From: Helicobacter pylori PMSS1
GTDB taxonomy: Bacteria; Campylobacterota; Campylobacteria; Campylobacterales; Arcobacteraceae
Assembly (NCBI GenBank): GCA_945883785.1
Contig: CAMCYD010000005.1
Coordinates: 1 to 46,181 of the forward strand
Direction of reading: 5' to 3'
DNA: 46,181 nt
Of this stretch, positions 1 to 46,181 are shown one piece after another (within the stretch, counting starts at the first letter, position 1; each line of letters opens with the position of its first letter). Below the pieces are notes generated by a model, which saw only the letters and a program-made list of their open reading frames with translations, made no database searches and had not been told where the DNA came from. The position numbers and the translations under genes are program-made.

Positions 1-922
1 TGAATTTTTTGAAGCTGTTATTGAGTCAAAAAATAACTTTAGCTATGAAGTTATTGATGAAAAAATAGCAAAAAAAGAGCTTTCAAAAGATTTAAAAGAG
101 CTTCTTGCTTTGACTCAAAAGTTAAGAGAAAAAAGGCTTCAAAATGGATATAACTTTCGAAATGAGGAATGTAAACTTATCTTGGATAAAAATGAAAAAC
201 TTGTGAATGTAGAGGTAAATCATAGCACTTTATCTCATCAACTCGTAGAAGAATGTATGCTTTTGGCAAATCAAGAAAGTGCAAAAAAAATAGGAAAATT
301 TGGTATTTTTAGGATTCATGAAGAGCCTGATATGAAAAAACTAGATAAACTCATTGAGGATTTGATTGGGATTGGGTTGCATGTCAAAAAGAAAAAAGAT
401 ACACATTCCACAATTTTAAGTATCCAAAAAGAAGCTTCAAGATTTTTTTTAGAAAAAGAGGTTGACCAACTTATTATAAAAGCTCAACAACAAGCAAAAT
501 ATAGTAGCCATATCGGCGATCACTTTGGACTAGGTTTTTCCCATTATAGTCATTTTACTTCTCCAATTAGAAGATATGCTGATTTGTCCTTGCATAGAAT
601 GTTAAAAGGTCACAAAATACCTAAAGATATCGATACTATTTGTGAACAAATTAGTAACACCGAAAGAGAAATAGCTAAGATGGTTTGGGATTTAGAGGGA
701 CGAAAATATGCACGATGGGCTCTTGAAAATTTGCAAAAACCTTTTAAAGCAATCATCTCTGCCGTAGGAGATGTAGTGTATGGCGAATTAGTTGAACCTA
801 TCGCTGGACTCAAATTTGAAATTCTCAATCATAAAGAAGAGAAGCTTTACAATAAAATAACTGTTTCCTTGACAGAAGTAGATTTGATCTCTAAAAAGAT
901 ATACGGAAAGATGCTAAAATGA
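1..922 (+). CDS. rnr: Ribonuclease R (RNB family), 3' part only
   Basis: This is the C-terminal ~306 residues of an RNase II/R family 3'-5' exoribonuclease, which degrades structured RNA processively. The frame is open from base 2, so the gene starts outside the window; the first in-window start-like codon is not the true start. The RNB signature is visible around residues 180-200 (HFTSPIRRYADL followed by HRML). After it comes a short beta-rich C-terminal part consistent with the start of an S1-like RNA-binding region, and the protein ends without the long basic tail of the E. coli enzyme. The next gene, holA, follows after about 70 bases on the same strand. The family assignment is firm; the choice between RNase R and RNase II rests on the usual single-copy epsilonproteobacterial gene. 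Confidence 0.93.
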   Translation, partial: EFFEAVIESKNNFSYEVIDEKIAKKELSKDLKELLALTQKLREKRLQNGYNFRNEECKLILDKNEKLVNVEVNHSTLSHQLVEECMLLANQESAKKIGKFGIFRIHEEPDMKKLDKLIEDLIGIGLHVKKKKDTHSTILSIQKEASRFFLEKEVDQLIIKAQQQAKYSSHIGDHFGLGFSHYSHFTSPIRRYADLSLHRMLKGHKIPKDIDTICEQISNTEREIAKMVWDLEGRKYARWALENLQKPFKAIISAVGDVVYGELVEPIAGLKFEILNHKEEKLYNKITVSLTEVDLISKKIYGKMLK

Positions 923-995
923 AACAATTAACTGTGAAATCAACCATAAAGTTGATTGCAAAAAGTCTTCAAAACAGATAAGAATAGGTAAAGAT

Positions 996-1967
996 ATGTA
1001 TAAAAATGAATTTGATAAAGAGTTTAAAAAAGGTCTTTTTTACAGTGCCTATTTATTTTACGGAGCTGAAAATTTTCTTATTGAAAATTATGGAGATAAG
1101 GTAGCTAAAATATTAGCAAATGGCGAAGATATCAACAAATTGTATTTTGAAGAGTTTGATGCAACAGCAGCTTCAAATATACTTTCACAAAGCTCACTTT
1201 TTAGTTCAACAAATATCCTACTTTGTAAAATAAATAAAAAAATTCCTAAAAAAGAATTAGATAAACTCATAGAAACTTGTAATTCAAATAGTGATAGTAA
1301 ATTGATACTTTGTTGTTTCGGGGAGGCTGACTTTAAAAGTATGGAAGCTAGTTTTACAAAAAAAACAAATTCTGTATCGGTACGATTTTATCCCCTCGAA
1401 GACTATGAAGCTAAGAATTTGCTGAGTGAAAGAGCGGATGAATTGGGTTTGAAAATACACACAAATGATTTGGAATTTTTATACACAATGCATCAAAAAG
1501 ATCTTTCGCTGTCTATGGCTGATATATCAAAACTTTCAATTTTAGATACTGAAATAAGCTCTAAAACGATTAGTTTACAATGTTTTGGTCTAGGAACCGT
1601 AAATATGGATGACTTTTTGGAAAAACTTGTTTTAGGAAGAAATGTCAATAAAGATATCTATGATTTGCTAGAAGAAGGGATGAATGAAGTTGCTTTGGTC
1701 TCAAGAATTACAGCATTTGTCCAAACACTTTTTATGATAAATAGTTATTTAAAACTCTATGGAAATCTTAATATTATGGATATTTGGGGTTATCCTTTAC
1801 CACAAAAGATTGCAAATAGACAAGCAGAAGTTGCGAAAAAATTTCAAAAAGATGATTTTCTTTATATGCTCAATTTTTTACAAGAAGTTGAACTTGAACT
1901 CAAAAATACGAAAGTTATCAACTTAAATACACATCTTCAATCAAAGTTAAGAATTTTTCTAAAATAA
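996..1967 (+). CDS. holA: DNA polymerase III subunit delta
   Basis: A 323-residue protein of the clamp-loader delta subunit family, which opens the beta clamp during loading onto primed DNA. The N-terminal part (YLFYGAENFLIENYGDKV) matches the start of the AAA-like fold of delta, and the helical C-terminal half contains the conserved region around MDDFLEKLVLGR. As is usual for delta, it has no Walker A motif. An upstream AGGTAAAG can serve as ribosome binding site for the ATG. Its position between rnr and rpsF is a conserved epsilonproteobacterial arrangement and supports the call, because delta proteins diverge strongly in sequence. Confidence 0.88.
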   Translation: MYKNEFDKEFKKGLFYSAYLFYGAENFLIENYGDKVAKILANGEDINKLYFEEFDATAASNILSQSSLFSSTNILLCKINKKIPKKELDKLIETCNSNSDSKLILCCFGEADFKSMEASFTKKTNSVSVRFYPLEDYEAKNLLSERADELGLKIHTNDLEFLYTMHQKDLSLSMADISKLSILDTEISSKTISLQCFGLGTVNMDDFLEKLVLGRNVNKDIYDLLEEGMNEVALVSRITAFVQTLFMINSYLKLYGNLNIMDIWGYPLPQKIANRQAEVAKKFQKDDFLYMLNFLQEVELELKNTKVINLNTHLQSKLRIFLK

Positions 1968-1990
1968 TTTAATTCTAAGCTTTATATTAG

Positions 1991-2092
1991 ATTATTTTTG
2001 ATAAAATCCGCCTCCAAAAAACCTTGCTGAGCTTTTTATATGTAAATTTATTTACACTTTGCAAGCTTGGCTAAATCCAAAAGGAGAAATTG
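1991..2092 (+). promoter_or_regulatory. rpsF promoter and possible structured leader
   Basis: A T-rich stretch leads into TTTTTGATAAAATCC (about 1995-2009), the usual shape of an epsilonproteobacterial vegetative -10 region. The ~80-base leader that follows can fold. CTTGC (2023-2027) pairs with GCAAG (2061-2065), and inside it TGTAAA (2041-2046) pairs with TTTACA (2051-2056) across a four-base loop. Many bacteria autoregulate rpsF operons through an S6:S18-binding leader, so a regulatory role is possible. The known CCG-containing consensus is not recognisable here. The promoter is reasonably supported; the regulatory RNA is an inference. Confidence 0.4.
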
Positions 2093-2449
2093 ATGGCTAG
2101 AATTAGACATTATGAAACTATGTTTATAGTTAAAACAACTCTTACAGCTGAAGAGATTCAATCTCAAATCGACACTGTAAAAGCGAACATTGAAAAAAAT
2201 GGTGGGACAATCACTTCTGTTGAAAATATGGGAAACAGAGAATTGGCTTATGAAATTGAAAAACAAAAAAGAGGCTATTACTATGTAATCTACTTTGAAG
2301 CTCCATCTGAGTCAATCATTGAGCTTGAAAGAAATTTTAGAGTAAATGAAAGTATTCTAAAATTTATGTTTATTAAATTTGATGGCAAAAAAGATGTAGC
2401 AGAATGGACTAAAATGAGTACTGATGCTGCTAAAAAAGAGCAAAAATAA
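2093..2449 (+). CDS. rpsF: 30S ribosomal protein S6
   Basis: A 118-residue S6 protein that binds the central domain of 16S rRNA as a heterodimer with S18. The start RHYETMFIV and the central NRELAYEIEKQKRGYYYVIYFEAP are typical of the family, and the length is normal once a short charged C-terminal tail (KKEQK) is counted. A TTG lies one codon upstream, but AGGAGA at 2082-2087 is spaced five bases from the ATG at 2093, so that ATG is taken as the start. It is the first gene of an operon with ssb and rpsR, the standard bacterial order. Confidence 0.97.
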   Translation: MARIRHYETMFIVKTTLTAEEIQSQIDTVKANIEKNGGTITSVENMGNRELAYEIEKQKRGYYYVIYFEAPSESIIELERNFRVNESILKFMFIKFDGKKDVAEWTKMSTDAAKKEQK

Positions 2450-2478
2450 GTAGTTGAAATTTACAAGAAGGAACTATT

Positions 2479-2967
2479 ATGTATAACAAAGTGATTTTAA
2501 TTGGCAATCTAACAAGAGACATTGAACTCAAATATATTCCAAGTGGAGCAGCTATTGCAAAAGGTGCGATTGCAACTTCACATAAATATAAAGCTCAAGA
2601 TGGAAGCCAAAAAGAGGAAGTTTGTTTTCTTGATTTTAATGTATTTGGAAAAGCTGCTGAAGTTTTAAACCAATATGTTAAAAAAGGTTCAAAAGTGATG
2701 CTTGAGGGTCGTTTAGTTTTAGAAAGCTGGACAGCGCAAGATGGGTCAAGTAGAAATAGACATTCACTTAGAGTTGAAGAATTTAAATTTTTAGATTCTA
2801 AAAACGATAGTGGAACCTCGTCAAATACAGAATATCAACCAAAACAAGTTGAACAATATAATAAACCTTCTTATAACAACAATGCACAACAAGGTGGTAC
2901 AAGAGAGCCTGCTTATCAAGTACCAGAAATAAACATCGACATCGATGATGACGAAATTCCATTTTAG
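2479..2967 (+). CDS. ssb: Single-stranded DNA-binding protein
   Basis: A 162-residue SSB. It has an N-terminal OB fold ([17 protein letters not shown], then [14 protein letters not shown], and the [10 protein letters not shown] strand), a flexible Asn/Gln-rich linker (residues ~112-150) and the acidic C-terminal tip DIDDDEIPF, which recruits partner proteins such as repair and replication enzymes. AAGAAGGAA precedes the ATG at good spacing. It lies between rpsF and rpsR, as in most bacteria, and is presumably co-transcribed with them. Length and architecture are fully typical. Confidence 0.97.
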
Positions 2968-2981
2968 AAAAGGATTGTAAC

Positions 2982-3242
2982 ATGGCTGAAAAAAGAAAAT
3001 TCTCAAAAAAATTCTGTAAATACAGTGCTATGAAAATAGACACTATTGACTATAAAAATATGGAGCTCTTAAAAATCTCTTTAAGTGAAAGAGGTAAAAT
3101 AATGCCACGAAGACTTACAGGTACTTCAAAAAGACATCAAGAACTTGTAGAATTAGCTATAAAAAGAGCTAGACATATGGCACTTATCCCATATGTCGTA
3201 AATACAAAACAATTAACGGGTCCTGCATATTCTGCAAGATAA
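2982..3242 (+). CDS. rpsR: 30S ribosomal protein S18
   Basis: An 86-residue S18 protein, the partner of S6 on the 30S platform. It has a basic N-terminus ([17 protein letters not shown]), the conserved IDYKNMELL segment and the RNA-binding part [30 protein letters not shown]. The single Cys near the N-terminus is what remains of the zinc-ribbon cysteines that some S18 proteins carry, so this is a non-zinc type. It ends the rpsF operon and is followed at once by a strong terminator. Confidence 0.97.
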
Positions 3243-3264
3243 TCCTTAAGAAGATTGTATTTTC

Positions 3265-3297
3265 AAAGGCTAGAGAGAAATCTCTAGCCTTTTTTGT
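3265..3297 (+). terminator. Rho-independent terminator of the rpsF-ssb-rpsR operon
   Basis: A perfect 12-base-pair stem (AAAGGCTAGAGA at 3265-3276 against TCTCTAGCCTTT at 3281-3292) is closed by a GAAA tetraloop and followed by a T tract. It lies 22 bases after the rpsR stop. The convergent truA gene ends at 3323 on the other strand; read from that side the T tract is weak. Confidence 0.93.
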
Positions 3298-3316
3298 TTG
3301 AATTTGTAAGTGGCTC
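3297..3316. repeat. Solo copy of the 20-base dispersed repeat
   Basis: TTTGAATTTGTAAGTGGCTC lies directly after the rpsR terminator, between convergent genes. It differs by one base from the reverse complement of the left terminal repeat at 12626-12645, and the match extends a few bases further on the T-rich side. No partner arm is seen nearby, so this is a single end or a remnant. Confidence 0.7.
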
Positions 3317-3322
3317 ACTACT

Positions 3323-4045
3323 TTAATATCGTATTCTTGTCAGGTAAAGTCCATTTGCTGGTGCTAAAGTTTTTGAAATACGAGCCTCACATAGTAATTG
3401 TTTTTTCAAATCTTCTCCATTTAAAATTCCATCAGAAATTTTAAGTAAAAATCCAACCATAAGACGAATTTGACTTCTCAGATAACTATTTGCACAAAAC
3501 TTACAAACAATAAAACTTTTATATTTATAGATTTTTACAGCATAAATCTCTCGAATTGTACTTTTTGGTTCGCTCCCCATTTTACTAAAATAAGCAAAGT
3601 CATATTGACCAACAAGTATTTTTGAAGCTTCTTGCAATAGTTCTAGATTGATATTTTTATGATGATACAAATAGTTATGATTAAAAGGATTTGTCTTTTG
3701 CAAAGATACTATATAGCGATATTCTCTTTTTTTTGCGCTAAATCTTGCATGAAATTCATCCTCAATAGCTTCAAGTTTTTTGATTAAAATAAAATCCCCA
3801 AGAAGTCTTTGAAGTGTCATCTTGAGTTTTTCTCTATCTTCCCAGAAAGGTGGAATTTGAAATGAAACTACTTGATTTGTACTATGAACCTCTTTATCCG
3901 TTCGTCCACTAAAAACAGTTTTCCCCTCAATACCTAAAAATTTGAGTGCTTTTGTAAGTTCTCCTTGAACAGTTTTTGTTTTTGGTTGTATAGCAGAACC
4001 ATTAAATTTGCTTCCATCATAAGCAAGAGTAAGTTTTATATTCAT
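3323..4045 (-). CDS. truA: tRNA pseudouridine(38-40) synthase TruA
   Basis: A 240-residue TruA family enzyme that isomerises uridines 38-40 in tRNA anticodon arms. The catalytic Asp is in FSGRTDKEVHSTNQ. The family usually has GRTDxGVHA, so the Gly after the variable residue is Glu here. The N-terminal AYDGSKFNGSAIQ replaces the usual GWQ with GSA. The C-terminal region SYLRSQIRLMVGFLLKI contains the conserved RxQIR-M-VG pattern. The frame is open further upstream into the preceding gene, but the family N-terminus begins at the ATG at 4045, leaving an 11-base gap after the upstream stop. It is the last gene of the glmU-to-truA run. Confidence 0.93.
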   Translation of the reverse strand: MNIKLTLAYDGSKFNGSAIQPKTKTVQGELTKALKFLGIEGKTVFSGRTDKEVHSTNQVVSFQIPPFWEDREKLKMTLQRLLGDFILIKKLEAIEDEFHARFSAKKREYRYIVSLQKTNPFNHNYLYHHKNINLELLQEASKILVGQYDFAYFSKMGSEPKSTIREIYAVKIYKYKSFIVCKFCANSYLRSQIRLMVGFLLKISDGILNGEDLKKQLLCEARISKTLAPANGLYLTRIRY

Positions 4046-4056
4046 CGTGACATTAC

Positions 4057-5079
4057 TTAATAATAAGGTTTTATTCTGATTCGATACATGATAAATGAAG
4101 TAGCTAGCCAAATACCAAAGAAAATATAAATCATATTTATATCCCTCATCTCAGCGACCTTTTGCATAGCTATCATATAAATAGTGGTCAAAACAATTGC
4201 ATAAATTGTGTTTCTATTTTTCTCATATCGTGGATTATAAAATCCTAAAGCAATATAAAATAACACGGACATAAGTGGGAAAAGTGAAATAAAAAAGTTC
4301 TGTATAAAATTCCTCATTTTGGAAGAAGTTGCATCAATATTTGTCCAATAGTGAATTAAATCGTCAATAGAAGTTATTTTTTTAGCTTCACTGAGTTGGT
4401 ATCCAAGAATCATCTTTTCAAAATCAACTTGTTGCATCTCTTTATCAAAAATATTCATAGCTGTTCCATTATCAAGAATCAACTTTAAGGTATCTTGTTC
4501 ATTTTTAATATTAGCCGTTTCTGCCGTCACAAAGGTATCTTTATCATTATCTGGCAAAAAGAGTGTGATATCTTTATAAGTATTTCCGACTTTACCTTCA
4601 ACATAAATATACCACCGTCCAAAGACTTGACCATATTCACTAGGTTTGATGTTGAATTCTGCCTCTTGTTGCTTTTGATTTAAAAATTTTGCTTGCAAAT
4701 AATCAGTTTGTGGGATAATAATAAAAGAGATAACAAAAAGTGCGGCACTCATCAAAAAACAAATAGGTAAAATTATTCTCAAAATCTTCAAAGGAGAAAG
4801 CCCAAAACTTGAAATAACTATAAGTTCATACTCGCCTGAAAGTTTTGAAAGATTTATAATCATAGCGATAAAAAAAGTTATCGGTAAAGTGTAGTACAAA
4901 ATCCTAGACATACTGAGTGCGTAAAGATAACTAAGCTCTCCAAAATTGATAGTTATCACCGAAGTAAGAGAGGCGATTTTGACTAAATAAACAACTGAAG
5001 TGATAGTAAAAAGGGATAAAAATATTGGAAAAAATGTATCTGAAATCGTCCCATTTATATATTTATTTAGTAGTCTCAT
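4057..5079 (-). CDS. LptF/LptG-family permease (YjgP/YjgQ)
   Basis: A 340-residue inner-membrane protein of the LptF/LptG family, which forms the membrane part of the ABC system that extracts lipopolysaccharide from the inner membrane. Three hydrophobic helices lie in the first ~120 residues, followed by a periplasmic beta-jellyroll-like domain (~125-265, FGRWYIYVEGKVG) and three further helices at the C-terminus. The motif GLSPLKILRIILP resembles the conserved coupling region after helix 2-3. GGGGAG lies seven bases before the ATG. Only one paralogue is in the window, so F and G cannot be told apart with certainty. Confidence 0.86.
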   Translation of the reverse strand: MRLLNKYINGTISDTFFPIFLSLFTITSVVYLVKIASLTSVITINFGELSYLYALSMSRILYYTLPITFFIAMIINLSKLSGEYELIVISSFGLSPLKILRIILPICFLMSAALFVISFIIIPQTDYLQAKFLNQKQQEAEFNIKPSEYGQVFGRWYIYVEGKVGNTYKDITLFLPDNDKDTFVTAETANIKNEQDTLKLILDNGTAMNIFDKEMQQVDFEKMILGYQLSEAKKITSIDDLIHYWTNIDATSSKMRNFIQNFFISLFPLMSVLFYIALGFYNPRYEKNRNTIYAIVLTTIYMIAMQKVAEMRDINMIYIFFGIWLATSFIMYRIRIKPYY

Positions 5080-5092
5080 TGCTCCCCTTTTT

Positions 5093-5863
5093 TTAACTTA
5101 TACGTATCATACAGATTGTCTTACCCAATAATACTACCAAAAATAGTCCCAAAGAGAGATATGGGATAAAGGGAGTTTCTATCTCTTTGTGTTTGATTTG
5201 TCCATAAAGTGCTGGGAAAAGGGCAAAAACAGAAGCAAAAATAATTGCAAACAACCCAAGTTGCACCCCAAGTACTCCTCCAATAATAGCTACGATTGGG
5301 ATATCCCCATCGCCTAGTGCTTTTTGAGTACGAAGCTCCTCATTTTTGGTAATTTTTGCTTTGATATTTTGGATATAAAAAGTGACAACAAAATCCAACA
5401 TCACAAATCCACCAGCAAATAAAAGGGCATCTGTAAAAGAAAAATTTGGCAAAAATAAAGCTACCGCAAGGGAAAGAAGGAGCAAATAATCAGGAACTGC
5501 TTTGTGTTTCAAATCTATAAAACTAAGGAGTAAAAGAAGTGAAAAAAGAAGTGTATAGATTGCAAATAAGCTTGATAATCCAAATTTTAAAAAAAGTGTC
5601 ACAAAGAGGAATCCTGATATTACCTCAACAAAAAAGTATGTGATAGAGATAGTTTCTTTGCAAGTTGCACATTTCCCTTTTAAAAAGAGATACGAGAGGA
5701 TTGGGATATTGTGATACCACCGTACTACTCCACCACAATTTGGGCAAATTGACCTTTTTGGATTGATAAGGGATATTTCAAGTGGCAACCGATAGATAAG
5801 CATATTTAAAAAACTCCCTATCATAGCGCCAAATATAAAGATAAAAATACTAAATACCACCAA
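5093..5863 (-). CDS. Prepilin peptidase (type IV leader peptidase, A24 family)
   Basis: A ~256-residue polytopic aspartyl protease that cleaves and usually N-methylates type IV pilin-like signal peptides at the inner membrane. It has the full bifunctional layout: an N-terminal methylation-type domain with two CxxC pairs (Cys40/43 and Cys65/68), then the catalytic Asp in FIDLKHKAVPD (Asp117) and the second in ALGDGD (Asp187). The start is uncertain: TTG at 5863 and GTG at 5860 are both possible, and either overlaps the uppS stop. No pilin genes are in the window, so its substrates are encoded elsewhere. Confidence 0.9.
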   Translation of the reverse strand: MVVFSIFIFIFGAMIGSFLNMLIYRLPLEISLINPKRSICPNCGGVVRWYHNIPILSYLFLKGKCATCKETISITYFFVEVISGFLFVTLFLKFGLSSLFAIYTLLFSLLLLLSFIDLKHKAVPDYLLLLSLAVALFLPNFSFTDALLFAGGFVMLDFVVTFYIQNIKAKITKNEELRTQKALGDGDIPIVAIIGGVLGVQLGLFAIIFASVFALFPALYGQIKHKEIETPFIPYLSLGLFLVVLLGKTICMIRIS

Positions 5864-6530
5864 ATCTTCTCTCTCTTTTTAAAAATTGTTCTATTATCTC
5901 ATCTAGCTCTTTTGGGGCAAAATCAGGCCACAAGGTATTTGTAAAAAACATCTCACTATAAGCACATTGCCACAATAAAAAATTTGACAATCTTACCTCT
6001 CCACTTGTACGAATAAGCAAATCAACATCCCCAAATTTCGCTGTATCAAGAGATGCATCAATATTTTCTTCGGTTATCTCTAAATTGTTTTCGCTCATTT
6101 TTTTAAAAGCTCGTATAAGTTCATCACGACTTCCATAGTTAAGGGCTAAAACTTGAGTAAGCCCAGTACAATGAGCTGTTTTTTCCTCAACATCTTTAAT
6201 AGTTTTTTGTAAACTTTTAGAAAATTTACTGAGGTCTCCAATCGCTTTAAACTTGACATTATTGGATAAATAAACTGGCAATTCACTTGTAAACCATCTT
6301 TGGAGCAATTTCATCAAAAACTCCACTTCTAGCTTTGGTCTTGTCCAATTTTCTGTACTAAAAGCATACAAAGTAAGATATTTCACCCCAATTTTAGAGC
6401 AATGGGTTGTGATTTCTCGAACCGTTTTAGCACCCTCTTCATGCCCAGCAGTTCTACTAAGTCCACGACTTTTTGCCCATCTGCCATTCCCATCCATAAT
6501 GATAGCTATATGTTGTGGAAAATTATTCAC
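5850..6530 (-). CDS. uppS: Isoprenyl transferase / undecaprenyl diphosphate synthase
   Basis: A 226-residue cis-prenyltransferase that makes the C55 lipid carrier precursor for peptidoglycan and polysaccharides. Family motifs are complete: HIAIIMDGNGRWA with Asp13, HxxG (GHEEGAKTVREI), YAFSTENW, LIRTSGEVRLSNFLLWQ and the terminal TLWPDFAP. It starts with GTG, which overlaps the coaBC stop, and its own 3' end overlaps the prepilin peptidase, so the three genes are translationally linked. Confidence 0.96.
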   Translation of the reverse strand: MNNFPQHIAIIMDGNGRWAKSRGLSRTAGHEEGAKTVREITTHCSKIGVKYLTLYAFSTENWTRPKLEVEFLMKLLQRWFTSELPVYLSNNVKFKAIGDLSKFSKSLQKTIKDVEEKTAHCTGLTQVLALNYGSRDELIRAFKKMSENNLEITEENIDASLDTAKFGDVDLLIRTSGEVRLSNFLLWQCAYSEMFFTNTLWPDFAPKELDEIIEQFLKRERRFGGI

Positions 6531-7785
6531 TAAAAGCCTTTTTAAGATTTTCTAAAAGTTCAAGTGAGATAAGGAGTTTATCTCCACTGAAAGTAAAACT
6601 ATCTGTTGAATTTAAAAACTCAATTGTATTGGTATCACTTCCAAAACTGTTATGAGGATCTAAAATATTCAAACAAACCCCATCAAGATTTTTATTTTTT
6701 AGCATATTTAAAGCATTTTGTTTCCCGCTTTGCTTATCCATCTCAGCTTTGAAACCAATAGTATAAATATCCTCTTTTGGTAAGTTTGCCAAAATATCAA
6801 TATTTCTTCCCAGTTCTAAACTCCAATTTTCCCCAATATCATCTTTTTTAAGCTTTCCAATTTGTGGGTAAGTTGGAACATAGTCGCTAACCGCTGCAAC
6901 TCCAAAGAAATATGGTTTTTTTTGAATTAGTTGAACATTTGAGTTATCCATTAAAGTAGCATTTGAGAGTTTCCCTTTTTTAGCTACTCTGATACAATCC
7001 ACAAGGTAACCATTCATCTCTTCACTACTTGCAGTTTTGATAATATGCACCTCGCTAGGAACTTTAAAATCACTACTTCCCACCAAACAAACATCAGCTC
7101 CTTTGTAGTAAAGTGCCGTTGCCAAACTTCCAGCCATTTTCCCACTTGAAAAATTTGAGATAAATCTAACATCATCAATCTTTTCAATCGTTGCTCCACC
7201 GTTCATTACAACTTTTCTATCCACCCAATAACTATCACTTAAAAGTTCTCGCACCGTTGCGTCAAAAATATCAACAACCTCAGCCATCGCACCATTTCCA
7301 ATATCTCTACAAGCTAACTCTTTTGAGATTGGGCTGATTGTTTTAAAATTACAAAGTGAGAGCATTTTTAAACTAGCTTTTGTGATAGGATTTTCTATCA
7401 TATTAGTATTAGCTGCAGGACAAAGTAGTTTCGCTCCGTGATAGGCTAAAGCTGTTTGCAATAAAAGATTATCAGCTATCCCATTGCTTAGCTTATTTAT
7501 CGTATTTGCAGTAGCAGGTGCAAGGACAAATATATCCGCCCATTTTCCAATAGCGATATGGTTGTTGATAGAGTTTTTATCCCAACTTTCAGTGTTTTCA
7601 TCCAAAATACTATTTTGAGAAATTGTCTCAAATGTAAGTGGTGCTATAAATCTTTTAGCACTTTCACTCATAATAACTTTAACATTCGCCCCAGCTTTGA
7701 TATAAAGCCGTATAAGTTCTAGCGACTTATAAATAGCAATTGAGCCAGTAACACCTATGAGTATATTTTTATTTTTTAGTAACAT
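6523..7785 (-). CDS. coaBC: Phosphopantothenoylcysteine decarboxylase / phosphopantothenate-cysteine ligase
   Basis: A 420-residue bifunctional coenzyme A biosynthesis enzyme. The N-terminal flavoprotein decarboxylase domain shows GVTGSIAIYKS, the LAPATANTINKLSNGIADNLL region, the PAANTNM variant of the PxMNxxM motif, and Cys in LACRDIGNGAMAE. The C-terminal ligase domain starts around VMNGGATIEKIDDVRFISNFSSGKMA. The ATG directly follows the TAA of the DUF1016 gene. A diverged copy of its first ~120 bases lies at 8885-9007, so the present 5' end was probably duplicated or replaced when foreign genes entered upstream. There is no obvious strong ribosome binding site except an AGGAAAAC sequence inside the upstream gene. 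Confidence 0.96.
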   Translation of the reverse strand: MLLKNKNILIGVTGSIAIYKSLELIRLYIKAGANVKVIMSESAKRFIAPLTFETISQNSILDENTESWDKNSINNHIAIGKWADIFVLAPATANTINKLSNGIADNLLLQTALAYHGAKLLCPAANTNMIENPITKASLKMLSLCNFKTISPISKELACRDIGNGAMAEVVDIFDATVRELLSDSYWVDRKVVMNGGATIEKIDDVRFISNFSSGKMAGSLATALYYKGADVCLVGSSDFKVPSEVHIIKTASSEEMNGYLVDCIRVAKKGKLSNATLMDNSNVQLIQKKPYFFGVAAVSDYVPTYPQIGKLKKDDIGENWSLELGRNIDILANLPKEDIYTIGFKAEMDKQSGKQNALNMLKNKNLDGVCLNILDPHNSFGSDTNTIEFLNSTDSFTFSGDKLLISLELLENLKKAFSE

Positions 7786-8871
7786 TTATTTGTTTTCCTC
7801 GCTAGTTTGCATCTCTTGTAATTCTCTCACGAGTTCTTTTTTAAGTTCCTCTTCGCTTGGCAAGTAAAGTTGGTATTTACTAGCAAGTATTGTTTGATTA
7901 TTTTGTGGCAATGTATATTTTACTACAGTGTCATTTTTATCAGCACAAAGAAGCACTCCAACAGTTGGATTTTCAAATTCCTGCTTTTCAACTCTATCAA
8001 AATAATTTACATACATTTGAAGTTGTCCAATATCTTGATGGGTAAGTTTATGAGTTTTGATTTCAAAAACCACAAAACATTGTAGCAATCTATTATAAAA
8101 CACTAAATCTACAAAAAAATCATCTCCATCGATATGGAGTCTCTTTTGACGATTTACAAATGAAAAGCCATTTCCAAGCTCTATTAAAAATTCCTGAAGA
8201 TTTGAAATAATTGCACCCTCTAAATCTTTTTCATAATAACTATGTTTTCCCCCTAATCCTAGAAATTCCAACACCATTGGGTCTTTGATGATTTCGCTTG
8301 GATTTGTTGGTAATTTTTCATTTCTTGCCACTTCTAAAACAGATTTTTTATCATTGCTAAAAAGCAACCTTTCGTAAAGTGAAGTGTTTATTTGTCGCTC
8401 TAATTCTCTAAAACTCCATAAGTTTTTTACAGATTCTGCGATGTAGAACTCTCTTTTATCATCATCTTCTACACGAATTAAAAGCTTATACTGACTCCAA
8501 TTCAATTGTGAACACACTGTATTCACAATTGTTTTTTTAGCTACATTTATGCGTGTTTCACTATTTTCCAAAGACGAACACACTGTATTCGTATTTGGAA
8601 AAGTTTTATAAAATTGGACAAAGAGATACAGTTGCCTGTAAGAATATCCACTTCCATAAATGGGTTCTAACTCATTTGAAAGATTTTTTATAAGTGATTT
8701 TCCATATTCTGCTCTTTGAACTCCTCCTTGTGTCTCTTCAAAAATCCTTTTTCCAATACCCCAATAAAGCAAAACTCTTTCAAAATTGATAGACTGAATT
8801 GCTTTTTCTTGTGATGCTGATATTAAATATTTTATATCATTGGTAAGGCTTGGAATATGTTTTAAATTCAT
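7786..8871 (-). CDS. DUF1016/YhcG-type PD-(D/E)XK nuclease domain protein
   Basis: A 361-residue protein of the DUF1016 family, found mostly in genomic islands and next to restriction-modification genes. The N-terminal domain (VLLYWGIGKRIFEETQ, RAEYGKSLIKNLS, SYRQLYLFVQFY) is the DUF1016 N-terminal type. The C-terminal nuclease domain shows FFVDLVFYNRLLQCFVVFEIKTHK, with the Asp and E-x-K pattern of PD-(D/E)XK folds, then QLQMYVNYFD and GVLLCADKND. The biological role of the family is not settled; nuclease activity is inferred from the fold. It is inserted with no gap before coaBC, while a decayed coaBC start lies just upstream of its own ATG. Confidence 0.88.
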   Translation of the reverse strand: MNLKHIPSLTNDIKYLISASQEKAIQSINFERVLLYWGIGKRIFEETQGGVQRAEYGKSLIKNLSNELEPIYGSGYSYRQLYLFVQFYKTFPNTNTVCSSLENSETRINVAKKTIVNTVCSQLNWSQYKLLIRVEDDDKREFYIAESVKNLWSFRELERQINTSLYERLLFSNDKKSVLEVARNEKLPTNPSEIIKDPMVLEFLGLGGKHSYYEKDLEGAIISNLQEFLIELGNGFSFVNRQKRLHIDGDDFFVDLVFYNRLLQCFVVFEIKTHKLTHQDIGQLQMYVNYFDRVEKQEFENPTVGVLLCADKNDTVVKYTLPQNNQTILASKYQLYLPSEEELKKELVRELQEMQTSEENK

Positions 8872-8884
8872 TTATTTCGCCCCG

Positions 8885-9007
8885 TCTGTCATAATCACTT
8901 TAACCATTTGCCCCAGCTTTTATATAAAGAGGAATAAGTTCAAGTGATTTGTAAATAGCAATCGAACCAGTAACCCCAACTAAGATATTTTTGTTTTTTA
9001 ATAGCAT
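8885..9007 (-). pseudogene. Decayed duplicate of the coaBC 5' end
   Basis: Read on the minus strand from 9007 this gives MLLKNKNILVGVTGSIAIY and continues to KAGAN. It is the coaBC N-terminus with a few substitutions, and then an extra G breaks the frame. After the insertion the similarity resumes (VKVIM), and it stops just before the DUF1016 start. Aligned by eye with 7669-7785, about 80% of the bases agree over ~120 positions. It still has an AGAGGTG ribosome-binding-like sequence. Its ATG overlaps the last codons of the 153-residue gene. It is a scar of the insertion, not a functional gene. Confidence 0.9.
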
Positions 9008-9459
9008 TTCACCTCTTTTACTTGTATCTTTAATATTTTAGAAGATAAATATTGAAAATATTTTACTGAATCGTCAGACAATAACGGCATATTTTTATGA
9101 TGTAGAATCCACCAAACAATATTCTCAAATGTATTTAATTTTATTGTATGTATTTTATTACTTATGATATTTTGTAATTTTTGCTGTGCCTTCAATAGAG
9201 GTTGAATAGAAATTAATTGCAATGATAATATAAAAAGCTCTATATCTTTATTTGTTTGCAACAAGTTTATAACATCGCTAAAAATATCTATTTTTTGGAT
9301 TTTATTTTTTGGGTTATTTAAATATTTTTTTCTAAGTGATTCTTTTAATAGCAAATCTTTGTTTAAAGAGTACAAAATGAAAATATTTTTTATTTCTTTT
9401 TCACTTAGTTTCAAATTATAAATATTTTTAAAAATATCATTGTGCTTATTTGAAAACAT
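8998..9459 (-). CDS. Hypothetical protein of the restriction-modification island
   Basis: A 153-residue, Lys/Asn/Ile/Leu-rich protein that I do not recognise. It looks all-helical, with no signal peptide, no transmembrane segment and no metal or nucleotide motif; a notable short feature is ENIVWWILHHKNMP near residue 115-130. It starts two bases after the stop of the PD-(D/E)XK gene and is thus co-transcribed with the methyltransferase. Its stop codon overlaps the ATG of the coaBC fragment. The linkage suggests a third component of the restriction system (for example a specificity or accessory subunit), but sequence alone does not show this. Confidence 0.6.
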   Translation of the reverse strand: MFSNKHNDIFKNIYNLKLSEKEIKNIFILYSLNKDLLLKESLRKKYLNNPKNKIQKIDIFSDVINLLQTNKDIELFILSLQLISIQPLLKAQQKLQNIISNKIHTIKLNTFENIVWWILHHKNMPLLSDDSVKYFQYLSSKILKIQVKEVKCY

Positions 9460-9461
9460 TA

Positions 9462-10229
9462 TTAATTTAAACCTCTTTGATTGTTTCTACTTAATTCTTT
9501 AACAACATTCCAATTTTCTTTATAATCCTCGATTTGACTTAACCTTATATTTTTACATTCTTCATCAGTTAAAGTATCAGCCCAATTCATAGGTATAATA
9601 TAACAAATGTCTACTTGCTTGTCAACTGCTACATATATATCACAATCTTGAGCTGTTATTCTTTTTCCAATATTTCTTTCATGTGTATGGTCAATTCCTT
9701 GTCCACCCCTATCTCTATCTTTAAAACTTATAGTATTTCCTGTACTAATTCCTTTAATTTGAACTCTTAGCAATACATTCTCAAAATCTATAATTGCATC
9801 ATATCTACTACTTCTTACATCTACACTACTACAATTAAATCCTGCTAAAATTGCACGAGCTACAAAAATAAACTCCGCACTATCTCCAGCATTAGCAGTC
9901 ATTACACCACTTTCAATATGATTGATATTTGTACTAAATCCATTAGCCATAGCTATTGATAAAGTTTTTTCAATAATTTTTTTCATATCACTTTTTATAA
10001 AATTAAAAACTTTTTTTTCATCGTCAGTTAGGTTTGAATTAATATGGTCTATATTTAGTTGAGTAAGATTTTCTAAATCTATTTTTTGTGAAATCTCTCT
10101 AAAAAAATAAGTTGTATAAAACTTTTTTAATTCACCTTCTGTTAATCCACATTGTTCTGCTATGGTTTTAACTTTATTCTTTTTATAATCATAATTCTTT
10201 AGAGCTTCGAGTAGTTCTATATCAGTCAT
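9462..10229 (-). CDS. PD-(D/E)XK protein, probable type II restriction endonuclease
   Basis: A 255-residue protein whose middle carries a PD-(D/E)XK-like core: GDSAEFIFVARAILAG (Glu119), then SSRYDAIIDFENVLLRVQIKG (Asp144, and Gln157-Ile-Lys159 in place of the usual E-x-K). This layout is like the intron-encoded I-SspI-type and related nuclease families. The N-terminus (residues 1-45, TIAEQCGLTEGELKKFY) looks like a small helix-turn-helix. It overlaps the end of the C5 methyltransferase gene by eight bases, the usual tight pairing of a methylase with its cognate endonuclease. Endonuclease function is inferred from fold and position; the recognition site is unknown. Confidence 0.72.
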   Translation of the reverse strand: MTDIELLEALKNYDYKKNKVKTIAEQCGLTEGELKKFYTTYFFREISQKIDLENLTQLNIDHINSNLTDDEKKVFNFIKSDMKKIIEKTLSIAMANGFSTNINHIESGVMTANAGDSAEFIFVARAILAGFNCSSVDVRSSRYDAIIDFENVLLRVQIKGISTGNTISFKDRDRGGQGIDHTHERNIGKRITAQDCDIYVAVDKQVDICYIIPMNWADTLTDEECKNIRLSQIEDYKENWNVVKELSRNNQRGLN

Positions 10230-11220
10230 TTTTTACTATTCCTTTTTTAATATCTTTAGCAATATGTTTAATTACACTAACAACAACACTATTCCCACAT
10301 TGTTTATAAAGTTGAGAGTCTACTAACCCTTTTGGCAAGATAAAATTTTCTGGAAATCCTTGGAAATTTGCACATTCTCTAGGTGTTAGTTTTCGTATCC
10401 CATACTTATCTTTGACAATAGGTACATTATGTCCACCAGTTCCCATATTTGCAGTTAATGTTGGACAAACACCACTTTTATTTTCCCGCACATATTGTCT
10501 TCGCCATTGATAAATAGAATTTTCATTTGTAATATCATTTTTAACTCTATCAAATAAAGGTTTATCATTATAATAATACTTTTTATCTACTTTTTGTTCC
10601 AAAATATCCGTAACTTTAGTTTCCAATTCTAAGTTTTGTGGAAACTCAAACTCCACCTCATCATCCAAAAATCCAACAATATAAATTCTCTCTCTATTTT
10701 GTGGCACTCCAAAATCTTTCGCATTTAATACTTTTGTAAATACTTTATATCCTAACTCTTCCAAAGTCTCTTTAACAACTTTAAAAGTATTTCCTTTATC
10801 GTGATTGACAAAACCCTTTACATTTTCCAGAAAAACAACTTTTGGTTTATGGTGTTTGATTATCCTTGCTACTTCAAAAAATAATGTCCCCCTTGTATCT
10901 TCAAACCCAAGTCTTTTACCAGCTATACTAAATGCTTGGCAGGGGAAACCAGCCAAAATAATATCATGAGATGGAATCTCCTTTTCGTCTATTTTGGTAA
11001 TATCACCTTGAGGCATCTCGCCAAAATTTGCATAATAAGTAGTTTTGGCATATTTATCAATTTCAGAACTAAATACAAACTCAATCTCTTTCTTAAAAGC
11101 TTGAGAAAAGCCAAGCCTAATCCCACCAATTCCTGCAAAAAGATCTATTGCTTTAAGTGTATTTGGTTTGTTCTTTAGTGGATTATTAAGATTGAATTGT
11201 TGTTGCATTATCTTTGTCAT
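10222..11220 (-). CDS. DNA (cytosine-5-)-methyltransferase
   Basis: A 332-residue type II C5 methyltransferase. Motif I is AIDLFAGIGGIRLGF, motif IV is GFPCQAFSIAGKR with the catalytic Cys94, motif VI is VFLENVKGF, and motif VIII is QNRERIYIVGF. A target-recognition region follows, then motif IX RKLTPRECANFQGFP and motif X YKQCGNSVVVSVI. It probably protects the host from the endonuclease encoded next to it. It is the first gene of the island, and the 74-base AT-rich gap to glmU must hold its promoter. The C-terminus overlaps the next gene by eight bases. Confidence 0.95.
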   Translation of the reverse strand: MTKIMQQQFNLNNPLKNKPNTLKAIDLFAGIGGIRLGFSQAFKKEIEFVFSSEIDKYAKTTYYANFGEMPQGDITKIDEKEIPSHDIILAGFPCQAFSIAGKRLGFEDTRGTLFFEVARIIKHHKPKVVFLENVKGFVNHDKGNTFKVVKETLEELGYKVFTKVLNAKDFGVPQNRERIYIVGFLDDEVEFEFPQNLELETKVTDILEQKVDKKYYYNDKPLFDRVKNDITNENSIYQWRRQYVRENKSGVCPTLTANMGTGGHNVPIVKDKYGIRKLTPRECANFQGFPENFILPKGLVDSQLYKQCGNSVVVSVIKHIAKDIKKGIVKND

Positions 11221-11294
11221 TTTATCTCTTTATTTTTTTCTAATTGTAACAAAGCAAAATAATTTTTTAAAGAAATATTGCATTTTGACATATT

Positions 11295-12590
11295 TTATTT
11301 TATCCCGAAGAATTTATAAAAAAACTTACCAATACTTTTTTGAGGCGTTCGACCAAGTACCAAGTCGCCACTTTGTGGGTCTTTTGTCACAGTTGTTCCA
11401 GCTGCTATCATCACATCATCAGGGATATTGAGAGGTGCTACAAGTTGTGTGTCACTTCCTACAAAAACATTTTTACCGATAATTGTTTGGTATTTTTTCT
11501 TCCCATCGTAGTTGCAAGTGATAGTTCCAGCTCCGATATTTGAGCCAGTATCAATTACACAATCTCCAAGATAGCTCAGATGTCCAGCTTTTACTCCAGT
11601 AAGTTTCCCTTTTTTTACCTCTACAAAGTTGCCAATATGGGTATCAACAAGATGGCTATCTGGTCGTATTCGTGCCATTGGTCCAATATCACTATTTTCA
11701 ACCACACTATTTTCAACCACACTATTTGTTTTAATATGGCTATTGATTATTTTTGTATTTCCAAGGAGTGTTACCCCATTTTCAAGGACACTCTCCCCCT
11801 CTATCTCAACACCATTTTCAATATAGATAGTTTCAGGCAACCTCATAATCACACCATTTGCCATAAATCTCTCTTTAATCCTATTTTGGTGTATTGTTTC
11901 CGCATTTGCTAAATCTATTTTAGAATTAACCCCTTTGAAATTTTCTTCACTAACTTCCACAGGAACAACTTCAAGATTTTGCTCAATCGCCATCTCCACT
12001 AGATCAGTTATATAGTATTCTTTTTGGTTGTTATTGTTGTTTAGTTTCCCCAAATTTGCTAACAAAAATTCACTATCAAAACAGTAAATCCCAGCATTTG
12101 CGATATTTATTTTCAACTCCTCCTCACTACAATCTTTTTGCTCAACGATTTTCTTAACCGCCCCATTTTCCACTACAACCCTACCATATCCATTCGCACT
12201 TTTTAAGTTCAAAACAGACATTGTAATTTTCGCTTTACCGACCAAATTAACAAGTTCACTAGCCTCAATAAGTGGCATATCACCATTAAGTACCAAAGTT
12301 TTAGAGTGCTTTGGAGTTATCCCCATCACTGCACCACCAGTCCCTGGAAAGTTTTGATGGTCTTGAATATGATATGAGATATTTGTAAAGTATTTTTCCA
12401 TAGTTTTTTGCACCAAATCAGCCTGATGATAAAGCACTACATTTATATCATCGCTTAATTTTTGAGCCTCCTTGATGCTGTAATAAAGCATTTCGTAGCC
12501 TGAGATTTTGTGTAAAACTTTTGGGGTAGTTGATTTCATCCGAGTCCCTTGACCCGCTGCTAAGATGATGATTGAGAGTTCTGTTTTCAT
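11295..12590 (-). CDS. glmU: Bifunctional UDP-GlcNAc pyrophosphorylase / glucosamine-1-phosphate N-acetyltransferase
   Basis: A 431-residue GlmU that makes UDP-N-acetylglucosamine, the precursor for peptidoglycan, LPS and the poly-GlcNAc encoded further on in this window. The N-terminal pyrophosphorylase has [20 protein letters not shown], and the NGDMPLI and NAGIYCF regions. The C-terminal half is a left-handed beta-helix of hexapeptide repeats, with [11 protein letters not shown] and the acetyltransferase active-site neighbourhood [20 protein letters not shown]. It is slightly shorter than the E. coli enzyme at the C-terminus. It was probably the gene originally upstream of coaBC before the island at 7786-11220 entered. 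Confidence 0.96.
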
Positions 12591-12625
12591 TTTACATTGC
12601 CTACATTGTATTTGATTTTATTTAA

Positions 12626-12786
12626 GAGCCACTTGCAAATTCAAACAAATGATTATAAACAATTTCAATCATCATCTTTTTACTTTAAAAATAACGATTT
12701 GCGAAGGAGCAAAAAGTGATTTTTAAAGTAAAAATCTAATAATTACTACTATTCATACTCAAAATCTTTGAATTTGTAAGTGACTC
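12626..12786. repeat. MITE-like nested palindrome with 20-base terminal inverted repeats
   Basis: GAGCCACTTGCAAATTCAAA (12626-12645) is matched by TTTGAATTTGTAAGTGACTC (12767-12786), an inverted repeat with two differences in 20. Inside it, a perfect 16-base inverted pair (12677-12692 and 12719-12734) encloses a third small stem TTTGC/GCAAA (12698-12702, 12709-12713). The 161-base unit has no ORF, lies between two minus-strand genes, and shares its ends with copies at 12818 and 3297. This is the shape of a small non-autonomous element or of an intergenic repeat family. It sits just upstream of the glmU start and so could affect its expression. Confidence 0.75.
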
Positions 12787-12817
12787 AAGGATAAATTATA
12801 GCAAATTAAGACTAATA

Positions 12818-12837
12818 GAGCCACTTGCAAATTTAAA
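12818..12837. repeat. Additional copy of the terminal repeat
   Basis: GAGCCACTTGCAAATTTAAA repeats the left end of the 161-base unit with one difference, in the same orientation, about 30 bases beyond its right end and just after the histidine kinase gene. The 277-base gap 12591-12867 contains no gene. Confidence 0.7.
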
Positions 12838-12867
12838 GATTGATATGCAGTAGGTACTAGAAACTAA

Positions 12868-14724
12868 TTAGTTGGGGACATTTATCAATGGTAGATTTAT
12901 AATAAATTTTGCTCCATTTTCAGTATTTTGTGCAGCTAAAGTACCATTTAAGCTTTCACTTATAATTCTACGACTCATATACAATCCAAGTCCAGTACCA
13001 GTATCACTATCTTTTGTAGTGAAATACTCATCAAATATATGAGGCATTATCTCATCCAAAATACCGCCTCCATTGTCTTCAATTGTTAATATAGCATAAT
13101 TATTTTCTTTCGTAAGTGCAACTTTTATCCAACCATCTTCCACTGCATTTTCCATCAAAACATCTTTTGCATTATTGATAATATTTATGATCACTTGCTC
13201 TAATTCCCCTGCAACAACCATTGATTGTATAGGATTTTCATAGTCAATCATCTCTATGAGATTGATTTGATTATTTTTTAACGATGCTTCTATTATCTTA
13301 AATGTGTTGTGTATTCTTTCTTGTAAAACTACCTCTTTGTATTCTTTTTTTTCTTTTAAAAAATTTCTAAAAATATCTATAGTTTCAGAGAGATAATTTG
13401 CACCATCTAAGATTTGATTCATCCATTTAGGAATCTCTTCGTTTTGCAAAATTCCGTACTCTTGTTTAAATAATATTCCAGAAGCAGAAGTGGTAATAAC
13501 AGATAATGGTTGCCTCCATTGATGTGCGATATTGCCTATCATCTCCCCCATTTGCACCATTTTTGCCTGATTAAAAAGAAGTTTTTCTTTCAAATCATTT
13601 TCTTTTTTGAGTTTCTCAACAAGTAAAGTTGTTTCAGTTATATCATTTAAAAATAATTTAATAATATTCTCTCCACTCATCGTTCCATAATGACCTTTGA
13701 TTTGATAATATTTATCATCAATTTGGATTGTTTCATAGAGTACTTTATCTTTCATAAGTGTTTCTAAAAGACTATCCCAAATATCTTTGGGTATCATTTT
13801 CGTAATCTCATCATCCAACTCTACTTTAAAATTTTTCTTTGTCACACTATTCGTCCAAAATACAATCTGCTCGCTATTCATATCAATCAATTCTAGAACA
13901 TACTCTGAAAGTGCATTAAAAGTCTCTCTTGTATCATAAAGTTTTGATTCTAAGAATTTAGTATAATTTCCTTTGATGTTATTTGCCAAATCTTTGGAGG
14001 ATAAAGTGTGATATGAATTATCTTGATGACTATACGCAACCATTCTTCTAATATGGTTTTGCTTCATCATAGTTATCATAGTATCTATACTTTCGTGAGC
14101 ATTCATCTGAATAATAGGCGAATGCATAAAATCTCTCACATATAAATCTTGGTCGATATCTTTTTGAGCCAATTGCACAACATCACTTTCAGAAATAATT
14201 CCATTTACTTTGCCGTCAATTGAGATAAGCAATGAAGTGAGATTACTCTTTGACATCTTTTCTAGTGCATATTCCAAAGTACTACTAGCATCGATTATTT
14301 CTGCTTTGTTGTTTTGATTAATAAGCTGAAATATCTCTTCGTGCGTATCATAAAGTGCCTCTTCAAGTCTATACATAAGGTCTTCTTGCTCTACACATCC
14401 TAAATAATCATTTTTAGAATCCACAACTACTATTTTACGAATGTTATTATTTATCATCATACTTAACGCATATTCAACCATTCTCGTGCTATGAAGTTTG
14501 ATGATATCTTTCTTCGCATATTCGAGTGCTAAAGAGGTGAAATTTATATGATTTGCAAAACAATGAACAATGTCTCGTTCCGTAATAATACCTATTGGTT
14601 TATTATTTTCAATAATAACTATATGATGTAACTTATTTTGGTACATCTTGTCAACAACTTGCTGTAAAGTTGTGCTCATATCTACAATATCGTCGATTGG
14701 TTGTATAAAATTTTTTAAAAACAT
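12868..14724 (-). CDS. Soluble histidine kinase with four CBS domains
   Basis: A 618-residue two-component sensor kinase with no signal peptide or transmembrane segment. Residues 1-250 form four CBS domains in two pairs (for example HHIVIIENNKPIGIITERDIV and TSLLISIDGKVNGIISESDVV), which usually bind adenine nucleotides. Residues ~270-365 look like a PAS-type domain. The HisKA box is MGEMIGNIAHQWRQPLSVI with His401. The ATPase domain has an N box (IINIINNAKD), a G1 box (IEDNGGGI) and a G2 box (TGTGLGLYMS). It follows the polysaccharide genes on the same strand after a 47-base gap and may control them. No response regulator gene is in the window, so its partner is unknown. Confidence 0.9.
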   Translation of the reverse strand: MFLKNFIQPIDDIVDMSTTLQQVVDKMYQNKLHHIVIIENNKPIGIITERDIVHCFANHINFTSLALEYAKKDIIKLHSTRMVEYALSMMINNNIRKIVVVDSKNDYLGCVEQEDLMYRLEEALYDTHEEIFQLINQNNKAEIIDASSTLEYALEKMSKSNLTSLLISIDGKVNGIISESDVVQLAQKDIDQDLYVRDFMHSPIIQMNAHESIDTMITMMKQNHIRRMVAYSHQDNSYHTLSSKDLANNIKGNYTKFLESKLYDTRETFNALSEYVLELIDMNSEQIVFWTNSVTKKNFKVELDDEITKMIPKDIWDSLLETLMKDKVLYETIQIDDKYYQIKGHYGTMSGENIIKLFLNDITETTLLVEKLKKENDLKEKLLFNQAKMVQMGEMIGNIAHQWRQPLSVITTSASGILFKQEYGILQNEEIPKWMNQILDGANYLSETIDIFRNFLKEKKEYKEVVLQERIHNTFKIIEASLKNNQINLIEMIDYENPIQSMVVAGELEQVIINIINNAKDVLMENAVEDGWIKVALTKENNYAILTIEDNGGGILDEIMPHIFDEYFTTKDSDTGTGLGLYMSRRIISESLNGTLAAQNTENGAKFIINLPLINVPN

Positions 14725-14771
14725 AACGAAAGTCTACATAAAAGTTACATTAAAAATACTTAATAATTCTT

Positions 14772-15839
14772 TTAAAAATTTACATCATATGATTTAGTTT
14801 GTTGTTCTAACTCTTCTAAATTTTCTTCTTTATTTTCCTGCGTAACCAAATACTTATTATCTTTCATCTGTTCCAATATCCAAGTATTTATTTTTTGATG
14901 ATAATGAGAAATATCCTTATAGTTATTTAAATTTGTTGTGATTTCACTTGCTATTTGAAAATCATATATGCTGACATTTTTATACTCCAGCAAATTTTCA
15001 TACATATACTTTTTAAAGTTTATGATATCAATAAGTTGATTTCTCTCTTCAAATATTTTAAAGGTCAAAATTGAATACGGAGGAAAAAATATTTTAAAAT
15101 GAATTTGTGGATTATTTTGAATTATCTTCAAAAAATTTTTATCAAAACTATTTTTCATATATTCAAAAGTTTGTTTATCTTCCTCAAAATCTAAAAATTC
15201 TTCTCTGTTATCCCAAGTATTTTGGACATTTTCTTCTATAAAACTATCTTTAAAATTTTGTTGCCATTGGTACATTGTGTTTTGTTCATAAATGAATTTA
15301 TCTTTTGTTGCACAAAAAGGGATAGTTACAGCATCCCATGAAGCTTTGAGAGTATCGTTTGAAAATAGATATTTATAGTCATTTAATGTATTTGCATCAT
15401 ATAAATAAAAAGGGAAACTGCCTTCTCCATAAGACAGATTATCTGCCTCACCAACAAAAATAAATGTATCCAATCCCCATACAACATTTTTCAAATTTTT
15501 ATTGTTATTTATTGCCGTTTCAAGTGTTGTACTTTGTTCTTTAGCACTTCCACCAGACAAAGAAAGTTTAATTGCTTTTTTGAAATGTAACTCTTTTTCC
15601 ACTTCACTTAGTATAAAATTTTCTGTCATAGATGTACCAAGAACAACCGAATCATATGAAAAGTTTTTTGCAAAACCACCATTTTTGTATCGTTGTCTAT
15701 CACAATCGTACGAGATAGGATAAAAAGTATCTACTCTATATTGTTGGAATGGGTCAACAATAAAATTTATGGCACCAATACATCCAACAATCAACAAAGA
15801 AAATAGCGTCATAAAACCTATAAATTTCTTGCTACTCAT
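14772..15839 (-). CDS. SGNH/AlgJ-AlgX-like protein, MBOAT partner
   Basis: A 355-residue membrane-anchored protein with one N-terminal hydrophobic helix (residues ~6-28) and a periplasmic SGNH-hydrolase-like domain. The nucleophile block is VVLGTSMTENF (Ser70), and the Asp-x-x-His block is YKDISHYHQKI near residue 310. Such proteins work with an AlgI-type MBOAT to place acetyl or similar groups on an exopolysaccharide. A TTG codon lies just upstream of the chosen ATG (15839); AAAGGTAG is best spaced for the ATG. The gene follows the MBOAT gene after ten bases. The last ~25 residues are Glu/Gln-rich and probably disordered. Confidence 0.78.
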   Translation of the reverse strand: MSSKKFIGFMTLFSLLIVGCIGAINFIVDPFQQYRVDTFYPISYDCDRQRYKNGGFAKNFSYDSVVLGTSMTENFILSEVEKELHFKKAIKLSLSGGSAKEQSTTLETAINNNKNLKNVVWGLDTFIFVGEADNLSYGEGSFPFYLYDANTLNDYKYLFSNDTLKASWDAVTIPFCATKDKFIYEQNTMYQWQQNFKDSFIEENVQNTWDNREEFLDFEEDKQTFEYMKNSFDKNFLKIIQNNPQIHFKIFFPPYSILTFKIFEERNQLIDIINFKKYMYENLLEYKNVSIYDFQIASEITTNLNNYKDISHYHQKINTWILEQMKDNKYLVTQENKEENLEELEQQTKSYDVNF

Positions 15840-15848
15840 CAACTACCT

Positions 15849-17309
15849 TTAAAAATTAAAATACAAAAATTTACTCACTTTCGTAAGTGCCAAAACGCTA
15901 AAAATGAAAATAAAAGCAGTTAAAAATGCTATTTTCATACTCGGTTTAAAGTCTTTTGCTAATTCATTTGAGTTTTTAAATACTAAAATAAAAATCAATG
16001 CTACCACTAAATAGAAACTTGTTTGTGAGTTTTCTGAAATATTTTCAAGCCATTCTTCAAATACAACACCATACTGTATTAAAAAAGAAAAATTACTTTC
16101 TAGCATTTTAGGAAGTACAACTCCACCCGTACCAAACATTCCTCCTAAAACTTTCATAGCATCATCCCAAGTCTGAGCTCGAAAAAATATCCAACTGATA
16201 TTTATAAAGTTAAAAGTGATAAACCAAGCTAACCAAGTCCAAAGTTTAAATCCTAGCTTTTGCCAAATACGATGGATGACAAGTGCAAATCCGTGCAAAA
16301 ATCCCCAAAAGATAAAAGTCCACCCTGCCCCATGCCAAAGTCCACCTAAGATAAAAGTAATCATCAGATTTGAATATGTTCTAAAACTTCCAAATCTATT
16401 TCCTCCGAGTGGAATATAAATATAATCTCGCAAAAAACGACTCAGTGTCATATGCCATCTTCTCCAAAAATCTTGAATATCAGTTGCTTTGTATGGAGAA
16501 TTAAAATTTATTGGAAGTTTGATATTAAAGAGTAAAGCCACACCAAGTGCCATATCTGTATAGCCTGAAAAATCAAAATAAAGTTGAAAAGTATAGGAAA
16601 GTGAAGTAGTCCAAGCCTCTATAAGATGCAAAGTATCTTCAGCATCAAAGCCATTATTTGCACAAACTGCGAAAGTATCAGCGATAACTACTTTTTTAAA
16701 CAATCCAATGGAAAATAAAAAAATTCCCAAAGCTATATTTCTATAGTTTTTGACCAAATTTGATACTTTATCAAATTGTGGCATCATCTCTTTATGATGA
16801 AGTATTGGACCAGCTAAAAGATGTGGAAAAAATGTTACAAACAAACCATAATTTAGTAAATCATACTCTTTTGTTTCCCCTCTATAACTATCCACCAAAT
16901 AGGCTATTTGAGTAAATGTAAAAAAACTAATTCCAAGAGGCAAAAGAAGATAAAGCGGACTCAACTCACTTCCGCTTACTAAATTTACATTTTCTATAAA
17001 AAAGTCTGCATATTTATAGTATCCAAGGAGCAAAAGATTTGCAACTATTCCAAAAAAAAGAAGAAATCTTTTATCTATTTTTTTATGCTCTTTTTCATTT
17101 GTGAGACTACTTCCAATTGAGTAATTAAAAAGGATAGAAGCTAGTATCAAAGGAAGATATACAATATTCCACCAACTATAAAAAAACAAACTTCCAAACA
17201 CCAAAAATGCTTTTGCACCAGTCATGAGTCTTTTTGAAGTAAGATAAAAATAGATAAAAAATGTTATTGGCAAAAATACAAATAAAAATTCATAGCTGTT
17301 AAATAGCAA
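15849..17309 (-). CDS. MBOAT family O-acyltransferase (AlgI/DltB type)
   Basis: A 486-residue polytopic membrane protein that moves an acyl group across the inner membrane onto a polysaccharide. The family start MLFNSYEFLFVFLPITFF is intact and uses a TTG codon, with AGGAG six bases upstream. The core signature is DFWRRWHMTLSRFLRDYIYIPLGGNRFG, followed by GGLWHGAGWTFIFWGFLHG, which holds the catalytic His. Together with the SGNH partner downstream and pgaBCD upstream, it suggests O-acylation of poly-GlcNAc or of another polymer handled by this locus. The acyl donor is not determined by sequence. Confidence 0.92.
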   Translation of the reverse strand: MLFNSYEFLFVFLPITFFIYFYLTSKRLMTGAKAFLVFGSLFFYSWWNIVYLPLILASILFNYSIGSSLTNEKEHKKIDKRFLLFFGIVANLLLLGYYKYADFFIENVNLVSGSELSPLYLLLPLGISFFTFTQIAYLVDSYRGETKEYDLLNYGLFVTFFPHLLAGPILHHKEMMPQFDKVSNLVKNYRNIALGIFLFSIGLFKKVVIADTFAVCANNGFDAEDTLHLIEAWTTSLSYTFQLYFDFSGYTDMALGVALLFNIKLPINFNSPYKATDIQDFWRRWHMTLSRFLRDYIYIPLGGNRFGSFRTYSNLMITFILGGLWHGAGWTFIFWGFLHGFALVIHRIWQKLGFKLWTWLAWFITFNFINISWIFFRAQTWDDAMKVLGGMFGTGGVVLPKMLESNFSFLIQYGVVFEEWLENISENSQTSFYLVVALIFILVFKNSNELAKDFKPSMKIAFLTAFIFIFSVLALTKVSKFLYFNF

Positions 17310-17344
17310 ATAAAACTCCTAATCCGTATAAAATTTCGATGATT

Positions 17345-17809
17345 TCAAAATATTTGCTTTTGTTTTACTTCTTCTACAATTTGATTGTGAAGTCTAATAA
17401 TGTGACCATGGTCATCAAAATACATAGTGATTAATTGGCTATCTGTACATTGTTGAAGATTGACTTTGTCAACTTGAAAATAATTGGCATAATCATCAAA
17501 ATGAAAAATTAAATGTTCACTTGGGGCATGATGCCGACCCAGTCTTGAAAGTATAAATAAAACTATTGGAGTTATAATCAGCATCTTGAGTGCATTTTCA
17601 AATGTTACACTATGAATTTCCCCAAAAATCCAATCAGCTATCTCACCAGATGGTGCGTCAAGTGTGATAATTCTATAAAATACATGAAAAACTGGTCTCC
17701 ATAAATATATAAAACCCACCCAAAGCAAAACAGTAATTATGTCCCAAAGTACTCGTTTACCTTTTGGCAATTCATGCCGTTTATTGATAATTAATGATTC
17801 AACTTCCAT
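17345..17809 (-). CDS. pgaD: Poly-beta-1,6-N-acetylglucosamine biosynthesis protein PgaD
   Basis: A 154-residue small inner-membrane protein with two hydrophobic helices (VLWDIITVLLWVGFIYLWRP, and MLIITPIVLFILSRL). PgaD assists the PgaC synthase and, in E. coli, helps bind cyclic di-GMP. The frame is open 12 codons further upstream into pgaC, but GGGG in the pgaC end is well spaced for the ATG at 17809, four bases after the pgaC stop. Sequence similarity in this family is low; the call rests on size, topology, the NKRHELPKGKR start and the position after pgaC. Confidence 0.85.
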   Translation of the reverse strand: MEVESLIINKRHELPKGKRVLWDIITVLLWVGFIYLWRPVFHVFYRIITLDAPSGEIADWIFGEIHSVTFENALKMLIITPIVLFILSRLGRHHAPSEHLIFHFDDYANYFQVDKVNLQQCTDSQLITMYFDDHGHIIRLHNQIVEEVKQKQIF

Positions 17810-17813
17810 CTTA

Positions 17814-19103
17814 TTACCCCTTTTTAACCTGTTGATGAGCACCACGGTCTGGACTCACCCATCTCGCTCGACCTTTTTTAGTGAATATTACTTTAGGAAG
17901 AGCGGTTACAGCTGTAAATAAATTCAGTAGCCAATACGCAAACGGATACCAAATCATCCAAAAATAATTTTTTCCCAAACCTTCATCATAATGACCATCT
18001 AGCCATTTGCTAACAATAAACTGTAGTAAACAAGCACTTATCAAAATTACACTCGTATCATCTGGTAAAATCGGTGACTGTTGAGGCATCAAATAAGCAA
18101 CGGGAATAAATAAACTCCCAAACCAAACTAAAATAACCAACATCATACTATAGGCCCAAAGTGTGCTTAACATTAATTCAACCATCAATCCCCAAAGATG
18201 CGTTTGTCTTGGCATAAATAAAACTTTGAAGTTTTTAAGCATAACCTGAGCACCTCCCATAGCCCAACGAAGTCGTTGTTTCCAAAGTCCTTTTAGTGTC
18301 TCAGGCATCAAAATCCACACCAAAGCTCGTGGCTCAAATCGTACATCCCAACCATTACTTTGGAGTTTCCAAGTGATGTCAATATCTTCAGTTAGCATAT
18401 CAGGACTCCAATAACCAACTTCATGAACTGCGGCTTTTCTAAAACCAGTAATAACTCCTGAAACTGTAAATATTCGTCCGAAACTTCTTTGTGCTCTTTT
18501 AATCATACCAACGATGGAAGAAAATTCACCTACTTGAATTTTGCCTAATAATGTCGTTCGATTCCGTATTCTAGGATTTCCAGTAACAGCTGCAACAGCT
18601 GGATACCTTATAAAATGTTTCATCATCCAGTACACACAATATTTATCAATCAAGGCATCCCCATCAATACCAATAAGATATTCATATTTTGCTACCAATG
18701 CACCAGCTTGAAGTGCTATCGCCTTTCCTTGATTTTCGGCTAAATTAACAATTTTTAATCTTGGATTATTTTTTGCCATATTTACCAATATTTCCAAAGT
18801 ATCATCTTTACTTCCATCATTAATAGCGATAACTTCAAATTCTGGATATTGTACATTTAAAGCATATGAAATAGTCTCAATTGCATTTTGACCTTCATTA
18901 AAGCAAGGTATCAAAATACTTACACCTTCCCATTTTTCATTTTTTCTAAGAGTCGGTATCGTATCTTTAAGATAAGGTCGTTCATTTTTAAAATAAAAAA
19001 AGATTGCTCCAACAATCCACAAACTTGACATAAAGAGTGGATAATAAAATATATATCCCAACAATATATGCCAGACTAAATGAAAAAATACTTCAAAATT
19101 CAT
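17814..19103 (-). CDS. pgaC: Poly-beta-1,6-N-acetyl-D-glucosamine synthase
   Basis: A 429-residue processive family 2 glycosyltransferase of the inner membrane. It has N-terminal hydrophobic helices, then ILIPCFNEGQNAIETI, the UDP-binding AINDGSKDDT, the DxD-type GIDGDALID, TEDIDITWKLQ and the QRLRWAMGGAQ (Q-x-x-RW) motif of processive synthases. Three to four further helices follow at the C-terminus. It polymerises UDP-GlcNAc, made by the GlmU encoded nearby, into the biofilm polymer PNAG. AAAGGA precedes the ATG. Activity in the E. coli system is controlled by cyclic di-GMP; no direct sign of this is visible here. Confidence 0.95.
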   Translation of the reverse strand: MNFEVFFHLVWHILLGYIFYYPLFMSSLWIVGAIFFYFKNERPYLKDTIPTLRKNEKWEGVSILIPCFNEGQNAIETISYALNVQYPEFEVIAINDGSKDDTLEILVNMAKNNPRLKIVNLAENQGKAIALQAGALVAKYEYLIGIDGDALIDKYCVYWMMKHFIRYPAVAAVTGNPRIRNRTTLLGKIQVGEFSSIVGMIKRAQRSFGRIFTVSGVITGFRKAAVHEVGYWSPDMLTEDIDITWKLQSNGWDVRFEPRALVWILMPETLKGLWKQRLRWAMGGAQVMLKNFKVLFMPRQTHLWGLMVELMLSTLWAYSMMLVILVWFGSLFIPVAYLMPQQSPILPDDTSVILISACLLQFIVSKWLDGHYDEGLGKNYFWMIWYPFAYWLLNLFTAVTALPKVIFTKKGRARWVSPDRGAHQQVKKG

Positions 19104-19193
19104 CCAAAATCCTTTCTCTTCCTTTTCTTCTTATTATTAAGTACCACAAACTAATTAAACTCCAAAAGCACTCTAAGCTAAAGCACCATTACT

Positions 19194-21182
19194 TCAATGC
19201 ATAAATAGGGACTTCTGCTTAAAACTATGTTCCATTTGAGCCGTATCAGGAACATTGTCAAATAAATTATCAGGATAATAAGCAATATGGTTGACCCCTA
19301 AATCATATAAATCTTTCATAGTATTGCTTAATTCATCAGATGATATCGGCTCATCATTTTTGTTCCAATCTACAGTTTGCAACTCCATCACTGTTCGCCT
19401 CATTCCACATTCTTCTTGTTTGATATTATTCACAATTTGTGCATAAAATTGCTTATGATCTGTAGCTTTTTCCATATAAGGCATCGCCATAATTGCCGTG
19501 TAGTCATAATGTTTTATAGATTGTGACAAACTTTGGGCATACCATTCTTCGGCATTTTTATCAAGTGCAACTTGTGCATAGAGATTTCTCGCTGTTTTTA
19601 ATCCTGGTTGCTCATCTCTTAAAATTTGTGCCAATTCCATCGCAAATGTATCCAAATATTGTGTTTTAAGTCTCGTCCATTTTTTGAATTGTATTTTATC
19701 TTTTCTAATTTGAGTCACCGTTGATGCTAGTCCCCATTTTTTGTATTGTTTTCTTGCAAATTTACTATCATCTTCAAAATCTGACATTGTTACATCGTCA
19801 TGAAATATAATACCATCTATGTATGCAGACTTTGCCAAATCTTCATAAATCTCGTGAATCACCTTTTTTGCTTTAAGTGAAAATGGTGATAATCGTGGAT
19901 ATCCCATATTAAGATGCGATGAATCGATTTGCAGTGTTTTGACAGTCTCTTTTGAAACTGGATTTTTTTGTGGCAACTCCCAAGCCATCATCGGCATCCA
20001 TGCATACACACGAGTCACAAAAGTACGAGTTGCTATTTGCCAAGCGACACGATTAAATAAATCAGCAAGCATTGGTACATTTCTATTCGGAAAATAAACA
20101 TGGTCAGCCGCACCATTGCTATCGTGGTCAGCAAAAGCTTGTAAATAAACAGTGTTCACACCCAACTTTTTTAATCGCTCAAGTAAATCACCTAAATTTT
20201 TCTCTTGCTGTTGTGGGTTTGGATCATAAATATAATCCAAATCAATGTGTGCCGCTTTAGTAGCACGACCATCATCTATAAAATTTGCATTTCTTGCAAC
20301 CATATTGCGTTCTAAATCTTCTAATGTCATGGTGTGTTCAACCAATATTCGTCGCAAACCCCACAAAGGCGTAGCTACAGTATTACTACCATCATCTAGT
20401 GTTAATCCAATTGACATACCCAAATTTTCAGCTATTTGTCTCACTTCTTTATTGTAATGCCCATATGGCCAAACCATTACTCGAGGTTCTTGCCCTGTGT
20501 ATTGTTTTAAAAATGTATTATTCGCCAATAAATCATCTCTTATTCGTTTTTCGTACGATTTTTCATCTTCATATTTTTGTTGTTCAGCTAGCCATTGACG
20601 AGTTCTTATTGCTGGTTGCATATTGCCTTGAGGATTTCCAATTATTCCTTTATGCATTCCGTACGAATGACTTGCAATCTCCACAAGTCCACTATCAGTC
20701 ATCTCTTTAAGTTGTTCTTTGGATAAAAACTCACCTCTTTCTATCATATTTCCACCAAAATCTACTGTTTCCTTTTCAAGTAGCCAACTCCCTACTAAAG
20801 CTATAACACTTGGAATTTTGTATTTTTTGAGAATAGGATATGCGTTTGTGTACACAGAACTATATCCATCATCAAAGGTAATCAATACCGCTTTTTTGGG
20901 TAATAGTCCTCCATTTTTACGATACTTCAAAATATCATCTACACTAATAAAATGATATCCATTTTCTATCAACCAATGCATCTGGTGTTCAAAATTTGAA
21001 GGAGTTACTGCATAAGTATTATCAAGTGTTTTCGTTTTTTCAGCTATTTCATGATAACTCATAATCGTAAATTCATTTGGATTTTGGTCTCGACTACATA
21101 TATTTGGAAAATCATTAGCCAACATAAAACTATTTGTGATGACCATAAAAACGGCAAATAATTTTACTATTCGTTTCAACAT
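19194..21182 (-). CDS. pgaB: Poly-beta-1,6-N-acetyl-D-glucosamine N-deacetylase PgaB
   Basis: A 662-residue exported two-domain protein. After a signal sequence (residues ~1-22, no convincing lipobox, unlike the E. coli lipoprotein) comes a NodB-type deacetylase domain with ITFDDGYSS and the metal-binding SHSYGMHKG. A C-terminal glycoside-hydrolase-like domain follows, with HIDLDYIYDPNPQQQ, NTVYLQAFADHD and GIIFHDDVTMSDFED. Partial deacetylation is needed for PNAG export. It is the first gene of the minus-strand operon. The usual upstream partner pgaA (outer-membrane porin) is missing; the next gene upstream belongs to the pigment cluster. Confidence 0.95.
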   Translation of the reverse strand: MLKRIVKLFAVFMVITNSFMLANDFPNICSRDQNPNEFTIMSYHEIAEKTKTLDNTYAVTPSNFEHQMHWLIENGYHFISVDDILKYRKNGGLLPKKAVLITFDDGYSSVYTNAYPILKKYKIPSVIALVGSWLLEKETVDFGGNMIERGEFLSKEQLKEMTDSGLVEIASHSYGMHKGIIGNPQGNMQPAIRTRQWLAEQQKYEDEKSYEKRIRDDLLANNTFLKQYTGQEPRVMVWPYGHYNKEVRQIAENLGMSIGLTLDDGSNTVATPLWGLRRILVEHTMTLEDLERNMVARNANFIDDGRATKAAHIDLDYIYDPNPQQQEKNLGDLLERLKKLGVNTVYLQAFADHDSNGAADHVYFPNRNVPMLADLFNRVAWQIATRTFVTRVYAWMPMMAWELPQKNPVSKETVKTLQIDSSHLNMGYPRLSPFSLKAKKVIHEIYEDLAKSAYIDGIIFHDDVTMSDFEDDSKFARKQYKKWGLASTVTQIRKDKIQFKKWTRLKTQYLDTFAMELAQILRDEQPGLKTARNLYAQVALDKNAEEWYAQSLSQSIKHYDYTAIMAMPYMEKATDHKQFYAQIVNNIKQEECGMRRTVMELQTVDWNKNDEPISSDELSNTMKDLYDLGVNHIAYYPDNLFDNVPDTAQMEHSFKQKSLFMH

Positions 21183-21252
21183 ACTACATTTGCTTTCATC
21201 ATTAGAAATATCATCATTATTAAAATTCTCTTTATTGATTTTTTAGAGTTTG

Positions 21253-21258
21253 ATTATA
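21253..21258 (-). promoter_or_regulatory. Candidate -10 of the pga operon
   Basis: On the minus strand TATAAT lies ~70 bases before the pgaB start, in a 193-base gap that otherwise carries no ORF. No clear -35 is seen, which is usual for epsilonproteobacterial promoters. The same gap holds a short TTTAAAG triplicate (21341-21361). Confidence 0.4.
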
Positions 21259-21375
21259 CTTAAATAATTATGAATGGTACTTCTAAATCCAAGAAATAAG
21301 AAATCATACTTTATGACAATGCCTATTGTGGTGCTTAGAATTTAAAGTTTAAAGTTTAAAAAAGTGTAAAGGAAA

Positions 21376-22452
21376 TTATACAAAAGCTTTACAAATTAAA
21401 ATACTTTGGCAAATTCCTACATTATGAATTTGATTTACAATCTTCAATCCTGATTGATTGATATAGTGAGTCATATCCTTTGAATGAAACATTTTGCTGT
21501 AACCATTTGCCATAGCTGTAAAATAGGGAGAAGTATTGATAATACAAAATGCTCCTGCTTCTACTTGTTGTTTATCCCACAATGGTTCCATGATGAAAAC
21601 ATATGAATTTTCTCCAAGCGAGTTTTTAACTCTTTGAAGCACTTGTACAATATCATCCTCCTTAAAACAATCCAAAAATTGGCTCATCCAAACAATATCA
21701 TATCCACTAGGTATGCTTCTAGTATGCTCAAGGATATTAATAGGAATATATGTCAACTGATTTTCTAAACCAGCTTGTTTAATATTATTTGTAGCTAGAA
21801 CTATTTGCTCTGGTAAGTCCATAATTGTTATTTGAATAGTACTGTCTTTTTTTGCTAAATTAATTGAAAACTTTCCAGTATTTCCACCGATATCAAGTAT
21901 TCGTTTTGGTTTATACGATAATAAAATTTCAATCGCTTCTTTAAATGCTGTATCTGAATAATAATGATCAAATTCAAACCAACTTTTTTGAGCTTGCTCT
22001 GGTAATGAAGATAGGGCAGGATAAATTGTTTCCCAATCTCCAAATACTTTTAAACCTGAGGCTTTTGTATTTTTAATAGCATCTTCAAGATAATAAAGTC
22101 CTTGATAATTGACATAGTGGTTATAGTTCATATTGATTCTTGTCATTTCATCTTTTAATAAAAAGAATCCTGTTTTAGTAATAAAATATTTATCATCTAC
22201 AACTTTTACAATATCTGCACTTAGGGAAGTTTCTAGTAGTGTTTGTATTCCGTAGGTAGTTAATTTTAATTCTTCTGATATTTCATTTATAGTGATTCCT
22301 GTTTTGTCATTAATATAAAGGATATTTAATATTCCTAAATCTCTCATGGTTTTTGCTACTTGAAAGATAATAGGCGCAAATGCAATTCTTTGTGCTTCAT
22401 ATTGTGCTTCTCTAGCTGTTTTTGTATCATTGTTTTTGAAAAAATTAGACAT
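21376..22452 (-). CDS. SAM-dependent methyltransferase with N-terminal winged helix
   Basis: A 358-residue class I methyltransferase of the O-methyltransferase type. The N-terminal half is a helical dimerisation/winged-helix domain (TINEISEELKLTTYGIQTLLE). The SAM-binding core starts at RILDIGGNTGKFSINLA, followed by ITIMDLPEQIVLA and YDIVWMSQFLDCF. Methyltransferases of this kind accompany aryl polyene and flexirubin clusters and may methylate the aryl ring or its hydroxyl. The gene is divergent from the large + block and shares the 84-base control region with it, which supports membership in the cluster. AAGGT precedes the ATG. The substrate is inferred from context only. Confidence 0.82.
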   Translation of the reverse strand: MSNFFKNNDTKTAREAQYEAQRIAFAPIIFQVAKTMRDLGILNILYINDKTGITINEISEELKLTTYGIQTLLETSLSADIVKVVDDKYFITKTGFFLLKDEMTRINMNYNHYVNYQGLYYLEDAIKNTKASGLKVFGDWETIYPALSSLPEQAQKSWFEFDHYYSDTAFKEAIEILLSYKPKRILDIGGNTGKFSINLAKKDSTIQITIMDLPEQIVLATNNIKQAGLENQLTYIPINILEHTRSIPSGYDIVWMSQFLDCFKEDDIVQVLQRVKNSLGENSYVFIMEPLWDKQQVEAGAFCIINTSPYFTAMANGYSKMFHSKDMTHYINQSGLKIVNQIHNVGICQSILICKAFV

Positions 22453-22490
22453 ATAGACCTTAAATAATAAATTTAATGATTTTAGTTTAA

Positions 22491-22503
22491 TTTTGCTAAT
22501 ATA
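22491..22503 (+). promoter_or_regulatory. Candidate promoter of the first + pigment block
   Basis: TTTTGC followed by TAATAT (22497-22502) has the shape of an epsilonproteobacterial -10 region, ~35 bases before the TTG start of the dehydratase gene. The overlapping sequence also reads as a possible -10 on the minus strand for the methyltransferase, so this short divergent region probably drives both. Confidence 0.35.
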
Positions 22504-22536
22504 TCTTTTAACTAAAAGACAAAAGGGTATTGAAAT

Positions 22537-22848
22537 TTGATAGGTGAACTTTATTCTATTTTAAAAAGAGAACAAAATGAAGTAACTATAAAGCTATCAG
22601 ATGCTAATCATTTGGTGTTTAAAGGTCATTTTCCAACTATACCTCTACTCCCTGGTTATCTTCTTATTGATATAATATCAAGTATTTTAAATGATAATGT
22701 TATAAATATCCACTACAGTAAATTTGTAGTATCTGTTTATCCAAACGATGAAATACAATACAATATTAAATATGACAATAAAATTAGAATAATTAAAATT
22801 ACAAAAGATTGCAAAAAAATAGGTGAAATTAAATATGAAACAAAATAA
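22537..22848 (+). CDS. Hotdog-fold 3-hydroxyacyl-ACP dehydratase (ApeI-like)
   Basis: A 103-residue FabA/FabZ-like protein. The conserved strand-helix element is HLVFKGHFPTIPLLPGYLLIDI, equivalent to the FabZ KGHFPxxPxxPG signature. In aryl polyene synthases such a protein dehydrates the growing chain, often together with a second hotdog protein; the candidate partner here is encoded at 40825-41193. The start is a TTG at 22537 with AAAAGGG ten bases upstream; no ATG is available before the conserved region. Its 3' end overlaps the next gene. Confidence 0.8.
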   Translation: MIGELYSILKREQNEVTIKLSDANHLVFKGHFPTIPLLPGYLLIDIISSILNDNVINIHYSKFVVSVYPNDEIQYNIKYDNKIRIIKITKDCKKIGEIKYETK

Positions 22849-23569
22849 AGTGATTGTTATCATTCCAACATATAACAACCCAAAAACAATTAAAGATGTG
22901 GCTTTTGATGTATTGCGACATAACTATGAGATAATTATAGTCGATGATGGTTCTGAAATTCCAATTATAGATTTATTTTCAGTGGTAGAGCAAATTGGTA
23001 TACATTTTGTTAGACATAATGTAAATCAAGGGAAAGGACAAGCAATTATTTCCGGTACGCAAAAAGCCAAGGAACTTGGATTTACACATGTTTTGAGTAT
23101 TGATGGTGACGGGCAACATTTGGCTTCTGAAGCAAAAAAGTTAATTGAAATATGTGAAGGTGATGAAATCATAATAGGAGCTAGAAATTTTGACTTAGAA
23201 CATGTACCAAATGGAAGTAAATTTGGCAGATGGTTTAGTAATATGTGGGCTACATGGGATACAGAGCAAGTGATTACAGATTCTCTTTCTGGATATAGAA
23301 TTTATCCCATATCAATATTGGATTTACCTATTAAAACAAAACGGTATGATTGGGAAATGGAAGTAATTGTAAGACATGCCGATGCTGGTAAAAAAATAAA
23401 AGAAGTTATTATTGAATGCTATTATCCAACTCCAGAAGAAAGAGTGAGTCATTTCAAAAAGTTCGGAGACACTATGGCTATCGTTTGGGTTCATATTCAA
23501 ATATTACCATTTAAATGGCCAAGATTTATTGCAAATAAACTGAAAAATATAGTGTTTGGGAAAAAATAA
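22835..23569 (+). CDS. Family 2 glycosyltransferase
   Basis: A 244-residue GT-A fold glycosyltransferase. Motifs seen are VIIPTYNNPKTI, IIIVDDGSEIP, NVNQGKGQAIISG, and the DxD-type LSIDGDGQHLA (Asp90/Asp92), then DSLSGYRIYPI and KRYDWEMEV. It has no membrane segment, so it is cytoplasmic or peripheral. Similar enzymes occur in aryl polyene clusters, where they probably glycosylate the pigment or its lipid anchor. The start at ATG 22835 is preferred over an upstream in-frame GTG because AGGTGAA (22821-22827) is spaced seven bases from it; it overlaps the dehydratase gene by 14 bases. The donor sugar cannot be read from sequence. Confidence 0.88.
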   Translation: MKQNKVIVIIPTYNNPKTIKDVAFDVLRHNYEIIIVDDGSEIPIIDLFSVVEQIGIHFVRHNVNQGKGQAIISGTQKAKELGFTHVLSIDGDGQHLASEAKKLIEICEGDEIIIGARNFDLEHVPNGSKFGRWFSNMWATWDTEQVITDSLSGYRIYPISILDLPIKTKRYDWEMEVIVRHADAGKKIKEVIIECYYPTPEERVSHFKKFGDTMAIVWVHIQILPFKWPRFIANKLKNIVFGKK

Positions 23570-23574
23570 AAAGT

Positions 23575-24429
23575 ATGCAGACAAAGCAAAGAGGAAGTGG
23601 TTGGAGTATTAAATTAGCATTCAATTTATATAAGTTGCTAGGATATAAGTTTGTTTATTATCTTATGTATCCTGTGACTTTTTTTTATTTTATATTTGCA
23701 TCAAATGTAAAAAGTGCTTTAAAAATATATTATAAACATTTAGGTATCAAATTTACTAATAAAGTATATTATGAACATCTCAGAATGTTTGCAATTTGTA
23801 TGGTTGATAGATTTATTTCAAAAGCAGAACCAAAAGAATATTCATTTAGCTACAGTAATATCGAGAGTCAAAAAGAGATGCTTTCAAAAGGTGTTATTAT
23901 CGTATATTCACATGTTGGTGGTTGGGCTTCATCATATAATGCTCCAATTGTTGATAGTAAAGTCAATATTGTAATGCAAGAAGCAATGATTGATGGAATT
24001 AAAGAGATAGAACAAAGCATAGATATTAAAACAAATATTAATATTATTGATCTAAATAGTGGTGCTTTAAGTGTATCAGTACAAACAGCAAATGCCTTGG
24101 TTGACAATGAAATAGTTGTTATGATGGCAGATAGACCATCAAATCCAAAAGGAGAAATGGCAGTAAAGTTTTTAGGTGAGGATGCTATTTTTAATAAAAA
24201 TCCATTTCAGATAGCTTACAAAACTTCTAAACCTTTACTGGTATATTTTGTTGTTTTGGTCGGAATGCAAAAATACAAAATCATCGATTACACAATTACA
24301 ATGGATAGAACAAAAAATGAAAATGAAGCAGTAAAATTAGCTCTGAATGAGTATGTAAAACAGTATGAAGAAGTTATAAAAATTTACCCAAATCAATGGT
24401 TAAATTTTTATAATTTTTGGAGGAAATAA
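23575..24429 (+). CDS. LpxL/HtrB-like acyltransferase
   Basis: A 284-residue protein of the lipid A late-acyltransferase superfamily, with a hydrophobic N-terminal helix (residues ~24-43). The catalytic His is in IVYSHVGGWASS (His113). In most family members the fifth residue after this His is Glu or Asp, but here it is Ala118. Downstream MMADRPSNPKGEM and FLGEDAIFNKNPFQIAYKTSKPLLV correspond to the conserved R-P and G-x-P blocks. Members in aryl polyene clusters are thought to acylate the pigment or its glycerol/sugar anchor. The gene follows the glycosyltransferase after five bases and the ammonia-lyase gene starts right after its stop. Confidence 0.82.
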   Translation: MQTKQRGSGWSIKLAFNLYKLLGYKFVYYLMYPVTFFYFIFASNVKSALKIYYKHLGIKFTNKVYYEHLRMFAICMVDRFISKAEPKEYSFSYSNIESQKEMLSKGVIIVYSHVGGWASSYNAPIVDSKVNIVMQEAMIDGIKEIEQSIDIKTNINIIDLNSGALSVSVQTANALVDNEIVVMMADRPSNPKGEMAVKFLGEDAIFNKNPFQIAYKTSKPLLVYFVVLVGMQKYKIIDYTITMDRTKNENEAVKLALNEYVKQYEEVIKIYPNQWLNFYNFWRK

Positions 24430-25950
24430 ATGAAATTGACAATAGACAAAAAAACGGTAACTTTAGAGAGTATCAAACAAGCGACAAGTATTGAGATATC
24501 AAAAGATAAAATATTTATAGATTTTATAAATCAAACACATGATTTTATGATGGACACTATAAAACAGGGAAAACCAATTTACGGGATAACTACTGGCTAT
24601 GGTGATAGTGGGAAAAACTATATCAACTATGAAGATGCAGCTACTTTGCAAGTCAATTTATTTCGTTTTCATGGTTGTGGAATTGGAATAAATTTAAGTT
24701 ATGAAGTGTGTAGATATGCTGTAATTATGAGAACAATATCTTTAAGTAAAGCTCGTTCTGGTGTCTCTATCAATCTATTACACAGGCTTGAAATGTTAAT
24801 TCAAAAAGATATTATTCCTGTTATTCCCTCTCAAGGTTCAGTTGGTGCAAGTGGCGATTTGACTCCATTATCTTATATAGCAGCTGTTATTGCAGGAGAA
24901 AGAGAAGTTTACTACAAAGGTGAAATCAAAGATGTAATGGAAGTCTATAGTGAATTAGGTATCACTCCATATACTTTTGAACCAAAAGAAGCACTTGCTA
25001 TAATGAATGGAACAACTATTATGAGTGCCATAGCTTTAAAAGCTATTGAAGAATTTGAAATTATTTTGGATTCTATGGAGTCTTATGTTGCTGGAATGTT
25101 TGAAGTTTTACTTGGTGATGATACTCCAATCGCAGATTTTGTTCACGATTCTAAACCATTTAGTGGTCAAATAGCTAGTGCAAAAAATATAAAGCGAAAA
25201 ATTCAAGGTTCACAATTAACTCATGGGAGAGATAGCCGATATGATAAATTTTTTGCTGATAATAATTTAAATATTCAAGATACTTACTCGATGAGATGTG
25301 CTCCACAAGTACTTGGTGTGATTAGAGACAATCTAGTGATTTCTAAAAATTGGGTTGAAACTGAGATAAATTCTGTAAATGACAATCCATTGATTGATGG
25401 TGAAAATAAAGTTATTTATACATCTGGAAACTTTTATGGTGGTTATGTCGCACATGCTATGGATACTTTAAAAATTTGTGCAGCTAATTTGGCTGATTTA
25501 CTTGATAAAGAATTTGCCTTGTTAGTAGATCATAAATTTAATAGAGGGCTCGGAGAAAATTTAAAATTATCAAAAGAACCATTTTTCCATGGATTTAAAG
25601 CTATGCAAATATCTCTTAGCTCGCTCAGTGCTGATGTTATCAAAAATACAACTGCTGCTTCAATTCACTCAAGACCAACAGAATCATTAAATCAAGATAA
25701 AGTATCAATGGGAACAACAGCAGCCAATGATTTTGCCAAAATGATGCCTGATTTGCATAATATGCTTTCTATCGCTTTTATAGGAATGGCACAAGCTGTT
25801 GATATAAGAGGAAATGATAAAGTTTCTCCTCATTTAAAAACTATACATGATGAAATTAGAACTATCGTGAAACCTCTCTTAGAAGATAGAAGAATGGATG
25901 GAGATATCAAAAATATCAATAAAATGCTTAAAAATGCAAAATTTATATAA
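24430..25950 (+). CDS. Aromatic amino acid ammonia-lyase (HAL/TAL/PAL family)
   Basis: A 506-residue MIO-dependent lyase. The self-cyclising Ala-Ser-Gly triad is at residues 140-142 in GSVGASGDLTPLSYIA, the catalytic Tyr is in YGITTGYGD, and NDNPLIDG and the FYGG strand follow. The residue pair that sets substrate preference reads Phe80-His81 (NLFRFHGCG); histidine lyases usually have Ser-His, phenylalanine lyases Phe-Leu and RsTAL-type tyrosine lyases His-Leu. In flexirubin clusters a tyrosine lyase makes the 4-coumarate starter, and this location implies the same role. No histidine-degradation genes are nearby. The GTAAAC-free, gapless junctions show it is in one operon with its neighbours. 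Confidence 0.93.
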   Translation: MKLTIDKKTVTLESIKQATSIEISKDKIFIDFINQTHDFMMDTIKQGKPIYGITTGYGDSGKNYINYEDAATLQVNLFRFHGCGIGINLSYEVCRYAVIMRTISLSKARSGVSINLLHRLEMLIQKDIIPVIPSQGSVGASGDLTPLSYIAAVIAGEREVYYKGEIKDVMEVYSELGITPYTFEPKEALAIMNGTTIMSAIALKAIEEFEIILDSMESYVAGMFEVLLGDDTPIADFVHDSKPFSGQIASAKNIKRKIQGSQLTHGRDSRYDKFFADNNLNIQDTYSMRCAPQVLGVIRDNLVISKNWVETEINSVNDNPLIDGENKVIYTSGNFYGGYVAHAMDTLKICAANLADLLDKEFALLVDHKFNRGLGENLKLSKEPFFHGFKAMQISLSSLSADVIKNTTAASIHSRPTESLNQDKVSMGTTAANDFAKMMPDLHNMLSIAFIGMAQAVDIRGNDKVSPHLKTIHDEIRTIVKPLLEDRRMDGDIKNINKMLKNAKFI

Positions 25951-25960
25951 AAGGTTTCAA

Positions 25961-26920
25961 ATGAGAATAGCACATTTTTTCCCCGTATTGATTACTGTAT
26001 ACATTTTTTCTGGTTGTGCAAATAAAATTGCATTACCAACAGTTAATAATCATTCATATATAAAGATTTTGGAACCTATTGACGGATATTATGAAAATAA
26101 AGTAGGAGTAGCAAAGAAGATATCAATTAGTAATTATGAATTTAATAATAAATATAATTTGCTAACATGGGCTAAAGATAACTACAAAACAATTTGTTTC
26201 TCAACAAAAATTTGTTTAATTGATGCTTTAAACAATGGATATTTTTCTCATTCTGCTATAAAAGGAAGGGATGAACTATATCCATTAGTCAAACCCGTTA
26301 AATATTTAGAATATACCGCCTTAGATGCCCCTACGATATTTCATGACCAAAAAGTGAAGATTGGAGTTAATATTATTTTTATGCCACCTTTAAATAGCAA
26401 TTCAATAAAAGAAGTAGGCGAATCAATGTATGAAAAAGTTAATCAATTTGTTTTTGATACATACAACACCCAAGTTAACCAGAAAATATTAAATATGGAA
26501 TTAAATAAGAAGTATGATTTATTGGTATGGCCAAAAAATGAGTATAAAACAATTTGTGAAAAAAATATTTGTCTATTAGATGTGAATAATAGTGGTATAT
26601 TTAATTATTATGCAATAAAGCACGAATCTGAAATTTTTCCACTAGATAAACCTTTTGATTACAAATCTGTTCAAAATATCACATATAATGATGATTCTTT
26701 TAAATATCAAGTCTTATATCAAGGAAAAATTGGTAACAAGATAAAAATATCATTTAGGGAGTTTAAAAACGATATGGTAAGACCCGCTTTTACTCAGGAT
26801 ATTGAATATGAACTTGAACTTACTAAGCCGACAATTATTGGCTTTAAAGGATTAAGAATTGAAGTATCAAAGGCAACTAATCAAAATATTACATACTCTG
26901 TAATAAAAGACTATAATTAG
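25961..26920 (+). CDS. Lipoprotein with duplicated Cys-pair domain, function unknown
   Basis: A 319-residue exported protein. The signal peptide ends in a lipobox (VYIFSGC, Cys19), so it should be membrane-anchored. Residues ~58-115 and ~178-235 are clear internal repeats: each has NKYNLLTW or KKYDLLVW, then YKTIC followed after a few residues by ICLID or ICLLD, then a F-x-x-x-AIK segment and LxKPxxY. Each repeat thus has a close Cys pair that could form a disulfide or bind metal. The frame is open upstream into the lyase gene, but AAGG and the signal peptide fix the start at 25961. I do not recognise the family. Its place between the lyase and the ketoreductase suggests a role in pigment placement at the envelope. 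Confidence 0.72.
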   Translation: MRIAHFFPVLITVYIFSGCANKIALPTVNNHSYIKILEPIDGYYENKVGVAKKISISNYEFNNKYNLLTWAKDNYKTICFSTKICLIDALNNGYFSHSAIKGRDELYPLVKPVKYLEYTALDAPTIFHDQKVKIGVNIIFMPPLNSNSIKEVGESMYEKVNQFVFDTYNTQVNQKILNMELNKKYDLLVWPKNEYKTICEKNICLLDVNNSGIFNYYAIKHESEIFPLDKPFDYKSVQNITYNDDSFKYQVLYQGKIGNKIKISFREFKNDMVRPAFTQDIEYELELTKPTIIGFKGLRIEVSKATNQNITYSVIKDYN

Positions 26921-26934
26921 CAAAAGTAGCAATA

Positions 26935-27636
26935 ATGGAAAAGTTAAAAGTATTAATCACTGGTGCAACTGGCTCAATTGGTGAGGCGATAGTAAAGGAA
27001 TATTCTAAAAATGGATATTTTGTTTATATACATTATCATTCAAATATTACAAAAGCAAAAGCTCTTTTAGCGGAGATACAAGAGGGTGAACTTATCACTT
27101 TTGATATATCAAACAAAGAGTCTATTAAAAATGCATTAGAAAATTTGAAAGTAGATGTGCTTATCAATAATGCTGGGATTATTCAAGATAATCTTTTCTT
27201 TTTTATGGAAGATACACAATGGGAAGATGTCATAAATGTTAACTTAAATAGTAATTTTTATATTACAAAATTAATCTCAAAACATATGATAATGAATAAA
27301 AAAGGAAGTATTGTAAATGTGGCTTCAGTATCTGGACTGTGTGGAAATGCTGGTCAAGCAAATTATTCAGCTTCAAAAGGTGGAGTGATTGCTTTGACAA
27401 AAACTTTAGCCATTGAGCTTGGAAGATACAATATTAGAGTCAATGCAATAGCTCCAGGGATTATTCAATCAGCTATGATTGAAAATATTCCTAATATCCA
27501 AGATTTAAAGAAATCTATTCCATTAAAAAGATTTGGCACATCAGAAGAAGTTGCAAAATGTGCTTATTTTATAGGAGCTGATGCGACTTATGTAAGTGGA
27601 GAGGTACTTAACATTAGTGGTGCGATGGTTAGATAA
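26935..27636 (+). CDS. 3-oxoacyl-ACP reductase (FabG-like ketoreductase)
   Basis: A 233-residue short-chain dehydrogenase. The NADP-binding motif is LITGATGSIGEAIV, followed by LINNAGI, and the catalytic set is Ser131, Tyr144 and Lys148 in ASVSGLCGNAGQANYSASKGG. The AIAPGII and C-terminal YVSGEVLNISG are typical of FabG. It would reduce the beta-keto group in each elongation round of the polyene. It is equivalent by role to ApeQ of E. coli. The gene lies 14 bases after the lipoprotein gene and two bases before the next one. Confidence 0.93.
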   Translation: MEKLKVLITGATGSIGEAIVKEYSKNGYFVYIHYHSNITKAKALLAEIQEGELITFDISNKESIKNALENLKVDVLINNAGIIQDNLFFFMEDTQWEDVINVNLNSNFYITKLISKHMIMNKKGSIVNVASVSGLCGNAGQANYSASKGGVIALTKTLAIELGRYNIRVNAIAPGIIQSAMIENIPNIQDLKKSIPLKRFGTSEEVAKCAYFIGADATYVSGEVLNISGAMVR

Positions 27637-27638
27637 TA

Positions 27639-28049
27639 GTGAAATTCCTCTTCTCTTTACTTTTTGCACCAATACTATTTTTGTTCGTAAAATATTATGA
27701 TACTACATTGAATAATGTATTATTTTTAAAAGCTTTCCCCCTTGTTATTTCATCATTTTATACGATTTTGATGGTAATGTCTTATATAAAAAACGAATCT
27801 ATCATTATATATTTTGCAAAAAAGTTTACTAAAAAAGATATTTCACAAAAAGAGCAAGAATATATTCATAAGTCAACATTATTTTGGATATTTGTAAGTT
27901 GTGTTAATATTATTATTCATTCGGTCATATTTTTTGATAATGACGATGTAATTTGGGTATTTTATAGTTCTATTGGGTGGTATTTTTTATTTGCTATTGC
28001 TGGAATTTGCCAGTTTCTTCATAGAAAATTTGTATTTTTGAAAGGTTAA
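27639..28049 (+). CDS. Small membrane protein of the aryl polyene cluster
   Basis: A 136-residue protein with four predicted hydrophobic helices (residues ~3-18, 25-47, 83-100, 105-127) and a cytoplasmic charged loop rich in Lys and Glu (ITKKDISQKEQEYI-type). It begins with GTG two bases after the ketoreductase stop. Small polytopic proteins (COG4648-like) recur next to the acyl-ACP ligase in aryl polyene and xanthomonadin clusters, and position and size fit that group. The assignment is by context; no catalytic motif is visible. Confidence 0.62.
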   Translation: MKFLFSLLFAPILFLFVKYYDTTLNNVLFLKAFPLVISSFYTILMVMSYIKNESIIIYFAKKFTKKDISQKEQEYIHKSTLFWIFVSCVNIIIHSVIFFDNDDVIWVFYSSIGWYFLFAIAGICQFLHRKFVFLKG

Positions 28050-28051
28050 AA

Positions 28052-29221
28052 ATGATGCTGAAAATATTAAATGATGAGGGTACAACAACTGTTCATACAA
28101 TATCAAAAGAAACTATAGTCAATTCAAAGCCTATAGATTTTATAAGTTCCACACAAAAAGAAACCAATGTTTTAAAAATTATTGATGCCTATTATAGTGG
28201 AAATAAAACGATATTATTTGACAGTAGCAATAAAGCAATTGTAGATAAAGTTAAGAATTTTGATTTGAATTTATTAAATACATATGATTTTTCCATGATG
28301 TTCTTTACGAGTGGAAGTACAGGTAATCCAGTTGGTGCATTAAAAACAAAAAATAATCTAGAAGAAGAAGTCAAAGTTTTTAGTAAATTGATAGAAAATT
28401 ACAACATTAAACAAGTGATTGTAACGGTTCCATTTATCCATATTTATGGTACTTTAGTTGGTCTTTTGTACCCACTTTTAAACAATATAGATATAGTTTT
28501 GAAAGAACATTTCTTACCTTTTAACTTGCTAGAAACTATCAAAGACAATAGCTTAATCGTGACAACACCTTTGTATATTGAATCATTGTTAAAAACTAAT
28601 GAAAATCTAGATATGAAAACATCATTATTTGTAAGTTCAACAGCACCATTATCCAAAGAAAGTGCGAAACAATTTTCTCAAAAATTTAATACAAATGTTA
28701 TGCAACTTTTTGGTTCAACTGAAACAAGTGGTATAGGATATAAGTATAATGATGACGAGTTGTGGACACCTTTTGAGAATGTTACAATATCAGTTAATCA
28801 AGAAAATGAATTGATAGTTCAATCCCCCTTTGTTTCAGAATTTTTATACGAAAATGATTTTAAAAGCACAAGTGGGCTAATTCAAACATTTGATTATATT
28901 GAACAATATGAAAATAAATTTAAGCTCATAGGTAGAAGTTCCAAAATTTTTAAAGTTGCAGGAAAACGATATTCAACAGTTCAAATAGAAACAATACTTG
29001 AGAATATAGATGGCATTTCAAAAGCACTCGTTTTTGTAAGTCACAATGATTTAAACAATGAGTTTTTAGATATTTTACTTGAAACTACAAGAGATTTCTC
29101 TACTTTAGAAATAAAACAAATTTTACGAGAACAACTTTCAAACTTGAAATTTCCACTTCAACTAAAATTTGTAGATAAAATAGCAGTAAATAGTGTTGGG
29201 AAAAAACTAAAAATTAACTAA
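28052..29221 (+). CDS. AMP-forming acyl/aryl-ACP ligase (ApeH-like)
   Basis: A 389-residue adenylate-forming enzyme, short for the superfamily because the N-terminal subdomain is reduced. The ATP loop is MFFTSGSTGNPVGALK (residues ~83-98), the A5-type motif is LFGSTETSGIGY, and the A8-type hinge is LIGRSSKIFKVAGKRYS. The C-terminal catalytic Lys is in NSVGKKLKIN. In aryl polyene pathways such an enzyme activates the aryl carboxylate starter and loads it onto an ACP; with the adjacent ammonia-lyase, coumarate or cinnamate is the likely substrate. Its last codon overlaps the convergent outer-membrane protein gene. Confidence 0.86.
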   Translation: MMLKILNDEGTTTVHTISKETIVNSKPIDFISSTQKETNVLKIIDAYYSGNKTILFDSSNKAIVDKVKNFDLNLLNTYDFSMMFFTSGSTGNPVGALKTKNNLEEEVKVFSKLIENYNIKQVIVTVPFIHIYGTLVGLLYPLLNNIDIVLKEHFLPFNLLETIKDNSLIVTTPLYIESLLKTNENLDMKTSLFVSSTAPLSKESAKQFSQKFNTNVMQLFGSTETSGIGYKYNDDELWTPFENVTISVNQENELIVQSPFVSEFLYENDFKSTSGLIQTFDYIEQYENKFKLIGRSSKIFKVAGKRYSTVQIETILENIDGISKALVFVSHNDLNNEFLDILLETTRDFSTLEIKQILREQLSNLKFPLQLKFVDKIAVNSVGKKLKIN

Positions 29222-30015
29222 TTTTTAAAAATATAACTAAAAGCCAGTCCATAAAAGAGTGCATTTTCTTTACTAACCAAAGGTGAGTCAGTGAAAACTG
29301 CATGATTTAAATTGTAGTAACGGATAAATGCTCCAAGCCAGATATTTTCGAAAGCTGTAGAGGATAATCCAAGTGTTGTTTTCCATCCGCCATAACCACC
29401 TTTACTATGATACTCTTCTCGTTTTTCTGTCATATCATTGGAAGTAACCTCATAAAAATAATTATTATATTTTCTTGTATTGTATGAAGGACCGGAACTA
29501 AATTCAATTTGAGAAGTATGTTGTAGATAATATTTGATGTATAGATTTGGATTTGTCACATATCCTTGATGATTTAAATCTGAAAAATCTGTTGAAAGTA
29601 TAATCCGAATAGGCATTTCAAAACTAAGATAACCTTTTTTATCTTCAAAATGAATAAGTTTGTAAATAAAGTTTGGTCCAATTTCCAAAGTAGGGTCAAG
29701 TTGCTTCATCCCTGTTCGTAAAGAATGTATAGAATCTTTAACAGGAAGGGTACCGCTTAAACTAATATCTATTTCAAAATTTGCAGATCGATAGAGATGA
29801 TTGAAAATAGTATTTTTTTCTATGGTGAGATTTTTGCTTGTATAATAAATATATGGGTAAGGGACGAGATAATTTTTCTGCCCAGAAGAGCCAATATACT
29901 CAGGGAGGGAAATATAAGCTATCCCTCCACCAAGATTTAAATTGGTATTTTCATCACTAGCAACTATTTGGTTTAATAAAATAATTAAAAAAATAATTGC
30001 TTTGAGTAAAGACAT
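29218..30015 (-). CDS. MipA/OmpV-family outer-membrane beta-barrel protein
   Basis: A 265-residue outer-membrane protein with a signal peptide (cleavage after IVAS). It has alternating amphipathic strands and a terminal aromatic/hydrophobic strand (FYGLAFSYIFKN). The N-terminal mature part GGGIAYISLPEYIGSSGQKNYLVPYPYIYY matches the MipA/OmpV pattern of a P-x-Y-x-GS element followed by a Pro-Tyr strand. Such proteins are scaffolds or porin-like barrels of unclear role. It is the last gene of the minus block, convergent with the ligase gene, and may take part in pigment anchoring or export across the outer membrane. Confidence 0.72.
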   Translation of the reverse strand: MSLLKAIIFLIILLNQIVASDENTNLNLGGGIAYISLPEYIGSSGQKNYLVPYPYIYYTSKNLTIEKNTIFNHLYRSANFEIDISLSGTLPVKDSIHSLRTGMKQLDPTLEIGPNFIYKLIHFEDKKGYLSFEMPIRIILSTDFSDLNHQGYVTNPNLYIKYYLQHTSQIEFSSGPSYNTRKYNNYFYEVTSNDMTEKREEYHSKGGYGGWKTTLGLSSTAFENIWLGAFIRYYNLNHAVFTDSPLVSKENALFYGLAFSYIFKN

Positions 30016-30086
30016 TATCTATTTTGTTCATTACTGACTATGTTTAGTCACCTATTCGACTATTCTTAGCTGGATTATTTAACCAT

Positions 30087-30536
30087 TTAGCAGTATCTTT
30101 TGCTTATAGCACCAATACATCTACCAAGAACAGAACAAGAACCTTTAAAGCCACCAAATGCGCCACCTCCAGATCGTCTCATATCACTAAAATTAGCAAC
30201 TTCTACCCCATTTTCATAAAGCACACCTTTTACTGTCACAAACTTATTGTGCCCAAGAAAAGCATTTCCAGAAGATACGGCATCAACAATCGATAATTTT
30301 AAATATTTTCCCTCTTTTGGTTCAGTTTCAGTTTTTGTAACAGTAAAGCCTTGTTTTGAAGCTTCTTGTTCAAATAATTGAACTTGTTGCTCAGGTAAGT
30401 TACATTCAGACAAAATTGTATTTTGAATATTTGAAGAATTTTCATATGCAGCCACATTGCTAACATAAATATCCCCACCTGCAAAAACACAACTTGACAA
30501 TCCCACTAAAAGACTTGCTACCATAATACTTTTCAT
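30087..30536 (-). CDS. Small exported protein, C-terminus disrupted by a frameshift
   Basis: As read this encodes 149 residues with a signal peptide (VASLLVGLSSCVFAGG). Cleavage after VFA is most likely, though LSSC could also act as a lipobox. The C-terminal region SDMRRSGGGAFGGFKGSCSVLGRCIGAIS is followed by an abrupt KRYC and stop. Removing one A from the AAAA run there opens a further frame that gives KDTAKWLNNPAKNSRIGD and ends at 30044, which looks like a natural amphipathic end. The sequence therefore has either a recent +1 mutation or an assembly error. The start at 30536 is chosen because GGAG directly abuts the upstream ATG at 30542 but lies six bases from this one. Function unknown. 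Confidence 0.65.
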   Translation of the reverse strand: MKSIMVASLLVGLSSCVFAGGDIYVSNVAAYENSSNIQNTILSECNLPEQQVQLFEQEASKQGFTVTKTETEPKEGKYLKLSIVDAVSSGNAFLGHNKFVTVKGVLYENGVEVANFSDMRRSGGGAFGGFKGSCSVLGRCIGAISKRYC

Positions 30537-30556
30537 TTTCATCTCCTATTTTTTAT

Positions 30557-31162
30557 TTAAAATTTATATTGTAATGCCAAATATGGCATACCTGTTGTTT
30601 GTGTATAACTCTCTGTTGTATAACCATAATTACTAGAAACAGTTTCTTCAACATCCACTAAAGTTCCAGTATATCCAAGTCGTACACCCAATCCATGTAA
30701 AAAATTTGGTTCATACTGAATAACGGCTCCATAGTTCAATCCAACACCCGCATCGTCTACAAAAGTTTGTTGTTTTTGATTCATTTTCAAAGAACTTAAT
30801 CCTAATATTGCCGACACTCTCAACTGAGAATTAAGCATACTGTAGCCAACATTTACATTCAAACTAGTTGATTCTGGAGTGAACTCTACTTGTTTTGTTT
30901 GGCTATTTGAAATATCACCATAATTAGTTTGTGCTAATTCAATTGCTACTACATTATTAAATTGATATCCAGCATAGATGTGCGTACCAGAATCTCCTTC
31001 GTATGTTTTAGTATTATATGTGCTATCATTACTCATTGATGACGAACCAGCTCCTACACCAATATAAAAACCTTTTTTATTTGGGGCTACATCTTCAGTC
31101 TCAAGTGCAAACAAGCTACTCATGACACCAATAATACAACTTCCAATGATTATGTTTTTCAT
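30557..31162 (-). CDS. Outer-membrane beta-barrel protein (OmpA/OmpW-like small barrel)
   Basis: A 201-residue exported protein with a signal peptide ending in LFALE. It has about eight predicted amphipathic strands: GFYIGVGAGSSS, THIYAGYQFNNVVAIELAQTNYG, SLNVNVGYSML, LRVSAILGLSSLKM, GLNYGAVIQY, GLGVRLGYTG and PYLALQYKF. The final Phe is the usual outer-membrane insertion signal. It belongs to the generic small-porin/opacity-like barrel class, and nothing indicates a specific ligand. AAAGGA precedes the ATG. It is in the minus-strand block between the PlsC-like gene and the small exported protein. Confidence 0.78.
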   Translation of the reverse strand: MKNIIIGSCIIGVMSSLFALETEDVAPNKKGFYIGVGAGSSSMSNDSTYNTKTYEGDSGTHIYAGYQFNNVVAIELAQTNYGDISNSQTKQVEFTPESTSLNVNVGYSMLNSQLRVSAILGLSSLKMNQKQQTFVDDAGVGLNYGAVIQYEPNFLHGLGVRLGYTGTLVDVEETVSSNYGYTTESYTQTTGMPYLALQYKF

Positions 31163-31218
31163 TCTTTTTCCTTTAATTAAATTGCTCCTAATCTTACAAA
31201 CTAAATACTTAGGTTCAA

Positions 31219-31902
31219 CTAAAGTGAAATTAAATTTTTAGTTTGAGCTTCATAAATAGCCTTTACTGATTGTTCCATATTTTCAAACCAATCTTTCTGC
31301 GAAGAATCTACCGTGTCTAAATAAATAACTTTCACAACCCCAGGAGTTGATATAAATGTTTTTGTATCCAATCTTTTTCTTGTACCTATCAATACAATAG
31401 GCTGTACTGCAAGGTGTAGTTTTTCAGTAATCAATTTAGCACCAACTTGAAATTTGGCGATTTCATCATTATCTCCTCTGGTTCCTTCTGGAAATATCCC
31501 AATAGGTCTTTTTGCTGATATCTCTTGTTTAGCTCTATGAAGTAGTGTTGTTAAAGAACTTCTTTTTGTTGGATTTATGAGTATCAAATTTGGGAATTTA
31601 AAAATCCATCCAAAGACGGGCACTTTCGCTAACTTTTCATTTGCTACCCATGCTATATCTTTTGGGTGAAGATGGTCAAGTAGTGTGATATCAAACATTG
31701 AATTATGATTTAAGACTATCACATCTGCATCTGGATTTAAGGCTCCTATTTCTTCAATCTTTACCCCAATAAGCTTAACCATAGAATATGCCCAAAATTT
31801 ACGAATAGTAAAAATCTTACTTCTAAATAAATACATGCATACAATTACAACCAGCAATGAAAGAAATGAGTAAATACCCATCAAAAACCCTTTAAAATTC
31901 AC
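31219..31902 (-). CDS. PlsC-like 1-acyl-glycerol-3-phosphate acyltransferase
   Basis: A 227-residue membrane-associated acyltransferase with an N-terminal hydrophobic helix. Block I is VLNHNSMFDITLLD (H-x4-D), block II is the KVPVFGWIFKF region, block III is IGIFPEGTRGDND, and block IV is the VQPIVLIG segment. The GTG start at 31902 overlaps the stop of the MMPL gene (GTGA) and has AAAGGAG upstream, so the frame upstream is not used. PlsC-like genes are regular members of aryl polyene clusters next to MMPL exporters, and this copy probably acylates the anchor of the pigment; a housekeeping role in phospholipid synthesis is less likely given the context. Confidence 0.88.
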   Translation of the reverse strand: MNFKGFLMGIYSFLSLLVVIVCMYLFRSKIFTIRKFWAYSMVKLIGVKIEEIGALNPDADVIVLNHNSMFDITLLDHLHPKDIAWVANEKLAKVPVFGWIFKFPNLILINPTKRSSLTTLLHRAKQEISAKRPIGIFPEGTRGDNDEIAKFQVGAKLITEKLHLAVQPIVLIGTRKRLDTKTFISTPGVVKVIYLDTVDSSQKDWFENMEQSVKAIYEAQTKNLISL

Positions 31903-34046
31903 TTTGACTCCTTTTGAATATTGATATCGTGATATTGAAATAATAATAAAAATAAAATTCCACAAATCCCAATAATAGCTATAGATGCTATCGAAAACAA
32001 TGAGTTTATATCACTAAAAATAAGTACACCAAATCCAGCAAAAGTACTAGTCAATGAATACACTATAGCAAGCATTGCATTATGAGATAAATTCTTTTCA
32101 TTCATATAGATTCCATAATCAACTGCCATCGAAATTATAACAAATAGCATAAATATATGCATAATATTGAGTTGGACAAAAGTACCATAAAAGAATATTA
32201 ACGATAGTGGAAAAATTATATATGAAAAAGTTTGCAAAAATCTTCTTTTAGTGGCAACGAGTATTATAGATATAATAATAAACAGGATGATTGTTCCGAT
32301 AATTACCAATTCATCATAAAATTTTGTCAATGAATTCTTAAATAATTCACCACCTTGTGCATTTTTAGTGAATGGTAAAGAAAGTATTTGAGGTAATGCT
32401 TCATTGCTCACAATAGCAGAACCAATATATTCTGTACCATCAAATACTAAATCAATTCCAAAACTTTGAATCATTTCTACCGTATAGTTTGGAAATGGTG
32501 GATTTAATACTTGTGTATTGTAAGTATTATCAAAATAACCTTTTTTAAATCCAACTTTCTCTGAATTATGTTTTATTTCTTTGTGTAGTGCTTCAAAATC
32601 AAAGTTTTTTATTGCTTGTTGTTTGATTGCGTATTCTTCTCTTGAAAGAAGAGATGCCATTCCAACTGTAGCATTTTTATCAATATTATGAATACTCTTA
32701 GCATTGATAATCAACTCATTTATACTATTTCCAGTGATTAAAATAGTTGTTTTGTTGTTTTGTCCTAAGTTTGATTTGAAGAAATACTCACTTTCTATAA
32801 GTTTTTTATTTTGGTAGTCAAGAGTTTTGATATTAAAATCGAAAGTTGTATAAAATGAAGAATAAATTATCATAAGAAAAGAAATTAAAACAATAATATA
32901 GCCTTTTATATGAAATTTAGTATTAAATCTTTTTACTGCGTATGGTTCAATAAATTTTATCCCAAGATGAGGATAAATAAAAGCAAAATGTATATAAGCG
33001 ATAGTGAGTGATACAGCAGTGAAAAATGAAATTTGCCTAATGAGTGGAAAATCAACAAAAGATATCATTAGAAAAGCTACCACAGTAGTAAGATAGCCAT
33101 AAAAGACCGATTTATTAAAGCCGAGTTTTTTATCATAATGATTGTGCAAGTAATGATGAAACATATAGTCAATCGAAACAGAGGTAATAGCAATACTAAA
33201 AGTTAGTGCAATAATTGATATTTGTGGAAATATATAAAATAAAATAATTTGTGTTGCTATAACTGAAGTGACTAAAGTTATTACGATATTGACAAACAGA
33301 TATATATTTTTGAGAAGAATGATATAAAGTAATCCAAGTAATATTGTAGAAATAAATATTATTTTATTTGCATCATCTTTGGTTGCTTGAGAATTTTCAA
33401 CATGATAATAGATAGGGCTAAATGATTTCACATTATCATACTTAGTTAAAATCTTTTGTATATAATCGTATGTTTGAGTTTTTGAAATAGTTTCTGGTGC
33501 TGAATTTATTGTAAAAATAGCAAGATAACCATAATTATCCAAAGCTAAATAGCCGTCTTTAAATTTTATGCTATTTGATGATGGGGGGTTTGTTTTAAGT
33601 ATATTAAATGGGTCTTCTTTATTAATATCAACATAATAAGATGAATTTATTATCTCTTCATACAAAGTTGACAAAGTGGTACTTACATTTATATCTTTAC
33701 TATTTTTGTATCTGAAATCATTAAGATACAACTTGTAAATTTGTTTAAAATCTTGTAAATTTTGATTATTAAATTGTGTATTAACTGCAACCAATTTGCT
33801 ATTTGAAAGTAATTCATTTTGAATATTTTTTAATTTTTCCAATTCAACTGCTTCAAAACCTTGTACCGCAACTAATAAAATCTTTCCAGTATTGAACTGT
33901 TCCATCAGGGAATAAACTTTTTTGTCTTCTTCCCCAAGAATAGTTGATAAGTTTGTGGAAATATTTTGATAAGGTTGTATTATAAAATAAATAAAAAGTA
34001 GAAAACTAAATATGAAAAAATTTGAAAATTTAATGTATTGTTTCAA
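31899..34046 (-). CDS. MMPL/RND-type exporter
   Basis: A 715-residue membrane protein with two repeats of the RND-like topology. Each repeat has one helix (residue ~10 and ~375), a large periplasmic domain, then five helices. Helix groups are seen at ~228-355 (IIFISTILLGLLYIILLKNIY onward) and ~580-710 (IIGTIILFIIISIILVATKRR onward). Short conserved spots are SVSIDYMFHHYLH and MAVDYGIYMNEKN, the second-half equivalent. It is of the type that moves aryl polyene lipids or their precursors from the inner membrane (ApeM-like). It starts inside the end of the LolA-like gene and ends inside the PlsC-like gene, so the three are co-translated. Confidence 0.86.
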   Translation of the reverse strand: MKQYIKFSNFFIFSFLLFIYFIIQPYQNISTNLSTILGEEDKKVYSLMEQFNTGKILLVAVQGFEAVELEKLKNIQNELLSNSKLVAVNTQFNNQNLQDFKQIYKLYLNDFRYKNSKDINVSTTLSTLYEEIINSSYYVDINKEDPFNILKTNPPSSNSIKFKDGYLALDNYGYLAIFTINSAPETISKTQTYDYIQKILTKYDNVKSFSPIYYHVENSQATKDDANKIIFISTILLGLLYIILLKNIYLFVNIVITLVTSVIATQIILFYIFPQISIIALTFSIAITSVSIDYMFHHYLHNHYDKKLGFNKSVFYGYLTTVVAFLMISFVDFPLIRQISFFTAVSLTIAYIHFAFIYPHLGIKFIEPYAVKRFNTKFHIKGYIIVLISFLMIIYSSFYTTFDFNIKTLDYQNKKLIESEYFFKSNLGQNNKTTILITGNSINELIINAKSIHNIDKNATVGMASLLSREEYAIKQQAIKNFDFEALHKEIKHNSEKVGFKKGYFDNTYNTQVLNPPFPNYTVEMIQSFGIDLVFDGTEYIGSAIVSNEALPQILSLPFTKNAQGGELFKNSLTKFYDELVIIGTIILFIIISIILVATKRRFLQTFSYIIFPLSLIFFYGTFVQLNIMHIFMLFVIISMAVDYGIYMNEKNLSHNAMLAIVYSLTSTFAGFGVLIFSDINSLFSIASIAIIGICGILFLLLFQYHDINIQKESK

Positions 34047-34506
34047 TGGTTATCTTATCACTATTTGACATATTTATCGTAATTGTTTCAATTTGTTTTC
34101 TATTTTTCAAGATTTCAATAGAAGTAATTGCTTTGCTCACCTTTTTTTTTGCTTCTAAAAAAATAGCATTTTGTGATATTTTGACCATAAAGAGCTCATT
34201 TAAGACTGTGTAATTATCTTCTGTTATTGATGTAAGTATTATCTTCATATATTCAAAATGAGGGTATTTTGTATATAAATATTCCTTTATTTTACCATTG
34301 TTTTGTATTGTCATTTTATTATTATCGTAAATGATTGTTTCTTTATTTGGCTTCGTATAAACTAAAGATAAAACATCATTTTTTATCTCTAAAGCACCAT
34401 ACAAAACTCTTGTCGAATCAATTGAATCAATATATCTTGTTTCTTTAAAAGGCATATCAGCAAAGATAAACATAGGAAAAATAAGGATTAATATTAAAAA
34501 TTTCAT
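34030..34506 (-). CDS. LolA-like periplasmic lipid carrier
   Basis: A 158-residue periplasmic protein with a signal peptide (MKFLILILIFPMFIFAD) and a beta-rich body. The body has the half-barrel pattern of LolA-like carriers: FKETRYIDSIDSTRVLYGALEI, then paired strands to IETITINMSNSDKITIETI. LolA-like proteins next to an MMPL exporter are standard in aryl polyene clusters and probably accept the lipid for transfer to the outer membrane. An upstream in-frame ATG at 34530 exists, but the signal peptide fits 34506. A TATAAT at 34518-34513 (minus) ends only about seven bases before this ATG, so the transcript may be leaderless or start further upstream. Confidence 0.75.
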   Translation of the reverse strand: MKFLILILIFPMFIFADMPFKETRYIDSIDSTRVLYGALEIKNDVLSLVYTKPNKETIIYDNNKMTIQNNGKIKEYLYTKYPHFEYMKIILTSITEDNYTVLNELFMVKISQNAIFLEAKKKVSKAITSIEILKNRKQIETITINMSNSDKITIETIH

Positions 34507-34550
34507 TCGGCAATTATAGGAATGTTTCATTTAATTGTAGCTTTTATAAG

Positions 34551-34568
34551 TAATTTTTGAGTAAAATC
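34551..34568 (+). promoter_or_regulatory. Promoter of the right-hand + block
   Basis: TTTTTGAGTAAAATCC (34555-34570) nearly repeats the sequence before rpsF (TTTTTGATAAAATCC) and has the same -10-like TAAAAT. It lies ~30 bases before the ACP start, with AAAGGA in the short leader. The divergent minus block starts ~45 bases away, so both blocks are read outward from this 90-base gap. Confidence 0.5.
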
Positions 34569-34596
34569 CTCACCATTAATATTAAAGGAATATCAC

Positions 34597-34866
34597 ATGA
34601 TTACAAGTAAAGATTTTAAAGAAGTTCTAATAAAGTATCTTAATTTAGAAGATATAACTGCGGATGAAATAGATGATGAGGCAAGATTGTTTGGAGATGA
34701 TGGACTTGGTTTGGATTCTGTTGATTCGATAGAATTAGTTTTGGCAATAGAAAAAGAGTATCAAGTTAAAATAACAGACACAAAACAATACGATACAATA
34801 TTTGCCTCTATTAAAAATCTTTTACACTACATCAATGAAAAAAGAGAGGAAAATAACTCTCTTTAA
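34597..34866 (+). CDS. Acyl carrier protein 1
   Basis: An 89-residue acidic ACP. The phosphopantetheine attachment site is Ser41 in GLGLDSVDSIELVLAIE, with helix III following (TKQYDTIFASIKNLLHYI). It would carry either the aryl starter or the growing polyene. It is the first gene of the right-hand + block and overlaps the ABC ATPase start by one base (TAATG). A second ACP lies at 36890; two ACPs (ApeE and ApeF in E. coli) are a hallmark of aryl polyene systems. A phosphopantetheinyl transferase gene is not in the window. Confidence 0.93.
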   Translation: MITSKDFKEVLIKYLNLEDITADEIDDEARLFGDDGLGLDSVDSIELVLAIEKEYQVKITDTKQYDTIFASIKNLLHYINEKREENNSL

Positions 34867-35732
34867 TGACTATTTCTATCAATAATTTATCAAAAAAATA
34901 CAAAGATATAACTATTTTGGATAAGCTTGATTTGACAATCAAACAAGGTTCAATTTTTGGACTTCTTGGTCCAAATGGTGCTGGGAAAACAACATTAATT
35001 TCAATTTTGAATTACTTAACAAAAAAAGAAACTGGCAAAGTTAAGATTTTTGATTATGATTTGGATTTTCATGAGAAAGATATCAAATCTATCTCAAGCT
35101 TAGTGCCTCAATCTTATGCTTTTTATCCAACTTTAACTGCTTATGAAAATCTTGAATTTTTTGGTGCATTGTATCAATTAAGTGGAAATGATTTGACAAA
35201 TAGAATTGATTATTGTTTGCAGATGACTGCTTTAGAAAATTTTAGAAATAAAAAATCCGAAACATTTTCTGGCGGATTAAAAAGAAGACTAAACATAGCA
35301 ATTGGGCTATTGAATAGTCCAAAGATTTTATATCTAGATGAACCAACGGTTGGAATTGACCCACAATCGAGAAACTACATTTTAAATGTTATAAAAAATA
35401 TAAATGAAACAGAGGGTACAACCATAATATACACCTCTCATTATATGGAAGAAGTAGAATACCTTTGTGATGATATTGCAATTATTGATCAAGGTAAAAT
35501 TGTACTGCACGAAACAAAAGAAAATCTCAATAAAAGAGCAAGTGTTGCAAAAATAAATTTTACCAATGATACATTTCAAAATGCAAGTTTTAGAGATAAT
35601 TATTCCGAATTAGTAGAGATATTTTGCAATATTAAAAATGACAATTTAACTATAGCAAATATAGAACTACCGAGTAATAATTTGGAAAATCTTTTTTTAT
35701 CCATAACAAAAAAAGAGTTGAGAGACTCATGA
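34866..35732 (+). CDS. ABC transporter ATP-binding protein
   Basis: A 288-residue ABC ATPase with Walker A GPNGAGKTT, Q-loop SLVPQSYAFYPTL, signature FSGGLKRRLNIA, Walker B ILYLDEPTVGID and the H-loop in TIIYTSHYMEEVEYL. The type is that of drug/pigment ABC-2 exporters. The ATG overlaps the ACP stop, and the C-terminus overlaps the permease gene by four bases, giving one translational unit. ABC-2 exporters are typical of flexirubin clusters of Bacteroidota, less so of proteobacterial aryl polyene clusters. Confidence 0.95.
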   Translation: MTISINNLSKKYKDITILDKLDLTIKQGSIFGLLGPNGAGKTTLISILNYLTKKETGKVKIFDYDLDFHEKDIKSISSLVPQSYAFYPTLTAYENLEFFGALYQLSGNDLTNRIDYCLQMTALENFRNKKSETFSGGLKRRLNIAIGLLNSPKILYLDEPTVGIDPQSRNYILNVIKNINETEGTTIIYTSHYMEEVEYLCDDIAIIDQGKIVLHETKENLNKRASVAKINFTNDTFQNASFRDNYSELVEIFCNIKNDNLTIANIELPSNNLENLFLSITKKELRDS

Positions 35733-36889
35733 TTTATTACATATTAAAAAAAGAATTTTTGTTAATTTTTAGAAATTTACATGCTATTGTTGTTCTTTTT
35801 GTTATGCCAACAGCATTTATAATCATTATGTCTTTAGCCCTTCAAAATACTTATTCTAATAAATTTGATACAAAAATGAATATCGCTGTGCTGAGTGAAA
35901 CCATTTCACTCAAAACAGATGCATTTATAGAGAAACTCAATAAAAATGATTTTTTTATCTTTACTATAGTAAAAAATAAATTACCATCAAATACATATTT
36001 GTACAAAAATGGTTATGATTTTGTAGTATTTTTGCCTAAAGATTTCATACAGAATATTGATAAAGATAGCAACAACAGTATTTCAATTTTTTCTAAATCT
36101 GATATGGCTCATGAGCATATAATGCTTTTAAAACAATTTATATATTCTAAAATAGCCGAGACTACTATTGAAAATTTTGCTACGATTTTAAATGTTGATA
36201 TAAACGATTCTAAAAACCTTGATGACACCATTACTCATACATATATTTTACAAGATAAGAAAGCTACACAAGTCACTTCTGTTCAACATAGTGTTCCCTC
36301 TTGGCTTATTTTTTCTATGTTTTTTATTTTAATTCCAATTTCCAATGCTTTTATAAATGAGAAAAATTTTGGAACTCTTGATAAAATAAGAAGTATTGAT
36401 GTTTCTTTATCCACAATAATCTTTGGTAAATTTGCTCCATATTTTTTTATGAACCAAATACAAGTATTTTTTATGATTTTAGTTGGGATGTATATTATTC
36501 CATTATTAAACGGCGAAGCTCTTGTTATAAATGGAAGCATTTCGTTGTTGATTCTTGTTTCCTGTGTCGTATCTATTTCAGCAATTGCTTTTGCTTTAAC
36601 TATAGCAACCATTAGTAATAGTAGTGAAATGGCGACAATTTTAGGTGGAACTTCAAATATTATTTTGGCAGCTCTTGGTGGAATTATGGTTCCTAAAATA
36701 GTAATGCCTCAGTTTATGCAAGATATTTCAGAGCTTTCACCTATGTCTTGGGCATTAGATTGTTTTTTAGAAGTGATTGTCAACGGTGGTTCTTTCAGTG
36801 ATATTCAAAATAACTTATTAAAATTAGTTTTATTTGCACTTTGCTTTTTTTGTATTGCTTATTTGATGTTAAAATATAGGAGAAATTAA
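35729..36889 (+). CDS. ABC-2 type transporter permease
   Basis: A 386-residue membrane protein with one N-terminal helix (residues ~20-38), a ~150-residue exported domain, and five to six C-terminal helices (from SWLIFSMFFILIPISNAFIN). This is the YhhJ/YbhR layout. The conserved region INEKNFGTLDKIRSIDVS matches the E-x-G-T element after the second helix, and LGGIMVPKIVMPQFMQDISELSPMSWALD is the usual motif near the end. It overlaps the ATPase start-stop by ATGA and is followed at once by the second ACP. Substrate is inferred to be the pigment or a part of it. Confidence 0.92.
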   Translation: MIYYILKKEFLLIFRNLHAIVVLFVMPTAFIIIMSLALQNTYSNKFDTKMNIAVLSETISLKTDAFIEKLNKNDFFIFTIVKNKLPSNTYLYKNGYDFVVFLPKDFIQNIDKDSNNSISIFSKSDMAHEHIMLLKQFIYSKIAETTIENFATILNVDINDSKNLDDTITHTYILQDKKATQVTSVQHSVPSWLIFSMFFILIPISNAFINEKNFGTLDKIRSIDVSLSTIIFGKFAPYFFMNQIQVFFMILVGMYIIPLLNGEALVINGSISLLILVSCVVSISAIAFALTIATISNSSEMATILGGTSNIILAALGGIMVPKIVMPQFMQDISELSPMSWALDCFLEVIVNGGSFSDIQNNLLKLVLFALCFFCIAYLMLKYRRN

Positions 36890-37159
36890 ATGATTGAACA
36901 AAACAATCTTAACTTGAATCGTGAACTGAAACAATTAATTATTGATACATGTGGCAAAATTGACTACACACCTGATGATATAGATGATGAGGAAGCACTG
37001 TTTAGTAATGAGAGCAAATTGGAATTAGATTCAATGGATGCTTTACAAATATCTATGGCAATAAATGAAAAATATAAAATCAAAATTACAGATAGTAAAA
37101 AATTACGAAAAATTATGACAAATATAAATAGTTTAGCTCACTATATTGAGGGACAATGA
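36890..37159 (+). CDS. Acyl carrier protein 2
   Basis: An 89-residue second ACP with its attachment site at Ser48 in LELDSMDALQISMAIN. It is more diverged than ACP 1 around the site (Met-Asp after the Ser instead of Val-Asp), and it has a longer N-terminus (residues 1-12, EQNNLNLNRELKQLI). It starts immediately after the permease stop and overlaps the ketosynthase start by four bases, so it is likely the dedicated partner of that ketosynthase. Confidence 0.92.
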   Translation: MIEQNNLNLNRELKQLIIDTCGKIDYTPDDIDDEEALFSNESKLELDSMDALQISMAINEKYKIKITDSKKLRKIMTNINSLAHYIEGQ

Positions 37160-38316
37160 AAAGTTATATCAGAGGATATTCTCTGAACTGTAGCTTAGGA
37201 AATGACGACTTAACAATCATTAAAAAGATTAAAACAATTAATCAAGACAATTATGAAAGATACCTCACTGAAGCATTTAAGGAAAAAACATACTATAAAA
37301 TTTATGATACTTTTAGTTCTCAAAAAGATAGATTTGAAAAGATTGTAAAAGATGTTATTGAGGATTGTGTAAAAAAAACAAATTTAACAAAAGAGGAACA
37401 AAAAGATTTAGCTATTTTTATAGGATCTACTTCTATGGGTGTTTCTATAAATGAAGAGATAAATGCATTATATAAAATAGGTGAAAGTAATTTTGAATTT
37501 AACCATCTTGAATATGGTTCCATAGGAACATATGTTGAAGATATATTAGAGTCAAACCATAAGGCTATATTATTTTCAACCGCTTGTACATCTAGTGCAA
37601 ATGCTTTTTGTTATGCTTCTAAATTAATAGAAAAAAAGCAAATAAATAGGGCAATTGTTATTGGAATTGAGCTTTTCAATCACACAACTTTTGATGGTTT
37701 TTCATCTTTAATGCTTCTTTCTGAACAAAATATCTATCATCCATTTGATACAAGAAGTGATGGAATCATTTTAGGAGAAGGTTGCTCAGCTATTATTTTA
37801 GATAGCACACCATCCAGTGAAAATGATTTTTATTATGTAGCTTCAAAAAATGTATGTGATACCTATAGTGAAACTTCAAGCAATCCAAACGGCATAGCAA
37901 ATTTTGAGTCAATGAATCAAGCATTAAATAATGCTAAGCTTACATTAAAAGATATAGATTTTATAAAAGCTCATGCAGCTGGTAGTCAAAATAGCAACAG
38001 TTCAGAAGCCAATGCTCTATCTTTACTCTTTAAAGAACAACAACATAAAGTTCCAATTACTATTATCAAACCGTTTATTGGACATACTTTGGGTGCATGC
38101 GGAACAAATGAAATTGTATTTATTTTAATGTGTTTACACAATAACTTTATCCCGCCGACTTTAGGTTGTGAGGATAAAATAGATGAGTTAGAATCTTGCC
38201 CAATACCTAAGTCCATTCTTATTCAAAACAAACGAATAAGTGTTTTGTTTAATTTCGTAGCTTTTGGTGGAAATAATACTTCCATAATTTTAAGTAACAA
38301 AAAAGATCTGAAATAA
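37156..38316 (+). CDS. Beta-ketoacyl-ACP synthase (KS A), second-His motif altered
   Basis: A 386-residue KAS I/II-type condensing enzyme. The nucleophile is Cys144 in FSTACTSSANAF, the first His is His273 and the second His310 (PFIGHTLGACG). The usual HGTGT around the first His reads KAHAAGSQNSNSSEA here: the His is kept but the following loop is unusual. All three catalytic residues remain, so it should be active. It is directly followed (one-base overlap) by a short chain-length-factor-like protein, and the pair resembles a KS/CLF heterodimer (ApeO/ApeC type). It presumably extends the polyene. Confidence 0.9.
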   Translation: MKSYIRGYSLNCSLGNDDLTIIKKIKTINQDNYERYLTEAFKEKTYYKIYDTFSSQKDRFEKIVKDVIEDCVKKTNLTKEEQKDLAIFIGSTSMGVSINEEINALYKIGESNFEFNHLEYGSIGTYVEDILESNHKAILFSTACTSSANAFCYASKLIEKKQINRAIVIGIELFNHTTFDGFSSLMLLSEQNIYHPFDTRSDGIILGEGCSAIILDSTPSSENDFYYVASKNVCDTYSETSSNPNGIANFESMNQALNNAKLTLKDIDFIKAHAAGSQNSNSSEANALSLLFKEQQHKVPITIIKPFIGHTLGACGTNEIVFILMCLHNNFIPPTLGCEDKIDELESCPIPKSILIQNKRISVLFNFVAFGGNNTSIILSNKKDLK

Positions 38317-39056
38317 TGTACATTCACAATTTTTTTACTTTACAAAATGACGAGCATTTATCTACACTTGAATATAAAAAAATGCTTTCAACTCTATGTT
38401 CTATAAACACCAGACGATTCAATAGATTTAATACTCTTGCTGTTTATGGTGCTATGAAGTGCCTTGACAAGAGTATCCATTCTGAAAATATTGGTGTATA
38501 TATGGCTACAGAATGTGGACCAGTTGAAAGTCTTCGAAATGTATTACAACAAATTAATGATAAAAGTGGAATTTTAATGCCTTTTGATTTTTTGGGACTT
38601 AATACAAGTGCAAGTTTTTATGTTGCACAAGCCCTTCAATCAAAAGAAAAACATATGGTTCTAAGCGCGCATCAATTATCTTTTGAAAAAGCTATTCAAT
38701 TAGCTTATTATGACCTTCAACATAATGAATTAGAAGAAGTTTTGATAGGAAAAGTTGATATCGCTTTGGATTTCATAGAAAATTATGAAAAATACATTAC
38801 GGAAGAAAATGCCAAATATCAAGAACAAAGTTGCTGGATATATGCTAATAATAATCCGAAAAATGCAATATGCAAAATAGATAGAATTGAAGAGTACTCA
38901 AATAGAGAAGATGTTTTGGCTAAATACAATACGGAAAATGTACATTTTTCCTTTTCTGAAGTATTACAACAATGTTTATTAGGTAAAATGGATGTTATTT
39001 ATATAGCTCAAGATAAAAAAATGAGAAGTATTGTTATACATATTTCTAAAGTTTGA
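38316..39056 (+). CDS. Truncated ketosynthase-like protein, chain length factor-like (pair A)
   Basis: A 246-residue protein with only the N-terminal part of a ketosynthase fold. A recognisable element is IGVYMATECGPVESLRNVLQ, then the region where a KS has its Cys, here FLGLNTSASFYVAQALQ with no Cys, then EEVLIGKVDIAL. Such Ketoacyl-synt_2-like proteins are annotated as chain length factors in aryl polyene clusters and form heterodimers with the full KS next to them. It overlaps KS A by one base and is followed after about 20 bases by the second KS. The assignment by fold is moderate because the sequence is strongly diverged. Confidence 0.7.
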   Translation: MYIHNFFTLQNDEHLSTLEYKKMLSTLCSINTRRFNRFNTLAVYGAMKCLDKSIHSENIGVYMATECGPVESLRNVLQQINDKSGILMPFDFLGLNTSASFYVAQALQSKEKHMVLSAHQLSFEKAIQLAYYDLQHNELEEVLIGKVDIALDFIENYEKYITEENAKYQEQSCWIYANNNPKNAICKIDRIEEYSNREDVLAKYNTENVHFSFSEVLQQCLLGKMDVIYIAQDKKMRSIVIHISKV

Positions 39057-39077
39057 TTAAAAGAAAGGTCATATTTA

Positions 39078-40187
39078 ATGGTAAATAAAAAAAATCGTGT
39101 CTATATCACAGCAACATCTTCAATTACTTGTGCAGGAAAAAATAATGAAGAATTATTTGAAAATATTTGTGCTGGGAAAAGTGGCATTACACAAAGTGAT
39201 GAATATGCTAGTGTCAGAACAGTATCGATAGGAATAATAAAAAGCGAATATACTTTTTATGAAAATCTAATACTTCAATGTCAAAATATTTTAGATAATT
39301 CCAATTTAGAAAATTTTGAAAATACCCTTTTGATAATTGGTTCTTCAGTAGGGGGAATGAAAACAACAGAAGATATTTTTTTTACCACAAATAACTATAA
39401 CGATATAGACCCAAAACAACACAATATTGATGCCATTGCAAATACATTAAGACAAGCTTTTGATTTTTACGATGATATTTCATTTTCTACTGCATGCACT
39501 TCAAGTGCCAATGCTATTGGTTATGGATATGAGGTTTTAAGTAAAGGTATATACAAAAATGTTTTAGTCATTGGTGTTGATTCATTATGTCAGACAACAG
39601 TACAAGGTTTTGTTTCACTTGGCGTATTGTCATCAAATCCATGCAAACCATTTGATAAAGAACGAGATGGTATGAATGTAGCCGAGGGAATAGCTTGTTT
39701 ATTGCTAGAAACTATACCATCAAAAAATTCAATAGAAATATGTGGAGTTGGTTACAGTAGTGATGCACATCATATGACACAACCGCATGCTGATGGTTCA
39801 AGAAATGCAATGCTCAATTGTTTACAATCAGCTAATATTCAAGAAAATCAAATAGATTATATCAATGCTCATGGAACAGGAACCATGGCCAATGATGAAG
39901 CAGAAGGAAATTCTATATCTTCACTTTTTCTACACAAACCATTCGTAAGTTCTACAAAATCGATCACTGGGCATACATTAGGAGCGGCTGGAGCATTGGA
40001 GGCTATTATATCTTCAATGGTGATTTTAAAACAAACTATCCCTAAAAATTCTTTTTTAGAGATAGCTCAAAATGATGGCTTAAATCTTTCGAGAGAAACA
40101 ATTAATACAAAAGTAAGATATACACTCAGTAACTCTTTTGCTTTTGGTGGTAATAATTGTAGTTTATTGTTTGGGGAGATTGTATGA
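39078..40187 (+). CDS. Beta-ketoacyl-ACP synthase (KS B)
   Basis: A 369-residue condensing enzyme with a full canonical active site: Cys140 in FSTACTSSANA, His265 in INAHGTGTMANDEAEG and His299 in KSITGHTLGAAGALEA. The conserved NSFAFGGNNCSLLF closes the protein. It is more canonical than KS A and is paired with a second short CLF-like protein. AGAAAGG precedes the ATG. It may act as the starter-loading or an alternative extending KS (ApeR-like). Which product each KS makes cannot be read from the sequence. Confidence 0.92.
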   Translation: MVNKKNRVYITATSSITCAGKNNEELFENICAGKSGITQSDEYASVRTVSIGIIKSEYTFYENLILQCQNILDNSNLENFENTLLIIGSSVGGMKTTEDIFFTTNNYNDIDPKQHNIDAIANTLRQAFDFYDDISFSTACTSSANAIGYGYEVLSKGIYKNVLVIGVDSLCQTTVQGFVSLGVLSSNPCKPFDKERDGMNVAEGIACLLLETIPSKNSIEICGVGYSSDAHHMTQPHADGSRNAMLNCLQSANIQENQIDYINAHGTGTMANDEAEGNSISSLFLHKPFVSSTKSITGHTLGAAGALEAIISSMVILKQTIPKNSFLEIAQNDGLNLSRETINTKVRYTLSNSFAFGGNNCSLLFGEIV

Positions 40188-40828
40188 AAATCAATTTAGA
40201 AATATTAAAAAGTGCTTATTTATTTGATGAAACAAGTATTGACACAACGCAGATTAAAGATTTGGTACCAAATATGATGATGAGACGAAGACTCACAAAA
40301 GCCTCAAAAATAACACTAAAGTTACTTTCTTCATTGGATGATTATACAGAAAATAGAATTATTTATGGAAGTGCTTTTGGAGAACTTGAAATTACTGCAA
40401 ATATTATCAATGCTATAAAAGATAAGCAGTCGCTCAGTCCAACAGATTTTCAAAATTCAGTTTACAATACAGCTATTTCATATTTGTCTATTTTAATGAA
40501 AAACAAAAGTGAAATGTTGACTATTTCTAGTGGAGATAAAACCTCTTTGAATGTTTTAAAAGCTGGGGCAATAAAATCAATAGATGGTGATACTTTAGTA
40601 TTAATTTGTACAGAAACGATTAATATTCCAAATATAGAACAAGTAAATAAGTGTGTGAAGTATTTGGAAAGTGGGGTTGTCTTAGTTGTCAAAACAACAT
40701 CAAAAGAAGCAAATATCAGTATACAAAAAAGTGAATCCAAAGGGATTCCAAATTCTATGAGTGAGATGTTGTATGTAGCTCAAAAAGCAACTGAAGTCCA
40801 AAACCCAATAGTAGAGATACTTTTATGA
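40184..40828 (+). CDS. Ketoacyl-synt_2 protein, chain length factor-like (pair B)
   Basis: A 214-residue protein of the short ketosynthase-like class. The family pattern is seen in NMMMRRRLTKASKITLKLL, then IIYGSAFGELEITANIINAI, the SLSPTDFQNSVYNTAISYLSI element, and the MLTISSGDKTSLNVLKAGAI strand-turn. There is no KS nucleophile Cys. It overlaps KS B by four bases and the dehydratase by four, so it is translated with both. It is the second CLF-like protein of the cluster; the first is at 38316. Confidence 0.82.
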   Translation: MKINLEILKSAYLFDETSIDTTQIKDLVPNMMMRRRLTKASKITLKLLSSLDDYTENRIIYGSAFGELEITANIINAIKDKQSLSPTDFQNSVYNTAISYLSILMKNKSEMLTISSGDKTSLNVLKAGAIKSIDGDTLVLICTETINIPNIEQVNKCVKYLESGVVLVVKTTSKEANISIQKSESKGIPNSMSEMLYVAQKATEVQNPIVEILL

Positions 40829-41193
40829 ATTTACCTCACTTACCTCCTGTACGATTTGCACAAGAAGTTATAAGCCGCACGGAAGAAGAAGTGCAAGTGC
40901 TATGTGTATTTCCAAATGTTCCCACTCTTCCTATGTTGGCTGAAGCAGCTGCACAATCAACTTCTGCTTTTTCAAATAGTGTTACCCCACAGATTGGCTT
41001 TTTGATTTCACTCAAAGAAGTTGTTTTATTTGGAGATGTTTTATTTTTAGAATATATTATTATTGTTAAAAACACTGCTACAATAGGTACATTTGAAGAA
41101 TTTTATTTTGAAGTATTTGATAAAAAAACAGTACCAATTTTAAATAAAAAATTGGCAAGTGGCAAATTAGTTATTTCTATTCAGTCATCATAA
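40825..41193 (+). CDS. Hotdog-fold dehydratase-like protein (ApeP-like)
   Basis: A 122-residue hotdog protein. The N-terminal NLPHLPPVRFAQEVI is like the LPHxPPxxx start of FabZ and ApeP proteins, and FPNVPTLPMLAEAAAQSTSAF takes the place of the FabZ helix, with the usual GHFP His absent. This suggests the non-identical half of a heterodimeric dehydratase together with the protein encoded at 22537, which has the GHFP element. It lies between the CLF-like gene and the hydrolase gene, one base before the next start. Confidence 0.74.
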   Translation: MNLPHLPPVRFAQEVISRTEEEVQVLCVFPNVPTLPMLAEAAAQSTSAFSNSVTPQIGFLISLKEVVLFGDVLFLEYIIIVKNTATIGTFEEFYFEVFDKKTVPILNKKLASGKLVISIQSS

Positions 41194-41194
41194 A

Positions 41195-42517
41195 ATGAGA
41201 TTTATATTTTTTTCACTAATCCTTTTACTTTTTTCAAATACATCATATGCAAAAACTTTTATGCTAGAAAATGAGCCAATTTTTGGTGCATCTGTTTTTA
41301 TACAAACACTAGGAAATCCAGCTAATGAAACTATTATTTTAGTTCATGGTTTGGGGGACGAAGCATCTACAATTTGGAAAGGCACTATAGATGCTTTGAG
41401 TGAAAAATACTATATAGTTACATTTGATTTACCAGGGTTTGGTAAATCATCTAAAGAAAATAAACTTTATTCTCCAACAAATTATGCAAAATTGATTCGC
41501 TATATTGCTAACAAATATGTTAAAAAACCATTTCATTTAATTGGTCATTCAATGGGTGGAGCTATTGCTCTTAAATATACTAGCCTGTATGCCAAAGATG
41601 TATCAAGCTTAGTTTTAGTGGATGCTGCAGGAATTTTGCATAAAAATGCATATAGTAATTTTTTAGTGAATAATAAAATAGATGATTTATTTGATGGGCG
41701 ATTTGAAAAGTTAAAAACAGTACATTTTTCAAACTTTATAGACAAAATAGTGAATAAATTTGATAATTCTAAAATTATAAATTTAGATACCGTTTTATCC
41801 ACGGAACTCCTTAGGGGAACAATTTTAAGAGGTAATCCAAATATTATTGCAGCTGTTGCACTTGTTCAAGAAAATTTTAATGGCATTCCTCAGGATATCA
41901 AAACCAAAACAATGCTTATCTGGGGTGAAGAGGATGATATTGCACCTCTTAAAACGGGTTATGTTCTCAATAAATTAATTCCAAATTCAGTTTTAAAAGT
42001 TATTCCACATTCAAAACATATTCCAATGATAACAGATAAAGAAAAGTTTTTAGAACAACTTTTTGAACATTTTAGCAATCAAAATATCATTGCAAAAATA
42101 AACAAGAAAAATATAATTGAACCATATGATATCAATGTTACAAATGAACAGATCCAAATATATACGGGTAATATAAAAAAAATAACAATTAAAAATTCTA
42201 AAAATATTATCATCAAGGATGCCATTATTGAAGAATTACTGATTACTGATTCTGATGTTGAAATTATAAACAGTACCTTTCTTCACTCAAATAATAATAA
42301 TGTCATATTTGCTAAAAATTCAAATCTTTCTATAGTTGCTAGTGATTTATTTGGTGAGATAGAAGCGGATGGTTCCATACTAAATCTTGCTGGTGTTTTT
42401 ATGAGTGCTCAAAATCCGATTCATTCAACAAACAATTCAACGGTTATTTTTTCTTTATGCACTATCAATGATAAGCTAATACACGGAAACGAAACAATAA
42501 TCAAAAAAGGAAATTAA
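41195..42517 (+). CDS. Exported alpha/beta hydrolase with beta-helix-like C-terminal domain
   Basis: A 440-residue protein with a signal peptide (MRFIFFSLILLLFSNTSYA). It has an alpha/beta-hydrolase core: HGLGDEAS oxyanion region, nucleophile Ser119 in LIGHSMGGAIAL, an acid in WGEEDDIAP (Asp247 or 248) and His275 in PHSKHIPMI. From about residue 300 to the end a different domain follows with short regular beta-repeats (IKKITIKNSKNIIIKDAIIEELLITDS-type steps, each ending in N, D or S), the pattern of a right-handed parallel beta-helix. It could be an esterase or acyltransferase that acts on the pigment in the periplasm. This fusion is not one I recognise from known aryl polyene clusters. Confidence 0.75.
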   Translation: MRFIFFSLILLLFSNTSYAKTFMLENEPIFGASVFIQTLGNPANETIILVHGLGDEASTIWKGTIDALSEKYYIVTFDLPGFGKSSKENKLYSPTNYAKLIRYIANKYVKKPFHLIGHSMGGAIALKYTSLYAKDVSSLVLVDAAGILHKNAYSNFLVNNKIDDLFDGRFEKLKTVHFSNFIDKIVNKFDNSKIINLDTVLSTELLRGTILRGNPNIIAAVALVQENFNGIPQDIKTKTMLIWGEEDDIAPLKTGYVLNKLIPNSVLKVIPHSKHIPMITDKEKFLEQLFEHFSNQNIIAKINKKNIIEPYDINVTNEQIQIYTGNIKKITIKNSKNIIIKDAIIEELLITDSDVEIINSTFLHSNNNNVIFAKNSNLSIVASDLFGEIEADGSILNLAGVFMSAQNPIHSTNNSTVIFSLCTINDKLIHGNETIIKKGN

Positions 42518-42519
42518 TA

Positions 42520-43473
42520 GTGAAAAAAATCTTAATTGTGCACTACTCACAGACTGGTCAGTTGACAAATATAATAAAAAGCATGATACGACCACTTGAG
42601 AATAATCCAAAAATTAAGCTTGTATTTAAGGAAGTTAAGCCTATAAGCCCATATCCTTTTCCTTGGAATTTTATGAAGTTTATGGATACATTTCCAGAAT
42701 CAGTACACTTGGATACTTGCCCTATCGAAGAATTTGAAAATGATGAGAATGACTATAATTTGGTAATCTTAGCCTATCAAATATGGTTTTTGTCTCCATC
42801 AATTCCGATAACTTCATTTTTAAAATCTGCTTATGCAAAAGAAAAGCTGAAAAATAAACCTGCGATCACCGTTATTGGTTGTAGGAATATGTGGATTATG
42901 GCTCAAGAAAAAATGAAATCTTTGTTAAAAAATATTGAAGCAAAATTAATAGACAACATAGTACTTATCGACCAAGGAAATTCTTTAGCAACTTTTATCA
43001 CAACTCCTAGATGGATGATGACTGGAAAAAAAGATGCACTTTGGGGAATATTTCCAAAAGCAGGAGTAAGTGATATTGAAATTACTGAAGTTTCAAGATT
43101 TGGATATGCTATTCAAGAAGCTTTAGAACAAGATAGGGAAAAGGAACTTAAACCTTTATGTTATGGACTTGGTGCCGTTAATGTGAATGAAAAATTGATT
43201 AGAAGTGAACAAATTGGGACAAAAAGTTTTCATATTTGGGGAATGATGATTAGAAAATTCTCAAAACAAGGAAGCTTAAAACGAAAATTATTTATAATCT
43301 TTTATACAATCTTTTTAGTTTTTATCATTTTAACCATTGTGCCAATTAATATGATAATTCAAACTTTATATCGCAGAATAAGAGCAAGTGAAGTATTCAA
43401 ACAAAAAGAATTTTATGAACTACCCTCTGGTAGCAGTATAGAAAGAATGAAGGAATTTAAAAATGATGAATAG
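42520..43473 (+). CDS. darA: DarA-like dialkylresorcinol aromatase/condensing enzyme
   Basis: A 317-residue protein with a flavodoxin-like start (KKILIVHYSQTGQLTNIIKSM) and a conserved middle (PYPFPWNFMKFMDTFPESVHL, LAYQIWFLSPSIPITSFL, AITVIGCRNMWIMAQEKMK). One C-terminal membrane helix lies at residues ~257-279. This is the DarA family, which works with DarB to form the aromatic ring of dialkylresorcinols and cyclohexanediones. It starts with GTG two bases after the preceding stop. The following gene is DarB-like and overlaps by 11 bases. The pairing makes the assignment strong although it is not the usual housekeeping flavodoxin. Confidence 0.88.
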   Translation: MKKILIVHYSQTGQLTNIIKSMIRPLENNPKIKLVFKEVKPISPYPFPWNFMKFMDTFPESVHLDTCPIEEFENDENDYNLVILAYQIWFLSPSIPITSFLKSAYAKEKLKNKPAITVIGCRNMWIMAQEKMKSLLKNIEAKLIDNIVLIDQGNSLATFITTPRWMMTGKKDALWGIFPKAGVSDIEITEVSRFGYAIQEALEQDREKELKPLCYGLGAVNVNEKLIRSEQIGTKSFHIWGMMIRKFSKQGSLKRKLFIIFYTIFLVFIILTIVPINMIIQTLYRRIRASEVFKQKEFYELPSGSSIERMKEFKNDE

Positions 43474-44605
43474 TGTTTACATTAATAATATTAAAACTTT
43501 TATGCCAAATAACCCAGTTAACAATACTGATATAGAAGAATATTTGGGGTACATAGGTGGAAAAAAATCAAAAGCAAAAAGCATAGTTTTACGAAGCAAT
43601 GGAATTAAGCAGCGATACTATGTTTTGGAAAAAGGAACAGAAAAGGCACTCTATTCAAATGCGCAAATCACAGCAAATGCTATACAAAAACTTGAAAATC
43701 AAACTTTTCATCTTAATGATTTAGAGTGTTTATCGTGTGGAACAACTACACCAGACCAGCTAATGCCAAATCACACTTTAATGGTACAAGGTGAATTAGG
43801 TTTAAAGGAAATTGAAACTTTAAGTGCTTCTGGAATTTGTTTAAGTGGAATTAATGCACTAAAATATCTTTATTATGGTATTAAAAGTGGGGAATTAAAA
43901 AATGGAGTAGCTACTGGTTCTGAAGTTGTATCTCCAATATTGAGTGCAAAAAACTTTAAAGAAGAATCAAAACAATTAGAACTTTTAGAACAAAATCCAT
44001 CTATTGCCTTTGAAAAGGATTTTTTAAGATGGATGCTTTCTGATGGTGCTGGTGCTATGTTGCTTCAAAATAAACCTAATGAAATGAGTCTATCACTAAA
44101 AATTGAATGGATTGAATTACTTTCTTATGCTGGCGAGATGCCAACATGTATGTATAGTGGTGGTGAAATAGTAAATGAAGAATTTATTGGATGGAGAAAT
44201 TATCAGCAAGATGAAATTATGTCAAAATCATTGCTTAGTATCAGACAAAATGTAAAACTACTCAATGAAAATATTGTTGAATATACAGTTATAAAACCTT
44301 TTTTGAAAATTAAAGAAAAACAAAATTTAAAACAAGAAGAGATCAATTATTTTCTACCTCATTATTCATCTCATTTTTTTCGAGATAAATTATATGAAGG
44401 TCTTGTAAAAGCAGGTTTTGAAATACCTTATGATAAATGGTTTACAAATCTTACGACTTGTGGAAATACTGGTTCGGCTTCGATTTATATTATGTTAGAA
44501 GAACTATTTCATTCAAAAAAACTCATAAAAGGCGAAAAAGTTCTTTGTTATATTCCTGAGAGTGGAAGATTTTCGACTGCTTTTATGCTTTTGGAAGTCG
44601 TCTAA
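43463..44605 (+). CDS. darB: DarB-like beta-ketoacyl synthase III
   Basis: A 380-residue KAS III-type enzyme that condenses two acyl units to the precursor of the dialkylresorcinol ring. The catalytic set is Cys126 (SASGICLSGI), His300 (YFLPHYSSHF) and Asn335 (TCGNTGSASIY). The N-terminal region VYINNIKTFMPNNPVNNTDIEEYLG, followed by the AKSIVLRSNGIKQRYY segment, is typical of DarB proteins of flexirubin clusters. AAGGAA precedes the first of two adjacent ATGs. It overlaps the end of darA, and its stop overlaps the next start (TAATG). Confidence 0.92.
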   Translation: MMNSVYINNIKTFMPNNPVNNTDIEEYLGYIGGKKSKAKSIVLRSNGIKQRYYVLEKGTEKALYSNAQITANAIQKLENQTFHLNDLECLSCGTTTPDQLMPNHTLMVQGELGLKEIETLSASGICLSGINALKYLYYGIKSGELKNGVATGSEVVSPILSAKNFKEESKQLELLEQNPSIAFEKDFLRWMLSDGAGAMLLQNKPNEMSLSLKIEWIELLSYAGEMPTCMYSGGEIVNEEFIGWRNYQQDEIMSKSLLSIRQNVKLLNENIVEYTVIKPFLKIKEKQNLKQEEINYFLPHYSSHFFRDKLYEGLVKAGFEIPYDKWFTNLTTCGNTGSASIYIMLEELFHSKKLIKGEKVLCYIPESGRFSTAFMLLEVV

Positions 44606-45000
44606 TGAATCAGACTATTGAAGTTCCTCATGAAGTAAATTCTACCTTAGATGGTGTACAAAAAGTAATGTATGCAAAAAATACACAAGGTGGATTTGAA
44701 AGATTTAATTATGGAAGTGCAGTAGAAGAGTTTGCAACAAAAACTGCTATAGAAGAATACAATCTTCTTGAAGAAGAGTGTTTATCTGATATTAGAAAAG
44801 GTATAGTTTCTCCAATTAAATATTTTATGTATAAAAATAGAATGGATTTGGAGACTCTTGCAAGCGCTATTGGAAGATTTCAATTTTTAGTTAAAAGAGA
44901 TTTTTCTTCCAAAGTATTTAGTAAAATGGATGATAAACTGCTACTAAAATATGCCGAAGTTTTCAATATAACACCAGATGAATTAAGGAATTTTCAATGA
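44605..45000 (+). CDS. Small protein with helix-turn-helix-like C-terminus, function unknown
   Basis: A 131-residue protein. The N-terminal half has no recognisable motif (EVPHEVNSTLDGVQKVMYA, GGFERFNYGSAVEEFA). The C-terminal half KYFMYKNRMDLETLASAIGRFQFLVKRDFSSKVFSKMDDKLL, ending KYAEVFNITPDELRNF, has the spacing of a Cro/CI-type helix-turn-helix. It could be a cluster regulator or an accessory protein of the DarB/BtrH-like enzymes. It overlaps darB by one base and the BtrH-like gene by four bases, so it is translated with both. The family is not recognised. Confidence 0.66.
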   Translation: MNQTIEVPHEVNSTLDGVQKVMYAKNTQGGFERFNYGSAVEEFATKTAIEEYNLLEEECLSDIRKGIVSPIKYFMYKNRMDLETLASAIGRFQFLVKRDFSSKVFSKMDDKLLLKYAEVFNITPDELRNFQ

Positions 45001-46001
45001 CTTCAGATACACCGTTTGTCCACTCTCAATTTGCCCATTGCGAAAGTGGCGTGGTTTCGACTTTACTTAGTTCTTATGGATTAAAGATGAGTGAGCCCAT
45101 GGCATTTGGAACAACAAGTACTTTGAATTTTGTGTATTTGCCAATTGTGAAGATAAACGGTTTACCTCTGATTGCTTATCGTAGTTTGCCAAAAAATATT
45201 ATCAATACTATTTCAAAAGTTTTCAAAATAGATATGGCTAAAAAAACTTTTAGTAATCAAGAAGATGCAAATAACGAATTAAAAAGACTTGTTGAAAAAG
45301 AACATAAATTTGTTGGTTTGCAAACATCAGTTTTTTATCTTCCATATTTTCCAAAGGATATGAGATTTCATTTTAATGCTCATAATTTACTTGTGTATGG
45401 TACTAAAGATGGTCAATATCTTATCTCTGATCCAGTATTTGAGCATCCTGTTGTTTGCAATGAAAAAGATTTAAATAAAGCAAGATTTGCGAAAGGAGCT
45501 TTTGCACCAAATGGGTTTTTATATTATCCAAAAATAATTCCTGCAAATATTGATTTTTCTGATGTAATCAAAAAAGCTATTATTAAAAATGCCAAATCAA
45601 TGTTGACTCCTTTTCCTTTTGCTGGAGTGAAGGGGATGAGAAGATTGGCAAACAGAATTAAATCTCTTGACAACAAGCCAGAAAACCAAAGATACAATAA
45701 AAATTTTCTTACAAATATTGTACGAATGCAAGAAGAAATCGGAACAGGTGGAGGTGGATTTAGATTCTTGTATGCTGCCTTTTTAGAAGAAGCTAAAAAT
45801 TATGATTTGAATAATGAAATATTAGAAGAAGCCTCCATCTTAATAATTCAATCTGGTAATGCATTGAGAAAATTTGCTTTGTACTGTGTGGAAGGTAGCA
45901 AAAAGATAGATACATTAGACACAAATAAAATAGCTTCAAAGTTAACGGAGGCTTCAAACTATGAAGAAAAAGCATTTAGGCTGTTGAAAATGATAAAATA
46001 A
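44997..46001 (+). CDS. BtrH-like acyltransferase (butirosin BtrH N-terminal / DUF4872 type)
   Basis: A 334-residue protein with a papain/C39-like Cys-His-Asp set: FAHCESGV (Cys15), HFNAHNLLVYG (His129) and LISDPVFEHP (Asp145), followed by a helical C-terminal domain (DUF4872-like). BtrH of butirosin biosynthesis transfers an acyl chain from its carrier protein to an aminoglycoside. By that precedent, this protein could move the polyene acyl group from ACP to a hydroxyl of the dialkylresorcinol, making the flexirubin-type ester. It is the last gene of the right-hand block. The transfer reaction is an inference; the family match is good. Confidence 0.82.
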   Translation: MTSDTPFVHSQFAHCESGVVSTLLSSYGLKMSEPMAFGTTSTLNFVYLPIVKINGLPLIAYRSLPKNIINTISKVFKIDMAKKTFSNQEDANNELKRLVEKEHKFVGLQTSVFYLPYFPKDMRFHFNAHNLLVYGTKDGQYLISDPVFEHPVVCNEKDLNKARFAKGAFAPNGFLYYPKIIPANIDFSDVIKKAIIKNAKSMLTPFPFAGVKGMRRLANRIKSLDNKPENQRYNKNFLTNIVRMQEEIGTGGGGFRFLYAAFLEEAKNYDLNNEILEEASILIIQSGNALRKFALYCVEGSKKIDTLDTNKIASKLTEASNYEEKAFRLLKMIK

Positions 46002-46155
46002 AAAGGCATTTCTGGATAATATTATTTTGACTACTATAATACCCCAAGAAATTCGAACAACATTTTTCTCTTCTAAATTCCAAAATAACAGGCATTTTCG
46101 ATAAATTCAGTCAAAATGATGATAGAAAATAGATAGTAAAAATGGAGTTTATAAA
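46002..46155. other. Non-coding stretch with an imperfect direct repeat
   Basis: No ORF is seen between the BtrH-like gene and the gene at the right edge. AGGCATTTCTGGATAATA (about 46004) recurs loosely as AGGCATTTTCGATAAATT (about 46092). GGAG lies nine bases before the ATG at 46156. If the edge gene is a transposase, this stretch should contain the left end of the element; no terminal inverted repeat can be tested because the other end is outside. Confidence 0.35.
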
Positions 46156-46181
46156 ATGAGTAGAAAAATGACTAAATACAC
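46156..46181 (+). CDS. First codons of a gene running off the right edge, possible IS3-type transposase OrfA
   Basis: ATG with GGAG nine bases upstream opens a frame giving MSRKMTKYT before the window ends. The basic start MSRK...KYT resembles the beginning of IS3/IS911-type OrfA proteins, which usually continue with a phenylalanine-rich helix-turn-helix. Nine residues are too few for an assignment. Confidence 0.3.

Follow-up and report, generated by a model that had tools for sequence, protein, structure and literature searches.

Flexirubin-type pigments, which are defined by an ester between a polyene and a dialkylresorcinol (DAR), have long been used in the classification of Bacteroidota. 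Polyene-DAR clusters were described in two 2014 papers, and both arcuflavin and flexirubin are polyene-DAR esters (PMC3992019, PMC3949708). Chitinophaga DarA and DarB alone make the resorcinol in E. coli, and FlxW, a ligase-like enzyme, was proposed for the joining step in the same organism, whose ester has m/z 634 (PMC3992019). Azoarcus BH72, which carries darA-K, was shown to make a polyene-DAR hybrid, and its darE (azo0290) is labelled 'BtrH-like peptidase' in Table 1 of that study (PMC3949708). An earlier note on the DNA analysed here had taken the joining step to be without a clearly assigned enzyme. This holds insofar as the literature searched, which covers few subscription journals, yielded no experiment on DarH and no test of the enzyme that makes the polyene-DAR ester. 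However, FlxW had been proposed (PMC3992019), and NCBIfam already holds a DarH family (NF053550, 'BtrH-related acyltransferase DarH') whose name implies acyl transfer; thus, the step is already partly assigned, and the note's idea of an ester-forming BtrH-like protein is near to what the curators imply.

Several relatives act, or are proposed to act, on carrier-bound acyl groups. BtrH, from the butirosin pathway, moves an acyl chain off a carrier protein, with an aminoglycoside as the acceptor (PMC10318531). In the celesticetin pathway, the catalytic Cys of CcbD receives an acyl group from a carrier protein and hands it on to the amine of an amino sugar, which yields an amide (PMC12945683). 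CtaG, from the closthioamide pathway, was proposed to be a peptidyl transferase on carrier-bound substrates, with hydroxybenzoate moved between carrier proteins (PMC6772006). What is new here is a systematic distribution profile of DarH, its fold match, the module to which it belongs and two kinds of exception.

The dar operon and its pigment cluster

The window (the whole stretch analysed, 46,181 nucleotides) is an entire contig that ends 180 bp past darH. The earlier note had placed this gene at the end of the darA-darB operon; it is indeed the last gene, with darG, which the note lacked, lying in between. The overlaps in this tight darA-darB-darG-darH operon (darA/darB 11 bp, darB/darG 1 bp, darG/darH 4 bp) suggest translational coupling. 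The gene recognised next after darH is on the opposite strand in most relatives from Campylobacterota. The features are listed in the table.

Table. Features of the pigment cluster in the window.
Feature	Position	Strand	Description	Basis
Polyene start and tailoring genes	22823-29221	+	GT2, LpxL-like acyltransferase, ketoreductase, dehydratase-like gene	Pfam, NCBIfam
Aromatic ammonia-lyase	24430-25950	+	One of the polyene start and tailoring genes	Pfam, NCBIfam
AMP-ligase	28052-29221	+	One of the polyene start and tailoring genes	Pfam, NCBIfam
Outer-membrane/export genes	29218-34530	-	MipA-like, 151-aa protein, OmpA-like, PlsC-type acyltransferase, 715-aa exporter-like protein, LolA-like	Pfam, NCBIfam
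ACP1	34597-34866	+	Carrier protein also in plain polyene clusters; possible alternative donor	Pfam PP-binding
ABC exporter of dar module	34866-36889	+	ATPase 34866-35732, ABC-2 permease 35729-36889	Pfam
ACP2	36890-37159	+	Second ACP, dar module (Azoarcus darC)	Pfam PP-binding, co-distribution
KS1	37156-38316	+	Dar-module ketosynthase (Azoarcus darJ)	Pfam, FabF alignment, profile search
u246	38316-39056	+	KS-like KS1 partner (Azoarcus darK)	Weak Ketoacyl-synt_2 match, co-distribution
KS2, KS-like protein, 122-aa protein	39078-41193	+	Polyene ketosynthase, KS-like chain-length protein (40184-40828), 122-aa protein	Pfam
Alpha/beta hydrolase	41195-42517	+	Rival joining enzyme	Pfam, distribution
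darA	42520-43473	+	Partner of darB, flavodoxin-like start	Synteny with darB
darB	43463-44605	+	Ketosynthase for the cyclohexanedione/resorcinol ring	NCBIfam NF005293, 595 bits (cut-off 450); function from PMC3992019
darG	44605-45000	+	131 aa, between darB and darH	NCBIfam NF053536 DarG_fam, 118.7 bits (cut-off 70)
darH	44997-46001	+	Putative BtrH_N + DUF4872 acyltransferase, Cys15/His129/Asp145	Pfam, NCBIfam, conservation, fold

The darH ORF starts with ATG and encodes 334 aa. Two Pfam profiles are covered end to end: BtrH_N at residues 14-146 (E 4e-42, 144 bits, cut-off 29.7) and DUF4872 at residues 157-330 (E 1.3e-48, 165.5 bits, cut-off 28). The protein also matches NF053550 over its full length (452.1 bits, cut-off 300) and, like the members of that family, adjoins DarG and DarB; we saw no family-level difference, and the window member comes from Campylobacterota. 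Its closest relatives are likewise from Campylobacterota, for example Arcobacter-like and Sulfurospirillum-like genomes. The window DarB is a member of the StlD/DarB family. DarA matched no Pfam or NCBIfam family of its own at the thresholds used, and a homologue stands beside darB in other dar loci. DarG was recognised adjoining DarH in every case tested. The C-terminal half of DarG is predicted to adopt an Xre/Cro-like helical fold; Foldseek matched the model weakly to proteins of the Xre type (best E 6e-3). A DarG-DarH fusion was considered for some Gammaproteobacteria with long open frames and rejected, since DarG lies in a different frame.

The polyene genes of the cluster are FAS-II-like and include two KS, KS-like proteins, a KR, two ACPs, the AMP-ligase and the ammonia-lyase. 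Alignment to FabF indicated that the Cys-His-His of KS1 is intact. The Azoarcus darA-K set corresponds in content (DarAB, ACP, KS, a hypothetical protein, an ABC pair and a BtrH-like protein), and the counterpart of the ABC exporter is darF/darI (PMC3949708). Gene letters differ, the BtrH-like gene being darE in PMC3949708 and DarH at NCBI; the two are likened by annotation and gene set. The polyene starter in Azoarcus is 3-hydroxybenzoate, whereas the window ammonia-lyase suggests coumarate, as in flexirubin. This lyase scores well below the FlxA cut-off; its best score is against tyrosine ammonia-lyases of the BagA/FevW type, whose cut-off it likewise misses. Against the NCBIfam equivalogs of classical flexirubin clusters, all window scores are below cut-off (FlxA ammonia-lyase 348.8/700, flexirubin DarG 95.7/170, resorcinol_DarB 503.4/550); the cluster is flexirubin-like, below the NCBIfam flexirubin assignment.

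Active site and predicted fold of DarH

We aligned 45 DarH sequences with 35-75% identity to the window protein, drawn from Campylobacterota, Gammaproteobacteria and Bacteroidales. Cys15, His129 and Asp145, the set named in the earlier note, are at the places it gave and are invariant in all 45. The triad is also kept in two distant relatives at 21-23% identity. Distant DarH relatives with this triad in L085 (G462) and L086 (G337) score 126 and 103 bits, below the cut-off; they occur without DarB or the polyene marker, and one lies near an outer-membrane efflux/HlyD pair.

The AlphaFold2 model (pLDDT 85.4, pTM 0.86) is papain-like in its N-terminal domain and entirely helical in its C-terminal one, which agrees, as do the two Pfam domains, with the helical BtrH/DUF4872-type C-terminus that the note had described. 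In the model, Cys15 opens the first helix, His129 is at the start of a strand and Asp145 follows the next strand. Sequence searches of solved structures with DarH turned up nothing beyond designed helical proteins and AziU3, the latter a weak match, so a fold search was needed for its relatives. Foldseek against the PDB ranked AziU3 (E 4.8e-10), CtaG (E ~2e-8) and CcbD (E 7e-8) above C39-type peptidase domains. VIA-align gave Z scores of 22.9 for AziU3, 22.4 for CtaG and 21.1 for CcbD over about 290-306 residues, and ~15 for the peptidase domains over 130-150 residues.

CtaG (PDB 9quz and variants C11A, H128A, D144N) resembles DarH in whole-length fold at 11% identity; both have a Cys, a His and an Asp, with a common His-Asp spacing of 16. 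CcbD (PDB 7yn1, 9dkr, 9dks), whose entries include a C19S mutant bound to its carrier protein, is also alike in whole-length fold at ~12% identity, although its third catalytic residue is Glu and that of DarH is Asp. BtrH shares the two Pfam domains with DarH by name. Judging by conservation, by where the residues lie in the model and by their spacing, the DarH triad appears equivalent to that of CtaG and CcbD.

A peptidase would be a further reading of the papain/C39-like N-terminal domain, in line with the Azoarcus darE label (PMC3949708). The C39 peptidases ComA and PCAT1 share with DarH a papain-like domain of 130-150 residues; however, they lack the DUF4872-like helical domain, and DarH lacks a transporter fusion. 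The better whole-length fit to two-domain CtaG and CcbD argues against this reading, as does the cluster, in which no peptide substrate gene was recognised, and we regard it as very improbable. That DarH is a BtrH-type carrier-protein acyltransferase is well supported, at the level of sequence and model, by its domains, the invariant triad and a fold that matches CtaG and CcbD along the full length. A set of conserved basic residues (K161, R163, K166, R243, R256, R291, K302) could form a docking site for an acidic ACP.

Distribution of DarH with DarB and polyene genes

We surveyed 681 genomes (298 Campylobacterota, 274 Gammaproteobacteria, 109 Bacteroidota); each sample includes one DarH-bearing genome picked as its centre, and the counts are not adjusted for kinship. 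In Campylobacterota, DarH was over its cut-off in 14 genomes and DarB in the same 14; the two genes adjoin in 13 and are on separate contigs in the other (G232). A homologue of the window polyene KS-like protein (E < 1e-39) was found in 22 Campylobacterota genomes, namely these 14 and eight with neither gene, so that DarH was present in 14/14 polyene-bearing genomes with DarB versus 0/8 without it. The polyene marker PF13723 was found in 65 Gammaproteobacteria, 16 of them with DarB; DarH was present in 13/16 with DarB versus 0/49 without. Pooled, the two groups gave 27/30 versus 0/57. The earlier note had held that family members in many plain polyene clusters without darAB would speak against its idea; none was found in these 57 genomes. 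Eight Bacteroidota had DarB, all with DarH, and one more (G324) had DarH. PF13723 was present in 26 of 27 further genomes that had been found by DarH itself. Fisher tests of co-occurrence gave 3e-6, 3e-11 and 2e-11, values that ignore kinship and the DarH-bearing centres and serve as a guide only. DarH and DarB sequence distances correlated with r 0.914 across 36 sequences, and those of DarA and DarB with 0.915. DarH thus occurs almost only where the two halves of a flexirubin-like pigment are both encoded.

We compared the window with the eight DarB-less Campylobacterota polyene clusters (L064-L071). They lack DarA, DarB, DarG, DarH, the ABC exporter, ACP2, KS1 and u246, which is the darA-K set of Azoarcus (PMC3949708 Table 1). 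All eight keep ACP1, KS2, the KS-like protein, the 122-aa protein, the AMP-ligase, the 715-aa exporter-like protein, LolA, the ketoreductase and the dehydratase-like gene, and six keep the alpha/beta hydrolase. Because they persist without DarB, the AMP-ligase, the LpxL-like protein and the alpha/beta hydrolase are expected to serve the polyene half or membrane attachment, and we rejected them as prime joining enzymes. The related possibility that a ligase-like enzyme (FlxW) or an LpxL-like, PlsC-type or alpha/beta-hydrolase protein joins the halves, with DarH in a supporting role, draws on the published FlxW proposal (PMC3992019) and on the presence of genes of these types in the window. With most of these genes retained in all or most plain polyene clusters and FlxW itself not located in the window, we consider it improbable.

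Ketosynthase-fold enzymes can form C-O bonds, as nonactin NonJ and NonK do. The ester could accordingly be made by the KS1/u246 pair with ACP2, leaving DarH to act elsewhere, for example as an editing thioesterase. KS1 retains its Cys-His-His, and the pair is missing together with DarH from plain polyene clusters. In a KS1 profile search, most DarH-positive Gammaproteobacteria tested scored at least 360 bits, three DarB-positive, DarH-negative ones at most 214 bits and plain polyene genomes ~190-250; two DarH-positive genomes, G455 and G576, were exceptions in the lower range. No high-scoring match was found in three Bacteroidota with DarB and DarH (at most 235 bits versus at least 360), yet DarH is in 8/8 DarB-bearing members of this phylum, which is that of the classical flexirubin producers. 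Moreover, the acyltransferase fold belongs to DarH, and an ester-forming KS1/u246 pair is hardly probable.

Two kinds of exception were found. Three Gammaproteobacteria (G428, G522, G545) carry polyene genes as well as DarAB, yet a search at E 1e-20 found no DarH in them. Their DarA-DarB (L057, L059, L060) stand alone, away from the polyene genes, and no DarG/DarH, ACP2, KS1 or ABC exporter was found around them; in G522, the neighbours resemble housekeeping genes. These genomes may produce free (dialkyl)resorcinol, or another enzyme may join the halves. Conversely, DarAB is missing from five Bacteroidales MAGs (L024-L028) that carry flexirubin-type polyene genes together with DarG, DarH and the ABC exporter. 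Their best DarB matches were 105-115 bits in four, versus 565-593 in DarB-positive genomes in the same search, and the fifth had no match at E 1e-60. In 4/5, a 776-aa protein that combines an LpxL-like acyltransferase with a B12-radical-SAM domain (TIGR04072, 'rSAM_ladder_B12', 398 bits, cut-off 360) in one fusion occupies the position of DarAB; the L025 contig starts inside this protein. Two of the five have a DarG-DarH tandem, and two acceptors or two donors are possible. The tandems, DarG-DarH-DarG-DarH, span 10001-12479 in L024 and 1015-3490 in L025, and both DarH copies have the full Cys-His-Asp. The Bacteroidales supercluster (L024-L028; L105-L111) also contains a DarB-like KASIII, two enoyl-CoA hydratases, a 3-hydroxyacyl-CoA dehydrogenase and a second radical SAM protein. 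These DarAB-less clusters possibly make a different polyene conjugate.

Hence the acceptor of DarH may vary, and the pattern for which the earlier note had suggested a search, family members only in clusters with both polyene and Dar genes, stood in the pooled counts but not in these five MAGs. Both kinds of exception indicated that DarH is less tightly bound to DarAB than to the polyene genes, the exporter and DarG. The five MAGs, together with the proposed acyl shift between carrier proteins by CtaG (PMC6772006), would also fit a DarH that moves the polyene to another or an unfixed acceptor, such as a carrier or an exporter-linked lipid partner, while something else makes the polyene-DAR ester. 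The complete absence of DarH from the 57 sampled DarB-less polyene-bearing Campylobacterota and Gammaproteobacteria argues against this, and we consider it unlikely.

Proposed role of DarH and its implications

We propose that DarH is a carrier-protein-dependent acyltransferase that joins the polyene to the DarAB-made resorcinol as an ester, and put the probability of this reading at about 0.6. What we observed directly comprises the domains, the conserved triad, the modelled fold, the operon and the joint inheritance of DarH with DarAB and the rest of the module. A carrier protein, most likely ACP2 and possibly ACP1, would present the finished aryl-polyene acyl chain on its phosphopantetheine arm, and Cys15, activated by His129 and Asp145, would take over this chain as a thioester; ACP2 is the natural guess, as it is absent where DarH is absent. 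A phenol hydroxyl of the 2,5-dialkylresorcinol would then attack acyl-Cys15 and free a flexirubin/arcuflavin-type ester, the phenol O-acylation being assumed by analogy with the known pigments. The co-inherited ABC exporter and lipoprotein-carrier genes may take the ester towards the outer membrane. DarH should be dispensable for the resorcinol half, since DarA and DarB suffice in E. coli (PMC3992019).

Besides the two kinds of exception, two points count against this role. Those relatives for which both a structure and a reaction have been described acylate amines and give amides. In addition, most loci from Proteobacteria and Campylobacterota that hold DarH also have KS1/u246, and co-occurrence alone cannot single out DarH there. 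Taken together, the sequence and model evidence makes DarH a well-supported candidate, and the best one, for the polyene-resorcinol joining enzyme. More tentatively, DarH could be the ester-forming branch of an amide-making papain-fold family and a general polyene capper with a swappable acceptor, mostly dialkylresorcinol and another partner in the B12-radical-SAM Bacteroidales clusters; we hold this to be possible but rather doubtful.

Flexirubin-like polyene plus dialkylresorcinol clusters were present in 14/298 Campylobacterota and polyene clusters without resorcinol genes in eight more; a literature search on Arcobacter and aryl polyenes found nothing relevant.

The comparison narrows the choice of joining enzyme to a single small, conserved module, of which DarH is the member with the acyltransferase fold, and shows the same dar module in Campylobacterota. 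If the proposed role is true, ester formation would be an addition to a family in which the described members form amides; if the acceptor is swappable, DarH would mark undescribed polyene conjugates.
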